Origin: Pseudodesulfovibrio pelocollis
GTDB lineage: Bacteria; Desulfobacterota; Desulfovibrionia; Desulfovibrionales; Desulfovibrionaceae
NCBI RefSeq assembly: GCF_030282845.1
Contig: NZ_JASTWE010000021.1
Coordinates: 1-58,534, forward strand
Reading direction: 5' to 3'
DNA length: 58,534 nucleotides
Below the pieces are notes generated by a model. It was not told where the DNA came from. It was given only the letters and a program-made list of their open reading frames with translations, and did no database searches. Below, in pieces: positions 1 to 58,534 of this stretch. The stretch's first letter is position 1, and each line of letters starts with the position of its first letter. A program made the position numbers and the translations under genes.

Positions 1-336
1 GAGCCGCTCCGCTCGATTGGTCAGCTTCTAAGCCTTAGGAGGCTTAAGGGCTGGAGCACACGGAGCCCGCACAAATTCCGGTCGAGGCGGGCGGATAGGC
101 CAGGAGTATCCTCCGCCCTTCTTCATGTCCCAGCACAGCCACACCATCACGGATTTCACTCACACCAGCCCCGCAATGGGCGGGAGCGTCGCAGCGCCAG
201 TTGCGTCGGGCCGCGGCCAGGGCGAAACCCGGCGGAGGCGGAGTCTTCGACGCTTCCAACTGTTTCGCCAGCGGCCCGATGCTACTGGCGCGCGGCGCGG
301 GAGACCCGATCACACGTCTTCAAAGAGCGGTTTTTG

Positions 337-368
337 CTTACTTTTGGGCGCTCCGGTCCAAAAGTAAG
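337..368. repeat. Intergenic inverted repeat (11-bp arms)
   Basis: Perfect arms CTTACTTTTGG (337-347) and CCAAAAGTAAG (358-368) flank a 10-base loop. No U-tract follows on either strand, so it is a poor textbook terminator. It resembles the dispersed extragenic palindromes that recur in many genomes, but its copy number cannot be judged from one window. Confidence 0.45.
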
Positions 369-404
369 TCGGCCCGAAGGGACGAAACTCTTCCCACAAT
401 CATC

Positions 405-417
405 CCGCCGAAGGCGG
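405..417 (-). terminator. Short hairpin downstream of the DUF6785-like gene
   Basis: CCGCC-gaa-GGCGG forms a five-pair GC stem about 45 bases past the minus-strand stop codon at 462. It is a candidate 3' end for the four-gene ABC/FtsX operon. It has no T-run, so this is a weak call. Confidence 0.3.
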
Positions 418-461
418 CTTCCTCTTGCATTCTCTTCTCTCTCCCCTCTTCCCTCTTCGCC

Positions 462-2468
462 TTACAGCGGAAACACCGCATAGCTCTGCCCGCTATACAA
501 CCCGATCACCGCATACACCCCGCCCATCAGGAACTCGCCCAATATCAACCCGATGAACAGGAACCGCACCCGGTTGAACAACCTCGTCCCCCCGTAATGC
601 AACACCAGATGATTGCACAGCCACCCGATGAAAAACGGGAACCAGAGGATGGTCATGCCCGCCGAATACGCGGCCAGATAGCCCAGCGGATGCAGCGGCC
701 ACCACGGGAACCGGTAGTAGCAGACGATGAGCACGATCATGGCCAGGGCGCCGAACCCGGCATAGGTGATGGTCCAGGCATTGGGGCCCACGGGCTGGTC
801 TACCAGCCGCTGGGCGCTCTCGTAGTTGCCCAGCACGGTCTGGGTGGCCCAGTCCAGTCCCAGTTCGCGCAGCCCGTACTTGTAACCCAGCACCAGCATG
901 GTCACAAAGGCCACGATCAGGGCCAGCACCAGCGAGAGGCCGATGGCGGCCAGCACGAGGTTCTTGCGCCGCGCGTCCTGCTGCACCTTGGCCCCGTGGA
1001 ACAGGGTCGGTGCCACTGCCTCGCGCATGTCGAGGAAGAGCACCTTTTGCATCACGGCCGTCGCGGCCAGCCCCGCCGAGCCGAAGAAGCCGCTGCCGAA
1101 AAGGCCCATCAGGGTGTCGGACGGCGCGGCGGTCAGGGTGAAATAGGGCAGCCCGCCCTGGCAGACCAGACGGCTGGTCACCAGGACCACGACCACGAAC
1201 ATGACCGGCAGGAGCAGGGCCGCCATCAGCGGCAGGCCGAAGAACCAGCACCAGCCGGTCAGGGCGAGCATGCCAAGCAGGAGCCCCCACAGGGGCCAGG
1301 ATGGCGGCTGCCAGGTGGCGGGCAGGGTCTCGATGGGGCTTGTCCCGGCCGGATCGGACTCCGTGCAGGTCCGACGCAGGGCGCACATGACCGTTTCCTT
1401 CAAGTGATGGCGCGCCAGCCACAGGAGGAAGCCGAAGAAGACGAGGTACGAGCCGATGGTTTGCGCGCCTTCGGGCCGGGCCAGATCAGGCCCCAGGGTG
1501 GTGCCCAGCGCGGCTTCGGGCAGCTGCCAGCCCATGACGTAAAGCAGACCGAAGAGCAGGCCCGCAAGAAGGTGGAAGGCCCACATGGAGAAGGATATCT
1601 GCCGCGTGGTCAGGAAGGCGAAGCCGATGAAGGCCGGGATGATGTAGAGTTTGAGTTTGTGGAAGCCGGAGAAGAGGCCGTACTTGGGGAAGTAGGACCC
1701 TGCCAGCACCAGGGTGGGCACGGCCGGGACCGAGGGATAGTAGAAATGCAGGCCGTTGATCAGGTGCAGGGCTCCGGCCAGGGTCAGGCCCACGAGCAGG
1801 TAGGTGTTGCCCCACCAGGAGAGGATCTGCTTCTGGTCCAGGGCCTCGCCCATGAGGGCGGGCACGCGCACCAGCGGGAAGAGGACGCGCTCGTTGACCA
1901 CCCACTGGCGGCCGAACAGGGCCATCAGGCAGAGCATGACGAAGAAGGCGCCGAGGATGAAGAAGGACCAGACCGCCAGCACCGGCAGCCAGACCCCCCA
2001 GGGGATGGCCGCCAGCACGGCGAGCAGGTTCATGTCGCGGCCGCCGCGCAGGCCGTTGTAGAAGGCGCTGACCGCCTCGGCCGAGTGGGGAAACCACGCC
2101 TGGGGCAGCAGCGGGCCGAGCACCTCTGTCCAGCGGTAGGCGTCCTTGGCAAAGCGCTCGGGCGCGGTGATGTTGACGAAGAAGGTCTCGGTGAGCCCCG
2201 CATAGCCTATGGCCGAGAAGATCACGGCCATGAGCCAGACCACGAGCAGCTCCACGCCCGAAAACACGGGCGGCCGCCGGGTCAGGCGCGAGGCCAGGGC
2301 GTCGAGCACGAACATCCAGGCCACGATGAAGAACGGGGCCATGGGAAAATGGCCGCCACTCAGGGGCACGTTGCGCAGGACAGCGCTGTTGTAGGGGGTG
2401 AAGACGCACAGGGCCAGCCCGATGACAAGGCCGGTCAGGAGCGCCCGGAGCCTGAGTCGTCCGTTCAT
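462..2468 (-). CDS. Polytopic membrane protein, DUF6785/DUF6784-like
   Basis: A 668-residue, very hydrophobic protein with about a dozen or more predicted membrane segments spread over its length, beginning at residues 8-25. It has few charged loops and no soluble domain. The arrangement and length resemble DUF6784/DUF6785 proteins, which are distantly like oligopeptide (OPT) transporters. That assignment rests on remembered family style, not on a diagnostic motif. The ATG overlaps the TGA of the upstream giant FtsX gene (ATGA), so the two are translationally coupled, and it is the last gene of the ABC operon. It may be a transport or scaffold partner of that system. No substrate can be read from the sequence. 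Confidence 0.7.
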   Translation of the reverse strand: MNGRLRLRALLTGLVIGLALCVFTPYNSAVLRNVPLSGGHFPMAPFFIVAWMFVLDALASRLTRRPPVFSGVELLVVWLMAVIFSAIGYAGLTETFFVNITAPERFAKDAYRWTEVLGPLLPQAWFPHSAEAVSAFYNGLRGGRDMNLLAVLAAIPWGVWLPVLAVWSFFILGAFFVMLCLMALFGRQWVVNERVLFPLVRVPALMGEALDQKQILSWWGNTYLLVGLTLAGALHLINGLHFYYPSVPAVPTLVLAGSYFPKYGLFSGFHKLKLYIIPAFIGFAFLTTRQISFSMWAFHLLAGLLFGLLYVMGWQLPEAALGTTLGPDLARPEGAQTIGSYLVFFGFLLWLARHHLKETVMCALRRTCTESDPAGTSPIETLPATWQPPSWPLWGLLLGMLALTGWCWFFGLPLMAALLLPVMFVVVVLVTSRLVCQGGLPYFTLTAAPSDTLMGLFGSGFFGSAGLAATAVMQKVLFLDMREAVAPTLFHGAKVQQDARRKNLVLAAIGLSLVLALIVAFVTMLVLGYKYGLRELGLDWATQTVLGNYESAQRLVDQPVGPNAWTITYAGFGALAMIVLIVCYYRFPWWPLHPLGYLAAYSAGMTILWFPFFIGWLCNHLVLHYGGTRLFNRVRFLFIGLILGEFLMGGVYAVIGLYSGQSYAVFPL

Positions 2469-5400
2469 TGCCCGGCCTCCCTGGCGGCGGTCATGCTCTT
2501 TTGCTCCATGGCCGTGTCGCGCTTGACGCTGTCGAGGTCGTCGGCGTAGTGCCCCACGGCCACCTCGTCCAGCGAACGCCAGGCCAGAAGCTGCTTGCGC
2601 AGGTCATTGATGAAGGTCCGGTTGAGATTTTCCCACGCCTTGAGCTCGCCCGCCTCGCGCTGGATGATCACCTTGACCTGCCGGAATCCCCCATACAGGT
2701 CGGACGGGCAGAAGACGAGCCGCACCTTCTGGCGCACGCCGAAGTCAAAGGGCGCCAGCCAGACCCGAAGGCTCATGGAGAAGCACAGGTCGTCGGGGAT
2801 GATGATGCGCTCCGCGACTCCGGCCAGAAGACCGGTCTGGGTCTCCTGCTCCTCGAGGTCGAGGAAGTTGCACTGCATGTCGTCTGTGCAGAACGCGCCG
2901 TGGGACACGTCGTGGTGGGCGAGGTAGTACTGGCGCAGGAATCCGCCCGCGCTGGCCATCTCCCCGAGCTTGATCAGGAAGGGCAGGACCACCACCAGTT
3001 CGTCGCCCCGGGCCTTGGGCATGGTCCACGACCTGTTCACGTCCGGGATGGCGATGTTGGCCGCCACCTTGGCCGGATAGATGGCCGAGACGAGCACCAC
3101 GCCCATGACCAGGAGCATGGCCGCCACGCCCGCGGTGGAGGAATAGTTGGCGGTCATGCCCGCCCAGAGCACGGTTCCTGCCAGCAGGGCCGACGCGCCT
3201 TGGGCCAGCAGATAGCCCACCACCACCGAGATGACGGCAAAGGCCAGGGCCTCGGCGATGAACAGGAAGGCCACGTGCGGCGGGGCCAGCCCCACCGAGG
3301 TGTAAACCGCGATCTCGGGCTTTCGCTCGTAGACCGAGCCGATCATGGTGTTGAGCACGATGAGGATGGCGATGCCAAGGGGGATCATGATGTTGGCCAT
3401 GCCCGAGTAGCTGACCGCGTCGGCCGCGTAGTAAAGGGACGTGCCCGAGGACGATCCCCGGAAGAGGAGCATGCCGAAGCGGTCGCCCAGATCGCCGGTG
3501 ATTCCTGAGTCGCCCGGGCCGGGCTTGACCGCGATGCCCTTGAGCCTGCCCGCGCCGCCTCCCAGGGAAAGCAGCGTCTGGGCCGGGACCAGGATGGTCT
3601 CGTAGTCCGGGATGTGCTGGTAGCGGCTCTCGGTGGTGATGATGTCCTGGCCTTCCTCGATGGCCTCTGCCTCCACCTCGGAGAGCTGGCTGGCCGCCAC
3701 GTTGGGGAAGACGATGGGGGTCATGGGCTCGCCGTCCAGGTCCGGGTTCAGGCGCAGGCCGTCGTCGCTGAACACGCCCACCAGGGTCATGGGGATGCCC
3801 CAGATGGTGACGGTGCTGCGGGCCGGATCGTCCGGGTCCGCGCCGAGTTGCCCGGCCATGCGCTCGGGCAGGATGACCACGAACCGCTCGCCCTCGCGGA
3901 ACCAGCGCCCCTTGACCAGGATGCGGTCGAGCCCGCTGACCTCTGGCTCGCGATGGGAGAGGCCGACCATGCCGCGCCCGGGCGACTCCCTCTCGCCGAG
4001 GAAGACCGGGATGAGCGGGGCGCGCGACTTGTCGCTGGTCAGGCCGGTGTCGTACCACGCGCGCGGAGCCACCACGCCGCTGCCCTCAAAGGCGTTCTCC
4101 ACGGCCGAAAGGGCTTCGAGGGGCACGTCCTGCCAGTTGATGTACTTGAGCATCAATCCGGTGTAAGTGGCCTCGCCGCTGAAATTGGCCCATCCCTTCT
4201 GGCGCACGGACTTGACCGTGGTGAAGTTCATGATGGTGAAGGTCAGGATGACCAGGGTGGCGAGGGTGAGGAAGGTACGCACCGGCCTGCGCTTGAGATT
4301 GCCCACGCCGAGGACGAAGGCCGCGCCAAAGGCGGCCATGGGACTGATGCCCGTGAGCTTGATGTGCGAGGAGCGCTTTTGCAGCTCCACCATCTCGCGC
4401 TCGAAGCGCATGAAGATGATCAGCGAGACCAGCACCGACAGGGCCAGGATGAAGAAGGCCAGGATGACCACCAGGGGCGAATAAGTCAGTTGAAAGGCGG
4501 GATGGACAAAGTAGACCACGGTGATGATCACCACGAGGAAGCCGAGGAAGGCGGCGATGCGCTTCTTGATGTCCGCAAAGGAGAAGAACAGCCGCTCCAT
4601 GCAGTAGGCAAAGGGCACGAACAGGGCCACATAGAAGAGCACGCCGAGCAGCACGTCCTTCTGGGTCTTGTCCACGTCGCCATAGACGCGGCTGGCCTTG
4701 GACAGGGAGGCGCGCGACGCCTCAACGAAGCGGTCCCACTGCTTCTGCTCCCGATACGCCTCGGCGCGGCGCAGGTCGTCGTCGCCCTGGCGGCGAAGGG
4801 TGCGGATGCGCTCGTTGACGATGCCCTTTTCCTCAAGGTTGTCGATGCGCGGGTCGAGCAGGCTCCACATGTCGCGCGCTGCCCGGAACTCGGTCATGGG
4901 GATGACCGGCCACTGCCGGGCGATGTAGCCCAGCCCCTGGGGGTGCTCCGGGTCCGCGTTGAGCAGCAGCACCTTCTTGTCCAGCACGCTGTCCGAGAGG
5001 GTCAGCTTGATGGGCGTGTCCGGCTCCAGAAACAGGGTGCCCAGGGTGGAGCGGCGGGTGTCCAGGCGGCTGTACCAGTAGCTCACGGGCGGGGCCTCGG
5101 TGCGCCCGTCAATGAGGGTGGGGATGTAGAGATACCGGAAGCTGCGCGGGTCCAAGAGGTTGAAGAGCGTGGTCTGGGTGCAGGCGAAGAGGGTCAGGTC
5201 CGTGCCCTGCACGGTCCGGCTCAGCTTGACCCGGTAGGAATCCTTGCCTGTCTTTGGCTTGTCCACGGCCCAGACGGCCAGCCCGGTCTCATCGTCAAAG
5301 CGCAGGGCCTCGATCACGGCCTTGTGAAAGCTGACCTTCCTGTCGGCGAAGCCCGGGATGCGGAAGCGGCCGGCGGTATCGACCATGCCGTAGTTGAGGG

Positions 5401-7477
5401 TCTGCCACTGGGAGGCGAGGACCACCATGCCCGTGCCCGGGCGGTCCGGGAATATCTCGCCCTTGCGCAGCAGGTTGGCCCGCCCTTCCACGGTGACGAA
5501 GTGACTGTTGCCGCGCTCGCCCGCGTTGTCGATGGGCTGGTCGGCCAGGGCTCGGGCCAGGGTGCGCACCAGGGCCGCCTGCCTGCGCACAAAGGCGAAA
5601 TTCACGCGCTCGGGCCGGTCATAGGGCGTGCCCCAGGCAGGCCGGGCATCGTGAACCGTGGCCAGGGTGAAGCCTGCGAACCCGGCCAGGGCCATGGGCT
5701 CGCCGCCCAGCTCGGGCATGTCGGGCAGGTAGCTTTGCCAGGCGCGCCTGCCGGGGCGCAGAGTGTCCTTGAAGAGGGCGGCCTCGTCGGCCCGGGCCTC
5801 GCCCAGCTCCCTGACGGTGCGTTTCATGACCGTGTCCAGCGGGCGGAAGAAGGCGGTCTGGTTGACCGAGGGCATCAGGTCGTGCAGCCACCCCTTGTCA
5901 AAGCCGCCCACGCCATCGCCGTGGCTGGAGAGATACAGGGAGACATGGGCCGCGATGCTGCGGTCGCCGATGGCGTCGCGCATGGCGCGGGCCGAGCGGA
6001 TGGTGTCGAGCTGGCCAGTGGCGTCTTCGAGGATGGCGGCCTGATAGGCCCGGGCCGGGGCCACGAAGTCGGCCAGCACCAGCCGCTCCTCGTCGGAAAG
6101 GGGAAAGTTGGCCACCGTGGAGTTGACCCAGTTGAGCCGCTTGAGCATGATCCGCCGGGCCGCCAGATGCCTGATGCGGTCCTGGCGGGCGGCCTCGGCC
6201 ATGGCGTGGTGGCCTGCGCCGCCTTCCATACCGTGGCCCGCGCCGCCGCGCGGCCCCTCCTCCATGCCCATGCGCTCCACCTGGCTTTGCAGGCGCAGGC
6301 GCATCAGCTCGTTGGTCAGGTCGTCCTCGCGGTCGCGCACCACGGCCTTGATGGCCCGCCTGACCAGGGCGCGGTCAGCGGCGTCGGCCATGACCCCGGC
6401 GTCAAAGGGATCGCGCATGTCCAGTATCTCGATGGTCCGGGCCGCCTCGGCCACGCGCTGGTCCAGGTCGTCGCGCCGCTCCTTGAGCACCTTGCCCCGG
6501 GTCACCAGGGCCCAGGTGAATTCGCGCATGCCCGCCTGGGCGCTCCCCTTGCCCGCCGTGGCCACCAGCATGAGCGAGCGCCCTGGCCGGTTCCGGGCAA
6601 ACCCCTCGGCCACGTCCATGAGGGTGGCGATGGACACGCCCTCGTCCGCGCCCGGCGCATCGCCCGCCACCAGTGCTGTGGCGTCGTAGAAGGCCTCCAG
6701 GACCAGGGTCTGGCCGGTCAGCTCAGGGTCGCTGCCCGGCACGAAGCAGTAGACGTTCTCGGCTCGGGCCTCGCGCCAGGCGGCCCGGGAGGCGAGATGG
6801 ACCATGGCCAGGCGGCGCGGCCCGGCGGCCGCCACATCCTGGCCGAAGAGGGCGCGGGCCTCTTCGCCGCCCATCCAGAAGAGGGGAAAGTCCACCGGGG
6901 TCAGCTCGAACTTGGAGTCGAAGAGGGAGCGGGGCGAGGGACCGCCATCGCCCTCCTCGCCGAGATAGATCAGGGCGCGCGCGCCGAGCATGGCCGCGTT
7001 GTTCCAGTTCTTGCTTGAGTCCATGTCCATGAGGACCACAGCCCCTTCCACGTCCAGGCCATTGAAATCCTTGACCTCACCCTGGCCCACATAGAGGAGC
7101 GGGCCGCGCAGCCCGGGCGGAGCCACCGCGCCGGGCGACAGGGCGTTGACGCGCAGCTGGCGCAGGCTGGCCGAGCGGCCCGTGCCCATGACCCGCAGCT
7201 CGGCCCCGCCCGCCGCCACCACCGGGACGCGAAAGCTCTGCCGCCCCGTGACCGCGTCTGGAAAGAGCCGGGTGAACTCAGCCTCGACCATGTCGGCCGC
7301 GCGGACCGCGCCGGGCGTGCCGGGCGAGCGGTCGCCCAGGGCGGCCAGCTTCTCGATGAAAATCCGGTGTCCGGTGTCCGGCGCACCGGCCCCTGGCGCG
7401 ACCAAGACGGTCGCGGCCAAAACGGCCGGAGTCAGCAGCACGAGGCTGGCAAGGGCGAGCAGCCAGCGCCGGATCAT
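2465..7477 (-). CDS. Degenerate M28-peptidase-like / FtsX permease fusion
   Basis: A 1670-residue envelope protein. An N-terminal signal segment (residues 5-22) leads into a PA/M28 aminopeptidase-like fold (about 30-340). The metal-ligand motifs are lost: the usual H-x-D is F-Y-D near residue 262, GADDN reads GADEG, and the catalytic Glu-Glu is replaced in ATAGKGSAQ near 305. A Gly/His-rich patch lies near 400-425, followed by a long soluble region. Three membrane segments near 945-1020 precede an FtsX core (RRPVRTFL near 1062), a large periplasmic loop and a last membrane cluster at about 1355-1475, then a soluble tail. FtsX/MacB-type permeases couple ATP use to periplasmic work rather than simple import. 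The start has GAGGGG seven bases upstream and lies 3 bp after the ATPase stop. The substrate is unknown. Confidence 0.8.
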   Translation of the reverse strand: MIRRWLLALASLVLLTPAVLAATVLVAPGAGAPDTGHRIFIEKLAALGDRSPGTPGAVRAADMVEAEFTRLFPDAVTGRQSFRVPVVAAGGAELRVMGTGRSASLRQLRVNALSPGAVAPPGLRGPLLYVGQGEVKDFNGLDVEGAVVLMDMDSSKNWNNAAMLGARALIYLGEEGDGGPSPRSLFDSKFELTPVDFPLFWMGGEEARALFGQDVAAAGPRRLAMVHLASRAAWREARAENVYCFVPGSDPELTGQTLVLEAFYDATALVAGDAPGADEGVSIATLMDVAEGFARNRPGRSLMLVATAGKGSAQAGMREFTWALVTRGKVLKERRDDLDQRVAEAARTIEILDMRDPFDAGVMADAADRALVRRAIKAVVRDREDDLTNELMRLRLQSQVERMGMEEGPRGGAGHGMEGGAGHHAMAEAARQDRIRHLAARRIMLKRLNWVNSTVANFPLSDEERLVLADFVAPARAYQAAILEDATGQLDTIRSARAMRDAIGDRSIAAHVSLYLSSHGDGVGGFDKGWLHDLMPSVNQTAFFRPLDTVMKRTVRELGEARADEAALFKDTLRPGRRAWQSYLPDMPELGGEPMALAGFAGFTLATVHDARPAWGTPYDRPERVNFAFVRRQAALVRTLARALADQPIDNAGERGNSHFVTVEGRANLLRKGEIFPDRPGTGMVVLASQWQTLNYGMVDTAGRFRIPGFADRKVSFHKAVIEALRFDDETGLAVWAVDKPKTGKDSYRVKLSRTVQGTDLTLFACTQTTLFNLLDPRSFRYLYIPTLIDGRTEAPPVSYWYSRLDTRRSTLGTLFLEPDTPIKLTLSDSVLDKKVLLLNADPEHPQGLGYIARQWPVIPMTEFRAARDMWSLLDPRIDNLEEKGIVNERIRTLRRQGDDDLRRAEAYREQKQWDRFVEASRASLSKASRVYGDVDKTQKDVLLGVLFYVALFVPFAYCMERLFFSFADIKKRIAAFLGFLVVIITVVYFVHPAFQLTYSPLVVILAFFILALSVLVSLIIFMRFEREMVELQKRSSHIKLTGISPMAAFGAAFVLGVGNLKRRPVRTFLTLATLVILTFTIMNFTTVKSVRQKGWANFSGEATYTGLMLKYINWQDVPLEALSAVENAFEGSGVVAPRAWYDTGLTSDKSRAPLIPVFLGERESPGRGMVGLSHREPEVSGLDRILVKGRWFREGERFVVILPERMAGQLGADPDDPARSTVTIWGIPMTLVGVFSDDGLRLNPDLDGEPMTPIVFPNVAASQLSEVEAEAIEEGQDIITTESRYQHIPDYETILVPAQTLLSLGGGAGRLKGIAVKPGPGDSGITGDLGDRFGMLLFRGSSSGTSLYYAADAVSYSGMANIMIPLGIAILIVLNTMIGSVYERKPEIAVYTSVGLAPPHVAFLFIAEALAFAVISVVVGYLLAQGASALLAGTVLWAGMTANYSSTAGVAAMLLVMGVVLVSAIYPAKVAANIAIPDVNRSWTMPKARGDELVVVLPFLIKLGEMASAGGFLRQYYLAHHDVSHGAFCTDDMQCNFLDLEEQETQTGLLAGVAERIIIPDDLCFSMSLRVWLAPFDFGVRQKVRLVFCPSDLYGGFRQVKVIIQREAGELKAWENLNRTFINDLRKQLLAWRSLDEVAVGHYADDLDSVKRDTAMEQKSMTAAREAGQ

Positions 7478-7480
7478 GGC

Positions 7481-8263
7481 CTAGCCCCTCTCCCCGCCAT
7501 GGACTGTGGCTTCGGCCCGGCCGTTGTCCTTGCCGCCGATGCCGCCCACGGTGATCTTCAGTTCCTCGCGCCGCTCGATGCGGTCCACCACGCCGTCGCG
7601 CACCCAGACCACCCGGTCGGACACGTTGAGCATCTTGTAGTCGTGGGTGGCGGAGATGATGGTCACTCCGCGATCCTGCGAGAGCATGCGAAGCAGCTCG
7701 ATGATTTCCTCGCCCGTGGTCAGGTCGAGGTTGCCGGTGGGTTCGTCGGCCAGGACGATGGCCGGGTCATTGGCCAGGGAGCGGGCCACGGCCACGCGCT
7801 GCTGCTGGCCGCCCGAAAGCTCCAGCGGCTTGTGCTGGAAGCGCTCGCCAAGGCCCACCAGCTTGAGCAGCTCGATGCCCTTGTCCTGGGCGTCGTCCGC
7901 GTTCATGCCCGCAAAGGTCATGGGCAGGGTCACGTTCTCCAGGGCGGACATGACCGGGATGAGGTTGAAGGTCTGGAAGATGTAGCCGATCTTGCGGTTG
8001 CGCAGCCAGGCCAGCTCGTAGGCGTCGAGCTGGGAGATGTCCACCTCGTCGATGAACACCTTGCCTTCGGTGGGCTTGTCCAGGCCGCCGATCATGTTGA
8101 ACAGGGTCGATTTGCCCGAGCCGGACGGCCCCATGATCGATATGTACTCGCCCGCGAATATCTCGAGATCCACGCCCTTGAGGGCCCTGACCTCCACCTT
8201 GCCCATGGTGAAGCGCTTGGTCACGCCCACGACCCGGACAATGGTGCGCCTTTCTTCAGTCAT
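7481..8263 (-). CDS. ABC transporter ATPase, LolD/MacB type
   Basis: A 260-residue ATPase with Walker A GPSGSGKST near residue 45, a Q-loop (IFQTFNLIP), the signature LSGGQQQR near 148, Walker B followed by DEPTGNLD, and the switch His in SATHD. LSGGQQQR plus the GNLD D-loop are typical of the LolD/MacB/FtsE branch that works with FtsX-type permeases. This fits the neighbours: a small FtsX-like permease upstream and the giant M28-FtsX protein 3 bp downstream. I chose the ATG at 8263 (MTEERR) because AAGGGG lies just upstream. A longer frame reaching 8437 would overlap the permease gene and has a Pro/Arg-rich, non-ABC-like N-terminus. Confidence 0.92.
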   Translation of the reverse strand: MTEERRTIVRVVGVTKRFTMGKVEVRALKGVDLEIFAGEYISIMGPSGSGKSTLFNMIGGLDKPTEGKVFIDEVDISQLDAYELAWLRNRKIGYIFQTFNLIPVMSALENVTLPMTFAGMNADDAQDKGIELLKLVGLGERFQHKPLELSGGQQQRVAVARSLANDPAIVLADEPTGNLDLTTGEEIIELLRMLSQDRGVTIISATHDYKMLNVSDRVVWVRDGVVDRIERREELKITVGGIGGKDNGRAEATVHGGERG

Positions 8264-8349
8264 TGAGAAATCCCCTTGCGAAACGCTGAAATCAATGGGG
8301 CGGGGCAATCGGTCCTGGACGCTGACGACACGGCGGTTGCGTCCGGCCC

Positions 8350-9123
8350 CTAGTGCTCGGCCCGAATGGCATTGATGGGCTCCATGCGCGCGGCCACCAG
8401 CGCGGGATAGAGCACGCCGAGCAGGCTGAGCAGGCACCCGGCCAGGGTGGCCAGCCCCACGGAGCCGAGGACGCCGAGCCAGGAAACATGAACCCAGGCG
8501 GCCAGCCCGAACCGGACTGCGCCGGTGAGCAGCGAGAACAGGCTGCCCAGCACCGCCCCGGCCAGAGACCCGGCCAGCCCCTGCATGGCCGCCTCAAGCA
8601 GGAACAGGCGCAGGATCATGGAATCGAGCGCGCCCAGGCACTTCATGACCCCGATCTCGGAAAACCGCTCGGTCACGGACATGAGCTGGGCGTTGATGAT
8701 GCCCACGGTGCAGACCAGCAGCGAGAGAAAGACGATCCACCGCTCCTTGGCTGCCATGCTCACCCCGCCGCCGCTCCCGTCCACGTCGTATCCGGCGGCC
8801 GACAGAACCGTGGCCGCATCCCGACCGCCATGGGCCAGCAGCCCCGAGGCCACGTCCAGGTTGACCAGCACGAAGGCCAGGAACGACACGGCCAGGACCA
8901 GGCTCGACACCGTGATCATGGACCGGAAGAACCGCACCCGCAGGCTCTTGAAGCTGATCTCCACCGACTTGGCAAAGGACAGCGTGATCAGCCGGTCGAT
9001 GCGCCCCTGGGGCTTGTCCATGACCGAGCCGCCGGGGCCGGTCCGGGCGCTCGCGGAATCGCGGTGCGAAGTGGTCGGCTTACTTTCCATATTCTCAAAA
9101 CGGTATGCAGATGCGTCTTCCAT
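8350..9123 (-). CDS. FtsX-like ABC permease (short form)
   Basis: A 257-residue permease with the MacB/FtsX layout. It has one membrane segment near residues 70-90 after an Arg/Ser-rich cytoplasmic start, a short periplasmic part, then three segments near 130-150, 185-215 and 225-250. The stretch RFSEIGVMKCLGA is the coupling-helix motif of FtsX/LolC-type permeases. With the ATPase downstream it could form the energised half of a heteromeric complex with the giant M28-FtsX protein. The periplasmic domain is much smaller than in LolC or MacB. The start at 9123 has AGGG upstream; internal ATGs at about 9090 and 9021 are possible. An A5CCGGT5 palindrome (9143-9156) lies before the start. Confidence 0.85.
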   Translation of the reverse strand: MEDASAYRFENMESKPTTSHRDSASARTGPGGSVMDKPQGRIDRLITLSFAKSVEISFKSLRVRFFRSMITVSSLVLAVSFLAFVLVNLDVASGLLAHGGRDAATVLSAAGYDVDGSGGGVSMAAKERWIVFLSLLVCTVGIINAQLMSVTERFSEIGVMKCLGALDSMILRLFLLEAAMQGLAGSLAGAVLGSLFSLLTGAVRFGLAAWVHVSWLGVLGSVGLATLAGCLLSLLGVLYPALVAARMEPINAIRAEH

Positions 9124-9142
9124 GACAAGCCCTAAGAGCGGG

Positions 9143-9156
9143 AAAAACCGGTTTTT
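9143..9156. promoter_or_regulatory. Palindrome upstream of the FtsX operon
   Basis: A perfect 14-base palindrome, AAAAACCGGTTTTT, sits in the 49-base gap between the deacetylase stop and the permease start. It could be an operator or, read on the minus strand, a short terminator for the upstream gene. There is no further support. Confidence 0.3.
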
Positions 9157-9172
9157 TCGCGATTGTCACGGA

Positions 9173-9958
9173 TCAGGAACCGGGCCTGTCCAGCCGGATC
9201 GGCTTCAGGCCCGACCCGGCCACGGCCGCCAGACATCGGTCGAGAAAGCCAAAGGCCGCGTCGTTCATGCGCTGGTGGTGGAGCATGAACCCCACCCGGC
9301 GAGAGGCCAGCCCGCCCTCGATCTCCCGGAGCAGCGCGTCCAGACCCTCGGCCGGATCGCTCTCGCGCCGGGTGTGCAGATCCACGTTGACCGGGATGTC
9401 GGGCAACCCCTCGGGCGTGGGCACAGCGCCCTGCGCCCCGGCCCAGCGCGACACGGCCACATACCCGGCCTCATGCAGCAGCCGCGCGGTCTGGGCGTCG
9501 AACCGGTTCCACGGCGGGGTGAAGACCGGGCTGAACCGCGCGCCCATGATCGCTTCGAGCCGGGCGCGCCCCCGGGCCAGATCGGCCCGCTTGGCCTCAG
9601 GGGTGCGCTCGTCTCCGAACTCGCCCTTGCGCCCCGCGCGCTGGTGGTTGACGTGCCGCCAGCCGTGCTGATGCCAGCACCACTGGTCGCTGTCTCCGGC
9701 CCATCGGTGCAGCACGTCCCAGCGGGCCGGGGTCAGCCAGGCCGGGGTCACGGCCAGATGCAGGGGCAGCCCGTGCCGCGCGAAAATTTCCAGCATCCGC
9801 TCGCACGCCTCGCCCGGCGCGGCCACATCGTCGGCGCGAAAAAAGACCTCAACACCCGGCGCGGCCCCGGCCAGAAGCGTGTCCACACGGCGCAGGCCGT
9901 CGTCCAGCAGGGATTGCGGGGCGCTCCAGAGCGCGGAGACTGTGGTTTTGACGATCAT
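9173..9958 (-). CDS. Polysaccharide deacetylase family protein
   Basis: A 261-residue protein with the NodB-type deacetylase layout: an acidic metal motif FRADD (residues 40-44), a His-rich metal motif HQHGWRHVNH (96-105) and FTPPWNR (146-152), which corresponds to motif 3 of carbohydrate esterase family 4 relatives. There is no signal peptide, so a cytoplasmic substrate such as a sugar-nucleotide-linked or lipid-linked glycan is likelier than peptidoglycan. It is on the same strand as the LysR gene upstream (89 bp) and the FtsX permease downstream (49 bp). Family membership is fairly clear; the substrate is unknown. Confidence 0.8.
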   Translation of the reverse strand: MIVKTTVSALWSAPQSLLDDGLRRVDTLLAGAAPGVEVFFRADDVAAPGEACERMLEIFARHGLPLHLAVTPAWLTPARWDVLHRWAGDSDQWCWHQHGWRHVNHQRAGRKGEFGDERTPEAKRADLARGRARLEAIMGARFSPVFTPPWNRFDAQTARLLHEAGYVAVSRWAGAQGAVPTPEGLPDIPVNVDLHTRRESDPAEGLDALLREIEGGLASRRVGFMLHHQRMNDAAFGFLDRCLAAVAGSGLKPIRLDRPGS

Positions 9959-10047
9959 GCAGGCCGGAAGCTAGCACACTCACGGCCCTGATGGCAAAAG
10001 GGGAAACAGCGGACGCTCCCCTGACGGACTGCGGCAATCCCGGCGGA

Positions 10048-10941
10048 TCAGGCCACCAACGCCCGCTCGCCGCTCCAGACCGAGCGGACCACGTCGCGAA
10101 ACTCGCGCAGCGGCGAGGTATAGCCCCGGCCAGCCGGGTAGGAGAGGCACAGGGGCACCTGAAGGGTCTCGGGCCAGAGCACGGCCTGGCCCGCGTCGGC
10201 CAGCCGCCTGCCGTCGTCCTCGCGCAGCACGGCCACGCCCATGCCCTCGGCCACCAGCTCGCGCATGATGTTCTCGTCCACGGTCTGCTCCGCCGGATTG
10301 GGCTCCACCCCGCAGGCGGACATGCGCTCGCGCACGGCCACGTGGAAGGGACATCCCCTGAAGGAATATATCCAGGGCAGGGCGGCCAGCCCGCGCCAGT
10401 CGCCCGGGGCCACCCGCCCGGCCATGACCGTGGGGATGGCGATGACCAGCGTCACCGGGGCCACGTACTCGTCGTGGATGCCCTCCTCGCCCCACATGCC
10501 GAAGCGAAAGCCCACGTGCATCTCGCCCGAGCGCAGGGCCGGGGCCGTGTACCGGCTCTGGGAGACGATGAAGGAGAGCTGCACGCCGGACACACTGCCG
10601 CGCATGTGCCGGGCCAGCTCGGCCATGCGCAGGAAGGCGGGGTCCGTGTTCAGCCCCACGATGAGCCGGGACGAGGCCGGAGCCTTGAGCCCGGCCCCGC
10701 GCGAGCGGAAATCCTCCAGGGCCTGGACCGCGCTGCGGGCGTAAGGAAGCAGGGTTTCGCCCTCGATCGTCAGGGCCATGCCCCGGGCCTGGCGCACGAA
10801 CAGCGGATAGCCCAGGGTCTCCTCAAGCTGCCTGATCTGCCCGCTCAGGGCCGACTGGCTGAGAAACAGCGACTCCGCCGCCCGGGTCAGGTTGCCCTCA
10901 AAGGCCACGGCCAGAAAACACTGCAATTTCCGAATATCCAT
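10048..10941 (-). CDS. LysR-family transcriptional regulator
   Basis: A 297-residue LysR protein. Residues 1-60 hold the winged helix-turn-helix (MDIRKLQCFL start, then LTRAAESLFLSQSALSGQI, with LEETLGYPLFVR). Residues 90-295 form the periplasmic-binding-protein-like effector domain. It diverges from the APC transporter across 127 bp that contain a perfect T-N11-A LysR box (10979-10997). By the usual LysR logic it probably controls that transporter and perhaps itself, responding to an amino acid or related metabolite. The downstream deacetylase may be co-transcribed. Confidence 0.93.
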   Translation of the reverse strand: MDIRKLQCFLAVAFEGNLTRAAESLFLSQSALSGQIRQLEETLGYPLFVRQARGMALTIEGETLLPYARSAVQALEDFRSRGAGLKAPASSRLIVGLNTDPAFLRMAELARHMRGSVSGVQLSFIVSQSRYTAPALRSGEMHVGFRFGMWGEEGIHDEYVAPVTLVIAIPTVMAGRVAPGDWRGLAALPWIYSFRGCPFHVAVRERMSACGVEPNPAEQTVDENIMRELVAEGMGVAVLREDDGRRLADAGQAVLWPETLQVPLCLSYPAGRGYTSPLREFRDVVRSVWSGERALVA

Positions 10942-10978
10942 GCGCCCTCCCTGTCCCCTGCGCGTCCTTGGAGTCGAG

Positions 10979-10997
10979 CGTTCGGCTAATCCGAACG
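10979..10997. promoter_or_regulatory. LysR-type operator (T-N11-A box)
   Basis: The arms CGTTCGG and CCGAACG flank CTAAT. The inner T and A sit 11 bases apart, which is the classic LysR recognition geometry. It lies 37 bases from the LysR start and just upstream of the putative transporter promoter, as expected for an activator site. Confidence 0.65.
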
Positions 10998-11016
10998 GTG
11001 CCCCGACAAATTCACA

Positions 11017-11046
11017 TTGGATTTCTTCCGCTCATTCCACGATAAG
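11017..11046 (+). promoter_or_regulatory. Putative promoter of the APC transporter
   Basis: TTGGAT (11017-11022) and GATAAG (11041-11046) are separated by 18 bases. This places a start site about 15 bases before the AGGAAT ribosome-binding site of the transporter, with the LysR box immediately upstream of the -35. Confidence 0.45.
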
Positions 11047-11068
11047 GGCAAAAAATCAAGGCAGGAAT

Positions 11069-12406
11069 ATGACCATGAGTGAACGGAAAACCGGAACGCT
11101 CACCCTGTGCTGCATGATGATCGGCGCGGTGCTCGGCTCGGGCATCGTCATCCTCCCGCCCCTGGCCATCGACACGGCCGGAGCCTGGGCGCTCCCGGCC
11201 TGGGGGCTGACCGCCGCCTTTGGCGTGGCCTTTGCCTACGTCTTCGCCCGGGTGGGCACCCTCTTCCCCGGCGAGGGCGGCGCGGCCGACGCCGTGGAGC
11301 GCGCCTTCGGCCCTGGCGCGCGCAATCTGGCCGCCTGCACCCTGTGCGGGGCTGCCGTGTTCGGCCCGGCAGCGGTCATGCTGACCATCGTGGACTATCT
11401 GCCGCCCGCCATCCAGCCCGGCTCCCTCCTGGCCCGGGGCGCGGCTGCGGCCGCCATCCAGATCGGCTGCGCCCTGATGCTGACAACCGGCCTGCGCACC
11501 ATGAGCCGGGTGGGCACGCTCCTGGCCGTCTCGGCCACGCTCCTGCTGCTGACCGGATCAATCGTCACCCTCGCCCTGCACGCCGGGCCGGACAGCGCAC
11601 ATCAGGCCGTCACCCTGCCGCCCCTCGATCCCCCGGCCATGGGCCGGACCCTGCTGCTGCTCTTCTGGGCCGTGGTGGGCTGGGAGGTGGTGGGCAACTA
11701 CGGGGCCGAGGTGGCCGACCCGCGCCGCACCGTGCCCCGGGCCGCCATCATGGCCGCCACCGTGGTCGGGCTGGTCAGTCTGGCCGTGGCCGCCGGGCTG
11801 CAATACGGCGCGTTCCCGCCCGAGGCGGGCCACGGCGTGGCCGGGCTGCTCCACCCCCTCTTCGGCCCGCTCGCGCCCTGGATCATGTCCGGGCTGGTCG
11901 CGGCCCTGTGCGCCACCACCTACCTGCTCATCGTGGGCGCGGTGGCCCGGCTGGTGGCCCATCTGGCCCGCGACGGCCAACTGCCCGCTGCCCTGGACCG
12001 GCGCAACCGCCACGGCGTACCCCACCGGGTCATCGGTCTCTACACCCTCGCCCATCTCGCCCTCATCGCCCTGGTCTCGCAGGGCATCCTCGACGTGGCG
12101 GGCATCGTGACCATCGCCGACGGCTTCTTCCTGGCCAACGCCCTGCTCGGCACCCTGGCCGCGGCCCGGCTCTTCACCGCCCCCCTGCCCCGGACCGTGG
12201 CCGCGCTCCTGGCCCTTGGCGTGGCCGCCGTGTTCACCCAATCGGCCTGGGCCGTGCTGGCCGCCATCGCGGCCATGGGCCTGCTCACCCTGCGCCGCCC
12301 GCGCCGCCGCACCGGCCCGATCATCGGCCCGACCAGCGGCCCGACCAGCGACCCGACCGGCGACTCGACCATCCACTCGACCGGTGCCCCGGAGCGAGCA
12401 GGTTGA
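11069..12406 (+). CDS. APC-family amino-acid transporter (YjeH-like)
   Basis: A 445-residue inner-membrane protein with about twelve predicted helices. Its opening helix contains IGAVLGSGIVILP, the glycine-rich TM1 substrate motif of amino acid-polyamine-organocation carriers. The overall pattern is closest to the YjeH-type group, which exports neutral amino acids in E. coli. The start ATG at 11069 follows AGGAAT closely. The last ~30 residues are a hydrophilic Pro/Thr/Ser repeat (GPTSGPTSDPTGD) encoded by imperfect 12-base DNA repeats (about 12315-12390). The divergent LysR gene and its operator suggest induction by an amino acid. Whether it exports or imports cannot be read from sequence. 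Confidence 0.85.
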   Translation: MTMSERKTGTLTLCCMMIGAVLGSGIVILPPLAIDTAGAWALPAWGLTAAFGVAFAYVFARVGTLFPGEGGAADAVERAFGPGARNLAACTLCGAAVFGPAAVMLTIVDYLPPAIQPGSLLARGAAAAAIQIGCALMLTTGLRTMSRVGTLLAVSATLLLLTGSIVTLALHAGPDSAHQAVTLPPLDPPAMGRTLLLLFWAVVGWEVVGNYGAEVADPRRTVPRAAIMAATVVGLVSLAVAAGLQYGAFPPEAGHGVAGLLHPLFGPLAPWIMSGLVAALCATTYLLIVGAVARLVAHLARDGQLPAALDRRNRHGVPHRVIGLYTLAHLALIALVSQGILDVAGIVTIADGFFLANALLGTLAAARLFTAPLPRTVAALLALGVAAVFTQSAWAVLAAIAAMGLLTLRRPRRRTGPIIGPTSGPTSDPTGDSTIHSTGAPERAG

Positions 12407-12489
12407 CCGCCTTGACATCGGCGCGGATTCCAACAAGAATTTGCCATGGCGGGCAGGCCCGCCCCAAACCAGAACCCATGGAGCCACAG

Positions 12490-13341
12490 ATGAACATATT
12501 CGGCGAGAGCGTGCCCTTTCACAAGATGCAGGGCTGCGGCAACGATTTCGTGGTCATTGACAACCGCCGCGCCCGCGTGCCCGAACAGGTCATGGCCGAC
12601 TGGGCCAGAAAGATCTGCGCCCGCGCCTTCGGCGTCTGCGCCGACGGGCTCTTCTTCCTTGATGACGCCGACGACCCGGCCCTGGACTACCGCTGGCACT
12701 TCTTCAACTCCGACGGCTCCCGCGCCGAGATGTGCGGCAATGCCTCGCGCTGCGCTGGCAAGCTGGCCCACGCCCTGGGCCTGGCCCCGGCCGAGCACGT
12801 TTTCGGCACCGACGCCGGACCCATCCGGGCCAAGGTGCTCCTCGACGGACCCGAAGCCGGGCGCGTCAAGGTCCGACTCACCCCGCCCAAAGGGCTCGAA
12901 ACCAACATCTCCCTGACCGTGGACGGCGCGCCCCTGACCGTCCACTTCGCCGACACCGGCGTGCCCCACGCCGTGGTCCTGGTGGACGACGTGGCCTCGG
13001 TCAACGTCAAGCAACTCGGCACCAAGCTGCGCTTCCACGAGCACTTCGCCCCGGCCGGGACCAACGTCAACTTCGCCCAGGTCAAGGACCGCTCCACCCT
13101 GCTCCTGCGCACTTACGAGCGCGGCGTGGAAGACGAAACCTACGCCTGCGGCACCGGCGCCTGCGCCACCCAACTGGTGACAAACGCCCTGGGCCTGACC
13201 GACGCCCGCGCCAACCTGACCACCACCGGGGGCGAAATCCTTACCGTCATCCTCGACGGCGACGACATCCACCTCCAAGGCGCGGCAGAACTCACCTTCA
13301 AAGGCGAACTCTACCTCACCCCCCTCGACCTGACGCGATAG
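12490..13341 (+). CDS. dapF: Diaminopimelate epimerase
   Basis: A 283-residue cytoplasmic enzyme that interconverts LL- and meso-diaminopimelate in lysine and peptidoglycan synthesis. Both catalytic cysteines are present: Cys82 in MCGNASRCA and Cys220 in YACGTGACA. The opening HKMQGCGNDFVVID matches the family's N-terminal substrate loop. Length and two-lobe layout are typical. The ATG at 12490 is chosen because GGAG lies six bases upstream; an in-frame ATG at 12478 has no ribosome-binding site. It follows the APC transporter by 83 bp on the same strand. The first Cys motif reads CGNASRC where many homologues have CGNGARC. Confidence 0.95.
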   Translation: MNIFGESVPFHKMQGCGNDFVVIDNRRARVPEQVMADWARKICARAFGVCADGLFFLDDADDPALDYRWHFFNSDGSRAEMCGNASRCAGKLAHALGLAPAEHVFGTDAGPIRAKVLLDGPEAGRVKVRLTPPKGLETNISLTVDGAPLTVHFADTGVPHAVVLVDDVASVNVKQLGTKLRFHEHFAPAGTNVNFAQVKDRSTLLLRTYERGVEDETYACGTGACATQLVTNALGLTDARANLTTTGGEILTVILDGDDIHLQGAAELTFKGELYLTPLDLTR

Positions 13342-13391
13342 GATGCCTCCGGCGGCCAGGGGGGAAGGGGAGAGGGACACCCTTTGAAAAG

Positions 13392-13431
13392 TCCGGGGGG
13401 AAAACTTTTTCCCAAAAGTTTTCCCCCCGGA
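13392..13431. terminator. Perfect 18-bp palindrome after dapF
   Basis: The 18-base arms at 13392-13409 and 13414-13431 pair perfectly around a four-base loop (TCCC). The stem is six G:C pairs next to AAAAC/GTTTT. It sits between the convergent dapF and AhpD-like genes and could terminate both. The sequence style is that of dispersed extragenic terminator repeats. Confidence 0.65.
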
Positions 13432-13459
13432 ATCTCTCACCCCACCCCGCCCCACCCAC

Positions 13460-13509
13460 AAATGAAGCGGCTTACCTGCCCCGTACGGGGCAGGTCAGCC
13501 GCTTCATTT
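13460..13509. terminator. Second long hairpin, 23-bp arms, one mismatch
   Basis: Arms at 13460-13482 and 13487-13509 pair around GTAC with a single mismatch. The outer part is AAATGAAGCGGCT and the inner part CCTGCCCC/GGGGCAGG. Read on the minus strand the stem ends in ATTT just past the AhpD-like stop at 13526, so it is the likely terminator of that gene. With the adjacent palindrome it forms a double bidirectional terminator between convergent genes. Confidence 0.65.
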
Positions 13510-13525
13510 GCGAAGGGCGCGGGGT

Positions 13526-13855
13526 CTAGTCGAAGAGTTTGTCCACTTCTTCGTAGACGTAGCGCATGTACATCATTTTGGGAGAGCCGCCCATGGCGAC
13601 TGCGAGGAGTCCGGCATCGATGATTTCGTCGCGGCTGGCCCCGTGGGAAGCGGCGTTTTGGACGTGGAGCGAGATGCACATGTCGCACTGGGAGAGGATG
13701 GAGCAGGCGATGAGGATGAGGGACTGGTACTTGTCCTCGATGGAGCTGCCCTTCTTGATGGAGGCCGTGAATCCCTGATACGCCTTGAATATGTCGCGGC
13801 GGTTCTTGTTCATCTGGCGGAAGAGTTCCGTGGCCTTTTCTGCGGGTTCTTTCAT
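13526..13855 (-). CDS. Carboxymuconolactone decarboxylase / AhpD-like CxxC protein
   Basis: A 109-residue, all-helical small protein with the AhpD signature C-D-M-C-I-S-L-H (Cys57, Cys60, His64). In AhpD this redox pair and histidine form the peroxidase/disulfide relay centre. The length fits the single-domain CMD family, which usually assembles as a hexamer. AAGGAGG lies seven bases before the ATG. Nothing nearby names a partner. In an anaerobe it may serve general peroxide or disulfide reduction, which is inference. Confidence 0.88.
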   Translation of the reverse strand: MKEPAEKATELFRQMNKNRRDIFKAYQGFTASIKKGSSIEDKYQSLILIACSILSQCDMCISLHVQNAASHGASRDEIIDAGLLAVAMGGSPKMMYMRYVYEEVDKLFD

Positions 13856-14182
13856 GGTCGCCTCCTTGTCCGGGCGGTGCTCCGGGTCTTTTTTCGCAAG
13901 GCCACCTGGGCGCTCGGACCCCGTGGGATGCCGGGCTGCAGCGGTGGCCCGCCGTATGCTCCGGCTCCGGGGAACGCCCCCGGAGCCGGAGCATCGATGA
14001 GAGGGAGAGAGTCCCGATTGGGCAATTCAGGGATTACTCTCAAAAAACATGCCTGTAAAGCGAAATTTCGGCAATTTTTTAGAACTATTCACGAACTTTA
14101 TTGCGATTTTGCACAAGAAAACAATCGATTCATTCAAAAACAGACGTTCTTGCCGAATTGTCTTTGGGCGCATGCCGGGGCG
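13856..14182. other. 327-base intergenic region with palindrome and AT-rich core
   Basis: No gene is supported. The part next to the AhpD-like gene is GC-rich and holds a perfect 17-bp palindrome (13956-13994). The part from about 14030 to 14160 is markedly AT-rich compared with everything around it and contains CGAAATTTCG (14061-14070). It probably carries the minus-strand promoter of the AhpD-like gene, but I could not single out convincing -35/-10 boxes. Confidence 0.45.
13956..13994. repeat. Perfect 17-bp inverted repeat
   Basis: The arms ATGCTCCGGCTCCGGGG (13956-13972) and its reverse complement (13978-13994) flank AACGC. No T-tract follows in either direction. It lies about 100 bases upstream of the AhpD-like start and 190 bases past the ABC exporter stop, so it may be a leader hairpin, a terminator or a dispersed repeat. 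Confidence 0.55.
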
Positions 14183-16714
14183 TCATTCCTCGCGGCCGTG
14201 GATGAGTGTATAGAGCGCGCCCCTGCTGTCGAGCAGTTCCTGATATGGTCCCTGCTCCACGATCTTGCCCGCCTTGAGCACCACCACCTTGTCGTAAAAG
14301 GGCAGCATGTCGAGCCGGTGGATGACGGCCAGCACGGTGGACTTGCCCTTGAGATTGGTGGTGATGATGTTCTGCACCCGGCCCTGGGACTTGTTGTCCA
14401 GGGCGGCCGTGGCCTCGTCGAGGATGAGCACGGGCGGGTTCTTGAGGAAGGTGCGGGCCAGGGCGATCTTCTGGCGCTGGCCGCCCGAGAGGCGGTCGCC
14501 CATGGAGCCCACCTCGAAGGCGAGGCCCATCTCGGCCACTGCCTCCAGCGCGCCCTGCATGATCAGGGCCTGCATGATGCGGTGGTTGATCTCGTCCTCG
14601 ACGCCGGGTGAATCGGCCCGGACGCGGCCAAAGAGGATGTTGTCCTGTATGTTGAGACTCTCGATGTAGCGGTCGGCCTGGAAGAAGCTGAAGCCGTCCG
14701 GGAAGGCCTGCTCGGCCAGGGCCACGAAATCGCGCCGGGAGTTGACCACCCGGTTGGCAAAGCCCTTGTCCAGTTCCACCTGCCGGTGCAGGCCCGGGAC
14801 AAAGCCCAGCGCAAGGCGCAGGATGAGGCCGTTTTCCTGGACGTTGAGGGGTTCGCCGGAGTCGAGGCGGTTGGCCACCTTGAGGTAGTCCGGATAGCGG
14901 TCCTCGGGAATGGGACACGCGGCAAAGGCGTCGTGAGGCGGTTCCGGCCCCAGTTCGTCGGTGACGACCCGGGCCAGGGTTTCGCCCAGCACGGTGAGGT
15001 GGGCCATGAGACCGTGGCTTTCGAGGAACTCCATGAACCGGGGGTGCAGATGCAGGTGCTCGGGGTCGAACTCGTCCTTGACCGGCGCGCCGAACGCGAT
15101 GTTTTCGGCCACGGTCATGTAGCGGCTGTAGGTGTCCGGGTCAAAAAACTCGATGTGCTCGGCCACATCGGCGAACATGCCGGTCTCGCCCAGCTGGAAC
15201 TCGCGGCGCGAGGCCACGATGATGTCGCGCAGGCCGGGGTTTTCCTCCTCGCGGCCCAGCCGGGCGCGCAGGGCAAAGGCGAGGATGTCGGTGAACAGCC
15301 CCACCTGCTGGGTGAGCTTGATCAGGGTGTCGAGATCAGGCTCCTCGCCGGATTCGGTGCAGCCGCCGCCCTGTAGTTTCAGCGAGCGGCAGGAATAGAG
15401 CAGGTTGTCGCGCACCGTGCCGTCGAAGATGAAGGGATGCTGGGCCACCATGCCCAGGTTGTAGGATATGTCGGGCTTGGTCAGTTCCGAGACCTCGCGT
15501 CCGCCCACCAGGATGCTGCCGCCGGTGTACTTGTAGAGCTGGGCGACGCACAGGGCCAGGGTGGATTTGCCCGAGCCCGAGAAGCCGACCAGGGCCACGT
15601 GCTCGCCGCCCTTGACCGAGAGCGAGATGCGGTCGAGCAGCTTTATGTTGCCGCCCACCACAAAGGAGAGGTCGCGCACCTCGATGTCGTTGTCCAACTG
15701 GAAGGGCTCGCGGCCCTCCACGAACTGGGCGAACTCCGGGGCGTGATCAAAAGCGCGCATGATCTGCTTGTAGCGCACCGAGCTGTCCTGGTAGACCTGC
15801 CAGAACTCCATCAGCTCCTTCCACGGGTCGTAGAGCTTTTCGTAGGCCGAGAGGAAGGCGACGATGGCGCCCACGTCGAAGTGGCCCTGGATGGCGTAGT
15901 ACCCGCCAATGAGGAAGAGGACGAACGGCCCGAGGCTCATGAAGAAGTTGTTGACGAACTTGATGCCAAAGCGCAGGGCGTTCTGCATCAGGGTGGCTTT
16001 GTAGAGCTTGAGCAGCACCTTCTTGAAGCGCTGCTTCTCCAGGGGGATGGAGGCGTTGGCGTGGACCTCGTGCACGCCTGTGACAGCCTCGCCCACAAGG
16101 CCGGAGAGGCGCTGGGTGTGCTTGATGCGTTGCCGGTTGGCCCGGCGGAAATACTTCTGGATGCGCGGCAGGAGGATGAGTTCGATGGGGTACAGGGTGA
16201 TGGAGATCAGCCCGATGACCGGGTTGAGATGGATCATGTACGCGGCCATGGCGAAGAAGGTCAGGATGTTGACCGCGGGCACGGCCACGGCCTGGCCGAT
16301 AAAGGTGGCCACCGGGATGAACTCGGTGATGATGTAGGAAATGACGTTGCCCGGCGAGGTGCGGCGGTAGAACTGGACAGGCAGGGAGAGCAGGTGCTCG
16401 TAGAGCCGCTCGCGCACGGTCATCAGCGTTTTCTCGCCGATGTAGTTCTGCATCAGGTTGATGACGTACTTGAGCACGCCCGCCAGGGTCACCGCGCCGA
16501 TGTACAGGCCGCAGTAGAGGTACAGGGCGGGCAGATCCTTCATGCCGATGGCTTCGTTGATGATCCGCTTCTGCATCTCAAGGGGCAGCACGCGCATGGA
16601 CACCGTGATCACGATGACGCCGATGACGATGAGCTGGAGATGGATGTTCTTGAACAAGACCCAGGAGTAGAGAGAGGTCTTGGTGATCCGTTTGGTCTCG
16701 TTGGGATGGGGCAT
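14183..16714 (-). CDS. ABC exporter half-transporter with large insertion in the ATPase domain
   Basis: An 843-residue protein. Residues 20-310 form a type-1 exporter membrane domain with about six helices. The ATPase domain has Walker A GFSGSGKST near 378, a Q-loop (GMVAQHPF), signature LSGGQRQK near 743, Walker B LILDEATAALD and switch HR. Walker A and the signature are normally about 100-110 residues apart; here the gap is about 365, so roughly 250 residues are inserted after the Q-loop. The insert contains two more copies of the post-Q-loop pattern: TVRDNLLYS (original), TVAENIAFG and NIQDNILFG. It reads in frame with normal codon use, so it is not a frameshift. AGGGAG precedes the ATG. 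It probably works as a homodimer; the substrate is unknown. It diverges from the SpoIIE phosphatase gene. Confidence 0.88.
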   Translation of the reverse strand: MPHPNETKRITKTSLYSWVLFKNIHLQLIVIGVIVITVSMRVLPLEMQKRIINEAIGMKDLPALYLYCGLYIGAVTLAGVLKYVINLMQNYIGEKTLMTVRERLYEHLLSLPVQFYRRTSPGNVISYIITEFIPVATFIGQAVAVPAVNILTFFAMAAYMIHLNPVIGLISITLYPIELILLPRIQKYFRRANRQRIKHTQRLSGLVGEAVTGVHEVHANASIPLEKQRFKKVLLKLYKATLMQNALRFGIKFVNNFFMSLGPFVLFLIGGYYAIQGHFDVGAIVAFLSAYEKLYDPWKELMEFWQVYQDSSVRYKQIMRAFDHAPEFAQFVEGREPFQLDNDIEVRDLSFVVGGNIKLLDRISLSVKGGEHVALVGFSGSGKSTLALCVAQLYKYTGGSILVGGREVSELTKPDISYNLGMVAQHPFIFDGTVRDNLLYSCRSLKLQGGGCTESGEEPDLDTLIKLTQQVGLFTDILAFALRARLGREEENPGLRDIIVASRREFQLGETGMFADVAEHIEFFDPDTYSRYMTVAENIAFGAPVKDEFDPEHLHLHPRFMEFLESHGLMAHLTVLGETLARVVTDELGPEPPHDAFAACPIPEDRYPDYLKVANRLDSGEPLNVQENGLILRLALGFVPGLHRQVELDKGFANRVVNSRRDFVALAEQAFPDGFSFFQADRYIESLNIQDNILFGRVRADSPGVEDEINHRIMQALIMQGALEAVAEMGLAFEVGSMGDRLSGGQRQKIALARTFLKNPPVLILDEATAALDNKSQGRVQNIITTNLKGKSTVLAVIHRLDMLPFYDKVVVLKAGKIVEQGPYQELLDSRGALYTLIHGREE

Positions 16715-16755
16715 GAAGGCTCCCTGAGCAAGAGTCTGGGTTGGAACGCCTCAAA

Positions 16756-16784
16756 CTTATAAGCCCAACAGAGTTCTTTTCCAA
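16756..16784 (-). promoter_or_regulatory. Putative promoter of the ABC exporter
   Basis: On the minus strand TTGGAA (16784-16779) and TATAAG (16761-16756) are exactly 17 bases apart. This puts the start site about 35 bases before the exporter ATG. Its -35 overlaps that of the divergent promoter. Confidence 0.55.
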
Positions 16785-16803
16785 GCGCAAAGTGTGGTAT
16801 ACA
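16774..16803 (+). promoter_or_regulatory. Putative promoter of the partner-switching operon
   Basis: TTCTTT (16774-16779) and TATACA (16798-16803) are 18 bases apart and lie about 50 bases before the GTG start of the SpoIIE-type phosphatase. Confidence 0.5.
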
Positions 16804-16855
16804 GAAATCCTCGTCAACGGGTCGCCGCCGCGCCCCATGCCCGAGGAGTCGAATC

Positions 16856-19006
16856 GTGAAGCTGTCCCTGCGCGTCAAGATATTCGTGGTGCTCATCGCC
16901 TTCAGCCTGCTGCCGCTGCTCATCAGCCGCACCGTCACCGGCCGCACCGCCCGGAACATGGCCGCCACCCTGTCCGAGGGCACCCGGACCGAGCTGCTGG
17001 CCATTGTCACCGCCGAACTGGAGCACAGCGCCGTGACCACCCAGCGCCTGATCGAGAGCCGGGGGGCCGGGCTGCGGCTCGGGGCCATGACCCTGGCCCG
17101 GCAGGCCGGGCCGCTGCTCGGGGATGTCGGTGTCGCGACCGGGCAGGACATCCCGGCTTCCGAGCGCCATCGGGTGCGCATGGGCGGCCGCACCATGCTG
17201 GCCGACGCCAACGCGACGCTTCCCCCGCCGGATTTCGACACCATCAGCGTCCATGTCCCGCCCCTGGCCCAGGTGGCCGGGACGCAGGAGCAGGCGGCGC
17301 GGCTGGCCGACCTGCTGCCGGTCTTCAGGGACATCCACGCCTCCCTGGCCCCGGGCGTGACCTGGGCCAGGGTGGGGCTCGAATCCGGCCTGCTCCTGCG
17401 CTACCCGGGCCTCGACAGCTTTCCCCGGGGCTACGACCCGCGCGACCAGGACTGGTATCGCTCTGTGCGGCAAAGCCTGCGGCCCGAGTGGACCGTGCCC
17501 CAGGCCGATCCCACCACGAGGCAGGTCATGGCCGTCATCGGCTGCCCGGTGTTCGACGCGGCGGGTCGGTTCGCCGGGGTGGCCGCCCTGGACGTGCCCA
17601 TCCAGTCCGTCCTGCACGAGACCGACCTCAAGCTGCGCTGGAGCGACGCCATCCGCTCGTACATGGTCGCGCCCGACGGCGAGGGTGGACTGCGCATCCT
17701 GGCCCAGCAATCATACGAGAACCCCGGCCGACACTGGCACATGGGCATCGAGCGGGAAAGGATGACCTCCGACGACCCCGAGGCCTTCGCCCGGCTGCTC
17801 GCCCTCATGAGCGAGACTCAAAGCGGGGCCATGCGCTTGCCCCATAGCGGCGAGGACAGTGTCTGGGCCTTTGCCTCGGGCCAGAACTACAGCTTCCTGC
17901 TCATCGCGCCAGAGAGCGTGGTCTCCCGCCTGCCCGACGAGGTGTCCGGATCCCTGGCCGCCATGTTCGAGCGCATCCGGTCCATGTCGGCGGTCATCTC
18001 GGGCTTCATGCTCATGGCCACCGCGCTGCTGGCCTGGTTCGGCTCCCGGGCCATCACCCGACCCATCGTCAACGTGGCCGAGGCCGCCGGGCGGCTGGCC
18101 GGGGGCGACTTCTCCACCCGGGTGCACGGCCCCCGCACCGGCGACGAACGCGACGTGCTGGCCGACGCCTTCAACGACATGGTGCCCAGGCTGGCCGAGC
18201 AGATGCGCCTGTCGCGCGATCTGGCCCTGGCCGAAGAGGTGCAGCGGCTGCTGCTGCCGGGTCATCCGCCCACCCTGCCCGGCTACGATCTGGCTGGCGG
18301 CATCGTTTACTGCGACCAGACCGGTGGCGACTACTACGACTTCATCGAGGTGCGGACCGAATCCGGCCGTGCCCTGGCCGTGGTCCTGGGCGATGTCTCG
18401 GGTCACGGCGTTGCCTCGGCCCTGATCATGGCCTCGGTCCGGGGGCAGTTGCACAGTCTGGCGGACATGCCCATGACCGCCGGGGAGCGGCTGACCGCCA
18501 TCAACGCCAGTCTGGCCCGCGATCTGGACGGCACGGGCCGGTTCCTGACCCTGTTCTATCTCGAACTTCTCGACGACGCGGGCTCGGTCCGCTGGGTGCG
18601 CGCCGGGCACGATCCGGCCATCCGGCATCTGCCCGGGGCGGACCATTCTGGCGAGCTGGGCGGCGAGGGGCTACCCCTCGGCGTGCTGGAAGAAACAGCC
18701 TATGCCGAGGGGCACACCCGTCTTGAGCCGGGCGAGGTCCTGGTCCTGGCCACGGACGGGGTCTGGGAGGCCCGCGATGGCAAGGGCCGCATGTTCGGCA
18801 AAAAGAGAATGCTTGCCTTGATCCGGGAGAACGCCCATAACAGTGCCCAGAGCATCCGCGACGCCCTGATGGACGCCGTGGACGCCCACCAGGGGGGAGT
18901 CCGCGAGGACGACACCGCCGTGGTGGTGGTCAGGAGAACCGGGTCGGCAGCCGCCCCGGAGGACCGCGCCGGGACGACGACGGGAAACGCACGGGGCAAC
19001 GCATGA
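16856..19006 (+). CDS. Cache-HAMP-SpoIIE (PP2C) serine phosphatase, RsbU-like
   Basis: A 716-residue membrane phosphatase. TM1 is at residues 8-25, a periplasmic dCache-type sensor fills about 30-375 (with PRGYDPRDQDWYR, typical of Cache domains), and TM2 is near 380-398. A HAMP linker (400-455) leads to a PP2C/SpoIIE domain (about 480-690) with LGDVSGHGVASALIM and TDGVWEARD metal-binding motifs. Such proteins dephosphorylate a STAS-domain antagonist when the sensor is engaged. The start is GTG, preceded by GAGGAG. Its stop overlaps the kinase gene (ATGA), and a STAS protein follows, giving a complete partner-switching set. Confidence 0.93.
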   Translation: MKLSLRVKIFVVLIAFSLLPLLISRTVTGRTARNMAATLSEGTRTELLAIVTAELEHSAVTTQRLIESRGAGLRLGAMTLARQAGPLLGDVGVATGQDIPASERHRVRMGGRTMLADANATLPPPDFDTISVHVPPLAQVAGTQEQAARLADLLPVFRDIHASLAPGVTWARVGLESGLLLRYPGLDSFPRGYDPRDQDWYRSVRQSLRPEWTVPQADPTTRQVMAVIGCPVFDAAGRFAGVAALDVPIQSVLHETDLKLRWSDAIRSYMVAPDGEGGLRILAQQSYENPGRHWHMGIERERMTSDDPEAFARLLALMSETQSGAMRLPHSGEDSVWAFASGQNYSFLLIAPESVVSRLPDEVSGSLAAMFERIRSMSAVISGFMLMATALLAWFGSRAITRPIVNVAEAAGRLAGGDFSTRVHGPRTGDERDVLADAFNDMVPRLAEQMRLSRDLALAEEVQRLLLPGHPPTLPGYDLAGGIVYCDQTGGDYYDFIEVRTESGRALAVVLGDVSGHGVASALIMASVRGQLHSLADMPMTAGERLTAINASLARDLDGTGRFLTLFYLELLDDAGSVRWVRAGHDPAIRHLPGADHSGELGGEGLPLGVLEETAYAEGHTRLEPGEVLVLATDGVWEARDGKGRMFGKKRMLALIRENAHNSAQSIRDALMDAVDAHQGGVREDDTAVVVVRRTGSAAAPEDRAGTTTGNARGNA

Positions 19007-19461
19007 CGACGCACGTCACATCCTTTCGGATGACCAACAGGATGAACTGCTTCAAACGGGTCCAGCCCGAGGTGGAGCGGTTTGCCATGGCCCACGGGCT
19101 GTCGCCCAAGTGCACCTTCCACCTGACACTGTGCCTGGACGAACTGATCACCAACATCATCGACTACGGGTACGCGGATTTCGACGAGCACCCCATCGAC
19201 GTGACGATCACCCTGGAGAATGGCTGCGTCTCGGTACGCATCGAGGACGACGCCGAGCCCTTCAACCTCCTCGAGGCCCCGCCCCCGGAGCTGGAGGTAC
19301 CCCTGGAGGAGCGGACAAAGCCCATCGGGGGCATGGGCATCCATCTGGTCAAGACCATGATGGACGGCATTGAATACACGAGGAAAAACGGCAGAAACAT
19401 CCTGCTGCTGCGCAAATGCGTCTGCGACGACGGCGCTCTGGCAGGAGCGCCGCACGAATAG
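19003..19461 (+). CDS. RsbW-like serine kinase / anti-sigma factor
   Basis: A 152-residue GHKL-type ATPase. The N-box is CLDELITNIIDYGY and the G-box is IGGMGIHLVKTMMD, as in RsbW/SpoIIAB proteins, which phosphorylate the cognate STAS protein and may hold a sigma factor or other partner. It overlaps the upstream phosphatase by four bases and is followed 10 bp later by the STAS gene. No sigma factor gene is adjacent, so the output may be a protein encoded elsewhere or a non-transcriptional target. Confidence 0.92.
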   Translation: MTTHVTSFRMTNRMNCFKRVQPEVERFAMAHGLSPKCTFHLTLCLDELITNIIDYGYADFDEHPIDVTITLENGCVSVRIEDDAEPFNLLEAPPPELEVPLEERTKPIGGMGIHLVKTMMDGIEYTRKNGRNILLLRKCVCDDGALAGAPHE

Positions 19462-19471
19462 GGAGGCACCT

Positions 19472-19804
19472 GTGGCAATGACTGAATCCAAGGAAAACGG
19501 CATCACCATCCTGACCGTGAACGGCAACCTCGACGCCGAGGGCACCCAGGCCCTGGAGGAAAAGGTCCTGGCCCTGCTCGACGCGGGCGAGACCAGCCTG
19601 CTCTTCGACTTCACCGGACTGGACTACATCAACAGCTCGGGCCTGCGCATCCTCGTGCTCGCCTACCAGCGGCTCAAGAAGGCGTCCGGCAAGGTCGCCA
19701 TCTGTGGGGTCAGGGACTACATCCAGGAAGTGTTCGAGGTCTCGGGCTACGACAAGATCTTCCCCCTGTTCCGCGACAGGGCGGGCGCCGTGGGCTCCAT
19801 GTAG
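19472..19804 (+). CDS. STAS-domain anti-sigma factor antagonist
   Basis: A 110-residue single STAS domain. DYINSSGLR (Ser55-Ser56) is the conserved phosphorylation loop of SpoIIAA/RsbV proteins. The GTG at 19472 is preferred because GGGAGG lies five bases upstream; the ATG at 19478 is a close alternative. It is the natural substrate of the kinase encoded just before it and of the SpoIIE phosphatase that opens the operon. Confidence 0.92.
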   Translation: MAMTESKENGITILTVNGNLDAEGTQALEEKVLALLDAGETSLLFDFTGLDYINSSGLRILVLAYQRLKKASGKVAICGVRDYIQEVFEVSGYDKIFPLFRDRAGAVGSM

Positions 19805-19829
19805 CGACTCCGGCCCCACGGTCTTTCAC

Positions 19830-19881
19830 CAAAGGGATCAGGCCTGGCCGCGATGCATCGCGTCCGGGCGTGGTCCCTTTG
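19830..19881. terminator. Hairpin between convergent STAS and EamA genes
   Basis: Arms CAAAGGGA (19830-19837) and TCCCTTTG (19874-19881) enclose a second perfect 14-base palindrome (19849-19862, core GCGATGCATCGC). It lies 25 bases after the STAS stop and before the EamA stop on the other strand, so it is probably a bidirectional terminator. Confidence 0.55.
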
Positions 19882-19924
19882 TCGCGCTGCGGGCCGGGCT
19901 TGGTGACGAGGGATTCCCGCCCCG

Positions 19925-20860
19925 TCAGCGCAATTTCCGGCGCAATTTCCGGCGCAACGCGGCGGCCGGACGCCCGTCGATGAGGGCCACGGCCAGCGAG
20001 ACCACGGCCATGCCCGCCAGCAGCCGCCAGGAAAACGGCTCGCCCAGGACCGCAATGCCCAAAGTGGCCGCGCTGAAGGGGATGAGCAGGGTCACCAACT
20101 GCACGTTGGTGGCCCCGGCCGAGCCCAGGATGCGGAAATAGATGATGTAGCCAAGGGCGGTGCTGGCCAGCCCCAGCCCGGCCACCGCGCCCAGGGCCGC
20201 CAGGGGCGGCGCGGCCAGCTCCCACGGCGGGCACAGCAGGAACGCCACGGGCGTCATGATGGCGAATGAGGCGGTCAATTGCCCGGCCGCTGCCACCAGC
20301 GGCGGCAGGCCGCGCAGACGACGCCCGAAAATAGCCGAATAGGCATAGGCCAGGGCGCCGGCCATGACCGCCGCCTGCCCCAGGATGTGATCGCCGAACC
20401 CGGCCAGGGCGTCGGTGCCGATGAGGGTGGCCACTCCGCCCAGCCCGATGGCCGCACCCGCGTATTTGCCCGCCGAGCCGTGCTCGTCGCGGGTCAGGAA
20501 GTTGGCCAGCACGATGGTGAAGGCGGGGGTGGTGGCGTTGATCACCGCCGCAAGGCCGCTGGTTATGTGCTGCTGGCCCCAGACGATGAGACAGAACGGC
20601 AGCGAGGTGTTGAACACGCCCATGACCAGGAAGTCGCGCCAGCGGCCGAGATAGGCGCGCGGCGACAGGCTCGGGCTGGCCGCCACCAACACCAGCAGCC
20701 CCAGGCAGCCCACCCCCACCCGGCCCCAGACCACCAGGAGCGGCGGCAGCCCGCCCAAGGCGACCTTGTTGAAGAAGAATGACCCGCCCCAGAGAACGGA
20801 CAGGGTCACCAGCAGCGCCCACTCGAACAGCCCCATGCGCCTGATGCTCTCGTCGGCCAT
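19925..20860 (-). CDS. EamA/DMT-family transporter
   Basis: A 311-residue protein with ten predicted helices arranged as two five-helix halves, the pattern of EamA drug/metabolite transporters such as RhtA or YdcZ relatives. The first helix contains LWGGSFFFNKVAL, and GLAAVINATTPAFTIVLA marks the end of the first repeat. The C-terminus is short and basic (RRKLRRKLR). It probably exports a small metabolite or amino acid; the substrate cannot be inferred. It lies downstream of the lipoprotein gene on the same strand (115 bp). Confidence 0.88.
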   Translation of the reverse strand: MADESIRRMGLFEWALLVTLSVLWGGSFFFNKVALGGLPPLLVVWGRVGVGCLGLLVLVAASPSLSPRAYLGRWRDFLVMGVFNTSLPFCLIVWGQQHITSGLAAVINATTPAFTIVLANFLTRDEHGSAGKYAGAAIGLGGVATLIGTDALAGFGDHILGQAAVMAGALAYAYSAIFGRRLRGLPPLVAAAGQLTASFAIMTPVAFLLCPPWELAAPPLAALGAVAGLGLASTALGYIIYFRILGSAGATNVQLVTLLIPFSAATLGIAVLGEPFSWRLLAGMAVVSLAVALIDGRPAAALRRKLRRKLR

Positions 20861-20975
20861 GCCGCCCTGCCTTGCGCCGCCCGCGCCATGCGGGAGGAAT
20901 GTTCATTTGATGATGGTATCGCGTCCCGAGAGCCTGATTCGCTCCGGGCAATGACGCCGATGCGCGGTCAGCCGC

Positions 20976-21626
20976 CTACTGCTGGAGAGTGGTCTCGCCC
21001 ATGGCGCCAAGGATGAGATTCGGGGACGAGGCCATGGCGGTCTGGCGCAACGACAGCTGGCCCCGGACACGCTCCTGGCGAAAGGCCAGACGCCGCCTCT
21101 CCAGCCCCTCGAACTGGGCCGAGCGGCGGCCGAGCAACTGCTCGATGCGCCGCTGGCGCGCCTCGTCCGCCAGGCTCTGGCCGCCCGCGACAGACACGGC
21201 CCCAGCCGACAGCGCCCCAAAGGAGACCGCATCTGGTCCGACCGGACCGGCAACTGCCGGGGCATCACCGGGACGCACCCGGCCAGCCGTGGCCAGCATG
21301 GCGTCGGGCAGGGGCCTGGGCGAGTCGAAGCCAGGACGCGAGTCGGGTCCCCCGGCAGAGTCTGGCAGGGAGAAGGCCTCGCCGGAGACAATGCCGTCGA
21401 CCTTGGCCCGGATGACCTCGCCGGGGTCCTTGTCGTTGGCCGCATACTCGTAGGTGAACTCGCCCAGGGTATAGGCCGTGGAGGCGTATTGCAGCGGGGC
21501 AAGCCCGGCCATGCCGCCAACACTCAGGAGCGGACCCACCACCGCGCAGCCCGGCAGCCACGCCGTGCCGATCAGCAGGAGAACCATGGCCGCCTTCCTC
21601 AAAGCGGCCCGTGCGCTGTCCTTCAT
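20976..21626 (-). CDS. Lipoprotein of unknown function
   Basis: A 216-residue protein. The signal sequence ends in the lipobox L-P-G-C (Cys near residue 27), so it is probably membrane-anchored. A conserved-looking segment, YASTAYTLGEFTYEYAANDKDPGEVIRAK, resembles small envelope proteins of the DUF3568 type, but this is only an impression. The C-terminal third is an Arg/Gln-rich helix (EARQRRIEQLLGRRSAQFEGLERRRL written with breaks: EARQRRIEQ, then RRSAQFEGLERRR). I chose the ATG at 21626 because GGAGGTGA lies just upstream; an in-frame GTG at 21638 is less likely. No partner is evident. Confidence 0.7.
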   Translation of the reverse strand: MKDSARAALRKAAMVLLLIGTAWLPGCAVVGPLLSVGGMAGLAPLQYASTAYTLGEFTYEYAANDKDPGEVIRAKVDGIVSGEAFSLPDSAGGPDSRPGFDSPRPLPDAMLATAGRVRPGDAPAVAGPVGPDAVSFGALSAGAVSVAGGQSLADEARQRRIEQLLGRRSAQFEGLERRRLAFRQERVRGQLSLRQTAMASSPNLILGAMGETTLQQ

Positions 21627-21796
21627 GGTCACCTCCACATGCGATGTCGTTGACCACCCTCATTCCCCAATGAGCGGATAACGTCCCGACACAGTATACT
21701 CTTTTTCCTCATCGGGCAATGTTTTCGAAACATTTAGGGGTGTTGCAAAAACACCGCCTGGCCATTCGAAAAAACCCAGTAAAATCAGTATATTGC

Positions 21797-23215
21797 ATGG
21801 CCAGCCGCCTGCTCGAATTTGTTCATGAAAAGCAACTGGTTGAAAAAATCACTTCGGAATTCCAGAAACTTTTCCTTCACCGGCGGCCTGTGCGGGCGGG
21901 CACCGCCCTTTACCTCGGCGCGGCAACGGGGTATTCCACGGTCCTGATGCAGAGTACCAACGCGCCACAGCCAGGACGCACCGTCCTGGCCGGACTGCCG
22001 CTGGCCGTCTCCCACGGGGCGGTGCCGCTGGCCACCGCCGCCGTGGGGCTGACCGGCACCGGCGGCGCGACATCGCCCTTCCTGCCCTGGCTGGTCCTGG
22101 CTGGGGCTGGCTGCGTGGTGGCCATGTTCCGCCCCGTGCCGGGCGGGCCTGTGCGCGCCGGGGGGGTCTTCAACGCGGCCCTGTTCTCGCTCCTGGCCGG
22201 GGCGCTCTATCTCTACGCCCCGGGGCTGGCCATGGCCGCAGACCCGGCCATGCCCCTGCTCCACGCCACGGCCCCCTTGGTCATGCTGCTCCTGTGCCTG
22301 CTCTGGATAGCCACCTTCGGCCTGCCCGACCGGGCCGATTTCCAGCGCTTTGGCGCGCTCCTTGGCGCATTGTGCATCGCGGACCTGGCTGTGGAGGCGG
22401 CTGTGCTCCGCGCCCTGCCCGCCGCCCGGCTGCTGGGCGATGCCGATGTCCTGGCCGGGCTGCTCCTGGTCTCCCTGTGCGCCGGGCTCAGGCCCGGACC
22501 GGGCGAGGGCGGCATGAATGAGCCGGACCAGGGGTGCCGCCTGTGGCGCGGGCTGGTCATGGTCGGCCTGCTGGCCTGCCTGTCCAGGCCCGGCCTTTTT
22601 GCCGGGGCGTGGGTGATCCTGTGCTTTGGCCGTGGCCCGCTCCCGGGGCGCGCCCTGTACTGCGCGGCCTGCCTCATCCTGCTGGCAGCGACCTTCCTGC
22701 TGCCTGCCGCGGCCTCGGATTCCGTTCGTTTCGTGGACTACTGGCTGTGGCTCGAGGCCCTCGCCCTCTGGGGCCGGGAGCCCCTGGCCCTTGTCACCGG
22801 CTTTGCCCTGTCCACCCCTCTGGCCGTGGAGTTTCCCGTGACCATGGTCCAGATGTGGGAGTCGGCCACGGGCAGCTCCGTCCTCTTCGGGGTGTCCATC
22901 GCCCAGGTGCCCTCCTTCTGGCTACGCACCTTCCTGGCCTGGGGCATGGTTCTGCCCCTGGCCCTGCTGACCGGCCTGCTCTGGCTGCTGCTGCGCCGCC
23001 CCACCCGCATGGGCGCGGGGCTGACGGCCGCCCTCATCGCCCAGGGCATGGCCACCCCCCTGGTCTACGACCCGGCCACGGCCGCGCCCGTGTACCTCGC
23101 CTTTCTGCTGGCCCTGGGCCGTCCCGTGACCTTGCCCGGACCAAACAACCTGCCCGGCCCGAAGCCGGAACCCGCTCCCGACCCGGTCACCGAATGGGAC
23201 CTGCGCCCCCTGTAA
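21797..23215 (+). CDS. Polytopic membrane protein of unknown function
   Basis: A protein of about 472 residues with some ten hydrophobic segments rich in Leu, Ala and Gly, and a hydrophilic Pro-rich tail (NLPGPKPEPAPDP). I recognise no family motif. The start is uncertain: the ATG at 21797 lacks a clear ribosome-binding site, and an in-frame ATG at 21719 would add an AT-rich, atypical leader. The upstream stretch contains an AATGTTTTCGAAACATT near-palindrome (21718-21734) and a GGTGTT/AACACC hairpin (21739-21755), which suggests it is non-coding. The THUMP methyltransferase follows 24 bp later and may be co-transcribed. Confidence 0.65.
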   Translation: MASRLLEFVHEKQLVEKITSEFQKLFLHRRPVRAGTALYLGAATGYSTVLMQSTNAPQPGRTVLAGLPLAVSHGAVPLATAAVGLTGTGGATSPFLPWLVLAGAGCVVAMFRPVPGGPVRAGGVFNAALFSLLAGALYLYAPGLAMAADPAMPLLHATAPLVMLLLCLLWIATFGLPDRADFQRFGALLGALCIADLAVEAAVLRALPAARLLGDADVLAGLLLVSLCAGLRPGPGEGGMNEPDQGCRLWRGLVMVGLLACLSRPGLFAGAWVILCFGRGPLPGRALYCAACLILLAATFLLPAAASDSVRFVDYWLWLEALALWGREPLALVTGFALSTPLAVEFPVTMVQMWESATGSSVLFGVSIAQVPSFWLRTFLAWGMVLPLALLTGLLWLLLRRPTRMGAGLTAALIAQGMATPLVYDPATAAPVYLAFLLALGRPVTLPGPNNLPGPKPEPAPDPVTEWDLRPL

Positions 23216-23239
23216 CCTTCTGCCTGCCCAAGGAACGCC

Positions 23240-24415
23240 ATGACCATCTTCACCAAGACCGCCCCCATCCTCGTCACCTGTCCCAAGGGCATGGCCGGGT
23301 TCCTGGCAACCGAACTGGCCGACCTGGGCCTGAGCAGCGGCGAGATTCTCGAAGCGGGCGCTCTGGGCAGCGGCACCCTTGAGGACTGCATGCGCCTCAA
23401 TCTGCATGTGCGCACCGGCCACCGCGTCCTCCACGAACTCAAGCGCTTCGACGCCCCCGGCCCGGACGCGCTCTATGCGGCGGCCCGGTCCATCGACTGG
23501 GAGCGCTACATCCCGGTGGACGGCTACTTCCGTGTGGACGCCTCCATCCGCGACACCGAGGTCACGGACTCGCGCTTCGCGGCCGTGCGGGTCAAGGACG
23601 CGGTGGCCGACCGGTTCATGGAGGGATTCGGCCGCCGCCCGGACTCCGGCCCGCTGACGAGCGGGGTCTGCCTCTTCCTGCACTGGCGCGACCGCCAGGC
23701 CACCCTGTATCTCGACACCACGGGCGAGCCCCTGCCGCGCCGGGGCTATCGCAAGCGGCCCCACACCGCGCCCATGCAGGAGACCCTGGCCGCGGCCTGC
23801 GTCATGGCCTCGGGCTGGCCCGAGCTGGCCGCATCGGGCGGCCACTTCATCGCGCCCATGTGCGGCTCCGGCACCCTGGCCATCGAGGCCGCCCTCATGG
23901 CCATGCACGGCGCGCCCGGCCTGCTGCGCGACGATTTCGCCTTCATGCGCCTGCCCGGGTACGACCCGGCCCTGTGGGAACGGCTGATCAACGAGGCCGA
24001 GGACGTCGAGACCCCGGATTTTGGCGGCCGCATCATCGCCACGGACAATGACCCGGCGGCCATCGAGGCGGCCCGCGACAACGCGCGCAACGCAGGGGTG
24101 GGGGATTTCATCGAGTTCGCGGTCTGCGATTTCAGCGAGACCGAGGTGCCGGACGGGCCGGGCGTGGTCATGCTCAACCCGGCCTACGGCGAGCGCCTGG
24201 GCGAGGCCCGGGCGCTGGAGCCGGTCTACCGGGCCATCGGGGATTTCTTCAAGCAGCGCTGCCGGGGCAAGAAGGGATTCATCTTCACCGGCAACCTCGA
24301 TCTGGCCAAGCATGTGGGCCTGCGCACCAGCAGCAGGCACATCTTCTACAACGCCAAGATCGAATGCCGCCTGCTCGAATACGAGCTGTACGAGGGCTCC
24401 CGCAAACAGCAGTGA
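23240..24415 (+). CDS. THUMP-domain RNA methyltransferase, RlmL/Trm14-like
   Basis: A 391-residue enzyme. The N-terminal ferredoxin-like and THUMP RNA-binding region (about 1-165) is followed by a class I SAM methyltransferase (about 170-385), with MCGSGTLAIEAALM as the SAM-binding motif and VVMLNPAYGERLG as motif IV. The layout matches the N-terminal half of RlmL, which makes m2G2445 in 23S rRNA, and the YpsC group. Most relatives have NPPYGERLG; here the second proline is alanine. AAGGAA lies six bases before the ATG. Substrate base and position are inferred only from family. Confidence 0.9.
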   Translation: MTIFTKTAPILVTCPKGMAGFLATELADLGLSSGEILEAGALGSGTLEDCMRLNLHVRTGHRVLHELKRFDAPGPDALYAAARSIDWERYIPVDGYFRVDASIRDTEVTDSRFAAVRVKDAVADRFMEGFGRRPDSGPLTSGVCLFLHWRDRQATLYLDTTGEPLPRRGYRKRPHTAPMQETLAAACVMASGWPELAASGGHFIAPMCGSGTLAIEAALMAMHGAPGLLRDDFAFMRLPGYDPALWERLINEAEDVETPDFGGRIIATDNDPAAIEAARDNARNAGVGDFIEFAVCDFSETEVPDGPGVVMLNPAYGERLGEARALEPVYRAIGDFFKQRCRGKKGFIFTGNLDLAKHVGLRTSSRHIFYNAKIECRLLEYELYEGSRKQQ

Positions 24416-24428
24416 CCCCGGCCGGGGC

Positions 24429-26123
24429 TCACCCCAGCACGGCCCGCTCCAGCAGCCCGAGCTTGCGCCGCAGATCGGCATCGAGCAGGGCGCGCTCGGC
24501 GTGCATGGCCCGCGCCAGACCGTCGCGCCCGTGCATGGTCTGCATCTTGTACTTGTTGCCCAGGGCGTTGCCCTCCTCCCGACCCGACACGCGCGAGGCC
24601 GCGCCCGTGCGCTTCTTGTGGCGCACGGCCAGATGGCCCTGATAGACCGGGAACCGCCCGGCCTCGCACAGGCGCAGGTCGCGCTCCATGTCGTCGTACT
24701 GGGAGGGCGAGAGGTGGATGGCGAAGTCGCCGAAGGCCAGCAGGTCGCGGGTGCGGAAAAGATGACAACAGCCCGTGACCGAGGCGCAGGGGCGCAGGAT
24801 GTCGAAGAGCCCGCCATCCAGGGTCTGGATGTGCAGGTCGGAGAGGCGGAAGGGATTGGGAGCCAGGCGCGCCAGATCGGGCGGCGGGCCGTCCTCGTCC
24901 ACCAGCAGGTGGCTGTCCGCGCTCTGGATCAGGGCCGCATTGGCGTGGTCCACCACCTTGCAGCCCCAAACACCCGCCTCGGGATAATGATGCACGGCCG
25001 CGCCAAGGCGCAGCAGCCAGTCGGCCGGAATCTCCACATCGTCGTCAAGGTAGCAGGCGTAGTCGTGCCCGGCCACGGCCTCATGGCGCATCAGCCAGTT
25101 GCGGGCCGCAGGCGCGCCGATGTTCACCGGCAGGGTGATGACCCTGAACCGGCCCGGCCCCAGCCGCGAGTCGAACCGCGCCTGCCACGAGCGCAGCACC
25201 TCCGGCGTGTCGTCGGTGGAACCGTTGTCGAGGACAAAGAGCGACGCCCCGGCCAGCTCGGACTCAAGCAGCGAGCGCAGGGTGGCGTCCAGCTCCACGG
25301 CCTTGTTCCAGGAATAGAGCAGCACGGCCACGCTCCCGCCCAGGGGGCGCACCTCTTGGTCCAGCCCGGCCAGCAGGTCGTGCAGGCGCAGGAGCAGGCT
25401 GGTGTTCCAGGGCGCGTGGCGCAGGGCGTCGAGCAGGAGCAGGTTGGCCGAGGCGCGATCGCCCTCGGCAAGCATGGCCAGCCCCGCGCCCAGACCGGCG
25501 AAGGCCGGACCGAACACATCGCCCACCTGCCGATAGAGCCGGGCCGCCTCCACCCCGCGCCCCCGGAACGCCTGGATGCGCGCGGCCGCGCACGCCTTGA
25601 GGGGGGCCAGCTCGGGCAAATCCGGGAACCCGGCCAGGGCCACGGCCTCGGCCCGGTCGGGGTCGTTACCCGTCAGCCCCATGGCCACGGCCTGCTCGCG
25701 CCAGAAGAGATTGTCCGGCTCCCGGGCTGCGGACTGTTCGATGAAATCCAGGGTCTTCCCGAAATCGCGCCGGGCCAGAAGCCGGTGATAATAGGCGATG
25801 CTGTCGGGCCTGCGCCAATGGGCGGCCAGCCCGGCCAGGGCGCGGCGGGTGGGCTCTGGCAGCAGCTGGCGCAGCGGCTCGACCGCGAGCAGATCCCCGG
25901 CCATGGCCCCGTCCAGGGGATTTTCGCCAAAGGCGGTCCGCACCGCGTCCACGGCCACCGGGGCCAGCCCGGGGTCGCCCGAGCGCAGGCACCAGCCCGC
26001 CACGTCGAGGAGATGGAGCCTGCCGGTGAAACCCAGCAGCAGCTTGTGCCTGAGCGGTTCGGGCAGCGAGTCCCAGAGGGCGGTGATGGGCCCGGGACGG
26101 CCGGTGTCCAGCCCGTCAGTCAT
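24429..26123 (-). CDS. GT2-family glycosyltransferase with N-terminal helical extension
   Basis: A protein of about 564 residues. The first ~260 are helical and Ala/Leu-rich, resembling a degenerate TPR-like region. The GT-A domain follows: VAVLLYSWNK (near 263), LDNGSTDDTPEVL, and the DxD-type motif YLDDDVEIP (near 358), then a substrate-binding half with SPSQYDDMERDLRL. It transfers a sugar from a nucleotide donor to an unknown acceptor. The ATG at 26123 overlaps the stop of the upstream deacetylase-GT4 gene, so the pair is translationally coupled; a TTG at 26138 is an alternative. The late DDMERDLR and HKKRTGA motifs recall glycosyltransferases near surface-glycan or flagellin-glycosylation loci, but no such genes are adjacent. 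Confidence 0.85.
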   Translation of the reverse strand: MTDGLDTGRPGPITALWDSLPEPLRHKLLLGFTGRLHLLDVAGWCLRSGDPGLAPVAVDAVRTAFGENPLDGAMAGDLLAVEPLRQLLPEPTRRALAGLAAHWRRPDSIAYYHRLLARRDFGKTLDFIEQSAAREPDNLFWREQAVAMGLTGNDPDRAEAVALAGFPDLPELAPLKACAAARIQAFRGRGVEAARLYRQVGDVFGPAFAGLGAGLAMLAEGDRASANLLLLDALRHAPWNTSLLLRLHDLLAGLDQEVRPLGGSVAVLLYSWNKAVELDATLRSLLESELAGASLFVLDNGSTDDTPEVLRSWQARFDSRLGPGRFRVITLPVNIGAPAARNWLMRHEAVAGHDYACYLDDDVEIPADWLLRLGAAVHHYPEAGVWGCKVVDHANAALIQSADSHLLVDEDGPPPDLARLAPNPFRLSDLHIQTLDGGLFDILRPCASVTGCCHLFRTRDLLAFGDFAIHLSPSQYDDMERDLRLCEAGRFPVYQGHLAVRHKKRTGAASRVSGREEGNALGNKYKMQTMHGRDGLARAMHAERALLDADLRRKLGLLERAVLG

Positions 26124-28242
26124 GGGAGCATCCGCCAAAGGGGTCGCCAGTCAGGGCCGGCAGGGAGCGGGCCAGTTCGGCCACGGGCAGCGGGTCGTCC
26201 AGGCGCTCGCCCATGTAGACGCGCATCAGGGCGTGGGCCTTGGCCTCGGGCGTGAGCAGGGTGCGGACCACGGCCCGACCCACCCGACCCATGGCGAAAC
26301 GGGCTGCCGGGTCATTGACCAGCTCGCGCATCTTCGCGGCCAGGCAGTCGTGGTCCTCTCTCTCGCAGACAAGGCCATTGATCCCGTCAGCCACCAGCTC
26401 GGGCACGCCGCCCACCCGGGTGCAGACCGCGGGCAGGCCCAGGTCAAAGCCTTCGAGCAGGGTGTTTGGCAGGCTCTCCAGGCGCGAGGTCATGCACAGG
26501 ATGTCCGAGGCGCGCATCTCGTCGAGCACGGCGTGGTGGGGAACCTCCCCGACCACATGCAGCCGCTGGCGCACCGCCGGGGTGACAAGGGCGTCGAACC
26601 GGGCCATGTCGTCGAGGCGCACGCCCACCGCCGCGAACTCCACGTCGCGATCATCGCCCGCCTCGCAGAACCGGGCCGCTGCCCGCAGGAAGACGTCAAA
26701 CCCCTTGGTCTCGGCCCCGTTGCCCACATAGATCAGGCGCGTGCCCCGCTTGCGACGCGGCACAGGCTCGCCGAAATCCGGGCCGCAGTAGGCGTTGTAG
26801 ACCACGCTCAGCCGTTTGGCGGGCACCCGGTGCCTGCGCAGCACCGCCGCGCATTCGGCCGAGTTGCAGATCACGCCGTGTGCTGCGGCGGTCCACAGGA
26901 AAAACACGTCATTGGGCCGGGAGATGACGCCCCGGTTGACAAAGAGCCGGAACCGGCCGCCCATAAACCGGGCCAGCGCTCCCATCTTGTAGGCCCGGTT
27001 GTGGAAGGTGTGGACCACGTCAAAACCCTCGTCCCTGACCAGCTTGCGCAGAAACGCCCCGGCGGCCACATAATCCCCGAACCGGGAAAAGGGAAAGACC
27101 GTGGCTCCGCTCTCCTGAAGCGCACCCGCCAGGGGCGAGACCGGGTCGAGCAGGGCGCAGGCGTCCACGCCCATGGCCCGCATGGCCTCGATGTTGTTGA
27201 GCATCTGCCTGCTGCCCCCGGACAGGCGGTGGGAGTCGGTGACATAGAGCACCCGCCGGACCTCGGGTCGCTTGCGCCAGAACTTGAAGAAGACCCGGGC
27301 CGCGGGGCCTGTGCCGTACATGCGCAACCGGGCCTGGACCCAGGCCCCGGACTTGCCCCGCCCCACGCCGATGCGGTTGAGACGGAAGGGGTCTGTGCCG
27401 CGCGCGTTGACGAAGCGCTCCAGGGTGAAGGCCCCGGCAAACCCGGCCCGCCTCAGCTCGGCCTCGGCATCGTCGCAGAAATGCCCCCAGGGCCAGCAGA
27501 AGAGCTGGGTGTCGAGCCGGTTCAGCTCGCGGATGCGGGCCATGGTCCGGGCAAAGTCCTGGCGGCAGAATTCGAGCCGCTCGGCCGGGGAGCGCAGGAC
27601 CATGCGCGGCTTCCCCGTTTGGTCGAGGCGCGGCCAGAAGCCGTTGTAGACATAGGCGCTGCCGTCCTCGAAGGCGGGCCAGTCCGGGTCGAAACCCTCA
27701 TATATGCCCCAGGCGGGCCAGCGGGCGTGGGCCTCGCCCATGCGGGCCAGGGGACGCAGGGAGCGGAACGCGCCCTGGTGGCGGCAGCCGTGGGAAAAGA
27801 CCTCCATACCCGCTTCGAGCATGGCCCGCACCTCGCCCTCGTTGACGAACTGGGCGTGGTCGCCGCTCCCGAGGGCCGCCTTGAGCGCCTCGGGCATGGC
27901 GCGCATGGCCGGGGCGTCGGCCAGGGAGCGCGCCGGACCGGGATCGACGAAATCCGTCAGGACAAAGAAGGTGCCGGTCATGGAGCGGCGCGCCAGCTCG
28001 GGGACCACGGTCAGCCAGTTGCTCAGGTGGCCGTCGTCAAAGGTGAGGACCACGGACCGGGGCGGGGCCTTCTTTTCCCCGCGCGCCACGGCCAGCAGGT
28101 CCAGGCCCGAGATGGTGCGGTACCCGGCGTCCTCGATGGCGTCCAGGTGCTCGGCAAAGCGCTCGGGCGAGTGGCCGTCCACCTCGCTGACGTTGTGGTA
28201 GCAGAGGACCGGAATGGAGCGGCCGAGGGGGATGCGGATCAT
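26116..28242 (-). CDS. Polysaccharide deacetylase - GT4 glycosyltransferase fusion
   Basis: A 708-residue bifunctional protein. Residues 1-330 are a NodB/CE4 deacetylase-like domain with VLCYHNVSE, LTFDDGHLSNW and FSHGCRH metal/catalytic motifs and a late CWPWG motif. Residues 350-700 are a GT-B glycosyltransferase of family 4, with GNGAETKGFDVFLRAA and SLPNTLLEGFDLGLPAVC, the E-x7-E nucleotide-sugar site. Deacetylation and sugar transfer in one chain suggest successive steps on one surface glycan. No signal peptide is seen, so both would act on the cytoplasmic face. The ATG at 28242 is preferred over a frame extending to 28359, which has a poor N-terminus. It forms a two-gene unit with the GT2 gene. 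Confidence 0.88.
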   Translation of the reverse strand: MIRIPLGRSIPVLCYHNVSEVDGHSPERFAEHLDAIEDAGYRTISGLDLLAVARGEKKAPPRSVVLTFDDGHLSNWLTVVPELARRSMTGTFFVLTDFVDPGPARSLADAPAMRAMPEALKAALGSGDHAQFVNEGEVRAMLEAGMEVFSHGCRHQGAFRSLRPLARMGEAHARWPAWGIYEGFDPDWPAFEDGSAYVYNGFWPRLDQTGKPRMVLRSPAERLEFCRQDFARTMARIRELNRLDTQLFCWPWGHFCDDAEAELRRAGFAGAFTLERFVNARGTDPFRLNRIGVGRGKSGAWVQARLRMYGTGPAARVFFKFWRKRPEVRRVLYVTDSHRLSGGSRQMLNNIEAMRAMGVDACALLDPVSPLAGALQESGATVFPFSRFGDYVAAGAFLRKLVRDEGFDVVHTFHNRAYKMGALARFMGGRFRLFVNRGVISRPNDVFFLWTAAAHGVICNSAECAAVLRRHRVPAKRLSVVYNAYCGPDFGEPVPRRKRGTRLIYVGNGAETKGFDVFLRAAARFCEAGDDRDVEFAAVGVRLDDMARFDALVTPAVRQRLHVVGEVPHHAVLDEMRASDILCMTSRLESLPNTLLEGFDLGLPAVCTRVGGVPELVADGINGLVCEREDHDCLAAKMRELVNDPAARFAMGRVGRAVVRTLLTPEAKAHALMRVYMGERLDDPLPVAELARSLPALTGDPFGGCSHD

Positions 28243-28309
28243 TGTACTCTCGCTTGCATGGGCAATGGAGTGGTAGCAGATGGTCCGGGCCAGGGCAAGA
28301 AGGACGGTA

Positions 28310-30955
28310 TCACCCGGCGGCCACACGCTGGATGGTGGCCTCAAGGTGCTCCTTCTCAAAGGGCTTGCTGACGTAGTCGTTCATCCCGGCCTCCAGCGCG
28401 GCCTCGCGGTCGCGGGGGGTGGCGTGGGCCGTGAGGGCGACGATGGGGATGTCGGCCACATGGCGGAAATCCTCGGCCGTGCGGATGAGGCGCGTGACCT
28501 CCATGCCGTTCATGACCGGCATCTGGATGTCCATGAGGATGACGTCGAAGCGGTCGTGGCGAAGGATCTCAAGGCACTTCTCGCCGTTTTCGGCGCAGGT
28601 CACGGCGTGACCCAGGCTTTCGAGCAGCCGTTTGGCCATGAGCATGTTCACCCGCTCGTCCTCCACCAGCAGGATGCGCAGGGGGTTGGCCGCTGCCGCC
28701 GATTCCTCTGGCTCGATCCGGGCGCAGATTCCCCGCTCGGGGACACGGACCTTCACGTTGAACAGGACGGTGGTGCCCACCCCAAGCTCGCTGTCCACCA
28801 CGATGGAGCCGTTCATGAGCCTGACCAGCCGCTTGACGATGGGCAGCCCGAGGCCCACGCCCTGATATTTTCGCGACAGGGAGCCGTCCACCTGGGTGAA
28901 GGCGTCGAAGATGTAGTTGACCTTGCTGTCCGGAATACCGGAGCCGGTGTCGGTCACGGAGAAGAAGAGCCGCTCGTGTCCCGGCTCGCGGTGAGGCAGG
29001 GCATAGGCCTCAAGGATGATGGAGCCCGAGGCCGTGAACTTGATGGCGTTGCCGAGCAGATTGAAGAGCACCTGCCGGATGCGCCCCTCGTCGCCAATGT
29101 AGCAGGGCCGGGCCGAGGAGTCGATGCGGTGTTCGAGGCTCAGCCCCTTTTCGTCGGCCTGGAGCCTGAAGAGGCTCGCACACTGGCGCATGAGCCCGTC
29201 GAGATCAAAGGGCTCCTCATACAGGTCGAGCTTGCCCGCCTCGATCTTGGAGAAGTCGAGCACGTCGTTGAGCACGCGCAGCAGGTTGCGCGAGGACTGG
29301 ATGGCCATGTCCACATAGCCGCGCTGCTCGCCTCCCGTGGCCGAGGCCCGGATGAGCTGGAGCATGCCCATGACGCCGTTCAGGGGGGTGCGCACCTCAT
29401 GGCTGATGTTGGCCAGGAACTCGTCCTTGGCCATGTTGGCCTGCTCGGCCGCCTCCTTGGCCACCACCAGGGCGTCCTCGAACCGCTTGCGCTCGGTGAT
29501 GTCGGTAAAGAACCCGGCCAGGAGCACGCGGCCATACACCCTGACCCGGGCCGAGGATATGTCCACCAGGATATGCTCGCCCGAGCGCGTCAGGCAGGGC
29601 ACGGCCGCGCTGAAGCTCACGTCCTGCCGACTGTGGCGCAAGAAATTCTCGGAGACGGCCTCCAGGTCCTCGGGCGGATGGATGTCGCTGACCCGAATGG
29701 CCCCCACGTCTTCCGGCCCAAGGCCCAGCAGTCGCAAAAAGGCGGGGTTGGCAAACTCGATGGTCATGGTGTTCGGGTCCACCAGACAAATGCCCGCCGG
29801 GTTGTTCTCCAGCAGGGTGCGGTACTGTTCCTCGCTTTCCGAGAGCCGGTTCAGGGCCTCGTTGCGCTCGGCCTCGCGCTCTTCGAGCAGCCGCCCCATG
29901 GTGTCAAAGGCCTTGCCCAGCTGGCCCATCTCGCCGTCGTTGTAGTCGATGCCGCTTGACTGCATGGTGCCGCTGGAGCCCACCCGGCAGGCCGCTTCGG
30001 TCAGCTTCTCCAGGTTGCGGGCCAGGGTACGGCCGCCCGCATACCACGCCAGGAGCAGGGCCAGGGCCAGGGACACGGCAATGGTCACCCCGCCCAGCAC
30101 GGCCTGATCGTTGACCTGTCGAAGCACCTCGGACTCCCTGAAGCCCATGAACATGTACATGTAGGGCGGCTGGTCCGGCCCCAGCCGGACTTGCTCGTAG
30201 GCCACGATGCGGCGCGGCCCGTCAGATCCCTTGGCCCGGATGATGCCAGGTCCGTCCGCCTGGCTGGCGGCCAGGAAGACCTCGTCGCGGATGGGCGTGC
30301 CCGGCGGGGTGGCGTCGCTGGCCGGATGGCGGAAGAGCCTGCGCCCGGCGTGGTCGCAGATGCCCAAAAACGACCCGGGCGGGAAGGACGCCTGATCGAA
30401 CAACTCACCGAAATGACTCAAGTCCGCTCCGATGATGAGGATTCCCCGCATTTCTCCCAAGGGACCGTACACCGGCATGGCAAACGGGAAAATGGGCTTG
30501 AGGATGGCCCGCCCCACCACGAACTCGCCCGCCGCAAACGCGCCGGTCTGTTTCGCCTCGATGACGTGCTTGCGGTCGGAAAAATCGAAGTCATGGGGAC
30601 CGGGCAGGCTTCCGGCCACCACGCGCCCGTCCATATCGAGGAGGAAGGCGTTGGTGTAGATGGGGTTGGCCGAGATGAGCGCAGCCAGAAGGGAGTACAC
30701 ACCGCCCGGGTCGGCGGTCTGCACGGCAGGCAGGGCGGCCACGGTCTGGAGCAGGGTCCGGGTGGAGTCGGCCACTCGGCGCTGCACTTCGGTGTACCCG
30801 CGCAGCAGCGTGGCGGTGTCCTTGCCCGCCATCTCCACGGTGTGCCGCCGGGCGGCCATCTCGTTGAAGGCGAGGACCACGAAGGGCGGCAGGGTGGCCA
30901 TGAGCACCAGGATGACCAGCTTCTTGCGGATGGAGCCGTGGAAGAATCTCAGCAT
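28310..30955 (-). CDS. Hybrid sensor histidine kinase (Cache-HAMP-PAS-HisKA-HATPase-REC)
   Basis: A protein of about 881 residues. TM1 is near residues 10-28. A periplasmic Cache sensor follows (DMDGRVVAGSLPGP, then DFSDRKHV), then TM2 near 300, a HAMP-like linker, and a PAS domain (about 375-490). The dimerisation/phosphoacceptor helix carries ISHEVRTPLNG (His near 519). The ATPase domain has N-, G1- and G2-box motifs (LLGNAIKFTA, DTGSGIPD, GVGLGLPIVKRL). The C-terminal receiver has DVILMDIQMP (Asp near 807). The start is uncertain: ATG 30955 puts the membrane segment at the N-terminus, while ATG 31021 would add a basic, low-complexity 22 residues. It diverges from the receiver-STAS operon and may feed phosphate to it. 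Confidence 0.9.
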   Translation of the reverse strand: MLRFFHGSIRKKLVILVLMATLPPFVVLAFNEMAARRHTVEMAGKDTATLLRGYTEVQRRVADSTRTLLQTVAALPAVQTADPGGVYSLLAALISANPIYTNAFLLDMDGRVVAGSLPGPHDFDFSDRKHVIEAKQTGAFAAGEFVVGRAILKPIFPFAMPVYGPLGEMRGILIIGADLSHFGELFDQASFPPGSFLGICDHAGRRLFRHPASDATPPGTPIRDEVFLAASQADGPGIIRAKGSDGPRRIVAYEQVRLGPDQPPYMYMFMGFRESEVLRQVNDQAVLGGVTIAVSLALALLLAWYAGGRTLARNLEKLTEAACRVGSSGTMQSSGIDYNDGEMGQLGKAFDTMGRLLEEREAERNEALNRLSESEEQYRTLLENNPAGICLVDPNTMTIEFANPAFLRLLGLGPEDVGAIRVSDIHPPEDLEAVSENFLRHSRQDVSFSAAVPCLTRSGEHILVDISSARVRVYGRVLLAGFFTDITERKRFEDALVVAKEAAEQANMAKDEFLANISHEVRTPLNGVMGMLQLIRASATGGEQRGYVDMAIQSSRNLLRVLNDVLDFSKIEAGKLDLYEEPFDLDGLMRQCASLFRLQADEKGLSLEHRIDSSARPCYIGDEGRIRQVLFNLLGNAIKFTASGSIILEAYALPHREPGHERLFFSVTDTGSGIPDSKVNYIFDAFTQVDGSLSRKYQGVGLGLPIVKRLVRLMNGSIVVDSELGVGTTVLFNVKVRVPERGICARIEPEESAAAANPLRILLVEDERVNMLMAKRLLESLGHAVTCAENGEKCLEILRHDRFDVILMDIQMPVMNGMEVTRLIRTAEDFRHVADIPIVALTAHATPRDREAALEAGMNDYVSKPFEKEHLEATIQRVAAG

Positions 30956-31268
30956 GGCTGCCCTGCCGCCCGGCGCACCCCGGCAGCGGACACCACGCCC
31001 GCGCGCCCGCTGATCAGCCATCGGGACCGCCGGAGATTGTCAAAGAGACCCGCTACGCCCATGCGTCACCCTCGATTATTGTCTGCAATACTCCCCTGCC
31101 ATCATTTCTTCTCCATTGAAACCCGTACCATCGGCATGACGCCATGGCAACCGCATTTCTCGTTTTGAACGCCGCCTCAACGGAGTATCGGCACGAGGTG
31201 CTGGACACAAATGTCATTTCTGCCGTAGGCTTGACCTGAAACGAGACCGTACACCGCGAGGAGAGTCC
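30956..31268. other. Divergent intergenic region between kinase and redox operon
   Basis: About 310 bases without a gene. It must hold the promoters for the minus-strand hybrid kinase and the plus-strand receiver-STAS operon. TTGAAC at 31165 has no good -10 at 17 bases, and TGGCAACCGCATTTCT (31144) is only a weak sigma-54-like match, so I make no promoter call. Confidence 0.4.
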
Positions 31269-32006
31269 ATGCCACTCAAGATACTGGTCATCGACGACGA
31301 GCGCCCGACCCTGTCCATGTTCCGCCTCATGCTGGATGCCTACGGGTTCGAGGTCTTCACGGCCGAGAACGGGGAGGAGGGCATCGCCCTGTTCCAGGAG
31401 CACGCCATGCCCATCGTGCTCACGGACATCAAGATGCCGGGCATGGACGGGCTGGAGGTGCTGGCCAGGATCAAGGAGCTGTCGCCCACGACCGAGGTGA
31501 TCATCATCACCGGCCACGGGGACATGGATCTGGCCATCAAGGCCCTGGGCCTCGACGCCACGGACTTCATCAACAAGCCCATCCGCAAGCCCGCTCTGGA
31601 CGCAGCCCTCAGGCGCGCCCGGGAGCGCATCGACCTGGCCAGGAGCCGGGACGAGGATTTTGCCGTGCGTGTGCGCGACGGCGTGGCGGTCATCGAGATT
31701 CGCGGCGCGGTCAACTCCGGCTCCGAGGCCCGGCTCAGGGCCGCCCTTGACGAGGCGCGCGCCGCCTCGGCCGGGCTGGTGCTCTCCTTTTCCGAGAACA
31801 CGTCCATCAACGGGGCGGGCATCGCCCTGCTGACCCAGCTGCTGCTGGACTGTCGCAAAAGCGGCACCCCGGTGGCCATGACCGGGCTCTCCGAAAACTT
31901 CAGGCAGGTCCTGGCCATGGTCGGCATGACCACCCTCGCCCCCCTGTGCGACACCGAGGAGGACGCCCTGGCGTCCATCCTCACCGAGCCAAGGAGCACC
32001 CCATGA
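31269..32006 (+). CDS. Receiver-STAS fusion response regulator
   Basis: A 245-residue cytoplasmic protein. Residues 3-120 are a canonical receiver, with acidic pocket Asp9-Asp10, phosphoacceptor Asp53 in LTDIKMPG and Lys103 in INKP. Residues 130-240 are a STAS domain. Where stand-alone STAS antagonists have D-x-x-N-S-S-G, this one reads SINGAG (Gly182-Ala183), so the usual phosphorylated serine is absent. It would be controlled by aspartate phosphorylation rather than by an RsbW-type kinase. GAGGAG precedes the ATG. Its TGA overlaps the next start (ATGA), opening the five-gene operon. Likely input kinases flank it: the hybrid kinase upstream and the PAS kinase downstream. Confidence 0.9.
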   Translation: MPLKILVIDDERPTLSMFRLMLDAYGFEVFTAENGEEGIALFQEHAMPIVLTDIKMPGMDGLEVLARIKELSPTTEVIIITGHGDMDLAIKALGLDATDFINKPIRKPALDAALRRARERIDLARSRDEDFAVRVRDGVAVIEIRGAVNSGSEARLRAALDEARAASAGLVLSFSENTSINGAGIALLTQLLLDCRKSGTPVAMTGLSENFRQVLAMVGMTTLAPLCDTEEDALASILTEPRSTP

Positions 32007-32545
32007 TCACGACGCATCGCGCCCTGCCCCTGCTGCTGGCCGTCATCCTTTGGGCCGCCCCAGCCCGGGCCGAACTGCCCGCGGCTGGCGACACCCTGCC
32101 GCCCTTCACCATGGCCCCCCTGGCCGTGGAGGAGGACGCGGCCGAACTGGGGCTGGCGGCCAACGGCCCCTTCACCCTCGCCGACCTGCCGACTCCCTAC
32201 GTGCTCGTCGAGATCATCGGGGTGTACTGTCCGGTCTGTCACGAGATGTCGCCGCAGTTGACCCGGCTCACCAAGCGCCTCACGCGGGCCGGGCTCGACT
32301 CGCGCATCACCCTGCTCGGCATCGCCGCAGGGGGTACGGCCATGGAGGTGCGCTACATCCGCCAGCGCGAGTACGCCTTTCCCATCGCCCATGACACGGA
32401 GTACGAAATCCACAGGCTGCTGGGCGAGCCCAAGACCCCCTTCACCATGATCGTGGACCGCAGCGGCAGGGTCCTCTACGCCCATCTGGGCCTTATCCCG
32501 GACATGGACGAACTCTTCAGGCGCATTCAGGCACTGGAAGAATGA
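32003..32545 (+). CDS. TlpA-like periplasmic thioredoxin-fold protein
   Basis: A 180-residue secreted protein. A signal peptide ends at about residue 23 (A-R-A). The thioredoxin-like fold carries GVYCPVCHEM (Cys76, Cys79) and a cis-Pro region TPFTMIVD. It resembles TlpA/ResA redoxins that keep periplasmic or outer-face thiols reduced using electrons from a membrane partner. AAGGAG lies six bases before the ATG. It overlaps both neighbours by four bases. The MauE/DoxX gene two positions downstream is a plausible electron donor. Confidence 0.88.
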   Translation: MITTHRALPLLLAVILWAAPARAELPAAGDTLPPFTMAPLAVEEDAAELGLAANGPFTLADLPTPYVLVEIIGVYCPVCHEMSPQLTRLTKRLTRAGLDSRITLLGIAAGGTAMEVRYIRQREYAFPIAHDTEYEIHRLLGEPKTPFTMIVDRSGRVLYAHLGLIPDMDELFRRIQALEE

Positions 32546-34290
32546 GCAGTGATCGGCCCAGGACCTCTTTGACGGCAAACCCGGGGCTGCCCGGGGACCG
32601 GGAGCCGGGAACCGGACGCCGACTGTTCCACCTCAAGACCCTGTTCGAGGCGGCCACCGAGCTTTCGGCCCCGGCCGACGCCGGGACCACGCTGCGGCGA
32701 TTCCTGCCCGTGGCCATGGGGCCGCTGGGCCTGACCTTCGGCCTGGGCATCGTGCTCGGGCCTGACCGGCTCGACGTGGAAAGCCTCGGGCTCATGCCCG
32801 CCGACAGGGAGCGCTGCCAGGGGGCCGGAGCCGAACTGGCTGACAGATTCTTCCCGGAGGAGCCCCAGGCCGCCGCGCCGCCGCGCCCCACGGTACTGAC
32901 CGGCCCGCATCTGGCCAGTGATCCGCACCTGCCCGCCGGAACCAGCGCCGTGGTGGCCATGCGCCTTGACCAGGACTCCCGCGCAGTGCTGGTCCTCGGC
33001 CCCAGGCTCACGGGAGAGTCCTATGGGCAGGACGAGGCCGAACTGCTCCAGGGGCTGGCCGACATCCTCTCCACCGCCCTGAAAAGGGCCTGCGCCGACG
33101 AGCGCGTCCACACCCTCAACGCCTCCCTGAGCGAGAACAACGACCGCCTCAGGCAGGCCCTCGAGCACATGGAGCAGGCACGCGACGAGCTGGACCGGCA
33201 GGCGTTCCGGCTGCGCACCCTGTTCGAGACATCCCTTGAGCTTTCGAGCCTCAACGATCCCCGCGCCATCCTCGACGCCTTTCTGCTGACGCTGATGGGC
33301 ACCTTCGGCTTCTCCCGGGGATGGATCAGCCTGCATGGTCCCCAGGCCGGACAGGCCGACACCGCCTATCGCGGCCCGGACCCGGGCGAGATGGCGGCAG
33401 TAGCCTCGCCCGATGGCCGCGAGAAGATCCTGGCCCGGTTCGTGGAACTCAAGGACAGAATGCCCCGCGCCAATCAGGCCGAACTGCTCGACGACGCGGA
33501 CGCCGTGGCCGCCCTGCCCGCCCGGGCCGACTTGGCCGTGCTCTTCTCCCTCGACCAGGACTGGCACGGGGCCATCGGCCTGGCCGACCCGCTGCCGGAC
33601 CAGGGCATGGACCCGCAGGGGGTGCAATTCCTGCGCTCGCTGCTCGGCATCTTCATCGTCACCCTGGGCAACGCCTGGCACGGCAGGCAGGTCAGCCAAC
33701 TGAACACGGCCCTGAGCGCCCGCAACGAGGAGCTGCAAGCCACCCTGGATGCCCTGACCTCGGCCAGGGAGGAGGTCACGGTGCAGACCGAGGCCAGGGA
33801 GCGCATCGTCGGGCTGGTCCGGGGCGAGGTGGCCCGCGCCTGGCGCGCCTCCTGGTTCGACGCCTGCATGATGATCCTGGCCGGGGTGGTGCTCGGCGCG
33901 CTCTTCAACTCCGCCAGCCCGGGCGGCATCGAACTGGTTCCCAAATCACTCTTCGCGCCGCCGCCCGCCCTGATCGCGGCCGACGAGGCTCGGCGCATGG
34001 CCGAGGCAGGCGAGGCCGTGATCATCGACGCCCGCCCTGCGGACTTCCACCGGCAGGAGGCCATCCCCGGTTCCGTGAACCTGCCCAAGGAGCTGTTCGA
34101 TTTCGTCTATTCCATGAAGCTGGCCACTCTGGACCCCGAGACCCCGCTGCTCGTCTACGGCCGGACCATCAGCCGTCACTACGACGCGGACGTGGCCCGC
34201 GAACTGAAGCTCCTCGGCCACGGCAACGTCCTGGTCATCGACGGCGGCCTGAAGGCGTGGGAGCGGGCCGGATACGAGGTGATCCGATGA
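32542..34290 (+). CDS. GAF-GAF-TM-rhodanese sensor protein with a cysteine-less rhodanese
   Basis: A 582-residue protein. Two similar GAF-like halves (about 25-185 and 225-385, each opening with the LRTLFE/LKTLFEA pattern) are joined by a helix around 185-225. A second coiled helix (390-435) leads to a single membrane segment near 439-457. By the positive-inside rule (Arg-rich before, none after) the GAF pair is cytoplasmic and the C-terminal rhodanese domain (about 470-582) periplasmic. The rhodanese active-site loop should read Y-C-x4-R; here it is VYGRTISRHYD, with Gly540 in place of the catalytic Cys, so sulfur transfer is very unlikely. It overlaps both neighbours by four bases. I infer a sensor or scaffold that binds a periplasmic thiol or persulfide partner. 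Confidence 0.85.
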   Translation: MSSDRPRTSLTANPGLPGDREPGTGRRLFHLKTLFEAATELSAPADAGTTLRRFLPVAMGPLGLTFGLGIVLGPDRLDVESLGLMPADRERCQGAGAELADRFFPEEPQAAAPPRPTVLTGPHLASDPHLPAGTSAVVAMRLDQDSRAVLVLGPRLTGESYGQDEAELLQGLADILSTALKRACADERVHTLNASLSENNDRLRQALEHMEQARDELDRQAFRLRTLFETSLELSSLNDPRAILDAFLLTLMGTFGFSRGWISLHGPQAGQADTAYRGPDPGEMAAVASPDGREKILARFVELKDRMPRANQAELLDDADAVAALPARADLAVLFSLDQDWHGAIGLADPLPDQGMDPQGVQFLRSLLGIFIVTLGNAWHGRQVSQLNTALSARNEELQATLDALTSAREEVTVQTEARERIVGLVRGEVARAWRASWFDACMMILAGVVLGALFNSASPGGIELVPKSLFAPPPALIAADEARRMAEAGEAVIIDARPADFHRQEAIPGSVNLPKELFDFVYSMKLATLDPETPLLVYGRTISRHYDADVARELKLLGHGNVLVIDGGLKAWERAGYEVIR

Positions 34291-34766
34291 TCGAACTGCT
34301 CCGGCGCATCCTGACCCACCCCTGGCTGGCCCTGGCCTTCCGTCTCTACATCGGCGGGCTCTTCGTCTATGCGGCCATGTACAAGATCAACTACGCGGCC
34401 GAGTTCAGCGAGACCATCGCCTCATACCGGCTGGTGCCCTACTGGGCGGTCAACGCCCTGGCCGTATTCATGCCCTGGACCGAGATCGTCTGCGGCGCGC
34501 TGCTCATCCTGGGGGTGCGGGTCCGGTCTGCGGCAGCGGTCATCGCCGCCCTGCTCGCGGTGTTCACCGTGGCCATCTTCGTCAACCTGCTGTGGGACGC
34601 GCCCATCAGCTGCGGCTGCTTCAAGACCATCGAGGACCCCATCAGCTGGTGGACCGTGCTGCGCGACCTGGCCTGGATCGCCATGACACTTCACGTCTTC
34701 CGGTACGACTCGGTCCTCCAGGCGGACCGGCTCTTCCTCGGCAAGCTCGGGAGGATCGAATCATGA
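34287..34766 (+). CDS. MauE/DoxX-family redox-associated membrane protein
   Basis: A 159-residue protein with four predicted helices and the SCGCF motif (Cys109, Cys111) typical of MauE-type DoxX proteins. In the mau cluster MauE is needed for disulfide chemistry of methylamine dehydrogenase; related proteins pass electrons between quinones and periplasmic thiols. Its overlap with the rhodanese protein and closeness to the TlpA-like gene support a shared thiol-redox job. The start ATG overlaps the preceding TGA. Confidence 0.87.
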   Translation: MIELLRRILTHPWLALAFRLYIGGLFVYAAMYKINYAAEFSETIASYRLVPYWAVNALAVFMPWTEIVCGALLILGVRVRSAAAVIAALLAVFTVAIFVNLLWDAPISCGCFKTIEDPISWWTVLRDLAWIAMTLHVFRYDSVLQADRLFLGKLGRIES

Positions 34767-35083
34767 CCCTGCGAACGGCACTCGCCTGCCTGCTGGCCCT
34801 GGCCCTGACCCTCTCTGCCTGCGCCCCGGACAGGGAGGACCACGCCACCGGCCGGTACACGGCCGCCACCGGCGACACCGACATCGTCCTGACCCTGGCC
34901 GAGAGCGGACGTGGCACCTGGAGCACGGACACCGACGAGATCACCTTCAAGTGGTCCACCCCAAAGGCCGACCATCTGTGGCTGCACACCCGCGAGGGCG
35001 GCGTGATCCAGGGGCGTTTCAATGACGGGCGGCTGACCATCGCCCTGCCCGGCGTGGGAGAACTGGTCTTCGAGCGCCAGTAA
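34763..35083 (+). CDS. Small lipoprotein, end of the redox operon
   Basis: A 106-residue protein with a lipobox L-S-A-C (Cys20). The mature part is a small beta-rich domain of unknown family, with KWSTPKADHLWLHTREGG and a C-terminal LPGVGELVFERQ. GGGAGG precedes the ATG, which overlaps the MauE stop. It may be a periplasm-facing accessory or ligand-binding subunit. I do not recognise it. Confidence 0.75.
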   Translation: MTLRTALACLLALALTLSACAPDREDHATGRYTAATGDTDIVLTLAESGRGTWSTDTDEITFKWSTPKADHLWLHTREGGVIQGRFNDGRLTIALPGVGELVFERQ

Positions 35084-35203
35084 CCGGGCCTTTTCCCTTT
35101 CAAATCGCGCTAAAACAACGTAAAGTCGGGACTCGACACGTCCAGGCCTGCCTGAGGGAGGCGGGGCTGGACTACCCCCGGCATAACCGGGCGGAGCCGT
35201 GCC

Positions 35204-36982
35204 ATGATCGTCATCGTTCTGTGCTCGACCATCCTCCAGTTCGCCGCAGGCTGCCTCGCCCTGGGCCTCATCACCCACGCCGGGCGCAAATGGGCCTGGC
35301 TCCTGCTCTCCACGGGCATCTTCATCATGGCCTTCCGCCGCGCCCACACCCTGGTCGGCATCATCGCGGGCCAGGACACCCCCACCCTGCCCTATGAGGT
35401 CCTCGGCCTGATCATCTCGGTCCTCGTCTTCCTCGGCATCCTCCTGATCGGCCCACTGCTGCGCGCCATGCGCGACTCGGCCGAGCGGCTGGCCAAAAGC
35501 GAGGAGCGCTACCGCACCGTGGCCGACTTCACCTCTGGCTGGGAATACTGGCTGGCCCCGGACGGTTCCTTTGTCTATGTCTCACCCGCCTGCGAACAAC
35601 TCACCGGCCACGCGCCACGCGAATTCATGGACGACCCCGGCCTGTTTGCCGCCCTGATCCACCCGGACCATCGCGAAACAGTGCTGGCGGCCATGGCCAG
35701 CGTGGACGGCATGAGCAAACCCGCATCCTTTGACTTCAAGATCATCGACAGGCAGGGCAACGAACACTGGGTGGCCCACAGCAGCCTGCCCGTGTTCTCG
35801 GACAGCGGCGCCTACCTTGGCATACGCGGCTCGGCCAGGGACATAGACCACCGCAAGCGCCTCGAAGACGAGCTGCGGGCCAGCCGCGCCCTGTATGAAA
35901 GTCTGGTCCAGAACGCCCACTGCCTCGTATTGCGCCTGGACCGCGAAGGCGTCGTCACCTTTGCCAACCGCTTCGCTCTTGAGCATTTCCAGTGCCCGGT
36001 GTCAGCCCTGATCGGCAGACGGCTGACCGACCTGCTGGCTGAGGGACGCAGATCCGACCAGGACCGGGCGGCCCACCAGGAGATGCTGGCCGACCTGACC
36101 AGGACCCTGGCCTCGGGCGAGCGCATGGATTTCGAGTGCGAGATCGTGGGCCGCGGAGGTGGCCGGTTCTGGACGGAGTGGATCAGCACGGCGGTGCCGG
36201 GCCATCAGGGTGGAATCAGCGAGTTTGTCTGCGTGGGCATCGACGTGACCCGGCGCAAGGAGCTGACCCGACTCAAGGAAGACATGACGCGCATCGTGCG
36301 CCACGACCTCAAGTCGCCGCTCTCGGGCATCATCGGCATCCCGCGCATCATCAGGAAGGAGGAGAACATCACCCCCCGGCAGGCCGAGATGCTCAAGGCC
36401 GTGGAGGACGCCGGAACCATGATGCTCGCCCTGATCAACCAGTCGCAGGAACTCTACAAGCTGGAAACCGGCACCTACGAGTTCCGGTTCGAGGAATTCG
36501 ACCTGACGGCCATGCTGCGCGAGGTGGTCACCAACACCCAGCTCGGCCGCGACCGGCCCGTGCCCGTGCCCATCACCGTGGACGGCCGCCCCGCCGAGGA
36601 GGCCGGACCGGTGCGCCTGTGCGCCGAGCGGCCGCTGATCTACTCCATGCTCTGCAACCTGATCAAGAACGCGGTGGAGGCAAACGAGGGCAAGCCCGTG
36701 ACCGTGGATATCCACACGGGCGAGGACTGCCGCATCAGCATCGCCAATGCAGGGGTGGTCCCTGTGTCCATGCAGACGAAATTTTTCGAGAAGTATTCCA
36801 CCGAGGGCAAGCGGGGCGGCCTCGGGCTCGGCACCTACAGCGCCCGGCTGGTGGCCGAGCAGCACGGCGGGTCCATCGCCATGTGTTCGTCACCGGAATC
36901 GGGCACCACGGTCACGGCCCGGATTCCCCTCAGGCAACCCGACACGGCGTGCCGGTCCAGCACGGACCGGAAACAGCCATGA
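35204..36982 (+). CDS. PAS-PAS sensor histidine kinase
   Basis: A 592-residue kinase. Three N-terminal membrane helices (about 3-90) have almost no periplasmic loop. PAS domains follow at about 100-220 (FVYVSPACEQLTG) and 230-350 (VVTFANRFALEHF), each with a PAC-like tail. The phosphoacceptor helix carries IVRHDLKSPLSGIIG (His near 367). The ATPase domain has NLIKNAVEAN and GGLGLGTYSARLVAEQHGG. It has no receiver of its own. It lies 120 bp after the redox operon on the same strand and is a natural partner for the receiver-STAS protein. GGAG precedes the ATG. Confidence 0.92.
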   Translation: MIVIVLCSTILQFAAGCLALGLITHAGRKWAWLLLSTGIFIMAFRRAHTLVGIIAGQDTPTLPYEVLGLIISVLVFLGILLIGPLLRAMRDSAERLAKSEERYRTVADFTSGWEYWLAPDGSFVYVSPACEQLTGHAPREFMDDPGLFAALIHPDHRETVLAAMASVDGMSKPASFDFKIIDRQGNEHWVAHSSLPVFSDSGAYLGIRGSARDIDHRKRLEDELRASRALYESLVQNAHCLVLRLDREGVVTFANRFALEHFQCPVSALIGRRLTDLLAEGRRSDQDRAAHQEMLADLTRTLASGERMDFECEIVGRGGGRFWTEWISTAVPGHQGGISEFVCVGIDVTRRKELTRLKEDMTRIVRHDLKSPLSGIIGIPRIIRKEENITPRQAEMLKAVEDAGTMMLALINQSQELYKLETGTYEFRFEEFDLTAMLREVVTNTQLGRDRPVPVPITVDGRPAEEAGPVRLCAERPLIYSMLCNLIKNAVEANEGKPVTVDIHTGEDCRISIANAGVVPVSMQTKFFEKYSTEGKRGGLGLGTYSARLVAEQHGGSIAMCSSPESGTTVTARIPLRQPDTACRSSTDRKQP

Positions 36983-37027
36983 CAGCGCCGCCAACGCGTG
37001 GCCGCGACGCTGCCCGGGTTATCAATA

Positions 37028-37255
37028 TCAGGCGGCGGGAGTGTCCGTGACCGTGCTGCCGTGCGAACCGGAGCGCAGCCCGTCCAGGGCTCCGGCCTTG
37101 AACATGGCGTCAGCGCAGCGGGCACAGTAGTGGTGCCCCTCCTGGGATCTGGCCGCAACGGCGCTGTCCCGGATGGGGGTGAAGCAGACGGCGCAATGAC
37201 GCACCAGGGGCTGGAAACAACTCTCTTCGACCTCGACGGACTTTCGGCATTCCAT
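37028..37255 (-). CDS. Small zinc-ribbon protein
   Basis: A 75-residue cytoplasmic protein with a four-cysteine zinc ribbon: HCAVCFTPI and, 20 residues later, HHYCARCAD. The layout is that of a single treble-clef/ribbon, similar in size to TraR/DksA-like or regulatory zinc-finger mini-proteins but without their acidic tip. AGGGAGG precedes the ATG. It diverges from the thioredoxin reductase gene across about 200 bp and converges on the PAS kinase. A thiol-redox or transcription role is possible but unsupported. Confidence 0.7.
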   Translation of the reverse strand: MECRKSVEVEESCFQPLVRHCAVCFTPIRDSAVAARSQEGHHYCARCADAMFKAGALDGLRSGSHGSTVTDTPAA

Positions 37256-37393
37256 GGCGAATCCTCCCTGAGATGAAACGTCCGGCGGGCTTCCGCCCGA
37301 CGCCATGGGGACACTACCACACCACTGCGGCCCCCATGTGACGAACGGGTGACAATCTGCCCGCTGCGGCCACATTTCCATCGCGACCCGCCC

Positions 37394-37422
37394 TTGACGC
37401 GGCCTTTGGCCTTGCCTACCCT
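37394..37422 (+). promoter_or_regulatory. Putative promoter of the thioredoxin reductase gene
   Basis: TTGACG (37394-37399) and TACCCT (37417-37422) are 17 bases apart, about 35 bases before the ATG. The -35 is good and the -10 only fair. Confidence 0.45.
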
Positions 37423-37458
37423 TTGGACTGGATGAGACCGTGAAACCGGGAGGTGCGC

Positions 37459-39123
37459 ATGGCCCCGATTTTCGAGAAGACGGCACAGGACGGCGACTGG
37501 CTCCTGCCGGAAAACGCCCGCAAGCAGCTTGAGGACGCCTTTGCCCATCTCAAGAATCCCGTGACCCTCGAACTCTTCACCCGCTCTGGCGTCAACGACG
37601 AGTTCGCGGACTTCACGGCCCGATTCGCCGGAGACCTCGCACGGATGTTTGACACCATCACCCTGACCCGGCACAACATCCCCTCGCCCCGGGCCGACGA
37701 GCTGGGCGTGACCGCCTCGCCCACCCTGTGCGTGGCCCCGGAACGCTGTCATGTCCGGTTTCTGGGCGCGCCTCTGGGCGAGGAGGCCAAGTCGTTCATC
37801 ACCGCAATCCTCCTCGCCTCCCTGGAGACCAGCACCCTTTCCGAACCCTCCCTGGCCCTGCTCGACGCCCTTGACGGCGAGCGGCTGGTCCAGGTCTTTG
37901 TCAGCCCCACCTGCCCCTATTGCCCTGGGCAGGTCATGCACGCGATCAAGTGCGCCATGGCCCGGCCCAAGCTGATCCGGGCCGAGTGCGTGGAAATGAG
38001 CGAGAACCCGGAACTGGCCGACCGCCACCAGGTGGGGTCCGTGCCCCACACCGTGTTCAACGACGGGGCGCACACCGCCCTGGGCCTGATGCCCGAGGAA
38101 CGGTTCGTGGCCGAGTTGGTCCATCTCAAGTCCGCCGAGGAACTGCTCCGGGAGGGCGTGCTGCCGGGCGCGGACCGGGGCGGATACGGCACCATCGAGC
38201 CGGGCGAACTCGATCTGGTCATCGTCGGAGCCGGACCGGCCGGACTCACGGCTGGCATCTACGCCGCCCGGGCCGGGCTGCGCACCGTGATCCTCGAAAA
38301 AGGCATCGTGGGCGGCCAGGTGGCCCTGACCCCGGTGGTGGAGAACTACCCCGGCTTTGTCAGCGTGCCGGGCAAGCAGCTCATGGACATCATGACCGAG
38401 CACGCCCGCCAGTACGTGCCCGTGCACGAGGGCGAGGGCGTGGAGCGCATCGAACCGGGCGAGACCTTCAGCGTGACCACCAACCGGGGCGCGTACTCGG
38501 CCCGGGCGATCATCCTGGCCACGGGCGCGACCTACAGGCGGCTGGGCGCGCCCGGCGAGGAGCGCTATTTCGGACGCGGGGTCAACTTTTGCGCCTCCTG
38601 CGACGGCTACCTGTACAAGGGGAAAAAGGCCGCCGTGGTGGGCGGCGGCAACACGGCCCTGACCGACGCCCTGCACCTTGCCAGCCTGGGCGTGGAGGTG
38701 ACCATCATCCACCGCCGCGACACCTTCAACGCTCAGGTACCCCTGGTCGAGTCCGTGAAGCGCGCGGGCATCCCCGTGCTCTGGAACACCGAGGTCGAGG
38801 AGATCCTGGGCGACGAGCGGCGGGTCAGCGGGCTGCGCCTGCGCACCGCCAAGGACGGCTCGACCCGCGACCTGCCCGTGGACGCGGTCTTCGTGGCCGT
38901 GGGCCAGAGCGCGGTGGCCGACCTGGCCCGGAGCTTGGGCGCGGACCTGGACGAGGGCGGGTTCGTGCGCGTGGACCGGGCCATGCGCACCAGCGTGCCG
39001 CGTGTCTACGCGGCGGGCGATCTGGTGGGCGGGCTCCAGCAGATCGTCACCGCCATCGGCGAAGGCTCGGTGGCAGCCATGAGCGCCTTTGAGGACATCA
39101 GCCACCCCCATTGGGAGAAGTGA
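37459..39123 (+). CDS. Thioredoxin reductase with fused N-terminal disulfide oxidoreductase (AhpF-like)
   Basis: A 554-residue flavoprotein. Residues 1-220 hold two thioredoxin folds; only the second has an active site, CPYC (152-155). Residues 245-550 form a thioredoxin-reductase module with FAD motif VIVGAGPAGLTAG, NAD(P)H motif VVGGGNTALTDALHL and redox-active CASC (378-381). This is the AhpF plan: electrons pass from NAD(P)H and FAD through CASC to the fused CPYC domain and then to an external thiol partner. The usual CATC is CASC here. GGGAGG lies about five bases before the ATG at 37459; a GTG six bases earlier is possible. No ahpC is adjacent, so the acceptor is unknown. Confidence 0.9.
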   Translation: MAPIFEKTAQDGDWLLPENARKQLEDAFAHLKNPVTLELFTRSGVNDEFADFTARFAGDLARMFDTITLTRHNIPSPRADELGVTASPTLCVAPERCHVRFLGAPLGEEAKSFITAILLASLETSTLSEPSLALLDALDGERLVQVFVSPTCPYCPGQVMHAIKCAMARPKLIRAECVEMSENPELADRHQVGSVPHTVFNDGAHTALGLMPEERFVAELVHLKSAEELLREGVLPGADRGGYGTIEPGELDLVIVGAGPAGLTAGIYAARAGLRTVILEKGIVGGQVALTPVVENYPGFVSVPGKQLMDIMTEHARQYVPVHEGEGVERIEPGETFSVTTNRGAYSARAIILATGATYRRLGAPGEERYFGRGVNFCASCDGYLYKGKKAAVVGGGNTALTDALHLASLGVEVTIIHRRDTFNAQVPLVESVKRAGIPVLWNTEVEEILGDERRVSGLRLRTAKDGSTRDLPVDAVFVAVGQSAVADLARSLGADLDEGGFVRVDRAMRTSVPRVYAAGDLVGGLQQIVTAIGEGSVAAMSAFEDISHPHWEK

Positions 39124-39167
39124 CCGCCACACAGGGGCCATGCCCCGGGACACCCCGGCCACTTCCT

Positions 39168-39196
39168 TTGACTTTTGCGCCAACTTGCTGATAAAG
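39168..39196 (+). promoter_or_regulatory. Putative promoter of the RTX gene
   Basis: TTGACT (39168-39173) is followed by GATAAA/ATAAAG (39190-39196) at 16-17 bases, about 50 bases before the TTG start. This is one of the better sigma-70-like matches in the window. Confidence 0.5.
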
Positions 39197-39242
39197 AGAG
39201 CGGGTTCAACAGACCACCAGTCGATTCATCAAGGGGGATGTT

Positions 39243-40928
39243 TTGACAGACGGCAACCAGCATCCTGGCGCCGACCCGGCCGAAGGGGAGCGCGCGCCCG
39301 CAGGCACGTCCCCCGGCCTGCCCGACCCTGGCGGGTCGGACTACTTTTCCCGCTCGAACGGACCAGACTTCTGGGTGGAGCCGGCAGGCCCCGGCACCAT
39401 GGCCGACATCACCCTGCCTGCGCACCTCACCCCCACGGCCATGGCCGCAGGCGACCTGACCGGCGATGGGCGGGCGGAACTGGTGGTCGGCCACAGTTCC
39501 GGCCTGACCATCCTGCGCCACGACGGCGGCTGGTCGGCCGAGAGCGTGCGTCTGCGCCTGGACGCCCCCCAGGCCATTGCCGTGGCCGACGTGGACGGCG
39601 ACGGCCACGCGGACATCGTCCTGCGCACCGGCACAGAGCTTGTGCTGCTCAAGGGGCACATGGGCAGCTTCGGCGTCCACGTCCTGAGTTGGCCCAACCT
39701 GGGCAACAGCCCGGTCCTGGCCGTGGGCAGCTTCAACATCACCACCCCCACCCTGGAAATCCTGACCCTCAACGCCAACACGGGCGCGCTGGGCATCATC
39801 GCCCACGACGGCACATCCTGGCAGGCGTTCAGGACGGTCTACGAAACCCACGCCGTCACCGTGCACGTGCAGGACTTCAACAACGACGGCCGAAGCAACG
39901 TGTATGTCGAGGACATCAACGGCCGCCAGACCTGGCTCATCAGCGACGGCAGCGGCAATTTCTCGCCCCAGCCGGTTATCCCGGCCATGGAGCTCACCCC
40001 CGGGGACAAGAGCGGCCCGAGCTTCAACACAGTCCAGTCCGTGGGCGGCGAAACCCAGGGCACATCCACAGACTCCGGCAACAGGGGCGTATCGCAACCC
40101 GCCGCAGACACCAACGGCAAAGAAACCTCTGCGGCCTTCGACCCCCTGGCCGAGCCGGATGAGGACAGCTTCCTTGCCCTTCACGACGCGGCGCTTCCCA
40201 CGGTGGACGCCTCGGCCAGCCTCGCTGGCGTGCGCTTCGACCTGCGCGAGACCGGGGGCGTCAACGGCGTGGGCTCGGCCTTCGGCGACCACATCACTGG
40301 CGACGACCAGGCCAATGTTCTCTTCGGCGGCCACGGCAACGACTGGATCGATGGCGGCGCGGGTGACGATACCCTCATCGGCGGGCCGGGCAACGACTGG
40401 CTCATCGGCGGCGCAGGCAACGACCTGCTCCTGGGCGGCGACGGCGACGACGTGCTCTTCGGCGACCAGGGCGACGACCGGCTCTTTGGCGGCCAAGGCA
40501 ACGACATCCTCTTTGGCGGCAGCGGCAACGACACCCTGGTGGGCGGCGCAGGCAACGACATCCTGCTGGGCGGCGACGGCAACGACCTGCTCTACGGCGG
40601 CGAGGGCCAGGACATCCTGGTGGGCGGGCCCGGCAGCGACACCTTCCACTACCAGTCCCCCACCGAGGGCGGTGACATCATCGCCGACTTCACCCCGGGC
40701 GAGGACAAACTCTCCTTTGCCTTCGGCGCCCATGCCCTGCGCATGGCCGGCGATCCCCTGATCAAAACCGCCGGGGAAGCCTTTGTCTGGGAGGCCACCG
40801 ACCCGTCATCGGGTCGGCTCCTTTACGACCCGGACACCTCGGTGGCAGGCGATGAGATCCTCCTGGCCGAAATGACCCTGACCGACCCGGACGCAACCCT
40901 GACTGTGGACGACATCATCCTGACCTGA
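39243..40928 (+). CDS. RTX calcium-binding protein with VCBS/FG-GAP-like repeats
   Basis: A 561-residue acidic protein. Residues 55-250 contain FG-GAP/VCBS-like calcium loops (GDLTGDGRAEL, VADVDGDGHADI, QDFNNDGRSNV). Residues about 355-475 are about a dozen RTX nonapeptides of the GGxGxDxLx type. A C-terminal beta domain ends in DDIILT. It lacks a signal peptide, which fits type I secretion with an uncleaved C-terminal signal. It should fold on binding calcium outside the cell, acting as an adhesin or surface protein; no enzyme domain is seen. The start is TTG with AAGGGGG upstream. No type I secretion genes lie in the window. Confidence 0.88.
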   Translation: MTDGNQHPGADPAEGERAPAGTSPGLPDPGGSDYFSRSNGPDFWVEPAGPGTMADITLPAHLTPTAMAAGDLTGDGRAELVVGHSSGLTILRHDGGWSAESVRLRLDAPQAIAVADVDGDGHADIVLRTGTELVLLKGHMGSFGVHVLSWPNLGNSPVLAVGSFNITTPTLEILTLNANTGALGIIAHDGTSWQAFRTVYETHAVTVHVQDFNNDGRSNVYVEDINGRQTWLISDGSGNFSPQPVIPAMELTPGDKSGPSFNTVQSVGGETQGTSTDSGNRGVSQPAADTNGKETSAAFDPLAEPDEDSFLALHDAALPTVDASASLAGVRFDLRETGGVNGVGSAFGDHITGDDQANVLFGGHGNDWIDGGAGDDTLIGGPGNDWLIGGAGNDLLLGGDGDDVLFGDQGDDRLFGGQGNDILFGGSGNDTLVGGAGNDILLGGDGNDLLYGGEGQDILVGGPGSDTFHYQSPTEGGDIIADFTPGEDKLSFAFGAHALRMAGDPLIKTAGEAFVWEATDPSSGRLLYDPDTSVAGDEILLAEMTLTDPDATLTVDDIILT

Positions 40929-41001
40929 CCGACTGGCATGGCCGCCCCCGGCCCGGGCGGACATATCCGGCCGCGCTCCGGTCCAAACCACCCGCCCTTC
41001 C

Positions 41002-41030
41002 TTGACAGTTTCGTCGCCCCGTGCTAGCTG
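41002..41030 (+). promoter_or_regulatory. Putative promoter of the tetR-TRAP operon
   Basis: A perfect TTGACA (41002-41007) is 17 bases from TAGCTG (41025-41030). The predicted start site falls at about 41037, just before the two tandem operator palindromes, so a bound regulator would block the initially transcribed region. Confidence 0.5.
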
Positions 41031-41039
41031 TGACGACGA

Positions 41040-41074
41040 AAAATGACCGTAGGTCATTTTCTGACCAACGGTCA
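41040..41074. promoter_or_regulatory. Two tandem TetR-type operators
   Basis: Two copies of TGACC-N3-GGTCA lie 18 bases apart centre to centre (41044-41056 and 41062-41074). The first extends to a perfect 9-bp inverted repeat, AAAATGACC/GGTCATTTT. They sit immediately upstream of the TetR gene and downstream of its likely promoter, which is the classic arrangement for autoregulation by two cooperative dimers. Confidence 0.75.
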
Positions 41075-41100
41075 CACAACGCGGCAGGACAGGAATCGCC

Positions 41101-41694
41101 ATGGCCAAGAAGCAGCAGGAAAAATCCCGGCAGACCATGCAGGAGTTGATGGACTCGGCCTTTTTCCTGTTCGGGTCCAAGGGATTCGTCCAGACCTCTG
41201 TGGCCGAGATCACCGAGCACGCGGGCTATGCCAAGGGCAGCTTCTACCGCCACTGGAACAGCAAGGACGAGCTGTTCCTGCTCATCGTGGAGCAGAAGTT
41301 CCGCCACTACCGGGCCGAGCGCAACGGCCGGGTGGACCGGGCCACGAGCCTTGAAGAGGTCATGAACATCATCTGGGATTTCCTGGAGTCCATCCTCGAC
41401 GATGAGAACTGGTCCTCCATATTCCTCGAGTTCACGGTCTACTCGGCGCGCAACGACGTACTCAGGCAGCGCATGAACAAGTCCGGCTACCGGCTCTCCA
41501 ACGCCATCTTCGCCGATCTGGTGCGCGACCACATCGTGACAGACTACCCGCCCGAGAAGATCGGCGCGCTGAACACGGCCCTGTTCGAGGGATTCCTCAT
41601 CCACCGCGCCCTGGGCACCCGGCTGCTCAGCGTCAAGGATGTTCGCGACTCGGCCATCGCCATGGCCCTTGGGCTCGGCACCCGGCAAGGCTGA
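41101..41694 (+). CDS. TetR-family transcriptional regulator
   Basis: A 197-residue regulator. Residues 10-58 are the TetR helix-turn-helix (LMDSAFFLFGSKGFVQTSVAEITEHAG, broken here as LMDSAFFLFGSKG / FVQTSVAEITEHAG, then AKGSFYRHW), and the rest is the helical ligand-binding domain. It is followed on the same strand by the TRAP operon (54 bp gap) and preceded by two operators, so it probably represses itself and the transporter until a transported organic acid or derivative binds. The effector is unknown. Confidence 0.92.
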   Translation: MAKKQQEKSRQTMQELMDSAFFLFGSKGFVQTSVAEITEHAGYAKGSFYRHWNSKDELFLLIVEQKFRHYRAERNGRVDRATSLEEVMNIIWDFLESILDDENWSSIFLEFTVYSARNDVLRQRMNKSGYRLSNAIFADLVRDHIVTDYPPEKIGALNTALFEGFLIHRALGTRLLSVKDVRDSAIAMALGLGTRQG

Positions 41695-41748
41695 AACCGG
41701 CGGGCGCGCGCCCGGCCGGACCAACCATATCAACCAGCGAGACACGCC

Positions 41749-42759
41749 ATGAAAAAAACGCTCCTGACCCTGACCGCTACCCTTGCCCTGACCCTGATCA
41801 CGGCCGCCACCGCCCTGGCCGGACCCGTCAGACTGACCTACTCCAACTTCTTCCCGCCCACCCACGTCCAGTCGCAACTGGCCGAGGAGTGGTGCCGCGA
41901 GGTGGAAAAGCGCACCGGCGGCGCCGTGGTCATCGACTACTTCCCGGGAGGCACCCTGACCCCGGCCCAGCAGACCTACGACGGCGTGGTCGAGGGCATC
42001 GCGGATATCGGACTCTCCTGCCTCGCCTACTCGCGCGGCCGGTTCCCGGTCATGGCCGCGCTGGACCTGCCCATGGGCTACACCACGGCGGCCCAGGCCA
42101 CGGCAGCGGCCAACGCGGTCTATGCCAGGTTCACCCCGGCCGAACTGGCCGACGTGGCCCCCATGTATTTCCACGCCCACGGCCCGGGCCTGCTCTTCAC
42201 CACCCCGCGCCCGGTGGCCACCCTCGAAGACCTCAAGGGGCTCAAGATCCGCTCCACCGGCAACTCGGCCCAGCTGGTCGAGGCCCTGGGCGGCACCCCG
42301 GTGGCCCAGTCCATGCCCACCTGCTACCAGTCGCTGCAAAAGGGCGTGGTGGACGGCTCCATGCACCCCCTGGAATCGAACAAGGGATGGAAGCTGGCCG
42401 AAGTGGTCAAATTCGGCACCGAAACCTTTCCCGTGGCCTACACCACCACCTTCTTCGTGGTCATGAACAAAACCAAGTGGCAGCGCCTGGACGAGAAGAC
42501 CCGCGCCATCATCAGCGAGATCAACGCCGAGTGGGCCGTGCGCCACGGCGCGGCCTGGGACGAGGCCGACGAGGAGGGCAAGAGCTACTTCCTCGAAAAG
42601 GGCGGCAGCTTCGTGGCTCTGGACGAGACCGAGGCCGCGCGCTGGGTCACGGCCGCCGAGCCGGTCATCGCCTCCTACGAGAAGGCCGCTGCCGAACGCG
42701 GCCTGGACGGCCCGGGCGTGGTCGCCTTCCTCAGGGCGGCCATGGACGAGGCGAAGTAG
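41749..42759 (+). CDS. dctP: TRAP transporter substrate-binding protein, copy 1
   Basis: A 336-residue periplasmic DctP-family protein with a signal peptide cut near residue 24 (T-A-L-A). The mature start is VRLTYSNFFPP, with FPGGTLTPAQQTYDGV, GLKIRSTGNSAQ and PVAYTTTFFVVMN motifs; the Arg in KIRSTG is the position that binds the carboxylate of the ligand in this family. It delivers an organic acid to the DctQM membrane unit. A second, clearly paralogous gene follows at once. The segment around 41940-42060 is close to the matching part of copy 2 even at DNA level. Confidence 0.92.
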   Translation: MKKTLLTLTATLALTLITAATALAGPVRLTYSNFFPPTHVQSQLAEEWCREVEKRTGGAVVIDYFPGGTLTPAQQTYDGVVEGIADIGLSCLAYSRGRFPVMAALDLPMGYTTAAQATAAANAVYARFTPAELADVAPMYFHAHGPGLLFTTPRPVATLEDLKGLKIRSTGNSAQLVEALGGTPVAQSMPTCYQSLQKGVVDGSMHPLESNKGWKLAEVVKFGTETFPVAYTTTFFVVMNKTKWQRLDEKTRAIISEINAEWAVRHGAAWDEADEEGKSYFLEKGGSFVALDETEAARWVTAAEPVIASYEKAAAERGLDGPGVVAFLRAAMDEAK

Positions 42760-42807
42760 CACACCGCGCGACAACGCCCATGGCGGCGGGTCGGCGTTCA
42801 CATACAC

Positions 42808-42825
42808 GGAGGGCCAAGGCCCTCC
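42808..42825 (+). promoter_or_regulatory. Intercistronic hairpin between the two dctP genes
   Basis: GGAGGG (42808-42813) pairs with CCCTCC (42820-42825) around CCAAGG, which can extend the stem. It lies in the 94-base gap and could stabilise or partly terminate the upstream message. Confidence 0.45.
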
Positions 42826-42853
42826 CCGGATCAATGCAACCCCGGAGACTCCG

Positions 42854-43855
42854 ATGAAAAAAATGTTTCTGTCGCTCGTTGCCCTGGCCGTGTTCTGTAC
42901 GGCCCTGCCCGGCCCGGCCTCGGCCGATGCCGTCAGGCTGACCTATTCCAACTTCTTCCCGCCCGCCAACCACCAGTCGCAGCTGGCCGAGGCGTGGTGC
43001 CGCGAGGTGGAGCAGCGCACCGGCGGCAAGGTGGTCATCAACTACTACCCCGGCGGCACCCTGACCCAGGCCCAGCAGACCTACGACGCCGTGGTCGAGG
43101 GCATCGCGGATATCGGGCTCTCCTGCCTCGCCTACACGCGCGGCCGGTTCCCGGTCATGGCCGCAGTGGACCTGCCCCTGGGCTACAAGACCGCGGCCCA
43201 GGCCACCAACACGGCCAACGCCGTGTACGAGCACTTCAAGCCCGAGGAGCTGGCCGACGTGGAAGTGATGTACTTCAACGGCCACGGCCCAGGCCTGCTC
43301 TTCACCACCAGCAAGCCCGTGTCCACCCTTGCGGACATGAAGGGACAGAAGATCCGCTCCACCGGCAACTCGGCCCAGCTGGTCAAGGCCCTGGGCGGCA
43401 CCCCGGTGGCCAAGCCCATGCCCGAGAACTACCAGCTGCTCCAAAAAGGCGTGGTGGACGGCTCCATGCACCCCATCGAGTCCAACCTCTCCTTCAAGCT
43501 TGGCGAGGTCTGCAAGTTCGGCACCGACAGTTTCGACGTGGCCTACACCACGGTCTTCTTCATCGTCATGAACAAGGCCAAGTGGGCGGCCATCGACGCC
43601 GAGTCCCAGGCCGCCATCCGCGAGATCAACGCCGAGTGGGCCGACAAGCACGCCAAGGCGTGGGACGAGGCGGACATTGAGGGCCGCCGCTACCTCATCG
43701 ACCAGGGCGGGACCATCATCGAGCTGTCCCCCGAGGAGTCGGCCCGCTGGGTCGAGGCGTCGCGCCCGGTCATCGACGGCTACATCACGGAAACCGACGC
43801 GCGCGGACTCGACGGCGCGGCCATCATCGAGTACACCCGCTCTACCCTGCAATAG
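42854..43855 (+). CDS. dctP: TRAP transporter substrate-binding protein, copy 2
   Basis: A 333-residue periplasmic DctP paralogue of the preceding gene, with a signal peptide ending near A-S-A (residue 25). Every diagnostic segment is kept (VRLTYSNFFPP, YPGGTLTQAQQTYDAV, GQKIRSTGNSAQ, VAYTTVFFIVMN). Differences concentrate in the second lobe and in FNGHGPGLLF versus FHAHGPGLLF, so the two proteins may differ in ligand preference or affinity. GGAG lies close to the ATG. It feeds the same single DctQM pair. Confidence 0.92.
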   Translation: MKKMFLSLVALAVFCTALPGPASADAVRLTYSNFFPPANHQSQLAEAWCREVEQRTGGKVVINYYPGGTLTQAQQTYDAVVEGIADIGLSCLAYTRGRFPVMAAVDLPLGYKTAAQATNTANAVYEHFKPEELADVEVMYFNGHGPGLLFTTSKPVSTLADMKGQKIRSTGNSAQLVKALGGTPVAKPMPENYQLLQKGVVDGSMHPIESNLSFKLGEVCKFGTDSFDVAYTTVFFIVMNKAKWAAIDAESQAAIREINAEWADKHAKAWDEADIEGRRYLIDQGGTIIELSPEESARWVEASRPVIDGYITETDARGLDGAAIIEYTRSTLQ

Positions 43856-43864
43856 CCAACCATT

Positions 43865-43894
43865 GCGGCCGGACGGCTTTGCCCGTCCGGCCGC
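43865..43894 (+). promoter_or_regulatory. Strong 12-bp hairpin between dctP copy 2 and dctQ
   Basis: GCGGCCGGACGG (43865-43876) and CCGTCCGGCCGC (43883-43894) pair perfectly around CTTTGC. With no T-run and the operon continuing, it most likely protects the dctP mRNA and lowers dctQM expression, as in many binding-protein operons. That role is inferred. Confidence 0.6.
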
Positions 43895-43915
43895 CAACGC
43901 GAGGATTCCCGTCTC

Positions 43916-44404
43916 ATGGAAGAATTGAAGAAAGGTCCCCTCGACCGCATGGAGTGGGCCATGCGTACCATCGCCGCCGTCTGCCTCTTTTCCATGGCGC
44001 TGCTCACCGGAACAGACGTGCTCATGCGCGGCGTCTGGAACACGCCCATCTTCGGCTGCGAGGAGATCGTCTCCATCCTGGGCATCGTGGTGGTCGGGTT
44101 CGCCCTGCCCTATGCCCACCAGCAGAAAAGCCACATCGGCGTGGAAATCTTCGTGCGCCGCCTGCCGCGCCGCACCCGCCGCGCGGTCAAGTTGATCACC
44201 ACCACGGCCACCCTGGCCCTGGTGGCCATCGTGGCCTGGCGCATGTACCTGTATGCGCACACCCAGTCCCAGTCGGGCGAGGTCTCCATGAACCTGGAGC
44301 TGCCCGAGTACATGATCATCTACGTGCTCGCCTTCGGCTTCCTGGTCTACGCCCTGTTCCTGGCCCGGGACATAGTCCGCTTCTTCAAGGGCAGGGAGGA
44401 CTAA
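43916..44404 (+). CDS. dctQ: TRAP transporter small membrane subunit
   Basis: A 162-residue inner-membrane protein with four predicted helices. FGCEEIVSILGIVVVGFALPYAHQQKSHIGVE (helix 2 and the loop after it; shown broken as FGCEEIVSILGIV / GFALPYAHQQKSHIG) carries the conserved E-E and HI pattern of DctQ subunits. It bridges the binding protein and the large DctM permease. It is separated from DctM by only one base beyond the stop, so the two are coupled. Confidence 0.92.
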   Translation: MEELKKGPLDRMEWAMRTIAAVCLFSMALLTGTDVLMRGVWNTPIFGCEEIVSILGIVVVGFALPYAHQQKSHIGVEIFVRRLPRRTRRAVKLITTTATLALVAIVAWRMYLYAHTQSQSGEVSMNLELPEYMIIYVLAFGFLVYALFLARDIVRFFKGRED

Positions 44405-44405
44405 C

Positions 44406-45719
44406 ATGGACCCGACCATGGCCGGAATCATCGGCATCGTCGTAATGGTCTTCCTGTTCATGACGCGCATGCCCGTGGCCTTTGTCATGATGCTCGTCGG
44501 CTTTGTGGGCTTCTCCTTGCTCACATCCTGGCGGGGCGGACTAAACCTCATGTCGCGCAACATATACGACGCCTTTGCCTCATACGAATTGTCCACCATT
44601 CCCCTGTTCATCCTCATGGGGCAGATCGCCTTCAACTGCGGCATCTCGAAAAGGCTCTACAACACGGCCTACCACTTCCTGGGCAGCACCCGGGGCGGGC
44701 TGGCCATGGCCACGGTCTCGGCCTGCACCGCCTTTGGCGCGGTCTGCGGCTCCAGCCCGGCCACGGCGGCCACCATGTCCACCGTGGGCATCCCGGAGAT
44801 GAAGCGATACGGCTACGCCAACTCCCTGGCCACGGCCTCGGTGGCCTCGGGCGGCGGGCTGGGTATGATCATGCCGCCCAGCGTGGTGCTAATCATCTAC
44901 GGCGTGCTCACCGAGCAGTCCATCGGTGCCCTCTTCGTCTCGGGCATCTTCCCGGCCTTTCTGCTCACGGCCCTGTTCGTGGGGGCCATCGCCATCCAGT
45001 GCCGGATCAACCCGGCCCTTGGCCCCAAGGGCGAGTCCTTCCCCTGGTCCGCCAAGCTCAAGTCCCTGGCCGGACTCATCGACACCCTGATCATCTTCGC
45101 CCTGGTCATCGGCGGGCTGTTCCGGGGCTGGTTCACGCCCACCGAGGCCGCGTCCATCGGCGTGCTCGGCGTCCTGGCCCTGGCCGTGATCAAGCGCCAG
45201 CTCTCCTGGGGGGCCTTTGTCAACTCGCTGCACGAGACCCTGCGAACCTCGTGCATGGTCATGGTGCTCATCGCGGGCGCGGTGGTCTTCGGCAAGTTTC
45301 TGGCCGTCACGCGCATCCCCTTTGACATCGCCAGCTGGGTCTCGTCCTTTGACATGCCCCACTTCGCCATCATGGCGGCCATCATCCTCATCTACTTCAT
45401 CGGCGGCTGCTTCATGGACTCCCTGGCCCTGATCATGCTGACCATCCCGGTCTTCTTCCCGGTGGTCACCAGCATGGGCTACGACCCCATCTGGTTCGGC
45501 ATCATCATCGTCCTGGTCACCGAGATGGGCGTCATCACCCCGCCGGTGGGCATCAACGTCTACGTGGTCTACGGCATGTGCCAGAAAATCGCGCCCAGCG
45601 TGACCCTGGAGCAGGTCTTCCGGGGCATCGTACCCTTCATGCTGGCCATCATCGTGGGCATCGCCCTGCTCTTCGTCTTCCCGCAGATCATCCTCTACCT
45701 GCCGGGCCTCATGTACTGA
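44406..45719 (+). CDS. dctM: TRAP transporter large permease
   Basis: A 437-residue permease with eleven or twelve helices. Its motifs include ASGGGLGMIMPPSVVLIIYG and TEAASIGVLGVLA, both hallmarks of DctM sodium/substrate sites, and a late TEMGVITPPVGINVYV repeat of the first site. It runs a sodium-driven uptake of an organic acid with DctQ and a DctP protein. GGGAGG lies upstream of the ATG, and a strong hairpin terminator follows. Confidence 0.95.
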   Translation: MDPTMAGIIGIVVMVFLFMTRMPVAFVMMLVGFVGFSLLTSWRGGLNLMSRNIYDAFASYELSTIPLFILMGQIAFNCGISKRLYNTAYHFLGSTRGGLAMATVSACTAFGAVCGSSPATAATMSTVGIPEMKRYGYANSLATASVASGGGLGMIMPPSVVLIIYGVLTEQSIGALFVSGIFPAFLLTALFVGAIAIQCRINPALGPKGESFPWSAKLKSLAGLIDTLIIFALVIGGLFRGWFTPTEAASIGVLGVLALAVIKRQLSWGAFVNSLHETLRTSCMVMVLIAGAVVFGKFLAVTRIPFDIASWVSSFDMPHFAIMAAIILIYFIGGCFMDSLALIMLTIPVFFPVVTSMGYDPIWFGIIIVLVTEMGVITPPVGINVYVVYGMCQKIAPSVTLEQVFRGIVPFMLAIIVGIALLFVFPQIILYLPGLMY

Positions 45720-45741
45720 CCCGGCCCGCCAACGACAAAGA

Positions 45742-45779
45742 AGCCCCGCGCATTCCGGCAAACCGGAATACGCGGGGCT
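45742..45779. terminator. Bidirectional terminator between dctM and ald
   Basis: Seventeen-base arms (45742-45758 and 45763-45779) pair with one mismatch around CAAA, with an AGCCCCGCG outer stem. It lies about 20 bases past the dctM stop and before the convergent ald stop. There is no T-tract. Confidence 0.6.
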
Positions 45780-45832
45780 CTACACTTTGGGACGCGGCGA
45801 CTGGCCGGACGCCGCGTCCCCGGGGAATCTCT

Positions 45833-46936
45833 CTACAGCACGTCTGACGGGGCCACGGCGTCGATGCCCAGAGCCTGACCCACGGCCGGGCAGGTCAGCG
45901 TGCCCTTGTGGGTGTTCAGGCCCAGGGCCAGCCCGGGGTCCTTCCTGAGGGCGTCCATGCCGTCGCGGGCGATGCGCATGGCATAGGGCAGGGTCTGGTT
46001 GACCAGGGCAAAGGTGGAGGTGCGGGGCACCGCGCCGGGCATGTTGGCCACGCCGTAGTGGACCACGCCGTCCACGGTGTAGACCGGGTCGTCATGGGTG
46101 GTGGCCTTGATGGTCTCCACGCAGCCGCCCTGGTCCACGGCCACGTCCACGATGACCGAGCCCTCCTTCATGGTGGGCAGCATCTCGCGGGTGACCAGCT
46201 TGGGGGCCTTGGCCCCGGGCACGAGGACCGCGCCGATGACCAGATCCGCGCCGCGCACTGCGGCCCGGATGTTGGGCTCGGTGGAGGCCATGGTGGTCAG
46301 GCGGCCCTGGAAGATGTCGTCGAGGTACTGCAACCGGCGATGGGAAAGGTCGAGGATGGTCACCTGCGCGCCCATGCCCACGGCGATGCGGGCCGCGTTG
46401 GTGCCGACCACGCCGCCGCCGATGACCACCACCGAGGCCGGAGCCACGCCGGGCACGCCGCCCAGCAGCATGCCGCGCCCGCCCTGGTTCTTCTCAAGAT
46501 AGTGCGCGCCCACCTGGGTGGCCATGCGTCCGGCCACCTCGCTCATGGGGGTGAGCAGCGGCAGGGAGCCGTCGGGCAGGGTCACGGTCTCGTAGGCAAT
46601 GCCCGTGGTGCCCGCCTTGAGCAGGGCGTGGGTCAGGGATTCGGCTGCGGCCAGATGCAGGTAGGTGAAGAGAATGAGGTCGTCGCGCAGGTAGCCGAAC
46701 TCGGACTCCAGCGGCTCCTTGACCTTGATGACCATCTGCGCGCCCCAGGCCTCGGCCGCAGCGACCAGCTTGGCTCCGGCGCTGACGTATTCCTCGTCGC
46801 TCAGGCCGCTGCCCAGGCCCGCGCCAGCCTCCACCAGCAAGGTGTGCCCCTGGCGCACCAGGGTCTCCACTGCGCCCGGCGTCATGGCAACGCGATTTTC
46901 CAGTGTTTTGATTTCCTTGGGAATGCCGATGATCAT
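45833..46936 (-). CDS. ald: Alanine dehydrogenase
   Basis: A 367-residue cytoplasmic enzyme of the usual length that oxidises L-alanine to pyruvate and ammonia with NAD. Motifs: [20 protein letters not shown] (substrate-binding start), [17 protein letters not shown] (Rossmann dinucleotide site) and [12 protein letters not shown]. The C-terminal [17 protein letters not shown] closes the active site. AAGGAG precedes the ATG. It lies 43 bp after an Lrp-family regulator on the same strand, which probably controls it in response to alanine. In sulfate reducers the enzyme lets alanine serve as an electron donor. Confidence 0.96.
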
Positions 46937-46979
46937 GACGGGCTCCTTGGTGTTAAAAAAATCGTCCGCACACGGCGGG

Positions 46980-47492
46980 TTATGCGTTGAACTCTTTGAC
47001 CACGGCCTCGGGCAGAAAGAGCCACTTGCGCCGCGATTTCATGACCACGAAGGACTCGCTGGAGTTGACCCCACCCACCTTGGAGAGGTCCTGGTCCAGA
47101 AAGTCATAAAGGTCTCCGATGTCCTCGGAGCAGACGATCTCCACGATGATGTCGTAGCGGCCCGTGACCACGGCGCACCAGTTGACGCGCGGCAGGGAGC
47201 CGATCTGGGCCAGCTTCTCGTCCAGCTGCTCGTGACTGTGCAGGGAGATGCCCACCAGGGCCACGGTCAGCCCACGCGCCTTCATGGGGTCGATGAGTCC
47301 GGCGATGCGGAGCACGCCAGCGGCCATGAGATTCTTCAGGCGCGAGCGCACCGTGGGCGCGGTCACGCCCATCTCCTCGGCCACCTTGCCGGGTGAGAGC
47401 TGTCCGTCAGCGGTCAGGGCCGCCACCAGCTTCCTGTCATGGGGGTCGAGGGGATGTTTCACCTTGGTCCTCTCCGGGCTGCCTTCTTTCAT
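46980..47492 (-). CDS. Lrp/AsnC-family regulator (probably of ald)
   Basis: A 170-residue regulator. Residues 13-65 are an AsnC-type helix-turn-helix (DPHDRKLVAALTADG, then MGVTAPTVRSRLKNL), and residues 75-155 are a RAM ligand-binding domain with TGRYDIIVEIVC. It lies directly upstream of ald, like the AldR-type regulators that respond to alanine. A good promoter is seen upstream. Confidence 0.93.
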   Translation of the reverse strand: MKEGSPERTKVKHPLDPHDRKLVAALTADGQLSPGKVAEEMGVTAPTVRSRLKNLMAAGVLRIAGLIDPMKARGLTVALVGISLHSHEQLDEKLAQIGSLPRVNWCAVVTGRYDIIVEIVCSEDIGDLYDFLDQDLSKVGGVNSSESFVVMKSRRKWLFLPEAVVKEFNA

Positions 47493-47514
47493 TCTGAAAT
47501 TCTCGTTGGGTATT

Positions 47515-47543
47515 TTTTATCGAAAGGATAAATTCATTGTCAA
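47515..47543 (-). promoter_or_regulatory. Promoter of the lrp-ald unit
   Basis: On the minus strand TTGACA (47543-47538) and ATAAAA (47520-47515) are 17 bases apart in an AT-rich island, about 25 bases before the regulator ATG. The -35 is a perfect consensus. Confidence 0.6.
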
Positions 47544-47595
47544 CTTGTTTTTGATTTGGAAGCCGCCCCACCCCATCAGCGCAGCAGAAGGCACA

Positions 47596-47638
47596 GGCCC
47601 GCCCGCACGGGCGATCCCCTTGCCGACGCGGGCGGCCC
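47596..47638 (-). terminator. GC-rich hairpin after the hybrid kinase
   Basis: GGCCCGCCCGC (47596-47606) pairs with GCGGGCGGCCC (47628-47638) with a one-base bulge, immediately past the kinase stop at 47640. The loop is long (21 bases) and can form an inner stem. Confidence 0.45.
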
Positions 47639-47639
47639 G

Positions 47640-49799
<2,160 letters not shown>

Positions 49800-49937
49800 G
49801 GCGTGCCCTCCGGCGCAGCCCGGCCCTGCGGACCGGGTACGCCTGTTTTCCAGAACATACTGAAACGCCCGGGAAAAGGAAAGGGCGGGACCGGGCACGA
49901 TCTCCCGCCGCCCGCCCCGCCCATTGCGTTCATTGCC

Positions 49938-49956
49938 GCCGGGAATCATGCCCGGC
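49938..49956 (-). terminator. Short hairpin after the TPR-SPOR gene
   Basis: GCCGGG (49938-49943) pairs with CCCGGC (49951-49956) about 20 bases past the minus-strand stop at 49978. It lies in a 178-base gap that otherwise shows no gene and must hold the kinase promoter. Confidence 0.35.
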
Positions 49957-49977
49957 TTCACGTCCCTTTCCGGCCGG

Positions 49978-51336
49978 TCACAGGCGCTCGCCTTGGGCCG
50001 AGGGAATCGCCCGCTCGTAGACCGTGGCCCGCTCAAGGTCGAGGGCGGCCAGCACGTCGGGCCGGTCGGCCTGGGCCTCGGCCACGGAAGCGTAGCTCCC
50101 CACCAGCACACGGAACCAGACGCCCTTGTCGCCCAGATCGATCCGGTTGACCCACGGCTCGTACCCCTTCTGGCGCAGCGTGGCGCAGTGGGCAAAGGCG
50201 TCGTCGTGATCCCGCCACGAGCTGACGTGCAGCCCGTAGGTCTTTATGTCGTCCCCGAGACCTTGCTCCGTGCCGCTGGCACTGGCAGGGACATGCGCGA
50301 TGGTGCGCACATCCCCCCGCAGAGACGGGCCTGCGGCGGCGGGTGTTGCCGCAGGCCCGTGGGGGGGCTGCCCGGCGTCGGGGAAAGACGCCTTGGGCAG
50401 CGGGTTCGGGGTGGAACCATCCATGGAACGCGCGGCGGCCGACTTGCGGAAACGGGCGGCAAGCCTGGCGCGGTTGAGATTTTCGGCGGCCATGACGTAG
50501 TAGCTGGGGGCCAGCTCCACGGCCCGCTCGAAATAGGGCACGGCCTTTTCCGGCTGATCGTCGGTCAGCAGCACATAGCCCAGGTTGTTGTTGGCCCGGG
50601 CGTCGCCGCCCGCATACTTGAAGGACTCCAGGGCCTCGTCCAGCCTGTCGAGCCGGACCAGGGCCAGGCCCAGGTTGTTGTAGGTGCGGGCCGAGACGGA
50701 CCCGGCCTTGAGGGCGCGGCGCAGCGCGTCCACGGCCAGGCCGTATTCCCCGCGCGCGATGTGGACCACGCCGAGGTTGTTGTATATCTCGGCCGCGCCC
50801 TCGCCCTGGTGCAGGTCCAGGGCGGCCGTGTAGTGGGCTGCGGCCCGGTCATGGTCCCCGGCCCGGTCGTTGAGGATGCCAAGATAGCTGTTGGCCTTCC
50901 ACAGCAGGGGATCGAGGCGCACGGCCTTTTCCAGGTGCGTGCGCGCCTCGTCATACAGCCCGGCCCTGAAATAGACCGCCCCGGCAGCGCCGTTGGCCCC
51001 GGCGTGATCCGGGTCGCGCGAGAGCACTTCGAGGTATTCGGCCAGGGCCTGCTCATCGAGCCCCTTGGCCACCAGCAGGTCGGCCTTCTTGACCCGTGCG
51101 GCCAGGGCGTCCGGGTCAAGGGCGATGGCCTTGTTGTAGTGCATGAAGGCCATCTCGGGCTTGTCGCGGCGCAGATAGCCATCGCCCACCTGCTCGTGCT
51201 GGGCCGGGGTCAGGGTGATGGGCCCCTCCTCGCCGTAGGCGAACTCCTTGAACGACTGGTCGCGCTTGGACGCCGCGCATCCGCCGAGGATCAGCCCGGC
51301 CAGCAGCAGCGTCATGATGACGATGTGACTCTTCAT
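49978..51336 (-). CDS. TPR-SPOR lipoprotein of the Tad cluster (TadD-like)
   Basis: A 452-residue lipoprotein with lipobox L-G-G-C near residue 20. Residues 45-310 are about seven tetratricopeptide repeats (AFMHYNKAIALDPDA, YNNLGVVHIARGEYGLAVDAL and others). A Pro/Ala-rich linker leads to a C-terminal SPOR domain (about 370-445; YGLHVSSWRDHDDAFAHC, FRVLVGSYASVAEA). TPR lipoproteins such as TadD act in Flp pilus assembly; a SPOR domain, which usually binds denuded peptidoglycan, is an unusual addition. GGAG lies seven bases before the ATG at 51336. It is 49 bp after tadC on the same strand. Confidence 0.85.
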   Translation of the reverse strand: MKSHIVIMTLLLAGLILGGCAASKRDQSFKEFAYGEEGPITLTPAQHEQVGDGYLRRDKPEMAFMHYNKAIALDPDALAARVKKADLLVAKGLDEQALAEYLEVLSRDPDHAGANGAAGAVYFRAGLYDEARTHLEKAVRLDPLLWKANSYLGILNDRAGDHDRAAAHYTAALDLHQGEGAAEIYNNLGVVHIARGEYGLAVDALRRALKAGSVSARTYNNLGLALVRLDRLDEALESFKYAGGDARANNNLGYVLLTDDQPEKAVPYFERAVELAPSYYVMAAENLNRARLAARFRKSAAARSMDGSTPNPLPKASFPDAGQPPHGPAATPAAAGPSLRGDVRTIAHVPASASGTEQGLGDDIKTYGLHVSSWRDHDDAFAHCATLRQKGYEPWVNRIDLGDKGVWFRVLVGSYASVAEAQADRPDVLAALDLERATVYERAIPSAQGERL

Positions 51337-51385
51337 GCCGTGTCTCCTTTTTGCCCGCCTGTTGACCATCTTCGGCCCTGGTCCG

Positions 51386-52354
51386 TCACATCTCGATCCG
51401 TGCGAACACGTCGATGAACAGGATGACGGCCGGGCCCATGATGGCCACGAACAGGGCGGGCAGTATGAATCCCACCAGCGGCAGCAGGAGCAGCACGGGC
51501 AGCTTTGCAGCCCGCTCCTCGGCCCGCTGCGACCGCTTGGTGCGCATGGCGTCCGAGTACACCCGCAGGGTGCGCCCGACGCTGATGCCGAAAATATCCG
51601 CCTGGACCAGCAGCGAGGTCAGGCTGTTCAGGTCGTCGAGCCCCACCCGGTCGGCCAGCGCCCGGAGCGCGTCGCCGCGCCCCTTGCCCGCCCGCAGCTC
51701 CAGGGTCAGCAGCTTGAGTTCCGCGCTGATGACCGGGCCGGAGGTGCGCGTTTCAAGGCAGACCCGGTCCAGGGCCTGGTCAAGCCCCATGCCGGACTCC
51801 ACGCAGACCACCAGCAGGTCCAGGGCGTCCGGCAGCTCGTTGGCCACGGCCAGTTGCCGCTTGCGGATGCGCCGCCTGATCCACAGCTCGGGGCCGTAGA
51901 CACCCAGGGCGGCCAAGCCCACGGCCACGAAACAGGTCAGGGCCACGGACATCTCCACCAGCCCGAGGAGGCGCGCCCCCAGGAACAGGGCGGGCAGACC
52001 GAGGGCCAGAACCGCCTTGGTCCCCTGAAATATTGTCACTGCGCCGGAGGAGCGCAGCCCGGCCTGGACGAGGGCCCGGCGCACCCGGTTGGCCTCGTCC
52101 GCGTCCCGGGGTGCCACTCTGGAGCCCAGCCCCTCGAAGAATCCCCGCACAGCCCGGCGCAGATCGCCGGACAGGGATCGCCCCCTGCCCGCCGAGACCG
52201 ACCCGTCCGGGGCCGACCTGTCCGGGGCCATCTGCTCGCGCAGCCGCGCCGCCTGGCCCGCGCCGCCCAGGTAGGCGACCACGCCCAGCCCGGCCACCAG
52301 CACGGTGGCAAAGGCGAGCCCAGCGGCGATGAGGGGGATGAGCGCGCTGTCCAT
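51386..52354 (-). CDS. tadC: Tad pilus inner-membrane platform protein TadC
   Basis: A 322-residue protein with an N-terminal membrane segment, a cytoplasmic type II secretion F-type domain (about 140-270; NELPDALDLLVVCVESGMGLDQAL, written as NELPDALDLL / VVCVESGMGLDQAL) and two C-terminal helices. With TadB it forms the membrane platform on which the TadA ATPase drives Flp pilus assembly. It lies 12 bp after tadB. Confidence 0.92.
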   Translation of the reverse strand: MDSALIPLIAAGLAFATVLVAGLGVVAYLGGAGQAARLREQMAPDRSAPDGSVSAGRGRSLSGDLRRAVRGFFEGLGSRVAPRDADEANRVRRALVQAGLRSSGAVTIFQGTKAVLALGLPALFLGARLLGLVEMSVALTCFVAVGLAALGVYGPELWIRRRIRKRQLAVANELPDALDLLVVCVESGMGLDQALDRVCLETRTSGPVISAELKLLTLELRAGKGRGDALRALADRVGLDDLNSLTSLLVQADIFGISVGRTLRVYSDAMRTKRSQRAEERAAKLPVLLLLPLVGFILPALFVAIMGPAVILFIDVFARIEM

Positions 52355-52366
52355 GGTCTCCGTCCT

Positions 52367-53341
52367 CTATACCTTGATGTTGACCATGCGGCGCATGATG
52401 ACGATGCCGATGATCATTGAGGCCACCGCGCCCCAGGCCATGGAGCGCCCAAGCTCGTTGGTCCACAGCAGGCTGATGTAGCCCGGGTTGATGAAATAGA
52501 GCACGCCCGCGATGAAGAAGGGCAGGGCCGAGAGGAGCAGGGCCGAGATGCGTCCCTCGGCCGAGAGCACCCGGACCTTGCCGAAGAGGACGAAGCGCTC
52601 GCGCACCAGCCGGGCGATGTTGCCCACGATCTCGGCCAGGTTGCCGCCGGTTTCGCGCTGGATGTTGACCGAGACCACGAAGAACTTGAGGTCTTCCACG
52701 TCCACCCGGGCCTGGAGGTTGGCCAGGGCGCGGTCCACGTCCAGGCCGTAGTTGATCTCGTCGATGGTCTTGCCGAACTCGCTGCCGATGGGGTCCGCGA
52801 ACTCGCCCGAGACCATGCGCATGGCCCCGCCAAAGGTGTGGCCGGACTTGAGGGCGCGGCTCATGAGGTCCAGCGCCTCGGGCAGCTGCGTCTGGAAGCG
52901 GCCCATGCGCCGGGCCTTGCGTCGGCGCAGATACCAGAGCGGTAGGGAGCCGAGCAGCCAGGCCAGGACCATGCCCACCCACAGCCGGTCGCCCAGAGCG
53001 AGGCCCGCGTAGGCCCCCATGAGGCCGAGCAGGCCGCAGGCGAGCAGGTACACGCCCGCCGTGCCCCGGGCATCGGCCTGGGCGATGGTCCGCCTGAGGT
53101 TGGCGGCAAGCCGGACGTTGGCGAGCATCCGGTTGAGCCAGGGCATGGCGCTCATGTCGGCGCGCCTGCGCAGCAGATCGAGGCTCGCGGCCTCGCTGCC
53201 GGTCATGGCAAAGCGGTGCAGGCGACGCTGGGCCCGCTCGCGGGCGGCGTCCCGGCCCGAGCGCAGCAGCGAGACCACGCCCGTGACCAGCAGAAAGACG
53301 ATGAATCCGCCGCCAAGGGCCACCAGCAGCGACACGGTCAT
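52367..53341 (-). CDS. tadB: Tad pilus inner-membrane platform protein TadB
   Basis: A 324-residue paralogue of TadC. TM1 is at residues 5-22, two helices are near 90-135, the F-type domain spans about 145-270 ([19 protein letters not shown], and [18 protein letters not shown]), and helices near 275-315 close it. Its ATG overlaps the tadA stop (ATGA), fixing it in the operon. Confidence 0.93.
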
Positions 53342-54744
53342 GACCGCCTCCCGGCCCCGGTCTTGTCCAGAGGCGAGACGTCAAACATATCCCGGGGCAG
53401 CGGGCGGCCCATGCGCTCCAGCTTGGTTGCGAACCTGGGGCGGATGCCCCGGGCGGTGAAGTGGCCCTCCACCCTGCCCTCGGCGGTGACTCCGGTCTGC
53501 TCGTAGGCGAATATCTCCTGCATGGTGATCATCTCGCCCTCCATGCCCGTGACCTCCTGGATGGAGACCACCTTCCTGCTGCCGTCCACCAGCCGGGTGG
53601 CCTGGATGATCACGTCGATGGCCGAGGAGATATAACGCTTCATGGACAGGGGCCCGAGGTTGAGCCCGGCCATGGAGACCATGGTCTCAAGGCGCATGAG
53701 GGCGTCGCGCGGGGTGTTGGCGTGGACCGTGGTCAGGGAGCCGTCGTGACCGGTGTTCATGGCCTGGAGCATGTCCAGGGCCTCTGAGGCGCGCACCTCG
53801 CCCACGATGATGCGGTCGGGCCGCATGCGCAGGCAGTTCTTGACCAGTTCACGCTGGGTGATCTCGCCGCGCCCCTCGATGTTGGCCGGGCGGGTCTCCA
53901 GCCGGACCACATGGTCCTGCTTGAGCTGGAGTTCGGCCGCGTCCTCGATGGTGACGATGCGCTCGTCCTCGGGGATGCTGCGAGACAGGCAGTTGAGCAG
54001 CGTGGTCTTGCCCGAGCCGGTGCCGCCGGAGATGACCACGTTGAGCCGCGCCCTGACGATGCCGTCCATGACCTGGGCCATGGCCTCGGTCAGGGAGTCA
54101 AAGGCGATGAGGTCCGACGTCTCCAGCGGGTCCTTGGAAAACTTGCGGATGGACAGGGACGGGCCGTCGATGGCCAGGGGCGGGATGATGGCGTTGACCC
54201 GCGAGCCGTCGAGCAGGCGCGCGTCCACCAGGGGCTGCGACTCGTCGATGCGCCGCCCCACCAGGGAGACGATGCGGTCGATGATCTTGCGCAGGTGGTC
54301 GTCGTCCTTGAACCTGGCCGGGGTCAGCTCCAGCTTGCCCGAGCGTTCCACATAGATCCGGCGGTAGCCGTTGACCAGGATGTCGTTGACCGTGGGGTCC
54401 TTGATGTAGGGTTCCAGCGGCCCCAGGCCGATGACCTCGTCCTGGACCTCGGCCAGCATCCGCTTGCGCTCGGCCAGGTTGAGGGGCGCGTTCTGGAACT
54501 CCTCCCAGAGCAGTCCCTCGGCCACCCGGGCCACCTCGGCGCGCATGTCGACCTCGCTCAGGGTGTCCAGGAGCGAGAGGTCTATCATGTCGATGAGCCG
54601 GTCGTGGATGCGCGTCTTGATCTCGAAGTAATGGTCGGCCATGTCCACGCGGGCGGGCCGGGGCGCGCCGTGGGCCGAGCCCTTGGTCGCCGTGGGGCCA
54701 GCGGCTCTGGCGGACTTGCCGCCCAGCAGGGCTGCCAGGCTCAT
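53338..54744 (-). CDS. tadA: Tad/Flp pilus assembly ATPase TadA (CpaF)
   Basis: A 468-residue secretion ATPase of the GspE/VirB11 superfamily. An N-terminal all-helical domain (about 40-130) precedes the RecA core. Walker A is [13 protein letters not shown] near 238, followed by the Asp box ([12 protein letters not shown]), Walker B ([17 protein letters not shown]) and a His box ([13 protein letters not shown]). It powers Flp pilin assembly and retraction from the cytoplasmic face. It overlaps cpaE upstream and tadB downstream by four bases each. Confidence 0.96.
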
Positions 54745-55967
54745 GACGCCACCTCGGCCACGTCAGTGCGCCTTGTCCCGCCCGAACGGTTCGCCAGCCC
54801 TGACGGAGCCGGGGTGCGCCGCCTGCCGAAGAGCGAGCCCAGGAACGAGGCGCGCTGCGGCTCGGCGGCCGGGCGATGATCCAGTTCGGCCGCCAGGCCT
54901 TCGATGGCCCGCGAGGCGGGCGAGCGGGGGAAGGCAGCCACCAGGGGCGTGCCCTGGTTCAGGGCGGACAGGGCCGAGGCGAAATCGTCGGGCACCACCC
55001 AGGCGATGTCGCGGCCCAGGGCCTCGGCCGCCTCAATGACCCCGATGGTCGCGTCGCGGGGCACGCGCAGGGCCGCCAGCCGCAGCCGGTCGTCCAAGCC
55101 GTGCTGCCGGACGCCCTCCAGCACCCGGGCCGCACTGGCCAGGCAGGGCAGGGTCAGGTGCAGGGGCACGCACAAGTCGTCGGCCCGCTCCAGTTCGACG
55201 GGCATCGCGCCCGCCAGATGGGCGGCATCGGGCCAGGCCGAGTCCACGACCACGAAATCATAGTCATGCCGCGCCTGCTCCAGGATCATGCCCAGGGACG
55301 CCTCGTCGGGCCGCTCGCCGTGATCCGGCCCGGGCAGCACGGCCAGCCCGGAGCCGTGTTCGGCCACCACGGTGCGCAGGTAGGTGGCGTCCAGCCGGGA
55401 GATGTCCTCCATCAGGTGGCCCCATGTATACTCGTGCTTCAGGTCCAGAAAGAACGGGATTTCGCCCACCGGGCGGCGCAGGTCCAGGAGCAGGGTCCGG
55501 CCCGGGGCGCGGCGGTTGAGGCACCAGGCCAGGCTGGTGGCCAGGGTGGACCCGCCGAGCCCGGGCTTGCACCCGGCCACGGTGACGATGCGGCCGCCCT
55601 CGCCCGTTTCGCCGCCCGCGTCCCTCCGCATGACCGTGCGCATGACCGCGGCCCGGAACTCTTCCTCGTCCACCGGAAAGGACAGAAACTCGCGGATGCC
55701 GCTGCGCATGGCCCGGATGAGCAGATCAGAGTCAGCGGCCCGGCCGGTCAGATACACATCCTCCACCCGGCCCGATTCCAGGGCCTGGATGATCTGGGGC
55801 AGGTCCTCGTCCACGCCCTCGCCCGGCTCGTACACGAGCACGCCGGCCTCGTCCGCTTCCGGGTCGGCCAGCCGCACCAGATAGCTGGCGGCCACCATGC
55901 GCTCGATGCGCCTGCGCTCCTCGCGGTCTGTCACGGCCAGCGTGACGGGCATGATCCTGTTGCTCAT
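54741..55967 (-). CDS. cpaE: CpaE/TadZ-like pilus localisation ATPase
   Basis: A 408-residue protein. Residues 1-125 are a receiver-like domain without a clear phosphoacceptor. Residues 135-390 are a ParA/MinD-type domain whose P-loop reads [13 protein letters not shown], so the central Lys of the usual GKT is Gly. This is the atypical form seen in some TadZ/CpaE proteins, which bind nucleotide poorly but still place the pilus at its cell pole. The ATG at 55967 has GGGGGAG just upstream; a frame extending to 56090 is likely spurious. It overlaps tadA. Confidence 0.88.
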
Positions 55968-55983
55968 GGCTCCCCCCGGACCG

Positions 55984-56262
55984 TCATCGGCCCTGGATGA
56001 TGATTTCCGACACGCTCTGCCCGCTGTTCGGTTCGGTGCGCGGCCCTTGCTGATAGGTGGCCCCCACCTCGGCGGCGTAGCGGCCGTCAAGGCCCGTCAC
56101 GGGCGCGTCTGTCCCGGCGCCGGGGTTGAGTATCTGCTGGGCCACGGCCTGATGCACCGAGCTGCCAAAGGGCGCGGTGGACTCCTCGTGCCGGACCAGG
56201 GCCCCGCACCCCATCTGGAGCATGATGCCGATGATGGCCAAATAGACTGGGATATTGCGCAT
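55984..56262 (-). CDS. Small lipoprotein of the Tad cluster
   Basis: A 92-residue protein with lipobox L-Q-M-G-C-G (Cys near residue 19). The mature part is short, hydrophilic and has no recognised domain; it ends SVSEIIIQGR. It sits between the secretin and CpaE genes, 8 bp after the secretin stop and 16 bp before cpaE. By position it could serve as the secretin pilotin or the CpaD-like outer-membrane partner, which is otherwise missing from this cluster. Function is inferred from context only. Confidence 0.75.
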   Translation of the reverse strand: MRNIPVYLAIIGIMLQMGCGALVRHEESTAPFGSSVHQAVAQQILNPGAGTDAPVTGLDGRYAAEVGATYQQGPRTEPNSGQSVSEIIIQGR

Positions 56263-56270
56263 GATGCCTC

Positions 56271-57689
56271 CTATCGCGGCCAGGCGTGGCCGAAGTCGCC
56301 GTCAAAGCCCGAGGTGGGCCGGACCACTGTGTCCGAGTTGGTGCGCCTCTGCGCCCCGGCCACGGCGGCCGCGCCGGTTCCCTGCCCTTCGAGCAGGCCG
56401 AGCATGTAGAATTCGTAGTCCGAGGGTTCCTTGAAGCCGTCGCCGGGCAGTGTCTGGCGGGCCATGTCCAGGGGCTTGACCAGATGGGCGGTGACGATGA
56501 TCACCAGCTCGGTCTTGTTCTTCTGGTAGTCCGAGCTGCGAAAGAGCGTGCCCAGCACCGGGATGTCGCCCAGTACCGGAAAGCGGTGGTTGTTTTCCTT
56601 GAGGGACTCGCTGATGAGCCCGGCGATGGCGAAGCTCTGTCCATCGGCCAGATCGACCACGGTGGACGCCTTGCGCGTGGCGATGGCCGGGATCTCGTAG
56701 CCCTGGTAGCGCAGGGCGTTGGTGTAGTCGAGTTCCGAGACCTCGGGGCTGACGTGCAGGTTGATGGACCCGGAGCTGAGGACCGTGGGCGTGAACTCAA
56801 GGCCCACGCCAAAGGGCTTGAACTCGATGCTGACCGTGCCCAGCGCCCCGGGCTTGGGAATGGGCACCTCGCCGCCCACCAGGAAGGCCGCGGACTCGCC
56901 GGACACACAGGTCAGGTTCGGCTCGGCCAGCAGCCGAGCCAGGCCGTGGGCCTTGAGGGCGTCGAGCATGCCCACCACGCTGGTGGAGCCGCTGTTGTAC
57001 TGGACCACGCTGTTGATCTTGTCGGTCAGCTCGATGACGCTGGACCCGGTATTGCCCAGGCTGGTCAGGCTGTTGAGGAAGGAATAGACCGTGAAATTGC
57101 TGAAGGTGGCGGCCAGGTTGACGCCCATGCGCTTGAGCGCGGTGCGGCTCATCTCGGCCACGCGCACTTCGAGCATGACCTGCTGCACGCCGTCCACGCG
57201 CAGGAGGTTGACCACCTTGCCCGGGGCCTCGGCCTCGGCCAGGGAGAGGACCGAGGTCAGGTCGCCGGTGTTGGAGACCGAGCCGGACAGGGTAATGGAC
57301 TCGCCGGAGGAGAGCACGCGCACCGAGCGCTCGCGCGGCAGGATCTCGTGGATCATCCTCTTGAGCCGGGTTATGTCCGGGGTGATGACCAGGTCGTACA
57401 CGCCGCTGACCCGGCCGCCGGACCACAGAGTCAGGGTGGTGGTGCCCAACTGCTTGCCGGTGATGTATATCTGGGTGGGCGAGAGGACCACCACCGAGGC
57501 GGTCTCGGGCTGGGCCAGCGAAACGCGGCTCACGGGCGCGGCCGTGCTCAGGATGGTGGACTTGGAGACCACGAGGCTGATGACAGCCGGGGCCTCGGTG
57601 TCGAGAACCTCCACCTGGGCTGCGACCGGCATGACGGACACGGCCAGGAGCAGGATCGGGACGAGGATGCGGAAAATGCGGGCAATCAT
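56271..57689 (-). CDS. cpaC: Tad pilus outer-membrane secretin CpaC/RcpA
   Basis: A 472-residue secretin with a signal peptide (about 1-24). The N-terminal pilus domain (about 30-105) contains LSPTQIYITGKQLGTTTLTLW, here broken as LSPTQIYITG / KQLGTTTLTLW. A BON-like region (105-170) is followed by the secretin core (about 220-430), with VLGDIPVLGTLFRS, the family signature, near 380. It forms the outer-membrane ring through which the Flp pilus passes. It lies 9 bp after cpaB. Confidence 0.95.
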   Translation of the reverse strand: MIARIFRILVPILLLAVSVMPVAAQVEVLDTEAPAVISLVVSKSTILSTAAPVSRVSLAQPETASVVVLSPTQIYITGKQLGTTTLTLWSGGRVSGVYDLVITPDITRLKRMIHEILPRERSVRVLSSGESITLSGSVSNTGDLTSVLSLAEAEAPGKVVNLLRVDGVQQVMLEVRVAEMSRTALKRMGVNLAATFSNFTVYSFLNSLTSLGNTGSSVIELTDKINSVVQYNSGSTSVVGMLDALKAHGLARLLAEPNLTCVSGESAAFLVGGEVPIPKPGALGTVSIEFKPFGVGLEFTPTVLSSGSINLHVSPEVSELDYTNALRYQGYEIPAIATRKASTVVDLADGQSFAIAGLISESLKENNHRFPVLGDIPVLGTLFRSSDYQKNKTELVIIVTAHLVKPLDMARQTLPGDGFKEPSDYEFYMLGLLEGQGTGAAAVAGAQRRTNSDTVVRPTSGFDGDFGHAWPR

Positions 57690-57698
57690 GGCGGTCTC

Positions 57699-58520
57699 CT
57701 AGAACTTCAGCGTCCGGGTTTCGCCGCCGGTGATGACCTCCACCGCGACCTGATTGCGCCGCGCCGGGGCGGGCTTGGGGGCCGGACGCAGGGCGGCCAG
57801 GGCCTTGTTCACGGTCACGCCGTCGGTGAGTACATTTTCCTCGTCAGCCGCGTTACGCAGGGCGAAATTCAGGGTTCCCTGGGTGGCGGCCAGGGCCAGG
57901 CGCTCGCTCTCCTCGGGCGTCAGCTCCAGGGTGTAGACATCCACCGAGGCCACGGCCCCGTCAGCGTCGGGCGCCTGGAGCTGGGTGCCGGTGGCCAGCA
58001 CCTTGACCCGCTCCAGCACCAGCTTGGTCACGGGCTCGTCGTTGTTGCCACGCCCCTGGACCAGAGAGACGATGACGTCCACGCGGTCGCCGGGCCGGAC
58101 GAATCCGGACAGTCCCATGACCGCGTTGCCCTTGACCGACATGGCCCGCTTGCCCGGCTCGATGAGGGCGCTCACGCCGCCGCCAACCACCGAGGCATCG
58201 GCCAGCTTGGCCTCGGTCACGGCCTCGTTGGCCCCCACGGCCACGCCGAGCACGCGCCCGGCCACCTCGCCCGGCGAGCCAAAGGCCCCGGCGGGCATGG
58301 AATCCGGCGTGAAGCCGCGCGTTTCGAGCATGGCGGCCGTCAGGCGCACCCCGGGGCGCAGATCGGATACGGCCACCACCACGGGCACGGTCACGGCCTT
58401 GGGCGCGACCATGGGCTGCCGGGCCACGCTGCTGGTCCACATGAAGATGAGTACCCCGGTGCCCAGGGCCATGATCAGGGCGATGCCGATCTGAATGAGT
58501 GCGCGGGCTGATCTGCTCAT
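57699..58520 (-). CDS. cpaB: Tad pilus assembly protein CpaB/RcpC
   Basis: A 273-residue protein with one N-terminal membrane segment (about 8-30) and a periplasmic SAF-type domain (about 45-110; VAVSDLRPGVRLTAAML, then GRVLGVAVGANEAVTEAKL broken as GRVLGVAVG / ANEAVTEAKL), followed by the RcpC domain (FVRPGDRVDVIVSL). It works with the CpaC secretin in the envelope. Its start lies 14 bases from the window edge, so the prepilin peptidase and Flp pilin genes that usually precede it are probably just outside. Confidence 0.92.
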   Translation of the reverse strand: MSRSARALIQIGIALIMALGTGVLIFMWTSSVARQPMVAPKAVTVPVVVAVSDLRPGVRLTAAMLETRGFTPDSMPAGAFGSPGEVAGRVLGVAVGANEAVTEAKLADASVVGGGVSALIEPGKRAMSVKGNAVMGLSGFVRPGDRVDVIVSLVQGRGNNDEPVTKLVLERVKVLATGTQLQAPDADGAVASVDVYTLELTPEESERLALAATQGTLNFALRNAADEENVLTDGVTVNKALAALRPAPKPAPARRNQVAVEVITGGETRTLKF

Positions 58521-58534
58521 GGTGTTCTCCCCCT

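Follow-up and report, generated by a model that had tools for sequence, protein, structure and literature searches.

A conserved gene cassette in sulfate-reducing bacteria may link a phosphorelay to periplasmic thiol proteins through a membrane-anchored, cysteine-less rhodanese

Results

Five overlapping genes combine a receiver-STAS protein, two thiol proteins, and a pseudo-rhodanese

We analyzed a stretch of 58,534 nucleotides of the Pseudodesulfovibrio pelocollis genome (contig NZ_JASTWE010000021.1), hereafter referred to as the window. The cassette at positions 31269-35083 encodes, in order, a receiver-STAS protein, a TlpA-like thioredoxin, a GAF-GAF-TM-rhodanese protein for which we use the short name GGR, a MauE/DoxX membrane protein, and a lipoprotein (Table 1). 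The coordinates in the open reading frame list confirmed this five-gene arrangement, including the originally noted four-base overlap (ATGA) at all junctions. The window contained no Rfam match at gathering score and no tRNA, and a promoter and terminator scan of it gave no informative signal.

Table 1. Coordinates and properties of the cassette genes and of mapped elements in GGR
Feature	Position	Strand	Properties	Basis
Receiver-STAS protein	31269..32006	+	245 aa; Asp53 phospho-acceptor, Thr81, Lys103, STAS Gly182	Pfam Response_reg and STAS, alignment
TlpA-like thioredoxin	32003..32545	+	180 aa; Cys76-Pro-Val-Cys79; signal peptide by sequence reading	Pfam AhpC-TSA/Redoxin
GGR	32542..34290	+	582 aa; GAF, long helix, GAF, long helix, TM, pseudo-rhodanese; putative input/transmission protein	Pfam, AlphaFold2, Foldseek, alignments
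Single TM helix of GGR	33856..33915	+	Residues 439-458; N side predicted cytosolic, C side predicted periplasmic	AlphaFold2 helix, K/R excess
Degenerate catalytic loop of GGR	34159..34185	+	G540-R-T-I-S-R-H-Y-D548 of the rhodanese domain; Gly for Cys	Alignments
MauE/DoxX membrane protein	34287..34766	+	159 aa; Cys109-Gly-Cys111, putatively periplasm-facing	Pfam MauE 1.2e-26, DoxX
Lipoprotein	34763..35083	+	106 aa; lipobox C20; predicted eight-stranded beta fold	Sequence, predicted structure

The first protein has the Asp, Thr, and Lys of a two-component receiver, and D53, T81, K103, and G182 were present in 39/39 aligned rows (window included). The Gly182 column is presumably the phospho-Ser position of RsbV/SpoIIAA; on this assignment, the Ser or Thr of a phospho-Ser STAS partner switch is replaced by Gly in all 39 rows. 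Pfam detected no DNA-binding domain in either the receiver-STAS or the GAF protein of the window.

Both thiol proteins retained their cysteines, with C76 and C79 of TlpA and C109, G110, and C111 of MauE each invariant (n = 27 rows), so that the cassette contains a MauD/MauE-type redox pair of a MauE protein with a Cys pair and a TlpA-like CxxC protein. We infer four helices and the orientation of MauE, whose hydropathy profile had three clear peaks rather than four; its profile matched no solved structure up to an E value of 1. The lipoprotein belonged to no Pfam family above cutoff, and its structure matches were weak (best E value, 0.01) and mostly to small beta-barrels.

GGR is predicted to place a rhodanese fold with a degenerate active site outside the inner membrane

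Pfam identified a rhodanese domain in GGR (PF00581; 1.5e-14), and GAF matches fell under the Pfam cutoff. In the AlphaFold2 model (mean pLDDT, 88.6; pTM, 0.52), long helices connect two GAF-like domains, and a TM helix precedes a rhodanese domain; Foldseek searches with this model returned tandem-GAF/phytochrome structures and rhodaneses, including 6mxv. The rhodanese fold is thus recognized by both profile and predicted structure. In 39/39 aligned rows (window included), Lys and Arg are more abundant before the TM helix than after it, which predicts GAF domains inside and the rhodanese outside, in agreement with the topology originally proposed. Plain hydropathy complicates this picture by scoring another stretch, starting at residue 54 (1.88), as high as the TM stretch starting at residue 437 (1.87), but the former lies within helix 47-62/strand 67-72 of the first modeled GAF domain.

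The rhodanese catalytic loop follows a Cx4R rule (PMC10135228), and the GGR loop VYG540-RTISR is such a loop with the Cys changed to Gly. The proposed replacement of the catalytic Cys by Gly540 was borne out as a lineage-wide feature: Gly540, Ser544, and Asp548 were present in 39/39 aligned rows (window included), as were D496 and R498, and no Cys occurred anywhere in the rhodanese domain of these rows. An annotation error was rejected as the source of Gly540 because it was invariant in two partly overlapping sets of relatives, the second of which (n = 46 rows) also had Ser544 throughout. The 39-row alignment omits eight loci that were short, cut, interrupted, or unfused; at the loop, six of these have Gly (L036, L058, L066, L070, L073, and L075) and the unfused L076 and L077 have Cys. 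GGR consequently lacks the catalytic Cys in a Cx4R/T or Cx5R loop that marks an active rhodanese or sulfurtransferase, and its rhodanese domain lacks the conserved reactive Cys that marks the sensing domain of a thiol or persulfide sensor. Being Cys-less, this domain has no site of its own that could bear a thiol or persulfide. Sensing could still proceed through TlpA and MauE, which do have conserved Cys.

In many relatives, the cassette is part of a larger operon

Conservation of gene order in other genomes, on which the original prediction depended, was found in 40/48 fetched loci. A set of 56 named loci had the five genes in order in 45 cases and all seven genes of a longer operon (binding protein, histidine kinase, receiver-STAS, TlpA, GGR, MauE, and lipoprotein) in 34. 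Among 83 anchored loci, 56 were of the GAF type. The five window genes are only part of the operon present in many relatives. A chance cluster was rejected, since the order is conserved over several families. The four-base overlap was less conserved than the order: among the 40 ordered loci it occurred at 6 receiver-TlpA, 11 TlpA-GGR, 38 GGR-MauE, and 29 MauE-lipoprotein junctions, and at all four only in L031 and L034, with these counts favored because the script took the start nearest the upstream stop. The GGR family itself is scattered (46/148 near relatives; 55/297 in the class) and is absent from several genomes of the same genus. In three genomes with a GGR gene separate from the other cassette genes (G048, G049, and G283), an intact TlpA-MauE-lipoprotein set was found elsewhere in the genome in 3/3 cases; in the same test, none of four genomes without GGR had a cassette-grade MauE or TlpA.

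A histidine kinase precedes the receiver gene in 42/56 GAF-type loci, and both a kinase and a periplasmic binding protein are present in 36/56, so that in most cases a dedicated receptor serves the phosphorelay. Such a kinase is missing immediately upstream in 14/56 loci, including that of the window; contig ends account for some of these cases. The only close relative of the binding protein-kinase pair that we found in this genome is on contig C9 with a second receiver-STAS gene and beside FdhA, and the two receiver-STAS proteins may therefore share one kinase. The binding protein-kinase pair is the widespread partner of the cassette. We rejected the hybrid kinase at 28310-31021 and the PAS kinase at 35204-36982 as general partners, since each lay beside the cassette only in close relatives of the window among the locus maps compared; either could serve the cassette in this genome. 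GAF relatives outside the GGR family adjoin stand-alone STAS genes, and one of them carries a class III cyclase (L172). GAF-STAS neighbors also occur in a protein without a rhodanese.

The input domain is exchanged while the Gly-rhodanese and MauE stay

In other lineages, a cyclic-nucleotide-binding domain (CNBD) takes the place of the GAF pair, and the Gly-rhodanese and MauE stay. L139-L149 encode a CNBD-TM-Gly-rhodanese with MauE, mostly plus a lipoprotein and/or TlpA, and L150-L155 encode CNBD, TM, Gly-rhodanese, and MauE on a single chain followed by a lipoprotein gene. The fetched flanks of L139-L155, some of them short, contained no response regulator or STAS match, so that a signal directed inward would lack an evident output there.

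In a midpoint-rooted tree of 114 TM-rhodaneses (dereplicated from 160; the bootstrap had not settled, and CNBD labels rest partly on a motif pattern), a sensor domain was present in 86/92 Gly rows and in 0/22 Cys rows, the latter sampled with a Gly-trained profile. A branch supported at 100/97 had the Cys rows all on the same side, and none of the 86 sensor-fused rows kept the Cys. The Gly forms that branch closest to the Cys side lack any cytosolic domain but still have MauE, together with TlpA in one lineage. Pairs of a short Cys-type TM-rhodanese with MauE also occur in Desulfobacterota (L076 and L200-L219), with a MauE profile match in 18/20 of the L200-L219 loci.

Formate dehydrogenase is a frequent neighbor

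In 20/30 genomes (expected, 0.44), the alpha subunit of formate dehydrogenase (FDH) was encoded no more than 10 kb from the Gly-rhodanese; the 30 genomes were chosen partly with knowledge of their neighborhoods, and their relatedness inflates the count. The other 10 had no FDH within 10 kb and include this genome, G004 (86 kb), and G405 (14 kb); in 8 of the 10, GGR and FDH lie on different contigs. In this genome, an FDH lies with the second receiver-STAS locus, not with the window cassette. Using an FdhA profile, we detected FDH alpha in fetched flanks of 24/83 anchored loci, of 13/56 named loci, and of no CNBD-type locus. FDH clusters (FdhA, FdhB, FdhE, and FdhD), defined by similarity with only representatives run against Pfam, occurred in the flanks of 40/83 anchored loci. 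FDH alpha itself was present in 36/36 genomes tested, with or without GGR. The cases with FDH within 10 kb include a family without GAF domains (L157 and L158), whose FdhA-FdhB-FdhE and TM-rhodanese-MauE-TlpA genes lie on one strand. The binding protein-kinase pair was within 5 kb of FDH in 7/8 same-genus genomes.

Two FdhA cysteines are reported to be an O2-protective redox switch (PMC13397495). Both cysteines aligned to N. vulgaris FdhA 845/872 were present in 20/21 adjacent FdhA copies with the region covered, the exception being the FdhA adjacent to L052, in which neither cysteine is present. FDH is thus a candidate target of the cassette.

Discussion

The cassette was originally proposed to be a device that reads periplasmic thiol or persulfide state and passes it to a phosphorelay. 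Our analysis supports a conserved unit that connects periplasmic thiol proteins with a phosphorelay; the inward reading of thiol or persulfide state was not supported. Its Cys-less rhodanese, the own kinase receptor of the phosphorelay, the swapped input domain with CNBD loci lacking a response regulator or STAS match, and the domain-less Gly forms with MauE favor inside-out flow and do not prove it.

Judging from sequence comparisons, we give an even chance to inside-out control: a periplasmic MauE/TlpA thiol relay, with FDH as a candidate target, would be governed from the cytosol by a phosphorelay or another signal. A periplasmic ligand, acting via the binding protein and an sCache kinase, would alter phosphorylation of Asp53 in the receiver-STAS protein, and the STAS domain would dock on the GAF pair of GGR, a step that we propose because GAF relatives outside the family adjoin stand-alone STAS genes. 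The resulting change would travel along the signaling helices and across the single TM helix of GGR. The Cys-less rhodanese may act as a protein-binding domain gripping MauE, as proposed because some lineages encode the two on a single chain, and would open or close electron flow between the MauE CGC pair and the TlpA CPVC pair. TlpA would then control the disulfide status of a client protein in the periplasm, and in many of these bacteria the candidate client is FdhA, because its genes often adjoin the operon and its switch cysteines are kept. Counting against inside-out control, the GAF pair could sense a ligand without the STAS domain.

Flow in the opposite direction, with TlpA and MauE reporting periplasmic thiol, persulfide, or oxidant state through the pseudo-rhodanese and GAF pair to the receiver-STAS protein, is less likely than inside-out control, and we regard it as improbable. 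Genuine thiol proteins do adjoin a receiver protein in a conserved gene order, the GGR topology permits a signal either way, and bidirectional transmembrane signaling is reported for LapD (PMC5231407). Nevertheless, the rhodanese domain is Cys-less in 39/39 rows, the phosphorelay often has its own binding protein-kinase receptor (36/56 GAF-type loci), the CNBD forms have no response regulator or STAS match in fetched flanks, and Gly forms without a cytosolic domain exist with MauE present.

We consider it similarly unlikely that the genes are a maturation set for periplasmic proteins, either MauD/MauE-like or for apocytochrome c or FDH assembly, with GGR as a scaffold and the regulators merely tuning expression or activity. 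The pairing of MauE with a TlpA-like partner and the FDH structural and accessory genes flanking 40/83 anchored loci are consistent with such a set, whereas the presence, in 86/92 Gly rows, of a sensor module tied to the periplasmic domain through a TM helix argues against it, and the absence of a DNA-binding domain by Pfam in the receiver-STAS and GAF proteins favors protein-level control. Least probable is control of receiver-STAS by GGR from the inside only, with the GAF pair sensing a ligand in the cytosol and holding STAS at the membrane and the rhodanese/MauE part as a mere anchor; a protein without a rhodanese also has GAF-STAS neighbors, but G540, S544, D548, D496, and R498 are kept in 39/39 rows, six loci (L150-L155) encode MauE as a fusion, and TlpA-MauE-lipoprotein is kept in trans in 3/3 genomes checked.

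For inside-out control, the closest comparison is the LapD-LapG system, in which a degenerate c-di-GMP receptor with degenerate GGDEF/EAL domains, a HAMP domain, and a periplasmic PAS-like output controls a periplasmic protease. GGR resembles LapD in combining a cytosolic ligand module, a membrane passage, a dead domain used for binding, and a periplasmic output. In contrast to LapD, GGR has no GGDEF, EAL, or HAMP domain, it uses a pseudo-rhodanese beside MauE/TlpA as its output, and many GGR relatives have a two-component system inside the operon. By analogy, GGR is LapD-like in its putative working and is not a LapD-type member by its domains. LapD provides an inside-out precedent (PMC3032553).

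The thiol proteins invite other comparisons, each with differences. MauE with a TlpA-like CxxC protein resembles MauD/MauE, which serve methylamine dehydrogenase maturation; unlike that pair, the cassette is tied to a signaling chain and a dead rhodanese, has FDH nearby in many cases, and has no mau genes among its neighbors as annotated. The mycobacterial DoxX-SodA-SseA complex, a membrane-associated oxidoreductase complex in which SseA is a sulfurtransferase, likewise joins a DoxX-type membrane protein to a rhodanese-family protein with a link to thiol stress, whereas the GGR rhodanese is Cys-less and membrane-tethered and has GAF or CNBD input. The short Cys-type pairs of Desulfobacterota likewise place a homologous TM-rhodanese next to MauE and differ in keeping the catalytic Cys and having no sensor domain (0/22 tree rows). 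RsbV/SpoIIAA also use the STAS fold as a protein-protein switch; the cassette STAS differs by its joined receiver Asp and by Gly at the presumed phospho-Ser position.

We found no description of this gene set in the open-license PubMed Central literature as judged from titles and the opening lines of abstracts, which is weak evidence for novelty. A more specific proposal, for which we see a limited although real chance, is an undescribed signaling class whose command, from a phosphorelay or cyclic nucleotide, would act through a TM helix and Cys-less rhodanese on MauE/TlpA and from there on a periplasmic FDH disulfide switch, turning CO2/formate chemistry on or off and shielding it from O2.

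Signals usually run into cells, and to our knowledge few cases of bacterial outward signaling onto proteins beyond the inner membrane are well understood. If correct, inside-out control would be outward signaling that acts on thiol chemistry. The family also has an evolutionary pattern, as sensor-domain forms are confined to the part of the tree in which the rhodanese lost its catalytic Cys. If the FDH link holds, the cassette would be a named candidate for setting the disulfide switch of an O2-tolerant periplasmic CO2 reductase of sulfate reducers. In many of these bacteria, the cassette seems, from its gene content and conservation, to couple a surface sensing pathway to thiol proteins outside the inner membrane.

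Conservation and architecture of the cassette

The five-gene cassette is a real, conserved feature. As originally predicted, its open reading frames overlap by ATGA at all four junctions, and the TlpA signal peptide and the lipoprotein lipobox were both read from sequence. An AlphaFold2 model of the third protein, GAF-GAF-TM-rhodanese (GGR; alignment of 46 sequences, mean pLDDT 88.6, pTM 0.52), contained two GAF-like domains, with long helices connecting them, followed by the TM helix (residues 439-458) and the rhodanese domain. Although the GAF domains had sub-cut-off scores with Pfam profiles, Foldseek with the model returned tandem-GAF and phytochrome structures and one rhodanese; TM-scores against the whole model were low (about 0.2), which is expectable for a multidomain chain with uncertain domain placement.

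Genes of the cassette, its neighbors in the window, and related loci elsewhere
Feature	Sequence	Position	Strand	Basis or content
Receiver-STAS	window	31269-32006	+	ORF; Pfam receiver and STAS
TlpA-like	window	32003-32545	+	ORF; Pfam redoxin
GGR	window	32542-34290	+	ORF; Pfam rhodanese, GAFs below cut-off
MauE	window	34287-34766	+	ORF; Pfam MauE/DoxX
Lipoprotein	window	34763-35083	+	ORF; lipobox
Hybrid histidine kinase	window	28310-31021	-	Cache-PAS-HisKA-HATPase-receiver
PAS-PAS histidine kinase	window	35204-36982	+	starts 120 bp past lipoprotein stop
AhpF-like fusion	window	37453-39123	+	protein-disulfide-oxidoreductase-like thioredoxin part fused to thioredoxin-reductase part
GAF protein	L171	3-1728	-	adjoins stand-alone STAS genes
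GAF protein	L172	5251-8094	-	class III adenylate/guanylate cyclase domain; adjoins stand-alone STAS genes
Second receiver-STAS locus	L191 (G000:C9:46000-62000)	3179-12491		BP6-kinase-receiver-STAS, with TlpA-like and FDH alpha genes alongside

L031 and L032, from the two nearest relatives, likewise have the PAS-PAS kinase next to the cassette.

Among 148 near relatives, 62 gave GGR matches at E 1e-5 and 46, own genome counted, at 1e-24 or better; weaker matches were for the most part other rhodaneses. Matches at E below 1e-75 occurred in 55 of 297 genomes of the class sample, and the full GAF form in 9 of 395 genomes of the phylum sample. A MauE alignment used as query against named genomes yielded 56 loci, including some in Pseudodesulfovibrio, Desulfonatronum, Desulfomicrobium, Humidesulfovibrio, Desulfobacula, Desulfamplus, Desulfarculus, Syntrophobacteraceae, and Desulfoferrobacter suflitae DRH4. 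A TM-rhodanese was present by profile in 52 of the 56. The five genes kept their order in 45, and 34 had the complete set of seven from a longer operon that begins with a periplasmic binding protein (BP) and a histidine kinase. The first fetch likewise kept the predicted order in 40 of 48 loci, counting L036, in which the contig end truncates the receiver, and L073, in which GGR is interrupted. The other loci lay at contig ends (L043, L074, and L075), had GGR apart (L058 and L066), or carried other rhodaneses (L076, L077, and L078). In L073 (G143:C123), a TAG stop breaks the GGR frame of an otherwise complete operon. GGR was apart from TlpA and MauE in three genomes (G048, G049, and G283), each with an intact TlpA-MauE-lipoprotein set elsewhere. 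Four genomes lacking GGR had no MauE or TlpA matches (G074, G148, and G142, which is 66% complete) or weaker ones only (G001).

The GGR rhodanese loop reads V-Y-G540-R-T-I-S-R-H-Y-D548. A review gives active loops as Cx4R/T or Cx5R and regards rhodanese domains without activity rather as mediators of protein-protein interactions (PMC10135228). Gly540, which the original prediction placed at the catalytic position, was kept in 39 of 39 aligned GGR rows, as were Ser544, Asp548, Asp496, and Arg498, and none of these rows had a Cys anywhere in the rhodanese domain. Both Gly540 and Ser544 were also invariant in a second alignment of 46 sequences (the window protein plus named contigs), indicating that the loop is under constraint minus its catalytic residue.

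In all 39 rows, window included, the 20 residues preceding the GGR TM helix contained more Lys and Arg (mean, 5.0) than the 25 residues following the helix (mean, 1.2). By the positive-inside rule, the GAFs are predicted to be cytosolic and the rhodanese periplasmic, in agreement with the original topology. A stretch starting at residue 54 equals the TM helix in plain hydropathy score but sits within the first modeled GAF and was thus not counted as a membrane helix. MauE gave three clear hydropathy peaks; we infer four helices, with the CGC pair toward the periplasm. For the lipoprotein, AlphaFold2 confidently predicted a fold of eight strands (mean pLDDT, 85; about 96 in the core) whose best PDB matches were weak, small beta-barrels for the most part. 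Being co-conserved with the cassette, the lipoprotein may work together with TlpA, MauE, or the rhodanese.

Exchange of cytosolic sensor domains

In other families of the phylum, a cyclic-nucleotide-binding domain (CNBD; PF00027, run on representatives) replaces the GAF pair on the same TM-Gly-rhodanese. These loci have MauE, and most have the lipoprotein, TlpA, or both; RR and STAS profiles had no match in the fetched flanks of L139 to L155, some of them short. In L150 to L155, CNBD-TM-pseudorhodanese-MauE is a single polypeptide with the lipoprotein gene downstream, a natural fusion that suggests contact between the two membrane parts. Families f21 and f23 have short Gly-rhodaneses that lack any cytosolic domain; MauE accompanies them in both families, and TlpA in f23. 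NfeD and SPFH/Band 7 genes lie upstream of the CNBD-type loci L139, L140, L153, and L154 in family f56, identified on L139 and extended to the others by similarity cluster.

A tree of 114 rows, left from 160 TM-rhodanese domains after removal of near-copies, comprised 70 GAF/Gly, 16 CNBD/Gly, 6 none/Gly, and 22 none/Cys rows. All Cys rows fell on one side of a branch with support of 100/97; one none/Gly row (L173) lay within the CNBD clade without a Pfam CNBD match. Loss of the Cys before gain of the sensor is the likely order, short of proven because the tree is midpoint-rooted, its bootstrap had yet to converge, and the search that supplied the Cys rows used a profile trained on Gly forms. 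Short TM-rhodaneses with the catalytic Cys adjoin a MauE gene in 18 of the 20 loci L200 to L219 and in L076.

Upstream receptor and formate dehydrogenase

Among 83 anchored loci, 56 were GAF-type; 42 of these had a histidine kinase directly before the receiver (on representatives, sCache_3_2, HAMP, PAS, HisKA, and HATPase), and 36 also had a Peripla_BP_6 protein before the kinase. In the window genome, close relatives of the BP-kinase pair (60% and 51% identity to those of L044) lie on contig C9 next to a second receiver-STAS and a formate dehydrogenase (FDH) alpha gene; more remote BP (38-39%) and kinase (30%) relatives occur elsewhere, and only two matches in this genome span both receiver and STAS. 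The FDH alpha gene of this C9 locus (L191) has an in-frame TGA, presumably selenocysteine.

A profile for FDH alpha (FdhA) had matches in the flanks fetched for 24 of the 83 anchored loci and 13 of the 56 named ones, and at none of the fetched CNBD loci. Pooled FdhA, FdhB, FdhE, and FdhD clusters, identified on representatives by Pfam and TIGR01553, reached 40 of the 83, 36 of the 40 being GAF-type. In 20 of 30 genomes picked with part knowledge of their neighborhoods, FDH alpha lay within 10 kb of the Gly-rhodanese, versus 0.44 expected from a median of two FDH copies per genome. Among the other 10 are the window genome and two in which the distance was 86 kb (G004) or 14 kb (G405); in 8 of the 10, GGR and FDH are on separate contigs. 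FdhA-FdhB-FdhE and TMrhodanese-MauE-TlpA share one strand in L157 and L158 (f23). Of eight genomes from the same genus, seven had the kinase/BP pair within 5 kb of FDH, and three of these seven lack GGR.

A review describes an allosteric surface disulfide in N. vulgaris FdhAB that renders the enzyme O2 stable with negligible activity and whose reduction activates it, naming C872 (PMC13397495). We counted positions 845 and 872 in an alignment to 6sdr. With Cys 845 taken to be the disulfide partner of C872 in that enzyme, both switch cysteines were present in 20 of 21 operon-adjacent FdhA copies with the region covered and in 7 of 7 FdhA at BP-kinase loci, two of them repeats already counted; L052 FdhA lacks both. 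Their presence makes operon-adjacent FdhA at most a candidate client of the cassette.

Direction of signal flow

Most points, all drawn from sequence comparison, favor inside-out signal flow: the periplasmic module is conserved and combined with exchangeable cytosolic sensors, the phosphorelay often has its own receptor, the rhodanese is without Cys, and the L172 GAF relative has a class III cyclase as its C-terminal part with stand-alone STAS genes adjacent, suggesting that STAS may act on GAF and GAF on whatever follows it. LapD, an established inside-out receptor (PMC3032553), is a precedent for this direction in GGR. The original prediction instead had the periplasmic thiol or persulfide state read outside in. 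Such flow through GGR is less favored; although bidirectional signaling is reported for LapD (PMC5231407), the missing Cys, a separate receptor in many loci, and the interchangeable sensors count against it and for the inside-out direction.

We found no prior description of the cassette in open-licence papers, in line with the original prediction. Its parts, the lipoprotein excepted, belong to known families; to our knowledge, what is new is how the genes are combined and that the catalytic Cys is lost wherever a sensor domain occurs.
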